From IMG/VR virus record IMGVR_UViG_3300008262_000674, positions 1 through 25,284 of that record: a stretch of DNA of 25,284 nucleotides; one strand, written 5' to 3'. Below, piece after piece: positions 1-25,284 of the stretch. The notes beneath the pieces were generated by a model. The model ran no database searches. It had not been told where the DNA came from and saw only the letters and a list, made by a program, of their open reading frames with translations. The DNA comes from a virus. Made by a program: the position numbers and the translations under genes. Positions within the stretch are counted from its first letter, which is position 1, and every line of letters begins with the position of its first letter.

Positions 1-1401
1 GATGCAATTGGTGGTTATATCACTGGCTTATCTGAAGAAATTGGAAAATTACGTCAGTTTAAAAATTACACAAGCCGTAGTGGTGTAATGGCCGAAGCAT
101 TAAACGATGTAACCACTCAGGTAATTGAACGCATTGATCAAATCAAAACAGAAATTGCCGCATTACAACGTCCAGCATATTACGAATCATTTAGAGAAAG
201 TTTTAGCCCTGCGGAAAACATTGATGTTCCTGAAGATCTAATGCAAACATGGGTAGATGCATTGACCGTTAAAACATTTAACGAAGAACTTACAGATGTA
301 TTTCCTTACTTGTATCGACTAGTTAAAGAAAAACAAGATCGTGGATTAACCTACGACGATTTAGTTTCAGAAGCCGCTACCTGCGATGTTTGTCATAAAG
401 ATCCATGCGAGTGTGATGTTGAAGAAAGTTCAGATATGTTTGACGAATTTGAAAGTCAAATAGATGAACTTGCTACACCTGAATTTGAACAAGAAGAAGA
501 AAGCATGCCAGCGATGCAAGCAGAGCAACAAGCAATTCCTCAAGAAGTTGTGGAATTTATTGCCAGTATGTATGATCGTAACACTGGAACTTTCCCACGT
601 GGTGAAGAAGGTGTTAAGATTGCATGTGAAAAGAAGTTTGGACAGCAAGCAGGTCAGTTTGCCAACTATGTGGTTGAAAAACTCAGCATGAAGGGGGAAG
701 GTGCTCCTATTGCAACAACTCCAGGTTCAACTGATCCAGGTGGTGCAGTAGATAACTTCAAACAGCAAATGGCTAACAACACCGAAATTAAATTCCAGAG
801 ACAACAACAAGGTGTTGAAGAAGGGTCGTGCAATATGACCGAAGCAGGTGAAATGTGCGAAGTCCATGGTATGAAAGACTGTGCTAAAGAAGGAATGGAA
901 GGCACAGAAGGAAACATCAACGAAGGACTAATGGACATGATTAAGGCTAAAATTTTGCCAAAAGTCATGCAAGTAGTTGGTGCTGAAAATCAAGATGACA
1001 TTGCTAACAAAGTTAAACAAATTACTGGTGGCAATTTCGCAATCAACAAAGACAACGCTATTAAAGTTGCCACAGCATTTGGTTTCGATCAAATAGTTAA
1101 TAAGAAAGGCAAAACAGAAATGGCCGAAGCCCTAGCAGGAAACTGGCAGGGCAAGATGGTACAGTTGTTATATACACTGGGTCTGGGCGGGTCTGCTATA
1201 GGCGCATCTGCTATGTGGGGTACTGTTGGTGGTAGTTTCATGGCAATCATTGGTACAATACTATTGATGTTTGCTGCCACATTCTTCGGCAGTGACAGAG
1301 GCATGGTCGGTGCTATGGGCAAAGATGGTCGCAAAGGTTTTGATACAGGCGAATCAGTCAATCCAGAATTAGCCCGTATTAAAGAATTAATGAAATATTA
1401 A
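1..1401 (+). CDS. 3' part of a phage protein of unknown function with a hydrophobic C-terminal tail
   Basis: The reading frame is open from base 1, so the gene begins upstream. The first ATG (88) has no ribosome binding site before it and is probably internal. Counting from that ATG, an acidic N-terminal half contains a Cys-rich CxxCxxxxCxC patch near residues 99-109. A second patch (MCEVHGMKDC) lies near residues 256-265; both could bind metal. After about residue 360 the chain becomes Gly/Ala-rich and hydrophobic for about 45 residues, compatible with one or two membrane segments, and then ends in a short charged tail. The stop is followed closely by a strong terminator, so this gene ends its transcription unit and is separate from gp32. 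I do not recognise the family. A structural or membrane-associated virion protein is possible but is only inferred from composition. Confidence 0.7.
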   Translation, partial: DAIGGYITGLSEEIGKLRQFKNYTSRSGVMAEALNDVTTQVIERIDQIKTEIAALQRPAYYESFRESFSPAENIDVPEDLMQTWVDALTVKTFNEELTDVFPYLYRLVKEKQDRGLTYDDLVSEAATCDVCHKDPCECDVEESSDMFDEFESQIDELATPEFEQEEESMPAMQAEQQAIPQEVVEFIASMYDRNTGTFPRGEEGVKIACEKKFGQQAGQFANYVVEKLSMKGEGAPIATTPGSTDPGGAVDNFKQQMANNTEIKFQRQQQGVEEGSCNMTEAGEMCEVHGMKDCAKEGMEGTEGNINEGLMDMIKAKILPKVMQVVGAENQDDIANKVKQITGGNFAINKDNAIKVATAFGFDQIVNKKGKTEMAEALAGNWQGKMVQLLYTLGLGGSAIGASAMWGTVGGSFMAIIGTILLMFAATFFGSDRGMVGAMGKDGRKGFDTGESVNPELARIKELMKY

Positions 1402-1424
1402 TCTGGCAAAATTAAACCAGTTTT

Positions 1425-1444
1425 AAGCAAGAAATGTCTTGCTT
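1425..1444 (+). other. Small RNA hairpin after the first gene
   Basis: An 8-bp perfect stem (AAGCAAGA with TCTTGCTT) closes an AATG loop 24 bases after the stop at 1401. It has no T-tract of its own. It stands just before the stronger terminator hairpin and could protect the mRNA 3' end. Confidence 0.5.
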
Positions 1445-1452
1445 TACTAAAT

Positions 1453-1490
1453 AAAAGTGCGTACAATAACATGTATGCACTTTTTGTTTT
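1453..1490 (+). terminator. Rho-independent terminator before gp32
   Basis: AAAAGTGCGTACA pairs with TGTATGCACTTTT through 13 pairs (one G-T wobble) around an ATAACA loop. The run TTTTTGTTTT follows directly. This is a textbook intrinsic terminator. The A-run on the 5' side means it could also work on the opposite strand. It separates the first gene from gp32. Confidence 0.85.
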
Positions 1491-1501
1491 ACACGGTGTA
1501 A
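1489..1501. promoter_or_regulatory. Short palindrome in the gp32 leader region
   Basis: TTACAC-G-GTGTAA is a perfect 6-bp inverted repeat between the terminator and the gp32 start, about 53 bases upstream of the ATG. It may be an operator or an mRNA hairpin. T4 gp32 is known to repress its own translation through a structured leader, but no pseudoknot like that of T4 is obvious here. Confidence 0.3.
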
Positions 1502-1553
1502 GACAAATATAGGCAAAAACGCAGTACATAGGCATATTAAAAGGAGAACTATT

Positions 1554-2156
1554 ATGGCCACATTAGCAGAAATTCGTGCAAAACTACAGGCACAAGAAAC
1601 ACGTTCAAATGGCGGAGACCGCCCCGTTGGCGACAACGCAATCTATCCATTCTGGAACCTAGAGCAAGGTAAAGAATCCACAGTCCGATTCCTTCCGGAT
1701 GGCGACTCAAACAACACATTCTTCTGGGCAGAGCGTTTGATGATCAAACTGCCATTCGCAGGCATCAAAGGCGAAACAGACAACAAACAAGTTCAAGTAC
1801 AAGTTCCATGTATGGAAATGTACGGCGAGGCTTGCCCAATCCTATCAGAAGTTCGCGGTTGGTTCAAAGACAAGAGTCTAGAAGAGCAAGGTCGTAAGTA
1901 CTGGAAAAAGCGTAGTTACATTTTCCAAGGCTTTGTTGTAGAAGACGGCTTGAAAGAAGAAAGTCATCCAGAAAATCCAATCCGTCGATTCATCATCGGC
2001 CCACAAATTTTCCAATTGATCAAGTCAGCATTGGTTGATCCAGAGTTGGAAGAATTGCCAACTGACCTAGCACGTGGCGTTGACTTTAAATTAGTCAAGA
2101 CCAGCAAAGGTGGATACGCAGATTATTCTACATCAAAGTGGAGCCTTCTTGCCTAA
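1554..2156 (+). CDS. 32: gp32 single-stranded DNA-binding protein, N-terminal and core part (frame ends early)
   Basis: This is the helix-destabilising protein that coats single-stranded DNA and organises T4-type replication, recombination and repair. The basic N-terminus (LAEIRAKLQAQ) fits the cooperativity domain. The core includes KYWKKRSYIFQGFVV, close to the aromatic DNA-binding face of T4 gp32, and the GGYADYSTSKW segment corresponding to T4 SNYDESKF. Only two Cys occur in the zinc-site region (C86, C94), so the T4 His-Cys3 zinc site is not obviously conserved. The ribosome binding site AAAAGGAG lies 7 bases before the ATG. The frame stops at 2154-2156, immediately after STSKW, and the homologous C-terminus continues in the +1 frame. 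This is therefore either a single-base indel or a frameshift site. Confidence 0.9.
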   Translation: MATLAEIRAKLQAQETRSNGGDRPVGDNAIYPFWNLEQGKESTVRFLPDGDSNNTFFWAERLMIKLPFAGIKGETDNKQVQVQVPCMEMYGEACPILSEVRGWFKDKSLEEQGRKYWKKRSYIFQGFVVEDGLKEESHPENPIRRFIIGPQIFQLIKSALVDPELEELPTDLARGVDFKLVKTSKGGYADYSTSKWSLLA

Positions 2157-2454
2157 GAAGCCTACAGATGTAGAAATTCGAGTTATCAAAGAAATGTTTG
2201 AAGCCAGTGTCAACGGTGAGCCGTTTGACAAAGAAGCATGGGGACAGTATTTCCGTCCAGCAGGTATGGGACAAGTAACTGGTGATCCTAACAAAGCAAC
2301 ATCTGCTCCAGCAGATAGTTATGTTGATCCAGATGAAGTTCCAGCCAAGCCAGCGGTAACACGCCCTACGGCTCCAGCACAAACTGCTCCAGCAAATGGT
2401 AGCGGTCGTGCAGAAGACATTCTTGCGATGATTCGCAATCGTCAAAAATCTTAA
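2110..2454 (+). CDS. 32: gp32 C-terminal part, in the +1 frame
   Basis: This is the continuation of gp32. True homology probably begins near 2145-2157 (KKPTDVEIRVIKEMF); the ATG at 2110 lies inside the upstream gp32 segment and encodes unrelated residues there, so it is unlikely to be a real start. The chain goes on through EPFDKEAWGQYF, a Pro/Ala/Thr-rich linker and a compact end (GRAEDILAMIRNRQ) that could be the partner-binding tail, although it is less acidic than the T4 tail. Joined to the upstream part, the product would be about 300 residues, matching T4 gp32 (301). No ribosome binding site precedes 2110. An 11-bp hairpin follows the stop. Confidence 0.8.
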   Translation: MDTQIILHQSGAFLPKKPTDVEIRVIKEMFEASVNGEPFDKEAWGQYFRPAGMGQVTGDPNKATSAPADSYVDPDEVPAKPAVTRPTAPAQTAPANGSGRAEDILAMIRNRQKS

Positions 2455-2465
2455 TCGATTAGAGA

Positions 2466-2492
2466 AAGTATAGAGGTTCTGCCTCTATACTT
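2466..2492 (+). terminator. Strong hairpin after gp32
   Basis: AAGTATAGAGG and CCTCTATACTT form a perfect 11-bp stem around a TTCTG loop, 11 bases after the gp32 stop. The following bases (CTTGCC) are not a T-run. It may be a weak terminator, an attenuator or an RNA-stabilising stem that raises the gp32 message relative to the downstream uvsX genes. Confidence 0.6.
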
Positions 2493-2516
2493 CTTGCCAC
2501 CACACGGAGAATAATT

Positions 2517-2711
2517 ATGGCTAAAAAATTAAACAAACTATCAAAGGTAAATGAATCATTTACTGTTAATCGTTACGACAATGGCTTTATGATTGAAGTC
2601 GGCGGACGTGACGGCGAAAATGACTGGAAGAACTGCAAGATTATGTGCAGTACAGAAGCCGAATTGATTGAAGTAATCAAGGAAGCACTATCAATGGAAT
2701 TGGACTCTTAA
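2517..2711 (+). CDS. Small phage protein between gp32 and uvsX, function unknown
   Basis: A 64-residue protein with a good ribosome binding site (GGAG, 7 bases before the ATG). It starts one base before uvsX in the same operon: its stop at 2709-2711 is followed by the uvsX ATG at 2713. The sequence has a Lys-rich N-terminus, a central FTVNRYDNGFMIEVGGRDG stretch likely to form beta strands, and a Glu-rich C-terminal helix (EAELIEVIKEAL). Similar small proteins are, from memory, common beside recombination genes of marine T4-like phages, but I know no assigned function. Its position suggests co-expression with UvsX and gp32. Confidence 0.8.
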   Translation: MAKKLNKLSKVNESFTVNRYDNGFMIEVGGRDGENDWKNCKIMCSTEAELIEVIKEALSMELDS

Positions 2712-2712
2712 T

Positions 2713-3801
2713 ATGGCAACTAAAGCGTTCGACTTATCAAAATTTCGTAAGACTCTGACAAAAAGTATTGATGGACTTGGTGTCGGTTTTAATGATCCAA
2801 CAGACTGGATCAGCACAGGCAACTATGCCTTGAACTATCTAATCAGCAGTGACTTTAACAAAGGTGTTCCACTGGGTAAAGTTACTGTACTAGCAGGTGA
2901 ATCTGGCGCAGGTAAAAGTTATATCTGTTCAGGTAACCTAATCAAAGCCGCACAACAGCAAGGTATCTATGTGGTGTTGATTGACAGTGAAAATGCGCTG
3001 GACGAAGCATGGTTACACGCATTGGGTGTCGATACCAGCGAAGATAAGTTGTTGAAACTTAACATGGCTATGATTGACGACGTGGCTAAAACTATCAGTG
3101 AGTTCATGAAAGAATACAAAGTAATGGACGAAGCAACTCGTCCTAAAGTATTGTTTGTGATTGACAGTTTGGGTATGTTGTTAACTCCTACAGACGTTAA
3201 TCAGTTCGAAGCAGGCGAAATGAAAGGTGACATGGGTCGTAAGCCTAAGGCACTTACTAGTTTGGTTCGTAACTGCGTTAATATGTTCGGTAGTTACAAT
3301 GTTGGATTGGTTTGTACTAACCATACCTACGCAAGCCAGGACATGTTTGATCCAGATGACAAGATTTCAGGTGGTCAAGGTTTCATTTACGCAAGCAGTA
3401 TTGTTATCGCTATGCGTAAGTTGAAATTGAAGACTGATGCTGACGGTAATAAGACTACCACAGTAAATGGTATTCGTGCCGCATGTAAGATTATGAAAAC
3501 TCGTTATGCAAAGCCCTTTGAAAGTGTACAGGTCGAGATTCCTTATGAAACTGGTATGAGTCCATACAGCGGTATGGTAGACTTGTGCGAAGCCAAAGGT
3601 ATTTTGACAAAAGATGGCAATAGACTTAAATACACGTCAATAGATGGTACAGAAATTAAAATGTATCGTAAAGAATGGGACCGTAATGAAGAGGGTGGTC
3701 TGGACAAGATCATGCTTGAGTTCAATCAAACTATTGCCGCTAAAGTAGCAACTCCATCTATTGATCAAGACACTGGAGAAATTTTAGAAAATGTTGACTG
3801 A
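2713..3801 (+). CDS. uvsX: UvsX RecA-like recombinase
   Basis: This is the phage strand-exchange protein that forms filaments on single-stranded DNA, displaces gp32 and starts recombination-dependent replication. The 362-residue chain (T4 UvsX is 391) has Walker A GESGAGKS at residues 62-69, Walker B in VLFVIDSLGML, and a RecA-style TNHTYAS stretch followed by GGQGFIYASSIV near the DNA-binding loops. The C-terminus is slightly acidic. The start is set by a one-base gap from the preceding 64-aa gene. The last 11 bases overlap the start of the 85-aa acidic protein. Location beside gp32 is consistent with shared early or middle expression. Confidence 0.95.
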   Translation: MATKAFDLSKFRKTLTKSIDGLGVGFNDPTDWISTGNYALNYLISSDFNKGVPLGKVTVLAGESGAGKSYICSGNLIKAAQQQGIYVVLIDSENALDEAWLHALGVDTSEDKLLKLNMAMIDDVAKTISEFMKEYKVMDEATRPKVLFVIDSLGMLLTPTDVNQFEAGEMKGDMGRKPKALTSLVRNCVNMFGSYNVGLVCTNHTYASQDMFDPDDKISGGQGFIYASSIVIAMRKLKLKTDADGNKTTTVNGIRAACKIMKTRYAKPFESVQVEIPYETGMSPYSGMVDLCEAKGILTKDGNRLKYTSIDGTEIKMYRKEWDRNEEGGLDKIMLEFNQTIAAKVATPSIDQDTGEILENVD

Positions 3802-4048
3802 AGATAATATTATTGATATCTGGACTGGCTTAAAAGAGTTTTTTGATAAAAAAGCCCTTGAAACTGTTGCAGGCAAGTATGTTGATATACTTGCTGATAA
3901 TGGTGTACAAGAGCATGTGTTTAAGGCAGCAATGGGCGGTGACGAAGATCTTGATGCCGCTATTGAATACTACTTAGACGACAGCGATGGCGACGAAGAC
4001 GAAGATCTTGATTACAGTTCAGAAAACTATGACTATGATGAGGACTAA
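3791..4048 (+). CDS. 85-aa protein with a strongly acidic C-terminal tail
   Basis: The gene overlaps the end of uvsX by 11 bases and ends in a TAATG junction with the next gene, so all three are translationally linked. The N-terminal 60 residues look helical (DNIIDIWTGLKEFFDKK; VDILADNGVQEHVFKAA). From about residue 63 to the end the chain is almost only Asp, Glu, Tyr and Ser. Such a tail could act as a DNA mimic or as a docking segment for UvsX or gp32. I recall similar genes after uvsX in cyanophages but no proven function. Confidence 0.75.
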   Translation: MLTEDNIIDIWTGLKEFFDKKALETVAGKYVDILADNGVQEHVFKAAMGGDEDLDAAIEYYLDDSDGDEDEDLDYSSENYDYDED

Positions 4049-4503
4049 TGGGCTGGTATAATGAAGTCAGTAAGGACATAGGAAAAATTCCTGACGCTGT
4101 TCTCTTTTTTGAAAACGAATTAGAGGATGCACGTCAGGAAGTCCGTCTTTTTGGCAATTTAGAAAAAGCAGCCGCAAGTATGCCGGGTACTGTTGAACAC
4201 AGATTCGGCCAACTTCAAGAAATTGAAGCCATACTTGAATACCTCAATATTGAGTTACGTAGACTTAAAAGCAGTTTCTTTAGAAAGTATTTAGAAGGTT
4301 ATGCTCGTGCATTGAGTAGCAGAGATTGCGAAAAATATGTCGACGGTGAAAGCGATGTTGTTGATATGGAAAAGATTATCAACGAGTTTGCGTTACTTCG
4401 TAACAAGTGGTTGGGAATTACTAAAGGCTTAGATCAAAAGCAATGGCAAATTACCAACATTACTAAACTACGTGTTGCCGGTATGGAAGACGCTAGAATT
4501 TAA
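4048..4503 (+). CDS. Conserved-looking 151-aa helical protein; possible UvsY-type recombination mediator
   Basis: The gene starts in a TAATG overlap with the 85-aa gene and is third in the uvsX operon. The chain is mainly helical, with a basic central part (YLNIELRRLKSSFFRKYLEGY) and a C-terminal block (INEFALLRNKWLGITKGLDQ, then ITKLRVAGMED). The order of features (basic middle, Tyr-rich stretch, conserved-looking C-terminal helix) resembles T4 UvsY, a 137-aa loader of UvsX onto gp32-coated DNA whose C-terminus ends in a similar IKHIQDMRAFEAG pattern. The resemblance is weak, so this is a hypothesis. It converges with the dehydrogenase gene on the other strand, overlapping by 4 bases. Confidence 0.75.
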   Translation: MGWYNEVSKDIGKIPDAVLFFENELEDARQEVRLFGNLEKAAASMPGTVEHRFGQLQEIEAILEYLNIELRRLKSSFFRKYLEGYARALSSRDCEKYVDGESDVVDMEKIINEFALLRNKWLGITKGLDQKQWQITNITKLRVAGMEDARI

Positions 4504-5291
4504 GGACGCATACCTGGAAAGACTGTACGTTTGAATTTTTGATTATCTGCATCAATCGTTTCAAATAATTTTAAATCGAGCCCTAGTTGTTTCGTAAGAG
4601 CATCTAGGGCTTTTGTGTCTTTGGGTAAACACATGCCACCGTAACCTCGTAGTTTATCATTGACATCTAGATAGTCTGGGCTTGCAGTTCCTCTAATTAG
4701 ATATGTATCCTTGATTTTTTCATAGTCGGCTCCAAGATGTTGACAAATTTCATAGATTGCATTTGCAAATACAATTCTTGTTGCATTGAATACATTAGAA
4801 TAATACTTTAACACTTCGGCTTCTGTAGGAGTCATCATAACTGTATTTTTAGGAAAATAACCGTGGCTATTAACCACAACACGATATATTTCTTCGTCGT
4901 GACACCCAACTGCTAGTAAATTATGATTAACAACAAAATCTTCTACTGCACTACGCTCACGTAAAAATTCTGGAACAAAACATAACCTTAAATTAGTTTC
5001 ACCAATTAACTGTTCTGTCGTTCCAGGTACACTAGTCGATTTAAGTGCAACAACGCCAGCATAGGCAAGTCTTTCTAGATCACGAATAGTTTGCTTTACA
5101 ACACTTAAATCGCAACTGCCATCATCGGCTTCTGGTGTAGGCACACATACATAAACAATTTCAGTATCTATTACATTTTCAATATTAGTATTGTATTTTG
5201 GATCGTGTACAGATACTTCATGGTCTAATAGTTCGAAACCTTTACGGCAAGCACTACCAACAGCACCCACACCTATTATGCCTACTTTCAT
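4500..5291 (-). CDS. Short UDP-glucose/GDP-mannose 6-dehydrogenase-type enzyme
   Basis: Family members oxidise C6 of a nucleotide sugar in two NAD-dependent steps to a uronic acid. An N-terminal Rossmann motif (GVGAVGSA, residues 7-14), VCVPTP (48-53), PEFLRERS (107-114), EAEVLKYYSNVFNATR with Lys162 and Asn166, and the catalytic-Cys motif GYGGMCLPKD with Cys221 are all visible. Usual members have 390-450 residues. This one has 263 and stops about 40 residues after the catalytic Cys, so the C-terminal UDP-binding domain is missing. Catalytic residues look intact, so it may be a compact phage form that works as a dimer or uses another substrate. It follows the epimerase gene in a 4-base ATGA overlap. 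Confidence 0.88.
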   Translation of the reverse strand: MKVGIIGVGAVGSACRKGFELLDHEVSVHDPKYNTNIENVIDTEIVYVCVPTPEADDGSCDLSVVKQTIRDLERLAYAGVVALKSTSVPGTTEQLIGETNLRLCFVPEFLRERSAVEDFVVNHNLLAVGCHDEEIYRVVVNSHGYFPKNTVMMTPTEAEVLKYYSNVFNATRIVFANAIYEICQHLGADYEKIKDTYLIRGTASPDYLDVNDKLRGYGGMCLPKDTKALDALTKQLGLDLKLFETIDADNQKFKRTVFPGMRP

Positions 5292-6166
5292 AAACTCTCC
5301 AATGTTAATCTGATACCTTCTTCTAGTGATACTTTGGGTTGAAAATTTGTCAATGACTTTAGTTTTGTTACGTCACCTTCTCTGCGACTAACACTGCCTT
5401 GCGGAGCATCTTCCAATACTAAATTACCAGTTATATTGCTTTGCTGACAAATTATTTCTGCTATTTCTTTAATAGAACGTTCGTCGGCGACACCGACATT
5501 CACGATTTGATTCTTGCAATTATCATTAAACAAAATATCAACTGTGGCATCTACTGCGTCACTGACGTACATAAAACTTCTAGTGTTGCTCCAACCTTTT
5601 AATGACAAGTCACCTTGTTTTGCTCTAGCAAAAAATTCTGGAATAAAATGATCTACCTGACCTGGCCCGTAGACGTTGTGATATCTAATTATTGAATAAT
5701 CTTGCTTAAATTGATGATGGGCGGCAATTACCTGTACTTCGTTGGCTATCTTACTACCACCATAACTCCATCGAGGATTTGTAACATCGTTGATTACCAA
5801 CGGCACTGTTTCGTCAGTAGGTACAGCCCAGTTGAACGTGTCTACTGCACCTGCATAACTTTCGCAAGTTCCTGTAAAGATAAAACGTTCGACCTTACCC
5901 GCATATCTTTCTAACAAATACTGTGTGGGTAGCAAGTTGTCACGAACAACATCAAATGGTCGTTGATAAAAATGCTTAGTGCCATTAAATGCTGCCAAAT
6001 GAACCACCATGTCAACATCGGGTAACAATGTTGTATCTTCGTAATTAGACAAATCAAACCCTAATTTACGGTCAGCCTCGATCACGTGATGTCCTAATTC
6101 ATTTAAAACTTTGCAAAGATGCTGGCCGATAAAGCCTCTACTACCTGTGACTAAAATTGTTTTCAT
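5288..6166 (-). CDS. NAD-dependent epimerase/dehydratase (extended SDR family)
   Basis: This is a nucleotide-sugar-modifying enzyme. The N-terminal GSRGFIG (residues 8-14) is the GxxGxxG cofactor motif. VDMVVHLAA follows at about 51-59, and the active-site pair is Tyr135 and Lys139 in SYGGSK. The usual SDR Ser/Thr falls in FTGTCES (97-103). The C-terminal RSFMYVSDAV segment is typical of UDP-glucose 4-epimerase-like and dTDP-glucose dehydratase-like enzymes; the exact substrate cannot be read from sequence. At 292 residues it is near full length. It is the first gene of the leftward pair with the dehydrogenase. A late-like GATAAATA box ends five bases before its ATG, predicting a leaderless message. 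Confidence 0.88.
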   Translation of the reverse strand: MKTILVTGSRGFIGQHLCKVLNELGHHVIEADRKLGFDLSNYEDTTLLPDVDMVVHLAAFNGTKHFYQRPFDVVRDNLLPTQYLLERYAGKVERFIFTGTCESYAGAVDTFNWAVPTDETVPLVINDVTNPRWSYGGSKIANEVQVIAAHHQFKQDYSIIRYHNVYGPGQVDHFIPEFFARAKQGDLSLKGWSNTRSFMYVSDAVDATVDILFNDNCKNQIVNVGVADERSIKEIAEIICQQSNITGNLVLEDAPQGSVSRREGDVTKLKSLTNFQPKVSLEEGIRLTLESL

Positions 6167-6171
6167 AACGT

Positions 6172-6179
6172 TATTTATC
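6172..6179 (-). promoter_or_regulatory. Late-promoter-like box, leftward (epimerase-dehydrogenase pair)
   Basis: On the minus strand the sequence reads GATAAATA, one base off the T4 late consensus TATAAATA. Exactly five bases separate it from the epimerase ATG, so the expected start site is the A of the ATG. It forms the left half of an inverted repeat (TATTTA-TCGGC-TAAATA) with the box on the other strand. Confidence 0.55.
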
Positions 6180-6180
6180 G

Positions 6181-6188
6181 GCTAAATA
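6181..6188 (+). promoter_or_regulatory. Late-promoter-like box, rightward (glycosyltransferase operon)
   Basis: GCTAAATA matches the last six bases of the T4 late -10 consensus. It lies 21 bases before the ATG at 6210, leaving a leader of about 15 bases with a weak GGA ribosome binding site. It is the mirror half of the leftward box. Confidence 0.45.
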
Positions 6189-6209
6189 TGAGCAGATAAT
6201 GGAAAACAC

Positions 6210-7001
6210 ATGAAATCTATCAAAGTTATTACCTCGCAACATAAGCCATACTATGATTCTATAGGAAAACACTGCATAACATCATTCTTAGAATTTTGGC
6301 CAAAAGAGATAAAGTTAGAACTTTATGCAGAAGAATTTGACCCTAACATCACAGACGAAAGGCTTGTTGTTAATAGAATGAATAGTGTCCTTAATACTTG
6401 GCAACAGTACATCAATTTAAGAGAAGTAACTAAAAAGACTAAGATGGCAAAATTTTGGCTCAAAAGTTTTGTTAAAATCCACGCTATGGAAAATACTTCA
6501 GAAGATATTTTGATCTGGTTAGATAGCGATGTAATAACTCATAAAAATATTAGTGTAGATTATCTCGAAAGTTTACTGCCAGAAGATCATCTACTATGCG
6601 ATATTCCTTCTTTAGGAAAATTAAAAAATAAAGAAAGCGAAACTGGATTTTGTATGATCAATACAAAACACAAAGATTTTTCTTTGTTTTTATCAAACTA
6701 TAAAAAATTCTACGAAACAAAGGAAGGTACTAGTGCGTTACCTAGAGATATAGATTCATCTGTCTGGTGGGCCGCTAGACAGCAAGTAGTATCTACAGGA
6801 ACTAAAGTAAATGGGTTAAGTTCAACAATAAACAGTCATGTTCCTTTTATGGGAACTTGTTTAAAAGATTACATGAGACACTGGGTAACAAAATCTAACA
6901 AGGCTGCATACCAAAAAAATCATGACATAACTTTCGAAGAACAAGGCATTTATAACTCAACGGTCGAAAAATCTACCGGCGAAATTATATTTAGGAAGTA
7001 A
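6210..7001 (+). CDS. GT-A-type glycosyltransferase (paralogue A)
   Basis: A predicted sugar-nucleotide-dependent glycosyltransferase of 263 residues. The metal-binding DxD motif is D105-S-D107 in LIWLDSDVIT. The N-terminus (ITSQHKPYYD...SFLEFWP...LYAEEF) shares a clear pattern with the products of 9796-10632 and 10629-11378: a Y-Y pair, then SF, then WP, then a YxED-like end. These three are paralogues. A downstream SETGFCMINT segment matches CETGFFIANK in paralogue C. It begins the rightward operon, with a one-base gap to the methyltransferase gene. It probably decorates a virion component or a host-surface glycan; the acceptor is unknown. Confidence 0.75.
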   Translation: MKSIKVITSQHKPYYDSIGKHCITSFLEFWPKEIKLELYAEEFDPNITDERLVVNRMNSVLNTWQQYINLREVTKKTKMAKFWLKSFVKIHAMENTSEDILIWLDSDVITHKNISVDYLESLLPEDHLLCDIPSLGKLKNKESETGFCMINTKHKDFSLFLSNYKKFYETKEGTSALPRDIDSSVWWAARQQVVSTGTKVNGLSSTINSHVPFMGTCLKDYMRHWVTKSNKAAYQKNHDITFEEQGIYNSTVEKSTGEIIFRK

Positions 7002-7002
7002 A

Positions 7003-7575
7003 ATGAATTCAAATTCTCAAGCACTGCAAGATATTTTTGCAATATCATTATTTGGCAACAGCGGTTCGTATATTGAGATAGGTGCAAATCGGCCTGTTAA
7101 AAACAGTAACACTTATAAATTAGAAGTTGAACATAATTGGAAAGGATATAGTATCGAATTCGACGATACGTTAAAACGATTCTGGGATAAACATCCCGAA
7201 AGAAAAAATAAAGTATATTGGGCCAACGCACTTGAATTTGATTACGCTCAAGCAAATAAGGAAAATAATTTACCTATGCATATTAATTATTTGTCTTGTG
7301 ATATCGAACCACCAGAGAATACATTTTCTGCTCTTAAAACAGTAATCGAATCTGGAATTAGTTTCGATTGTATCACGTTTGAACATGATTTATATCAGTC
7401 TAAAAAAGATTTTAATATATTAGCCATCGAGTTTTTAACTAATTATGGTTACAAAGTGGCAGTCACAGATGTTTATTATCAAACACCAAATAATTTATTT
7501 GAAACATGGTTTGTAAAAAATAATGTAAATTTTGATACATGTACTTTTACTGAATGGAAAAAGAAATTATTATGA
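7003..7575 (+). CDS. FkbM-like SAM-dependent methyltransferase
   Basis: This is a likely O-methyltransferase acting on a sugar or sugar-linked group. The N-terminal SQALQDIFA followed by GSYIEIGANRP (residues about 21-31) is the FkbM-type SAM-binding start. GYSIEFD near 48-54 is the acidic end of the second strand, and YLSCDIEPPE near 98-107 matches the usual LKIDIEG position, with a Cys-Asp variant. The length (190 residues) is typical for the short form. It sits between a glycosyltransferase and a nucleotidyltransferase, which supports capping or modification of the sugar product. Its stop overlaps the next start in ATGA. Confidence 0.75.
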   Translation: MNSNSQALQDIFAISLFGNSGSYIEIGANRPVKNSNTYKLEVEHNWKGYSIEFDDTLKRFWDKHPERKNKVYWANALEFDYAQANKENNLPMHINYLSCDIEPPENTFSALKTVIESGISFDCITFEHDLYQSKKDFNILAIEFLTNYGYKVAVTDVYYQTPNNLFETWFVKNNVNFDTCTFTEWKKKLL

Positions 7576-8318
7576 AAAAAATTGTTCTTGTCACCGGCGG
7601 ATTTGATCCCGTACACAGCGGACACATTGCTTATATAAATGCCGCACGGAAGTTGGGAGATATCTTAGTAATAGGATTGAACTCCGACGACTGGCTCACA
7701 CGTAAAAAAGGTGCACCATTTATGCCTTACATGGAACGTTCAGCAGTTCTTAGAAATATGAAAGGCGTTGACTTTGTTGTAGATTTTAATGATTCCGACG
7801 GCAGTGCCAAACATGCAATTTGGATGGTAAGACAAAGTTATCCACAAGATAAAATTATTTTTGCCAATGGCGGAGACCGAACAACTGACAACATTCCAGA
7901 AATGGATGCCGGAGATACTAATATCGAATTTGTGTTTGGAGTCGGTGGTGAAGATAAGAAAAATTCAAGTAGTTGGATCTTACAGGAATGGAAAGCACCT
8001 AAAACACACCGTCCATGGGGATATTATCGTGTACTGCATACTGTGGGAAAGAATGTCAAAGTAAAAGAACTCACAGTTGATCCTGGAAAAACATTGAGTA
8101 TGCAACGTCATCACCATCGTTCAGAATTATGGTTCGTTGCAGAAGGTACTGCGGGCAACAATTGGGAGTTTGGAGGCAGTAGTATTAAGCCTTATAAAAC
8201 AGAAGTTATCAATCCCATGGAATGGCATCAACTACACAATTCAACCGAGCAGCCGTTGAAGGTCATTGAGATACAATACGGCGCACAGTGCGAGGAAGAG
8301 GACATTGAAAGAAAATGA
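7572..8318 (+). CDS. Fusion of a cytidylyltransferase-like domain and a sugar-phosphate isomerase-type cupin
   Basis: The first 125 residues are a HIGH-type nucleotidyltransferase (GGFDPVHSGH, with HxGH at 15-18) related to the HldE/RfaE C-terminal and glycerol-3-phosphate cytidylyltransferase families. Residues about 145-240 are a cupin like the C-terminal isomerase part of ManC/type II mannose-6-phosphate isomerases: HRPWGYYRVL, metal ligands H180-H182 and E186 in QRHHHRSELWFVAEG, then EWHQLHN with H219. The fusion suggests one protein that isomerises and activates a sugar phosphate. I chose the start at 7572 because it gives an ATGA overlap and the usual MKKIVLVTGG beginning; an in-frame ATG at 7554 would add six residues. 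Confidence 0.85.
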   Translation: MKKIVLVTGGFDPVHSGHIAYINAARKLGDILVIGLNSDDWLTRKKGAPFMPYMERSAVLRNMKGVDFVVDFNDSDGSAKHAIWMVRQSYPQDKIIFANGGDRTTDNIPEMDAGDTNIEFVFGVGGEDKKNSSSWILQEWKAPKTHRPWGYYRVLHTVGKNVKVKELTVDPGKTLSMQRHHHRSELWFVAEGTAGNNWEFGGSSIKPYKTEVINPMEWHQLHNSTEQPLKVIEIQYGAQCEEEDIERK

Positions 8319-8698
8319 AAGTATTTGTAGGTTACGATGCTAGGGAAGATATTGCATACAAGGTATGCGAATATTCGATTAAAAAACATCAGCCCACGGC
8401 CGAGGTTATTCCGTTAGTACAGGATGATTTACGAGCACTAGGATTGTACTGGAGAGAAAAAGATGCATTAGCCAGTACAGATTTTTCTCTTACTCGCTTC
8501 CTAGTACCAGCACTAATGAACTATCAAGGGTGGGCAGTGTTCTGCGACTGCGACTTTTTGTGGACCGACGACATTCAAAAATTATTTGATCTTCGAGACG
8601 AAACCAAAGCAGTGATGGTGGTCAAACATGACTATACTCCAGTCGAAGGAATCAAGATGGACGGCCAGCAACAAGTATCTAGTGCCAGACGCAGTTAA
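8315..8698 (+). CDS. Glycosyltransferase, N-terminal fragment of a broken gene
   Basis: The start lies in an ATGA overlap with the fusion gene. MKVFVGYDAREDIAYKVCEYS and the DxD motif D78-C-D80 (FCDCDFLW) identify a GT-A-like enzyme of a type frequent in marine phages, distinct from the three paralogues in this window. The frame reads well to about KHDYTPVEGIKMDGQ (residues 109-123), then turns to nonsense and stops at 8698. The rest of the enzyme continues in the +1 frame from about 8673. From memory of the family, a segment of roughly 25-30 residues (a YPRKNWSS-like stretch) is also missing at the junction. Confidence 0.75.
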   Translation: MKVFVGYDAREDIAYKVCEYSIKKHQPTAEVIPLVQDDLRALGLYWREKDALASTDFSLTRFLVPALMNYQGWAVFCDCDFLWTDDIQKLFDLRDETKAVMVVKHDYTPVEGIKMDGQQQVSSARRS

Positions 8699-8906
8699 CG
8701 CAGAAACACCACAATTCCTCCATAGATTCCAGTGGATTAGAGATCATTATATTGGTGAAGTTGATAAAGAATGGAACTGGTTAGTCAACTGGTACCGGGA
8801 CGGAACACCTAAAGCAATTCACTATACTGAAGGCGGCCCATGGTTTGATAATTACAAAGACTGTGATTATGCAGATGTATGGAACAACTACAAACTCGAA
8901 CTATGA
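8628..8906 (+). CDS. Glycosyltransferase, C-terminal fragment of the same broken gene
   Basis: The meaningful sequence starts near 8673 (YLVPDAVNAETPQFLHRFQW) and runs through GEVDKEWNWLVNWY and a typical end, KAIHYTEGGPWFDNYKDCDY. The upstream residues from the ATG at 8628 are an out-of-frame reading of the N-terminal fragment, and there is no ribosome binding site, so this is not an independent gene. With the N-terminal piece it would make a protein of about 200 residues, shorter than intact relatives as I remember them. The stop overlaps the next gene in ATGA. Confidence 0.7.
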   Translation: MTILQSKESRWTASNKYLVPDAVNAETPQFLHRFQWIRDHYIGEVDKEWNWLVNWYRDGTPKAIHYTEGGPWFDNYKDCDYADVWNNYKLEL

Positions 8907-9823
8907 CCACAGTTAATGTGTACTTTGCAGGAATTCCTGCAAAAAATAGCAATATGGAAAAAGTACAAGTACTGAAAAGTTTTGCCGTGGGTGCAAAGAA
9001 AGATCCAGATGCTGTTGTTCAAGAAGTTGCAGATATGAAGTACGCTGTATCAGATGTAGCAGTAATACAAGGGTGGGTCCATGAACACAGTCAAAGTGCT
9101 CCTCATTTAAATTTTAGAAAAACAATAATTGATAATCAACGAACAGTGAAGAAAAGAGTTATCGCCATTGACAGTAACTTATTCTTATACAGAGATCCAG
9201 GTAATACTAAAACTTATCTTAGATTTAGTTTTGATGGAATCTTTCCTACCACAGGCGAATATTTTGACAATATAGTGGACAAACTTCACTGGCAAGAAAT
9301 AAAATCTAATATAGTAATTGACTTACAACCTTGGAGGACAGACGGCGACCATATTCTGATTTGTCTTCAACGTAATGGTGGTTGGAGTATGCAAGGCTTA
9401 AATGTCATGGAGTGGTGTATTAATATCATCTCAGAAATTAAAAAATATAGTGCTCGACCCATAGTTGTTAGAGCGCACCCAGGCGACAGAAATGCTAAGA
9501 ACTATTTAAAATTGCATGAACCCAATGTAACAATTAGCGAAAACAATAATATTCTAGATGATTTTAAAAATGCGTGGGCCACTATAACATACAACAGCAG
9601 TCCAGGGGTAGCCAGCGCAATAGAAGGCATTCCAGTATTTGTAACAGACCCTAATGCTAAAAATAGTCAAGCATTTAGTGTATGCAATACAGATTTAAAG
9701 AACATAGAAAATCCTACAATGACGGAAAGACAAGACTGGATAGAAAAACTAGCAATGAGTCATTGGAGTTTTCAAGATTTAGAAAGTGGAAAAGCATGGA
9801 GTCACATAAAGAAATTCCTATAA
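8903..9823 (+). CDS. Capsule-polysaccharide-synthesis-like protein (paralogue 1)
   Basis: A 306-residue protein resembling the KpsC/KpsS-like capsule synthesis fold (GT-B-like). The main signs are RPIVVRAHPGD near the middle, the following region ending in ATITYNSSPGVASAIEGIPVFVTDP, and the C-terminal ERQDWIEKLAMSHWS. The product of 11375-12214 has the same order of motifs (RPIVVRPHPR; VVNWNSGVAIQSVIAGTPIITGP; DRRQWFEKILHTEW), so they are paralogues. I chose the ATG at 8903 because it gives an ATGA overlap; an earlier in-frame ATG (8879) would add eight residues. It probably transfers a sugar onto a glycan; donor and acceptor are unknown. Confidence 0.7.
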   Translation: MTTVNVYFAGIPAKNSNMEKVQVLKSFAVGAKKDPDAVVQEVADMKYAVSDVAVIQGWVHEHSQSAPHLNFRKTIIDNQRTVKKRVIAIDSNLFLYRDPGNTKTYLRFSFDGIFPTTGEYFDNIVDKLHWQEIKSNIVIDLQPWRTDGDHILICLQRNGGWSMQGLNVMEWCINIISEIKKYSARPIVVRAHPGDRNAKNYLKLHEPNVTISENNNILDDFKNAWATITYNSSPGVASAIEGIPVFVTDPNAKNSQAFSVCNTDLKNIENPTMTERQDWIEKLAMSHWSFQDLESGKAWSHIKKFL

Positions 9824-10632
9824 GAAAATTTGCTGTATGTACGACCTTTAATGAAAAAGGATACTACAAATACGGCCAAAGAATGATACAAAGTTTTTTG
9901 GCTAATTGGCCAACTGAAGTTGTACTGTATGTCTATGCTGAAGATGTAGAAGTTAAAGAATTTGCAGAAAATTTAATTGTATTCGATTCTCATAAAACAA
10001 ATCCTCAATTAGTTAAATTTAAACAACTTTGGAAAGATGTACCCAAGGCCAACGGAGATATTTCATCCATACTTCAGTTATCTAAAAGGTCCGATGCTAA
10101 AAAGAATTTTAAATGGGACGCTGTAAAATTTTCAAATAAAGTTTATTCCGTTTTTAAATGTGCAAACGACTCGGATGTATCTGCATTATTGTGGATGGAT
10201 GCTGACATGTTTTGTCATAGTCCTATAACTTTTGAAGAAATTAAAAATTTGTGCCCAGACAATGTTGACTTGGGTTTTTTAGGAAGAACAGGCAAATATA
10301 GTGAGTGTGGACTTTATTACATGAATTTAGAATCAGAAAACGTTAAAGAATTTTTAAATGTATTTCAACATTACTATGACAATGCAGAACAGGGAATTTT
10401 TACTCTTATTGAGTGGCACGACAGTTTTGTGTTTGATGAAGCAAGAAAAAAAGTTAAACTAAAAGAATTAAATTGGAGCAACGGTCTTATTAAAGGAGAA
10501 GGGCATCCTTTAATAAATTGCCAATGGGGTGCATATTTGGATCATTTAAAAGGTGAAAGAAAAACTTTAGGTAAGAGCAAAGTCACTGACTTAATTGTCA
10601 AACGAACTGAAAAATATTGGAAAAATAAATGA
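9796..10632 (+). CDS. GT-A-type glycosyltransferase (paralogue B)
   Basis: A 278-residue relative of the 6210 and 10629 products. The N-terminus (TTFNEKGYYKYGQRMIQSFLANWP, given here in part as YYKYGQRM and SFLANWP) follows the shared pattern, and DxD is D135-A-D137 in LLWMDADMF. The frame is open much further upstream (ATG at 9682), but that part overlaps paralogue 1 of the capsule family in another frame. The ATG at 9796 gives a 28-base overlap and is preceded by a GGA-type ribosome binding site. The extra 40-residue stretch between the N-terminal motif and the DxD is longer than in the other two. Confidence 0.75.
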   Translation: MESHKEIPIRKFAVCTTFNEKGYYKYGQRMIQSFLANWPTEVVLYVYAEDVEVKEFAENLIVFDSHKTNPQLVKFKQLWKDVPKANGDISSILQLSKRSDAKKNFKWDAVKFSNKVYSVFKCANDSDVSALLWMDADMFCHSPITFEEIKNLCPDNVDLGFLGRTGKYSECGLYYMNLESENVKEFLNVFQHYYDNAEQGIFTLIEWHDSFVFDEARKKVKLKELNWSNGLIKGEGHPLINCQWGAYLDHLKGERKTLGKSKVTDLIVKRTEKYWKNK

Positions 10633-11378
10633 CAACGTTTGCATGTATAACATCTGTTAACCAACAATATTATGACCACTGCGGTCGTGCCTGTATCGAA
10701 AGTTTTCAAGCCTATTGGCCACGCGATGTAGAATTGTATGTTTATAATGAAGATATGGTGAAACCGCAGAAAGGCAAACGTGTTAGATATATTCCATGGA
10801 AACATTTGAAAGATTTTCCAACATTTGCTTCAAGAACTGAAAATAGTCACGTGATAAAGTTTGCAAAAAAAGCATACAGCATTATTCATGCGTTTGAACA
10901 ATTAAACGTAGATAGGATTATCTGGTTAGATGCTGACACAGTTACAACTAGAGAAATACCAAGGCACTTTTTAGAATTAATAGCACAAGATGATGTTCTT
11001 AGCACACACTTCGGTGTTAAACATCATTGGCCCAACGACACTGACCCGGAACGTCATAGTTTTAGTTGTGAAACAGGTTTCTTTATTGCTAATAAAAGAC
11101 ATCCTATGTTTTTACAAATGGCAAATCGGTACAAACAATATTACAATGAAGATTTAGGCTATTCGTTGAGAAGATTTTATGACGGAGAAGTTTACGGAAC
11201 AGTAGTTGCTGAAATGGAACAACAAGGTGCCAAACTTTTAGATTTAAATCGAGATCATAGTATTAAAACTCCCATGCCTCGAAGTGTAATTGCTCCGTAT
11301 ATCACGCATTTTAAAGCAGGAAGAAAAGATTCTGTAACCAATGACGAATTATTAAAAAATCTTCCAGAAGAAGAATGA
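10629..11378 (+). CDS. GT-A-type glycosyltransferase (paralogue C)
   Basis: A 249-residue enzyme beginning in an ATGA overlap with paralogue B. It shares QQYYDHCGRACIESF and YWPRDVELYVYNED with the other two, and its DxD is D101-A-D103 in IIWLDADTVT. SCETGFFIANK corresponds to SETGFCMINT of paralogue A. The C-terminus ends in THFKAGRKDS. The similarity of A, B and C along their full length points to duplication inside the cassette followed by divergence, perhaps so that each adds a successive sugar. Confidence 0.78.
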   Translation: MTTFACITSVNQQYYDHCGRACIESFQAYWPRDVELYVYNEDMVKPQKGKRVRYIPWKHLKDFPTFASRTENSHVIKFAKKAYSIIHAFEQLNVDRIIWLDADTVTTREIPRHFLELIAQDDVLSTHFGVKHHWPNDTDPERHSFSCETGFFIANKRHPMFLQMANRYKQYYNEDLGYSLRRFYDGEVYGTVVAEMEQQGAKLLDLNRDHSIKTPMPRSVIAPYITHFKAGRKDSVTNDELLKNLPEEE

Positions 11379-12214
11379 AACTTGCGTACTTCCCTAATCA
11401 GATTGCTCTTAATGCACAACCAGTGCTGAATTCCTTCTTAAATGGCTGTAAATCCTTGGGTGTAGAGTGCATTTCCAACAGTCAAGACGCGGATGCGGCA
11501 GTTATTTGGAGTGTAGTATGGATGGGACGCATGAGACAAAACCGTGCGGTCTATGAACATTACAGAAATCAGAAAAAACCGGTTTTTATACTCGAAGTAG
11601 GTAGTCTTCGAAGAAATGTCACTTGGAAAGTGGCCTTAAACAATATTAACAGTGACGGTATTTTTCCTATCGATGACGTAAACGTAACCGATAGAAAAAA
11701 TATCTTAGGAATAAACTTACAACCACCAAAAATACATCGCCAGGCTGAAATATTGATCGCTAGTCAACAGCAACACAGCCATCAGTGGAACGGAATGCCG
11801 TTGATGACCACATGGGTGGAAAAAACCATCGAAGAAATACGAAAATTTTCATCGCGTCCAATCGTAGTTCGCCCACATCCACGAAGTTCGATAAAAATGC
11901 GAAGTGTTGGCAACATTGTTGTGGATTTTCCTAGAAGAATACCAGGAGCCACAGACAACTATAACCTAGATCATAACTTTCATTGTGTGGTAAACTGGAA
12001 TAGTGGTGTAGCCATACAAAGTGTCATTGCAGGAACTCCAATAATTACGGGTCCTACCAGTCTTGCCCATGAAATTAGTGGAAAATATGAAAATATTGAG
12101 CAACTACAGTTGCCCGATAGAAGACAATGGTTTGAAAAAATATTACACACTGAGTGGTTGGTAGAAGAATTGGCACAAGGCACGCCACAAAAGATATTAT
12201 TCAATAAAATATAA
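11375..12214 (+). CDS. Capsule-polysaccharide-synthesis-like protein (paralogue 2)
   Basis: A 279-residue paralogue of the 8903-9823 product and last gene of the rightward sugar operon, starting in an ATGA overlap with glycosyltransferase C. Shared motifs are SSRPIVVRPHPR, the segment HNFHCVVNWNSGVAIQSVIAGTP and RRQWFEKILHTEW. The N-terminal third (AVIWSVVWMGRMRQN; VFILEVGSLRRN) is likely the first Rossmann-like lobe. The stop is followed after two bases by the promoter of the next operon. No terminator hairpin is visible between them. Confidence 0.7.
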   Translation: MKLAYFPNQIALNAQPVLNSFLNGCKSLGVECISNSQDADAAVIWSVVWMGRMRQNRAVYEHYRNQKKPVFILEVGSLRRNVTWKVALNNINSDGIFPIDDVNVTDRKNILGINLQPPKIHRQAEILIASQQQHSHQWNGMPLMTTWVEKTIEEIRKFSSRPIVVRPHPRSSIKMRSVGNIVVDFPRRIPGATDNYNLDHNFHCVVNWNSGVAIQSVIAGTPIITGPTSLAHEISGKYENIEQLQLPDRRQWFEKILHTEWLVEELAQGTPQKILFNKI

Positions 12215-12215
12215 C

Positions 12216-12243
12216 TTGACTTATTGTATTTTCGTGTTATACT
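12216..12243 (+). promoter_or_regulatory. Sigma70-type promoter for the 415-aa gene and uvsW
   Basis: TTGACT (12216-12221) and TATACT (12238-12243) are separated by 16 bases. The start codon is at 12252, eight bases after the -10 box, so the mRNA should start at or within about two bases of the ATG. There is no ribosome binding site. Confidence 0.75.
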
Positions 12244-12251
12244 AATAACGT

Positions 12252-13499
12252 ATGATAACTATCGAAGATACATTAGAGATTTTAGCAGGTGGTACGCCCC
12301 GACGAATTAATATTCGATTGGACACTGCTGATATACGACTGCTCACTAGTTTGAAAAAACAACTTGCTCAAAAAATACCGTTAACTGATCGGCAACTTGA
12401 CCTGAGTTTGAAGAAAATTGAAAAATATCGAGAAAATCTTGAAAAGTGCAATGTCGACGTTGACCACATACTAACTGTCAAGCCATTGAAGTGGCCACTG
12501 CGAGTTATTGATCGTACACAGAGCGTGGAGATAGAAACAGACTCTGCTACCAACAAACCAGTGATAGTGGTAAAATACGTTTTTTCTAAGAAATTCGCCG
12601 AATTTTGGGCTAAAGTTGAAGAGCATACCAGTACCTACAATCGAACAGACAAAGGAGTTAAAAAAATTCCTTATTCAGAAAAATGTCTTTACCTTGTGGT
12701 TCAAGGTCTTGTTAAAATGAATTTCACTGTCTCTAACGAGGTCCAGGAAATTTACGAAAAAATTGAAAAAATACTGGAAAATCCTGAAAATTTTGTACCT
12801 TACCTAGACTACACAGAAGACCATGTGGTCTTGAAAAATCTAAATTCCAAATGTGAAAATGCTATTGTAGAAAAATTTGGTGAAAATTATAAGTGCAGTA
12901 TATTTGAATATGTCGACTATGCAAAATCAGTAGGTGTTACCTTAAAAACACAAAATTTGATAAAATATCTCTCAGAAACTTCGCCTAGTGTATTAACTAA
13001 AAAAATTAGCATAGAACATTCTACACGCTACAGATTATATCCTGAAGACTATTCTTTAGAAGAATTATTTTCAGCAGTGAATACTTTTAACCAATGGCCC
13101 TTGGTCATTGTTGTGGAAGAAAATGAACAAGTTTTATCCATAGTTTCAAAAATGGTCAACGAATTATCAAAAATAGTTCCTAAAGAAAAAATAAATGTTT
13201 TCTTTAGATTAAAAAATGAACAAACTGAGTACGAGAAATTTAACCAATTTATCAAGGATAATGGTTTAAATAATTATATAGACTCAACAACTAAAGTAGT
13301 TTTCATATCTAGAGGCAGAATACCTAAACCTTTGTTTAAAGCCGATTGGAAACCAACAACTGCAATTATAACTAGTAATCATGACTTTGGAAGAATGGCC
13401 GCATACTTAAATGACTTTTCCACAGTTTACTATTATAATAGTTCAGTGTCATTACGTAATAGTAGGCTAAAGGGGGCCGATAAAATTGTCCAGTTGTAA
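12252..13499 (+). CDS. 415-aa protein of unknown function, coupled to UvsW
   Basis: I do not recognise this protein. The first half is rich in Lys and helices. The second half has alternating hydrophobic strands and helices: PLVIVVEEN near 282-290, KINVFFRLKNEQ, TKVVFISRGRIPKP, and TTAIITSNHDFGRMAAYL near 370-387. This resembles one or two alpha/beta (Rossmann- or RecA-like) folds, but no Walker A is present. It overlaps the uvsW start by 14 bases, so the two are translated together. That suggests a partner or regulator of the helicase. It is transcribed from its own sigma70-like promoter, probably as a leaderless message. Base composition is more AT-rich than in uvsW. Confidence 0.8.
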   Translation: MITIEDTLEILAGGTPRRINIRLDTADIRLLTSLKKQLAQKIPLTDRQLDLSLKKIEKYRENLEKCNVDVDHILTVKPLKWPLRVIDRTQSVEIETDSATNKPVIVVKYVFSKKFAEFWAKVEEHTSTYNRTDKGVKKIPYSEKCLYLVVQGLVKMNFTVSNEVQEIYEKIEKILENPENFVPYLDYTEDHVVLKNLNSKCENAIVEKFGENYKCSIFEYVDYAKSVGVTLKTQNLIKYLSETSPSVLTKKISIEHSTRYRLYPEDYSLEELFSAVNTFNQWPLVIVVEENEQVLSIVSKMVNELSKIVPKEKINVFFRLKNEQTEYEKFNQFIKDNGLNNYIDSTTKVVFISRGRIPKPLFKADWKPTTAIITSNHDFGRMAAYLNDFSTVYYYNSSVSLRNSRLKGADKIVQL

Positions 13500-14955
13500 A
13501 ATAATTATTAGAGATGAAGTTAACATTAAGATAGAAGGTCTGTCTGTTGAAGTACGACGCAAACTATCTAATGCACTTAAATTTGAATTGCCGTATGCAC
13601 GTCACATGCCACAGTACAAGTTAGGACGATGGGATGGCACCACAACTTTCTTTGGCCTTGGCGGTAATGGATATCTTAATCACTTAGATGTTATTCTGCC
13701 TATTCTTGATGACTGTGGTGTTGGCGTAGACGAAATTGAAGATCTGCGACAACCTCATAAATTTGAGTTTGCAAAAATTACAGAAAATTATTGGGCTGAC
13801 CAAGGCAAAGTTTGGCCTGCGGGACACCCAATTGCTGGGCAACCCATTGTACTTCGTGACTATCAGTTAGATGCGATTAATGGATTCATGGAACATCCAC
13901 AAGGTTTACAGGAACTAGCAACTGGAGCAGGTAAGACAATTATCACAGCAACCTTGAGCGCACTGTGCGAGCCTTACGGCCGTACATTGGTTATTGTTCC
14001 TAACAAAGGACTTGTTGTACAAACTGAAGAAGACTATGTCAACGTTGGATTAGATGTTGGTGTATACTTTGGTGATAGAAAAGATTTAAACAAGACCCAT
14101 ACTATTTGTACATGGCAAAGTCTTAACATCCTTGATAAAAAATCTAAAGGTACAACTGACACTGAAATATTAACACTAGCAGAATTATTAGACGGTGTGG
14201 TATGTGTGATTGTCGACGAAGTACACATGGCCAAGGCTGACGTTTTAAAAAATCTACTAAGTCAAAACTTATGTAATACTCCAATACGTTGGGGTCTAAC
14301 TGGAACTGTGCCCAAGGAAGATATTAACTTTCAAAGTATCCTTGCAACTATCGGTCCTGTTATTAATAGAATTTCCGCACACACTTTACAAGAAGCAGGT
14401 GTATTAAGTCAATGTCACGTGAACGTTGTGCAACTTGTTGATATTAAAGAATTTAGAAGTTATCAAGAAGAACTGAAATATCTTGTCAGTGACACTGACA
14501 GAATCGCATATCTTTCTAAATTATGTTCAAGTATTAAAGAAAGTGGTAACACTCTTATATTAGTAGATAGGTTAGATGCAGGCAAACAACTAGAGGCACA
14601 AATACCTGATAGTATTTTTATATCAGGGGAAGTAAAATTAGCAAACAGAAAAGAAGAATATGATGAAATTAGAACCAGCACTAATAAAGTTATTATTGCA
14701 ACATATGGCGTCGCGGCTGTTGGTCTTAATATTCCTAGGATCTTTAATTTGGTTCTGTTGGAACCTGGCAAGTCATTTGTACGAGTAATTCAAAGTATTG
14801 GACGCGGAATTAGAAAAGCCGAGGACAAAGACTTTGTACAAATTTGGGACATCACATCAACTTGCAAGTATGCTAAACGTCACTTAACTGTGCGTAAAAA
14901 GTTTTATAAAGAAGCCAAGTATCCGTTTACGTTAGAAAAAGTTACTTGGGAATAA
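13486..14955 (+). CDS. uvsW: UvsW superfamily 2 helicase (TTG start)
   Basis: This is an RNA/DNA helicase that unwinds R-loops and branched DNA, moving T4-type replication from origin-dependent to recombination-dependent mode. The N-terminal domain (YKLGRWDGTTTFF, about 44-56) matches the T4 UvsW FRYGNWDGR region. Helicase motifs follow: Q-like LRDYQLDAI (123-131), Walker A ATGAGKT (145-151), Walker B DEVH, motif III GLTGT, and motif VI QSIGRGIR. The length of 489 is close to T4 (503). The start is TTG: AGGGGG at 13471-13476 lies nine bases before it, and the first in-frame ATG is residue 41, which would cut into the N-terminal domain. Confidence 0.93.
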   Translation: MSSCKIIIRDEVNIKIEGLSVEVRRKLSNALKFELPYARHMPQYKLGRWDGTTTFFGLGGNGYLNHLDVILPILDDCGVGVDEIEDLRQPHKFEFAKITENYWADQGKVWPAGHPIAGQPIVLRDYQLDAINGFMEHPQGLQELATGAGKTIITATLSALCEPYGRTLVIVPNKGLVVQTEEDYVNVGLDVGVYFGDRKDLNKTHTICTWQSLNILDKKSKGTTDTEILTLAELLDGVVCVIVDEVHMAKADVLKNLLSQNLCNTPIRWGLTGTVPKEDINFQSILATIGPVINRISAHTLQEAGVLSQCHVNVVQLVDIKEFRSYQEELKYLVSDTDRIAYLSKLCSSIKESGNTLILVDRLDAGKQLEAQIPDSIFISGEVKLANRKEEYDEIRTSTNKVIIATYGVAAVGLNIPRIFNLVLLEPGKSFVRVIQSIGRGIRKAEDKDFVQIWDITSTCKYAKRHLTVRKKFYKEAKYPFTLEKVTWE

Positions 14956-14964
14956 TGGAGAAAT

Positions 14965-15360
14965 ATGTTAATACTAACACCTTTGATATTTTTAGAAAGT
15001 TTTAATAGTCCAGCAATGGTCATGCGAATAGGCAACACTGAAGTAATCATGCCCATTGATTGGAGTATCGCAGTAGCAGACAGTGAGTCAGGCAGTGAGA
15101 TTGAAGTTATGCCATTGACCAGTTTGAATGATCGAGGTTTTGAGGCATTTTTGTTTAATCCGTTAAGTGGTTTTAGACACGAATACGGAAAAATAGAAAT
15201 CGTCAATGTGTATAATGATGTTAAATGGTATTTTCCTAAAATGAAAAACAATCAGTTACTGTCAGTGCCGTTAACAGAAGGCAATAAACCTCTTTGTGCA
15301 TTTTTTACTAAAGACATAAGTAGACAGTGCGAAATTATCGACGTATTTAAATTACTGTAA
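14965..15360 (+). CDS. 131-aa phage protein of unknown function
   Basis: The gene follows uvsW by nine bases, with GGAG four bases before the ATG. The chain is mostly beta-like: TEVIMPIDWSIAVADSE, EVMPLTSLNDRGFEAFLFNP, then VNVYNDVKWYFPKMK and a hydrophobic end (IIDVFKLL). I recall similar small proteins in marine T4-like phages but know no function. The stop forms a TAATG junction with the next gene, so it begins a chain of tightly linked small genes that ends at 17680. Confidence 0.75.
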   Translation: MLILTPLIFLESFNSPAMVMRIGNTEVIMPIDWSIAVADSESGSEIEVMPLTSLNDRGFEAFLFNPLSGFRHEYGKIEIVNVYNDVKWYFPKMKNNQLLSVPLTEGNKPLCAFFTKDISRQCEIIDVFKLL

Positions 15361-15608
15361 TGCCAATTCCAGAATCAATTCGTATGGGCAACAATAACGA
15401 TTGGTTATTTTATGATCGTCGAATAGGAACTCAGCACAAATATTCTTACCTACCTCGCAGGTGTTATTTGAGTGGAAAATGGTTGTTTCTAAAAAAATCT
15501 GTAGTGGTAACAGGCATGGTAATAACTGGTCCAGATGCTGTGCTAGATTTTCAATACTTTTGGTGCGATCCAAGAGAATTTTTCTTAAATGAGATTAAAG
15601 GAAGATAA
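15360..15608 (+). CDS. 82-aa phage protein of unknown function
   Basis: TAATG overlaps join this gene to both neighbours, which supports translation by re-initiation. The protein has aromatic and basic residues spread throughout (NDWLFYDRR; YSYLPRRCYLSGKWLF), a central VVVTGMVITG strand, and an acidic-aromatic end (DFQYFWCDPREFF). No domain is recognised. The single-strand coupling with the 131-aa and 100-aa genes is the main evidence that it is real. Confidence 0.7.
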   Translation: MPIPESIRMGNNNDWLFYDRRIGTQHKYSYLPRRCYLSGKWLFLKKSVVVTGMVITGPDAVLDFQYFWCDPREFFLNEIKGR

Positions 15609-15910
15609 TGGGAAATTTAAAACCAGGCGCTACTTATGTCTACGAACGGGTCAACGGAGAAGTATATGCTAGAGAATCTGGAGCAGATCCTAGTACTCGC
15701 ACACTAATGGGCTATCACTACGACCCTATAAGCGGACATCCAATTGATTATGACAAACGCACATCAGATGGTAGACCGTTGATTGATCATATCCGAGATG
15801 ACAAACTGTGGGCAGAAATTCGGCGAGAAGCACGTACCAATGTGACTTTACAAAGGGCATTAGATCGTGCTATAATGATATATCGTTTAAGTAAGGATAA
15901 ACCAGAATGA
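15608..15910 (+). CDS. 100-aa phage protein of unknown function
   Basis: TAATG start overlap and ATGA stop overlap place it inside the same linked chain. The N-terminus (LKPGATYVYERVNGEVYARESGADP) is strand-rich. The middle has YHYDPISGHPIDYDKRTSDG, and the C-terminus is helical and basic (IRREARTNVTLQRALDRAIMIYRLSKD). I recall such proteins in cyanophage genomes without an assigned role. Its last 40 bases contain an extended -10 promoter for the next gene. Confidence 0.75.
   Translation: MGNLKPGATYVYERVNGEVYARESGADPSTRTLMGYHYDPISGHPIDYDKRTSDGRPLIDHIRDDKLWAEIRREARTNVTLQRALDRAIMIYRLSKDKPE
15847..15876 (+). promoter_or_regulatory. Internal extended -10 promoter for the 154-aa gene
   Basis: TTTACA (15847-15852), an 18-base spacer and TGC-TATAAT (TG at 15868, TATAAT at 15871-15876) lie inside the end of the 100-aa gene. 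The ATG at 15907 is 30 bases downstream, with AAGGA at 15893-15897 as ribosome binding site. This would express the downstream genes, including the DnaE-like one, independently of uvsW. Confidence 0.6.
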
Positions 15911-16371
15911 GTGAAAAATTAACCATTGCAGATGAAACTGGTGCCATCGATTATCGTGCAAAGGACTTGTGGGACACGCTGACAGAAGAACAAAGAAAGC
16001 AGATAAGTTTTTATTTGCTGTTGAGATATGCTTCCGATGTAAGAACGTCTGATGTGAATTTGCAGGGTCAAGCCATTATAAAAACCAATCAATACTATAA
16101 CAAAAACTTCTTTGCGTTGAGCAAACATCCTAAACTATTGTGGTACTTGGTATGTATGACTGGTAATGGCGAGAAAGATTACTTTCACGAATATATTAAA
16201 TTTAAACCCAAAGGCGGCGATAGTAAAACTCACAAGGTACTAGAAACAATGTATCCTAATATGAAGCAAGACGAACTTGAGTTGTTGGCACTAATGACTA
16301 CTAAATCCGATATAAAAGAGTATGCCAAAAATCTTGGCATGGACGATAATGCAATTAAGAAACTTGTATGA
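15907..16371 (+). CDS. 154-aa helical protein; weak resemblance to the clamp-loader small subunit (gp62)
   Basis: The start lies in an ATGA overlap and has AAGGA upstream. The chain is mainly helical: LWDTLTEEQRKQISFYLLLRYAS near 21-45, NKNFFALSKHPKLLWYLVCMTG near 68-90, and a C-terminal LELLALMTTKSDIKEYAKNLG followed by DDNAIKKL. The order of segments recalls phage gp62 proteins, which join gp44 to form the loader of the sliding clamp, but the match is by eye only. gp44 is not nearby, which weakens the idea. It should be treated as a conserved-looking protein with an unproven replication role. Confidence 0.7.
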   Translation: MSEKLTIADETGAIDYRAKDLWDTLTEEQRKQISFYLLLRYASDVRTSDVNLQGQAIIKTNQYYNKNFFALSKHPKLLWYLVCMTGNGEKDYFHEYIKFKPKGGDSKTHKVLETMYPNMKQDELELLALMTTKSDIKEYAKNLGMDDNAIKKLV

Positions 16372-17102
16372 ACTTAGACGTGTTCCAGAAGAAAAAAGGA
16401 ATTTCAATTAAATTGACTTCCGTACAAAAACCATTTAGTTGTCGGCATTGCGGTGCAGGGTTCGTAAAAGAAAGTACCCTGGCTGTTCATATGTGTGAAC
16501 AAAAACGTAGGTTTTTAGCAAAAGATGAAAAACATGTGCTGTTGGGCTACCAAACGTATGTGAGATTTTTTCAATTAACACAAAAATCAAAAAACATCAA
16601 GACCTATGACGAGTTTGCAAAGAGCCCTTATTATAATGCATTTGTTAAATTTGGAAGTTTCCTAAGTAATGTAAATCCTTTATATCCAGATAGGTATATT
16701 GACTTTGTAGTTACTAGTGGTGTCAAGTTGGATCACTGGTGTAGGGAAGACCTTTACTATAAATATGTCTTGGATTTAATTAAAAAAGAACCTGCAGAAG
16801 TTGCCATACAACGTAGTCTTCAAACCATGATGAACTGGGCAGATGCAAACACTAGTCAGTGGGGTCACTATTTTAAATACGTAAGTCTAAATCGTGCAGT
16901 ATACGATATCAAAGATGGTAAAATTAGTCCCTGGCTGGTTCTTAATTGTAACACTGGTAGAGACATGCTAGGACGCTTAAATGACGAACAATTAAATATT
17001 ATATTTGACGTCATGGATCCCGATTATTGGAAAAACAGATTTAAAAAATATTTGCCAGATTTGAATCTTGTCAACGAAGTTGTTAAAGAAGGTAACTTGT
17101 AA
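16368..17102 (+). CDS. 244-aa protein with an N-terminal Cys-His zinc finger
   Basis: The start is an ATGA overlap with the 154-aa gene. Residues 22-42 hold CRHCGAGF followed by TLAVHMC, a C2HC or C2H2-like single zinc finger suited to nucleic acid or protein binding. The rest is helical with many aromatics (YNAFVKFGSFLSNVNPLYP; VTSGVKLDHWCREDLYYKYV) and no enzyme motif I can name. It joins the DnaE-like gene in a TAATG overlap, so the two products are probably made in similar amounts and may work together on DNA. Confidence 0.78.
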   Translation: MNLDVFQKKKGISIKLTSVQKPFSCRHCGAGFVKESTLAVHMCEQKRRFLAKDEKHVLLGYQTYVRFFQLTQKSKNIKTYDEFAKSPYYNAFVKFGSFLSNVNPLYPDRYIDFVVTSGVKLDHWCREDLYYKYVLDLIKKEPAEVAIQRSLQTMMNWADANTSQWGHYFKYVSLNRAVYDIKDGKISPWLVLNCNTGRDMLGRLNDEQLNIIFDVMDPDYWKNRFKKYLPDLNLVNEVVKEGNL

Positions 17103-17680
17103 TGCCAGATATCGACATCGACTTTGCAAACAGAGAACAGGCGTTGGAATTATTTGAATATACCACGGCTGTAAGAAACGACGGCACTGAGTTCAAAAAG
17201 CACAACACAGGAGTTTATTTTACAAGTATTCCTAGAGATGCCAGGTCTAACACTAGCACAATAGATTATAAAGAAGCAGAACAACGAGGTTATTTCAAAG
17301 TTGATTTTTTAAATGTAGGAATTTATGAAGGTGTAAAAAACGAAGAACACCTAGTTAAATTGATGATTACGGAGCCTATATGGGAACTTTTACTAGACGA
17401 CAGTTTCACGGATTTACTATTCCACGTAAATGGGCATGGGAACTTATTGAGACAGATGAAGCCTACTTCTATAGAAGAATTGGCAATGTGTCTCGCTTTA
17501 ATCCGCCCAGCGAAGAGATATCTTGTTGGCAAGACATGGACGGAGATTGGACAGGAGATCTGGACGAAACCGACCAATGATGAGTACTACTTTAAGAAGG
17601 CTCATGCAGTGGCCTACGCTCAGGCTATTGTAGTACAAATGAACTTAATATGCGACGGTCTTGCTGAGGATGTTAGTTAA
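17102..17680 (+). CDS. Miniature DnaE (Pol III alpha)-like protein, 192 aa
   Basis: The chain follows the order of the bacterial Pol III alpha catalytic core at one sixth of its length. PDIDIDFANRE (2-12) matches the PDFDVDF palm motif with the first two catalytic Asp (D5, D7). KKHNTGVYFTSIP (32-44) matches the KHAGGVVIAP-type segment. YFKVDFLNV (64-72) matches VKFDFLGL, with D68 in the place of the third catalytic Asp. LLFHVNGHGNLLRQMKPTSIEELA (105-128, in part) and ALIRPAKRYLVG match the FQLESxGM...RLxPxxFED and ALxRPGP blocks. FKKAHAVAYA (164-173) matches FNKSHAVAYA. The PHP, fingers and beta-binding parts of true DnaE are absent. T4-type phages replicate with gp43, so the role is unknown. 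Confidence 0.8.
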   Translation: MPDIDIDFANREQALELFEYTTAVRNDGTEFKKHNTGVYFTSIPRDARSNTSTIDYKEAEQRGYFKVDFLNVGIYEGVKNEEHLVKLMITEPIWELLLDDSFTDLLFHVNGHGNLLRQMKPTSIEELAMCLALIRPAKRYLVGKTWTEIGQEIWTKPTNDEYYFKKAHAVAYAQAIVVQMNLICDGLAEDVS

Positions 17681-18054
17681 CGTCTGCCCGGTTTAACTAA
17701 CTGTATCATCTTACGTTTTACTCGTTTAATAGCAATATTGTTTAAGTTGACTGTTGGACCGAATACTATATCAACGTCCTTGGTACTCATGGTTTTTATA
17801 GCATAACGATAAGGCTCCATTTCAGCCCTCATATAGATAGTTATAGGGATTGTGCGATTACTTTCCCACCACCATGCTTCTCCAAGTAGCAAAAAGTCTC
17901 TGCGCTCGTCTTCAGTCCGTAAGAGTTCGTAGTCAAATATGCTGGTAACATATTGATCTTGATTTATCACTACACCCACGTATTCTAGCCCGCCGTAGTG
18001 GACCACCGAAATAAACGGGAAATTTGCTCTAATATCTTCTGTTAGTTTTACCAT
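17677..18054 (-). CDS. 125-aa leftward phage protein of unknown function
   Basis: A lone gene on the minus strand, converging with the DnaE-like gene and sharing four bases with it. The N-terminus (TEDIRANFPFISVVHYGGLEYVGVV, in part EYVGVVINQDQYV) and LGEAWWWESNRTIPITIYM suggest a compact alpha/beta protein. The end is basic (KRVKRKMIQLVKPGRR), compatible with nucleic-acid binding. I recall similar proteins in marine T4-like phages but no function. I see no clear promoter or ribosome binding site; the rightward late box overlaps its start. Confidence 0.72.
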   Translation of the reverse strand: MVKLTEDIRANFPFISVVHYGGLEYVGVVINQDQYVTSIFDYELLRTEDERRDFLLLGEAWWWESNRTIPITIYMRAEMEPYRYAIKTMSTKDVDIVFGPTVNLNNIAIKRVKRKMIQLVKPGRR

Positions 18055-18059
18055 AAATA
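18052..18059 (+). promoter_or_regulatory. Late-promoter-like box before the structural gene
   Basis: CATAAATA differs from the T4 late consensus TATAAATA at the first base. It stands 20 bases before the ATG at 18080. A late promoter fits a structural gene, and no -35 element is needed for this class. It overlaps the start codon of the leftward 125-aa gene. Confidence 0.6.
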
Positions 18060-18079
18060 CACTTATAGACTTTTATCCA

Positions 18080-19123
18080 ATGCAAAAAATTTCTTTTTAT
18101 TTATTACCAAATCGCATTAAGGTTACAACAGATGTGGCAGGATTCAACACGGAGTTAAGACAAGTGTACCAACGAAAAATTAAATTATACAAGGGTATAG
18201 ACAACACCATAGAATTTGAAGTCCGTAATAGTGACAACAAAAAAGACAATGTTGTTGGTTACGAAGTAGTGGCTAAGTTTTTTGATAACGATCGAAAAAA
18301 CGTGTTCACTATAACAGGAACTGCTTTGGCAGGCAAACCTGGACTCATGGCCATTACTGTACCAACAGATACCATTGCCATGTTAGATCCGCAATTACTG
18401 TCCATGGCTGTGTTTTTAAGAAACGGCAACGAAGAACGAATGTTATACAGCGATGCGGATTTTAATCTAGCACTGACTGTGGAACTGACCAACGGCTATA
18501 ACGAAGTGGCTGAATTTATTGAAGAACTAACAGTATTCAGTTGGCAGTTTGATAGAAAGCGATTTGTCAGTGAAATTGGAAACTTTGGTACAAAGATCAA
18601 CGACGACTATAGTACAGCACCCCAACGTGCTATGAGTGTTTCCTACCAAGGTGACTATGAGGACATTATCGAAGTTTATGCTACAAGTGATAAGAGTACA
18701 GATCCAATGGGTCGTTGGGTACGTTTAGAAGATTGGGACACTCGCATCGATGAAACTAAAACATATGAAGGCGATTATCGATTTGTAAGATTCATGCACG
18801 GTGGCCCAGGACCAGGCTATGGTGCGTTTTTCAATATCACAGTAGTGGATGGTGTATACGAATTGGTTTCTGTAATCAATCGAGGCCAAAATTATCGCCC
18901 AGGAGATACAGTCACTATCAAAGGCAGTCGTTTAGGTGGCGACGATGGCATTAATGATTTGAATATCATAATTGGTTCAATAAACGAATATCCATTGGGT
19001 TCTATCAATTCCATGTCATTAACTTGGAACGGAAACGCCACCGGTGACGGATATTATAGAAATGTACAAGCAAGTATAACTAATTCAGCCAGTTCAATTG
19101 ACAAAATCACAATAAGAAACTAA
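18080..19123 (+). CDS. Virion structural protein, baseplate- or fibre-like
   Basis: A 347-residue protein with an N-terminal beta-rich part (YQRKIKLYKGIDNTIEFEVRN; VFTITGTALAGKPGLMAITVP) that recalls the N-terminal domain of baseplate upper and fibre-attachment proteins. The middle has FSWQFDRKRF and a segment YEDIIEVYATSDKSTDP that looks like a small beta sandwich. The C-terminus contains GQNYRPGDTVTIKGSRLGG, a glycine-rich GxxYxxGDxxxIxGxxLGG motif seen in structural proteins of marine T4-like phages. A late-type box precedes it, and no Shine-Dalgarno is visible. It is the only clear structural gene in the window. Confidence 0.75.
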   Translation: MQKISFYLLPNRIKVTTDVAGFNTELRQVYQRKIKLYKGIDNTIEFEVRNSDNKKDNVVGYEVVAKFFDNDRKNVFTITGTALAGKPGLMAITVPTDTIAMLDPQLLSMAVFLRNGNEERMLYSDADFNLALTVELTNGYNEVAEFIEELTVFSWQFDRKRFVSEIGNFGTKINDDYSTAPQRAMSVSYQGDYEDIIEVYATSDKSTDPMGRWVRLEDWDTRIDETKTYEGDYRFVRFMHGGPGPGYGAFFNITVVDGVYELVSVINRGQNYRPGDTVTIKGSRLGGDDGINDLNIIIGSINEYPLGSINSMSLTWNGNATGDGYYRNVQASITNSASSIDKITIRN

Positions 19124-19132
19124 AATGTTTAC

Positions 19133-20113
19133 ATGGATATTGTAGACGTAATCTATTCGTACCTACCTGCTAAACGTAAACAAACACCCAGTAGTTGGAC
19201 TAAATTCAACGCGGTTTGCTGTCCGCATAATGGCAGCACATCCGACACCAGAGCCCGTGGTGGCATCATTAGAAATTCAGACGGTTGCAGTTATCATTGT
19301 TTCAACTGCGGGTTCAAAGCCAGTTATATAAATGGTCGCCATGTAACTCGCAAAATGCGACAACTATTGGCCTGGTTGGGTGCTCCGGATGATGTAGTCA
19401 ACAAAGTAGCATTAGAGGCACTTCGAATACAACAGGACACTACGTTCCTTGAACAGATCAGTTTGCCCGCGTTTGAAGACAAAGAATTACCCAAAGACAG
19501 CGTGTTACTCAGTGCTGATTCGGTCAGCGAGCACACAATACCCGCCATTGAATACGTCTACAGTCGCGGTCTTACCTTGGATGATTTTGACTTCTATGTC
19601 AGCAAAGCCATGCCTGATAGATTGATTATTCCTTTTATATTTGAAAATAGGATAGTTGGTTATACTGCTAGAAAACTCAGCGAAGGCAAGCCAAAATATA
19701 TCAGCGAGCAGACACCCGGGTATGTGTTCAATCTGGATGCTCAAACACATATCAAATGGAATGACGAACGATATGTGTTGATTGTAGAAGGTCCCATGGA
19801 TGCATTAAGCACAGGCGGTGTCGCTATACTGGGTGCAGAAATCATGGACAAGCAGGCCATGTTGATTAACAAATTGGGAATGATACCTGTGTTGGTGCCT
19901 GATAGAGACACAGACGGATTGCGAAGTATCGAACAAGCACTGAACAATAAATGGAAAGTAAGTTTACCAAACTGGCATTCGGATATTAAAGACGCCAACG
20001 ATGCTGTGCGTAAATATGGTAGACTATGGACATTAAAAAGTATCATAGACGGAATCGAAACTAACGAATTAAAAGTAAAATTAAGGATGAAACAATGGGT
20101 TTCTTTAAAATAA
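19133..20113 (+). CDS. 61: gp61 DNA primase
   Basis: This makes the RNA primers for lagging-strand synthesis and pairs with the gp41 helicase to form the primosome. The N-terminal zinc site is CCPHN (C30, H32) with YHCFNCGF (C56, C59). The Toprim domain follows, with VEGPMDALS near 216-224 and PDRDTDG near 257-263 as metal-binding motifs, and IIPFIFENRIVGYTAR before them. The length (326) is close to T4 gp61 (342). The start lies ten bases after the structural gene. The stop overlaps a 36-aa gene, and gp41 follows after the carbamoyltransferase. Confidence 0.92.
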   Translation: MDIVDVIYSYLPAKRKQTPSSWTKFNAVCCPHNGSTSDTRARGGIIRNSDGCSYHCFNCGFKASYINGRHVTRKMRQLLAWLGAPDDVVNKVALEALRIQQDTTFLEQISLPAFEDKELPKDSVLLSADSVSEHTIPAIEYVYSRGLTLDDFDFYVSKAMPDRLIIPFIFENRIVGYTARKLSEGKPKYISEQTPGYVFNLDAQTHIKWNDERYVLIVEGPMDALSTGGVAILGAEIMDKQAMLINKLGMIPVLVPDRDTDGLRSIEQALNNKWKVSLPNWHSDIKDANDAVRKYGRLWTLKSIIDGIETNELKVKLRMKQWVSLK

Positions 20114-20205
20114 TAGTAAGATGGTTCGCTGAAAAGCGCAAACAACGTAGACTTAAAAAACGTCTAGAAGAATTACGTAAACGGGATCCTTTCATATACA
20201 AATGA
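20095..20205 (+). CDS. 36-aa highly basic protein
   Basis: This small gene starts inside the end of the primase gene in another frame. A good ribosome binding site (AAGGA at 20084-20088) lies just upstream, and its stop forms an ATGA overlap with the carbamoyltransferase. The protein begins MGFFKIIVRWFAEKRKQR and has Arg and Lys at nearly half the remaining positions, as in an amphipathic helix with a short hydrophobic start. Similar tiny proteins next to primase occur, from memory, in cyanophages. It could bind nucleic acid or a membrane surface. Confidence 0.68.
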   Translation: MGFFKIIVRWFAEKRKQRRLKKRLEELRKRDPFIYK

Positions 20206-21680
20206 TTACATGGGGAATAAGTGCCAATAGTCATGACGCGGCTATTGCAGTTTTTAAAGATCGTCAACTAGTGTATGCCAGTCACAGTGAAAGATACAGC
20301 CGTGTCAAAAATGACGGTGACTTGGATCCGGTCATGGTCAATGAACTTAAGAAAAAATGGGGAGAACCAGATCGTGTGGTTTGGTATGAAAAGCCCTATG
20401 CTAAAACATTTCGACAGTTTTTTGCTGGACAGGGATGGCGATGGGGCGAAAACAATATTAAGAAATATCTCAAAAAATTTAATATTACCGCACCCATTAC
20501 TTATAAATGGCATCACGAAAGTCATGCTGCCGCAGGATTTTACACCAGCGGATTTGAATCAGCAACTGTGGTGGTCATTGATGCCATAGGTGAATTTGAA
20601 TCCATCAGTATATGGCAAGGCGAGGGTCGGCAATTGAAAAAACTGTGGAGTCAAAACTTTCCTGACAGCGTGGGACTATGGTACAGTGCCATGACTGATA
20701 GGATTGGATTGAAGCCCAACGAAGAAGAATACATTCTCATGGGCATGGCGGCTTTAGGAGATCCTCAGCGGCACAGCGGTAACATCATTGCTGACTTTAT
20801 AAGTTTTTATCATCCCAGTGAATCAGGAATTCGATTTAAACAAAATTTACACAAAGGCTGTAAAAATTGGCGACCCGAGTTAAACACTGAGCAGGATCGT
20901 TATGACATTGCCGCTGGCACACAACATGTCTACGAATTGATACTGCATAAGATTTTACAGGATGCTGTCAGATTAGGTGGTGGCAATGAGAATCTTGTAC
21001 TCATGGGCGGCTGTGCTCTTAACTGTGTGGCCAATAGTGAAGCATTTACATATTTTAAAAATGTTTGGATCATGCCCAATCCTGGCGATGCTGGCAGTGC
21101 AGTTGGAGCAGTGCTGGCAGATTGGCGGGAACATATTGCTTGGCCAGGTGCATATCTTGGTCATGACATGGGATACCATCATTCTAACATAGAAATTGTT
21201 GATCACTTGTTGACCCATAAGTTTTGCGGATTGGCCAGAGGTCGGGCTGAGTATGGTCCAAGAAGTCTAGGCAATCGCAGTTTGATTGCTGATCCCCGAG
21301 GCCCTGATGTCAAAGCCCTGCTTAACACAATTAAAAAGAGAGAAAAGTTTAGACCCTTTGCTCCCAGTGTGTTGGCAGAATACGCTGACGAAATATTCGA
21401 AATGCCCACCAAGTTGACACCATACATGCAGTATGCAGTTCGATGTCGACAGCCCGATTTGTATCCTGCTATTGTGCATTTTGACAACACCAGCAGAGTT
21501 CAAACAGTCACACAGGAAGACAATCCAGAATTTCATGCACTGTTGACCATGTGGCACAAAAAAACTGGATGTCCCATGTTGGTCAACACCAGTTTGAACA
21601 TCAAGGGCGAACCCATAGTCAACACTCATGAGGATGCCAATAGATGGGAAGCAAAATACGGAGTACCCATATATCGTTGA
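20202..21680 (+). CDS. NodU/CmcH-family carbamoyltransferase
   Basis: Members transfer a carbamoyl group from carbamoyl phosphate to a sugar or antibiotic hydroxyl through a carbamoyl-adenylate. GISANSHDAAIAVF near the start, HHESHAAAGFYTSGF (about 106-120) with the metal-binding His, LMGGCALNCVANS, and EYGPRSLGNRSLIADPR are the characteristic blocks of the Kae1-like part. KREKFRPFAPSVL and PMLVNTSLNIKGEPI belong to the C-terminal domain. The chain is 492 residues while most members have 550-600, and it ends soon after the last block with an unusual NRWEAKYGVPIYR, so the tail is short. It sits between primase and helicase genes but may serve the sugar cassette. Confidence 0.9.
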   Translation: MITWGISANSHDAAIAVFKDRQLVYASHSERYSRVKNDGDLDPVMVNELKKKWGEPDRVVWYEKPYAKTFRQFFAGQGWRWGENNIKKYLKKFNITAPITYKWHHESHAAAGFYTSGFESATVVVIDAIGEFESISIWQGEGRQLKKLWSQNFPDSVGLWYSAMTDRIGLKPNEEEYILMGMAALGDPQRHSGNIIADFISFYHPSESGIRFKQNLHKGCKNWRPELNTEQDRYDIAAGTQHVYELILHKILQDAVRLGGGNENLVLMGGCALNCVANSEAFTYFKNVWIMPNPGDAGSAVGAVLADWREHIAWPGAYLGHDMGYHHSNIEIVDHLLTHKFCGLARGRAEYGPRSLGNRSLIADPRGPDVKALLNTIKKREKFRPFAPSVLAEYADEIFEMPTKLTPYMQYAVRCRQPDLYPAIVHFDNTSRVQTVTQEDNPEFHALLTMWHKKTGCPMLVNTSLNIKGEPIVNTHEDANRWEAKYGVPIYR

Positions 21681-21705
21681 TTTTTATTTCACAAGATAGT
21701 ATAAT
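21677..21705 (+). promoter_or_regulatory. Sigma70-type promoter for gp41
   Basis: TTGATT (21677-21682), a 17-base spacer and a perfect TATAAT (21700-21705) lie immediately before gp41, overlapping the end of the carbamoyltransferase gene. The ATG is at 21712, so the predicted start site coincides with the A of the start codon. There is no Shine-Dalgarno. Confidence 0.8.
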
Positions 21706-21711
21706 AACAAT

Positions 21712-23166
21712 ATGACAACTAGACAAAACACAGACTACGGATTTGATATACAAAAACTTTATTTAGAAATGATGCTGAGTGATGCTGGCACATTTGTACG
21801 ATGCCAAAGTATTTTTGATCATACATTATTCGATAGACGCTTGCAGGATTCAGCAGAATTTATCAACAACTATGTCACAGAGCACAACGCTCTGCCCACA
21901 TTTGACATGGTGCAGGCAGCAACCAAAACAGAATTTAAAGATCCTGGTAGCATGAAAGATGAGCACTATGATTGGCTCATGACTGAATTTGAAACGTTTA
22001 TTAGACACAAAGGTCTTGAACGTGCTATCTTAAAATCAGCAGACTTGTTGGAAGAAGGCAACTATGGTCCTGTGGAAGACATGATCAAGCAGGCTGTGCA
22101 AGTGGGCTTGCAAAAAGACATGGGCACAGACTATTGGTTGGATCCCAAAGGCAGACTGCTGGGATTGAAAGATAAAAACGGACAGGTCAAAACTGGCTGG
22201 GAGACTGTGGACAAGCGATTGTTTGGCGGAATGAACAGAGGCGAACTGAATATCTTTGCTGGTGGTTCTGGTGCAGGTAAGAGTTTGTTCTTGGCCAATC
22301 TAGGTGTGAACTGGGCACTGCAAGGATTGAACGTTATCTACTTGACCTTGGAATTGAGCGAAGCACTTGTGAGTATGCGTGTGGATTCCATGACCACTGG
22401 CATCAGCACCAAAGAGATTTTCAAAGATCTTGACGGTGTTGAAATGAAGGTCAAGATGATTGGCAAGAAGTCGGGCGCATTTCAGATCAAGTACATGCCC
22501 AGTGGTAAAACAACCAATGACATTCGTGCTTATTTGAAAGAGTATGAAATCAAAATGGGTCATAAGGTTGACGTACTGCTGGTAGACTACATGGACTTGT
22601 TGTTGCCTATCAGCAAGAAGATTAGTGCAGAAAACTTGTTTGTCAAAGACAAGTATGTGGCTGAAGAACTGCGTAACTTGGCCATGGAAAAACAATGTGT
22701 GTTCGTCACAGCGGCACAGTTGAATCGTGGGGCTGTGGAAGAAGTTGAGTTTGATCACAGTCACATTTCGGGTGGACTCAGTAAGATTCAGACAGCAGAC
22801 AACGTGTTTGGTATCTTTACCAGCAGAGCCATGCGTGAACGTGGCAAGTATCAGATACAGTTGATGAAGACTCGTAGTAGTTCGGGTGTGGGTATGAAGA
22901 TTGACCTGGACTTTGACATTGACACACTGCGTATCACTGACCCAGGATTAGATGGACAAACGGATGAGTACCGTCCCAAGAGTTCAGCAATTTTGGACAC
23001 TATCAAACGTCAAAACTCTGCGCCAGCCACAGTCACTGATCCCGACACAGGCGAAGTGATAGTGGATCCTGCGGTGGGCGTGGCCTTGCCCAAGGTGCAG
23101 GCCAAAACTGACAGTACTAGACTGCGTCAGTTTTTAAACAACCTCAATGAAGATTCTGAGATTTGA
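21712..23166 (+). CDS. 41: gp41 replicative DNA helicase
   Basis: This is the DnaB-type hexameric helicase that unwinds the fork 5' to 3' and works with gp61. An N-terminal helical domain (1-130) resembles the DnaB collar. The RecA-like motor has Walker A GGSGAGKS (184-191), a Walker B region in VDVLLVDYMDLLLP, and an AAQLNRGAV motif near the sensor position. The length of 484 is close to T4 (475). The C-terminal 55 residues form a Pro/Asp-rich linker and a charged end (LRQFLNNLNEDSEI). The codon choice is more GC-rich than in uvsX. It ends in a 23-base convergent overlap with the leftward gene, and its transcript appears leaderless. Confidence 0.93.
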   Translation: MTTRQNTDYGFDIQKLYLEMMLSDAGTFVRCQSIFDHTLFDRRLQDSAEFINNYVTEHNALPTFDMVQAATKTEFKDPGSMKDEHYDWLMTEFETFIRHKGLERAILKSADLLEEGNYGPVEDMIKQAVQVGLQKDMGTDYWLDPKGRLLGLKDKNGQVKTGWETVDKRLFGGMNRGELNIFAGGSGAGKSLFLANLGVNWALQGLNVIYLTLELSEALVSMRVDSMTTGISTKEIFKDLDGVEMKVKMIGKKSGAFQIKYMPSGKTTNDIRAYLKEYEIKMGHKVDVLLVDYMDLLLPISKKISAENLFVKDKYVAEELRNLAMEKQCVFVTAAQLNRGAVEEVEFDHSHISGGLSKIQTADNVFGIFTSRAMRERGKYQIQLMKTRSSSGVGMKIDLDFDIDTLRITDPGLDGQTDEYRPKSSAILDTIKRQNSAPATVTDPDTGEVIVDPAVGVALPKVQAKTDSTRLRQFLNNLNEDSEI

Positions 23167-24160
23167 TCTGCTGTTCTAGATGCAGTTGACGCAGTCGTCT
23201 GCGTTCTTCCAATGATACTATTGTTTGTTCTCGGGCTCGTCTAATTTCTATATCATTGTTGTTTGGCGACACAGGCGGCGGAATATTTGGATTGGGTGAC
23301 GCGGGATTTTCATTGAGGTAGTAATCTAAGCCGTAGGCTGCATGATTAAGACTCAGTTTGTCCAAGGGAATCTTACTGATGTCATAGTGCATGCCATAAC
23401 TTTCACCCTGATGAAGCAATTTTATGGCTTCATTTTCAATCAACACATACCAAAGATAGTGTGTGGTATACCATTGGAAATCTTCAGTAAAATCGTACTC
23501 GGGCTGTTTGACAGCCAGTTCTGCTCGTAGTCTACGACAGGCCTGTATTATTCGTCGTATCACCAGTTCAGTGCTGGGTATCAGTCGCAACCACTTTTCA
23601 GTGCTGCCATAGATATTGTCACCGCTGATTATGGGACGGCCATCCCAGATGTTGATGCTTTTGGTATAGAAGAATTCTGGATTAAGTCTTTCCAACACGT
23701 TGGGATCCAAGGCATGATCCCAGCGACTGCGAACTATGTAGTCGTAGCCCCGGAGTTCCTCACGCCAGCGATCAATGGCTAGGCAAAATCCCAACAACTG
23801 TCCAAGGTACTTGCCAAAGTGATAGCGAATCTGCACATGCACTGTGGGATGTGTTTTTCTATAATCAGGCAGGGCACCTTGATCTATGAATCTGTCACAC
23901 AGAGCATCAAACATCAGCGTTTGATCCTCATAATGGTGACGTGTGCCTAGACCCTCTAAAATTCTATCTCTCAGCGCAAACTGCGCCTGTTGTTCAGGGT
24001 TGGCAGGTCGAACTTCGCTGTCGCTGGTCCAACAATAACTGAACTGCTGCCACTCACTTACTTTAGGTGCTAGATAAAAACTCTGTTGATGTAAATGGTT
24101 ACCCTGTGGTACCATACGTGCATGTCCACTCAGCACCACTGCCACTTTATAGTTCTTCAT
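23144..24160 (-). CDS. Possible glycosyltransferase-like phage protein, 338 aa
   Basis: The start is taken at 24160 (MKNYKVAVVLSGHARM). An in-frame ATG at 24217 would add 19 residues and run into the start of the divergent gene, while 24160 is placed exactly five bases from a late-like box. The N-terminus VAVVLSGHARM and the middle YDYIVRSRWDHALDP (about 160-175) look like the RxRxD pattern of some phage glycosyltransferase-like proteins. GDNIYGSTEKW and the helical HYLWYVLIENEAIKLL follow. The C-terminus is a Pro/Asn-rich spacer and a Glu/Arg-rich helix likely to form a coiled coil. Substrate and role are unknown. Confidence 0.68.
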   Translation of the reverse strand: MKNYKVAVVLSGHARMVPQGNHLHQQSFYLAPKVSEWQQFSYCWTSDSEVRPANPEQQAQFALRDRILEGLGTRHHYEDQTLMFDALCDRFIDQGALPDYRKTHPTVHVQIRYHFGKYLGQLLGFCLAIDRWREELRGYDYIVRSRWDHALDPNVLERLNPEFFYTKSINIWDGRPIISGDNIYGSTEKWLRLIPSTELVIRRIIQACRRLRAELAVKQPEYDFTEDFQWYTTHYLWYVLIENEAIKLLHQGESYGMHYDISKIPLDKLSLNHAAYGLDYYLNENPASPNPNIPPPVSPNNNDIEIRRAREQTIVSLEERRRLRQLHLEQQIKSQNLH

Positions 24161-24165
24161 GGCAA

Positions 24166-24173
24166 TATTTATC
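24166..24173 (-). promoter_or_regulatory. Late-promoter-like box, leftward
   Basis: GATAAATA on the minus strand is identical to the box in front of the epimerase gene and at the same five-base distance from the ATG (24160). The predicted transcription start is the A of the start codon. Confidence 0.55.
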
Positions 24174-24180
24174 GTAAATA
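24173..24180 (+). promoter_or_regulatory. Late-promoter-like box, rightward
   Basis: CGTAAATA lies five bases before the ATG at 24186. Together with the leftward box it forms a perfect inverted repeat, TATTTA-TCG-TAAATA. The two boxes overlap by one base, so the two polymerases could not easily start at the same time. Confidence 0.5.
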
Positions 24181-24185
24181 CCACT

Positions 24186-24974
24186 ATGAAATTAATTACA
24201 TTTGGATGCAGTTTCACTGACTACTCATGGCCCACATGGAGTGACATCATGGCCTTGGACCTAGACTGTGAATATGAAAACTGGGCCATAGGCGGCGGTG
24301 GCAATCAACAAATAGCCCGCAGAGTGTTGTACAAAGATCAAGAGTTTGGTTGGCATGACACTGATCTGGTGATGATACAGTGGACCAGCATTACCCGTGA
24401 AGACCGTTTCTACAGCACACGTTGGGTCAGTCAAGGATCAGTGAGCATGGCACCACACTACGGCCCCAAGTGGGTTGACAAGTACTGGTCGTGGAACAAT
24501 GATGTGATCAACACTGCCCAGGCACGTATCACAACTGAACGCATACTGGGACATAGACTGAGATATCAAATGGCCATGACCTGGGGCGATGGAGACCACT
24601 TGCTGGAAACGGATGATAGGCTAACCAAATTTTGGCGCAGTCGAATGACACCCTGTGATCAACTGCCCAGTCACGCTGAGCCTTTCAATGGGCAAAGCAA
24701 GGACGGACATCCTGATCCTGCTTGGTGGCTAAACTGGGTGGAAACCAAGATCTACCCTCAACTGGGCTATACACTCAAAGACAGCACTCGCAGTAAAGTT
24801 AAAGAAATACAGAGTTACCTAGAAAACTTAGTTAAAAAACGTACACCACAACATGTGCTACAACAAGAAGCGGCTGTGAGAACTGTACAAACAGATTGGC
24901 CTGTGACCACCAAGTGCAAGCCTGACAGTCACACCCTGGGTAGCAATGGGCATCAATGCAGGATCTTGATGTAG
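24186..24974 (+). CDS. SGNH/GDSL-hydrolase-like phage protein, 262 aa
   Basis: FGCSFTDY (6-13) is a block I motif with Ser9 as candidate nucleophile. WAIGGGGNQQI (33-43) is a block III-like GxN motif, and GHPDPAWW (174-181) supplies the Asp/His block V, with D173 and H175 as candidate dyad. Such enzymes remove acyl groups from sugars or lipids. The C-terminus after about residue 200 is helical and charged. The start at 24186 is set by the late-like box and the ordinary family beginning (MKLITFGCSF). Another in-frame ATG at 24159 overlaps the divergent gene's start codon and is unlikely. A role in trimming glycans on virion or host is possible. Confidence 0.75.
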   Translation: MKLITFGCSFTDYSWPTWSDIMALDLDCEYENWAIGGGGNQQIARRVLYKDQEFGWHDTDLVMIQWTSITREDRFYSTRWVSQGSVSMAPHYGPKWVDKYWSWNNDVINTAQARITTERILGHRLRYQMAMTWGDGDHLLETDDRLTKFWRSRMTPCDQLPSHAEPFNGQSKDGHPDPAWWLNWVETKIYPQLGYTLKDSTRSKVKEIQSYLENLVKKRTPQHVLQQEAAVRTVQTDWPVTTKCKPDSHTLGSNGHQCRILM

Positions 24975-24990
24975 GGCCCCAGAGTCCTTG

Positions 24991-25010
24991 GCGGCGAAGC
25001 CGCGAAGCGG
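24991..25010. other. Two overlapping GCGAAGC-type mini-hairpins
   Basis: GCGGC-GAA-GCCGC (24991-25003) and CCGC-GAA-GCGG (25000-25010) share GCC/CCGC bases, so only one stem can form at a time. Both have a GAA triloop, the core of an exceptionally stable DNA mini-hairpin. They lie in the 71-base gap between convergent genes. No T-run follows on the plus strand, so a simple terminator is not certain. Confidence 0.55.
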
Positions 25011-25045
25011 TACAACAAAAATTTCGACGGCGTTATATACCCGCC

Positions 25046-25284
25046 TTATAGACAACATAGTTCAAGTTCAGGAACAGGCCGCCATAACTGTAGTGCAGTC
25101 CAGGCTCGTTCATCTACACAGAACTCATCACAGTCCCAGGCAAATGCAAAATTTCTAGACCGCAGCCAATCTGCTAGACGTTGACGATAGAGATTCTCCA
25201 CGGTGCTGTACCAAGCAGGATCTCCTTCGTGACGCAGTAAATGGGCCGTAAACCGTAGCATCAGTGTAGCGTTACAGTGTCCCA
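25046..25284 (-). CDS. Partial leftward gene of unknown function
   Basis: The frame is open to the right edge of the window, so only the last 79 residues are visible. An ATG at 25261 is probably internal. The end (LRFTAHLLRHEGDPAWYSTV; NFAFAWDCDEFCVDERAWTA; LWRPVPELELCCL) is rich in Trp, Arg and Leu. The composition looks like a globular enzyme or binding domain but I do not recognise it. It converges with the SGNH-like gene across the hairpin-bearing gap. Base composition is high in GC compared with the left half of the window. Confidence 0.55.
   Translation of the reverse strand, partial: GHCNATLMLRFTAHLLRHEGDPAWYSTVENLYRQRLADWLRSRNFAFAWDCDEFCVDERAWTALQLWRPVPELELCCL

Follow-up and report, generated by a model that had tools for sequence, protein, structure and literature searches.

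The open reading frame at positions 17,102 to 17,680 (+ strand) of the window, the whole 25,284-nucleotide stretch of viral DNA analyzed here, is genuine, and its 192-amino-acid product is a true homologue of DnaE, the alpha subunit of bacterial DNA polymerase III (Pol III). The protein is assigned to phrog_11778 as the C-terminal half (below, the C-half) of a minimal Pol III alpha that is split in two. The reading that we favor, with a probability of roughly 80%, is that it forms one subunit of a two-subunit Pol III core, lacking both the thumb and the PHP domain, that works beside a family B replicase.

The frame opens with an ATG at position 17,102 and its stop codon ends at 17,680, giving a translation that runs from MPDIDIDF to AEDVS. 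The ATG and the preceding gene's stop codon overlap (TAATG), and 5' of the ATG the frame stays open for just 6 bases, so that the protein begins at MPDIDIDF, with two residues ahead of the first catalytic aspartate. This start is common to nearly all of the IMG/VR homologues listed, and the C-halves of reference phages carry between 0 and about 20 additional residues ahead of it. A frameshift or a fusion with the upstream gene was considered and rejected, because the frame is closed just before the ATG and the upstream protein, which has a zinc-finger-like N-terminus, belongs to an unrelated family.

The C-half matches PHROG 11778, labeled "DNA polymerase", with an E-value of 7.9e-67 (residues 3-184 on profile positions 8-192 of 197), and is 37-54% identical to the reference phage members of that family. 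It also matches phrog_405, a DNA polymerase profile of 1190 positions (E 4.5e-9). Searches with the single sequence were weak: the match to Pfam DNA_pol3_finger was under the cut-off (E 0.0028), and a phmmer search of the PDB returned nothing significant, so the homology is settled by profiles only. When a profile of 42 C-half homologues was aligned with one of 27 DnaE proteins (E. coli and 26 from GTDB contigs), the local E-value was 1e-9, compared with 0.03 or worse for the controls, a reversed profile and eight column shuffles. These matches and controls argue that the DnaE motifs of the C-half, which the first-pass annotation had named and which do occur in the order that it gave, are not a product of chance. 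The profile search proposed there therefore does lead to DnaE, at an identity of about 22%. The structural comparison proposed alongside it points the same way: the predicted model is confident (pLDDT 88.7), and its ten best Foldseek matches in the PDB are all Pol III alpha, with TM-scores that are modest (0.38-0.47 by query length).

The profile alignment places the active site residue by residue. In the DIDID motif (17,108-17,122, + strand), D3, D5 and D7 correspond to E. coli DnaE D401, D403 and D405, with D3 and D5 as the metal ligands. K66 and D68 (17,297-17,305, +), invariant in 91 of 91 loci, correspond to K553 and D555, D68 being the third catalytic aspartate. The first-pass annotation was right that three catalytic aspartates are present, and the residues that it singled out (D5, D7 and D68) are indeed all invariant in the 91 loci; its choice of D5 and D7 as the leading pair was wrong, however, since the triad is D3, D5 and D68. 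Its remark that the spacing is far shorter than in E. coli holds, with 63 residues between D5 and D68 against 152 between D403 and D555. K33-H34 (17,198-17,203, +) aligns with K510-H511, at the end of the deleted thumb region, and two finger motifs follow: R135-P136 (17,504-17,509, +), equivalent to R639-P640, and FKKAHAVAYA (17,591-17,620, +), equivalent to FNKSHSAAYA, in which K166, H168 and Y172 stand for K758, H760 and Y764. Positions invariant in the 91 homologous C-half loci are D3, D5, D7, H34, G37, K66, D68, R135, P136, H168 and Y172.

The architecture of DnaE is only partly represented in this chain, which covers DnaE from residue 399 onward. It has no PHP domain, no N-terminal palm with the GS motif and nothing of the regions C-terminal to the fingers, and it also lacks most of the stretch from D405 to K510, within which, on the established structure of DnaE, the thumb falls. 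The PHP and clamp-binding parts had correctly been reported missing; the fingers, thought to be missing too, are in fact partly kept, because residues 94-173 or so map to DnaE 597-765 as a shortened finger domain, much of the original having been lost.

The missing half of the palm is encoded by a second gene. A phrog_405 search of 11 reference genomes that carry the C-half found, in all 11, a second short open reading frame matching DnaE just before the break. These N-half proteins are about 170-180 amino acids long, align to DnaE residues ~272-393 and have a C-terminal segment of the type GVGRGSSVASYVLFLIG...EFLK. They carry GRGSS, a motif that stays invariant. They score above the Pfam DNA_pol3_alpha cut-off, with coverage confined to positions ~18-95 of 260, and the predicted model (pLDDT 92.6) finds its best PDB fold matches in a list led by Pol III alpha. 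The two halves match separate parts of the phrog_405 profile. Because the N-half stops at about E. coli residue 393 and the C-half picks up at 399, the cut lies inside a single five-residue loop of the palm, which connects the GS helix to the catalytic strand. Each of the 80 IMG/VR N-half reading frames that were fetched terminates 0-6 residues past this point, and none of them continues into a C-half.

These results bear directly on whether the 192-residue protein could be an active minimal polymerase or nucleotidyltransferase by itself. It does keep all three catalytic aspartates, invariant across the 91 loci, and the confidence with which it is predicted to fold could be taken in favor of that idea. 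Yet it begins two residues before the first of these aspartates and lacks the GRGS helix, and a separate protein containing exactly the missing part is encoded in 11 of 11 reference genomes. Unaided activity is therefore very improbable, and the earlier suggestion that this single protein is the smallest C-family core has to be given up; the interpretation in the first-pass annotation is thus partly supported.

The two halves occur together but their genes are far apart. Members of the C-half family occur in at least 559 IMG/VR loci and in 63 phage records, most of them jumbo-phage genomes, arguing that it is a common, if putative, piece of phage replication. The first-pass annotation was right to guess that other phages carry unlabeled relatives; PHROGs and the Phosso record already label the C-half a DNA polymerase. 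Among 60 C-half phage records listed, 57 also appear among the 60 N-half rows listed; one more has an N-half by the phrog_405 search, and two are absent from the listing. Eleven IMG/VR contigs of at least 180 kb were tested, comprising seven C-half contigs reached via the N-half, three reached via the C-half and one, of 191 kb, with the N-half only; the N-half was thus present in 10 of 10 that hold a C-half. Shorter contigs often contain one half, as expected of fragments. In the reference phages the halves lie from ~15 to over 200 kb apart, and tblastn with the window protein found no C-half in the 80 N-half loci with flanks of up to 5 kb on either side. Likewise, no N-half was found within the 25-kb window, which is a fragment showing the C-half alone. 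A GTDB scan found no standalone C-half in bacteria among the matches listed, all of which lay inside DnaE reading frames of 904-1549 amino acids at 21-30% identity. One 117,666-base IMG/VR contig contains the N-half twice with equal scores (22,502-23,005, + strand, and 94,662-95,165, - strand), and these mirror-image positions suggest that the assembly is an inverted duplication.

The surroundings of the C-half gene are conserved as well. The upstream gene (16,368-17,102, +), a member of phrog_11058 with the zinc-finger-like N-terminus mentioned above, has a stop codon that overlaps the C-half start, and phrog_11058 lies directly upstream in 86 of 88 related loci with enough flank. The convergent gene downstream (17,677-18,054, -), a member of phrog_11637, overlaps the C-half gene at its 3' end; that family is downstream in 81 of 84 related loci, and all 85 matches to it lie on the opposite strand. 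The same replication and recombination cluster includes a UvsW-like helicase (13,486-14,955, +), a gp61-like DNA primase (19,133-20,113, +) and a gp41/DnaB-like replicative helicase (21,712-23,166, +). UvsW is upstream of the C-half in 71 of 79 loci and the gp61 primase further downstream in 64 of 66, so the window shares the syntenic cluster of the family (phrog_11058, phrog_11637, UvsW, primase and helicase). Gene order downstream of the C-half differs in XacN1. In RaK2, Atu_ph07 and XacN1, a few genes separate the N-half gene from the clamp loader gene gp44; in Phosso the N-half gene is close to that of an AAA-ATPase.

The C-half is under purifying selection, with dN/dS values against the window gene of 0.04-0.21 where measurable and a median of 0.11 over 58 close pairs. 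These values and the invariant residues led us to reject a pseudogene. The related idea that the gene is a decaying remnant of a captured dnaE could appeal to its length, far short of DnaE, and to its covering part of DnaE only. That idea already conflicts with what selection and conservation show: besides the low dN/dS and the invariant active-site residues, a single break point recurs in the 80 N-half loci, and length and synteny are conserved. It retains almost no credibility.

Several other features of the window deserve mention in their own right. The gene for the gp32-like single-strand binding protein (phrog_1192) is interrupted, falling into two overlapping frames at 1,554-2,156 and 2,110-2,454 (+), the first matching profile positions 2-191 and the second 213-308, by a frameshift or an assembly error. 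A phrog_28018 gene is similarly split over overlapping frames at 8,315-8,698 and 8,628-8,906 (+; profile positions 3-152 and 169-241), by a frameshift or a sequence error. Between uvsY and the uvsW region, positions 4,500-12,214 hold a cassette of sugar-nucleotide genes (UDP-glucose/GDP-mannose dehydrogenase, epimerase and cytidylyltransferase/mannose-phosphate isomerase) and other, unassigned reading frames, at the place where RaK2-like phages have a DnaQ-like exonuclease gene. A NodU/Nol-like carbamoyltransferase gene (phrog_1601, E 2.2e-101; 20,202-21,680, +) separates the genes for the gp61 primase and the gp41 helicase, which adjoin each other in RaK2 and relatives.

In Pol beta-like folds, the GS helix grips the incoming nucleotide by its triphosphate and the aspartate triad binds the metals. 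The C-half would supply the three metal-binding aspartates together with the shortened finger domain, and the N-half (~175 amino acids, encoded elsewhere) would supply the Gly-Ser (GRGSS) helix. The halves would then dock into one palm, an arrangement suggested by the position of the break, in the loop that leads from the Gly-Ser helix to the catalytic strand. With the helix and the triad on different chains, neither half should be active alone. With no PHP, thumb or clamp-binding domain, the pair should have low processivity, and its job would most likely be a limited one beside the family B replicase, such as gap filling, repair or the synthesis of one strand.

A family B polymerase is encoded in 11 of 11 reference genomes; the window, as a fragment, is not expected to hold one. 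The presence of such a replicase could be read to mean that the halves form a complex that is no polymerase, one that binds DNA, nucleotides or replisome proteins as a Pol III-derived factor assisting or regulating the family B enzyme. The loss of the thumb, PHP and clamp-binding parts would fit such a role, as would the proximity of the genes to those for primase, helicase and clamp loader. A pure binder, however, would not need D3, D5, D68, K66 and GRGSS, all of which are invariant, and we regard this alternative as unlikely. The two-subunit polymerase core, which we prefer, has difficulties of its own: loss of the thumb puts the pair's grip on primer-template DNA in question, and the modest Foldseek scores, the low identity to DnaE and the absence of the N-half from the window also count against it. 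On balance we lean, with some reserve, toward an active C-family polymerase of ~370 residues, the smallest of its family, made of two proteins of ~175-190 amino acids that build the palm from two chains, with neither PHP domain nor classic thumb, beside a family B replicase. An active pair would set the lower limit of what a bacterial-type replicative polymerase requires and would offer a natural polymerase in two parts, active only once these are mixed; its phages would then run two unrelated polymerases together.

A split enzyme of this kind was already reported in 2021, and the window gene adds another member. In jumbo phages of group 2.2, Iyer et al. (PMC7824862) described a minimal Pol III alpha specific to phages, divided into an N-terminal NTP-binding protein and a C-terminal Mg2+- and template-binding protein encoded by distant genes; the pair accompanies a family B polymerase and was proposed to aid one-strand synthesis or repair. 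We found no accession for the C-terminal unit in the main text of that paper, and infer that this unit is phrog_11778 from how the paper describes it, from the label in PHROGs and from the Phosso record. The Phosso record names both pieces DnaE-like and labels the C-half a DNA polymerase. A truncated N-half was noted in earlier reports on CBB and Atu_ph07, and a 2022 survey (PMC9123017) found PF07733 in about half of one marine jumbo phage group, matches that may partly represent this N-half. No biochemical or genetic data on the split pair were found in the open-access literature. What is new here is the exact position of the break and its invariance, the corrected assignment of the aspartates, the figures for how often the two halves occur together and the finding that the N-half gene is linked to that of the clamp loader.

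Compared with known systems, the window protein agrees in substance with the split Pol III alpha of PMC7824862: the N/C cut, the distant genes and the family B polymerase recur in its relatives, it matches phrog_11778, and the one distinction is that a metagenomic fragment shows the C-half alone. Full-length phage DnaE (phrog_405; for example in group 3.2 jumbo phages, PMC7824862) has the same palm and finger motifs but is a single long chain with a PHP domain and serves as the main polymerase, whereas the core here is short and split. Bacterial DnaE shares, in the same order, the aspartate triad, the KH and K-D motifs and the finger motifs RP and K-H-Y; it has 1160 residues against 192, and the C-half lacks its PHP domain, thumb, GS half of the palm and C-terminal domains and has shortened fingers. 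The family B polymerase gp43 of phage T4 has an unrelated palm fold and is not homologous to Pol III alpha, yet a polymerase of that family coexists with the C-half in every one of the reference genomes.
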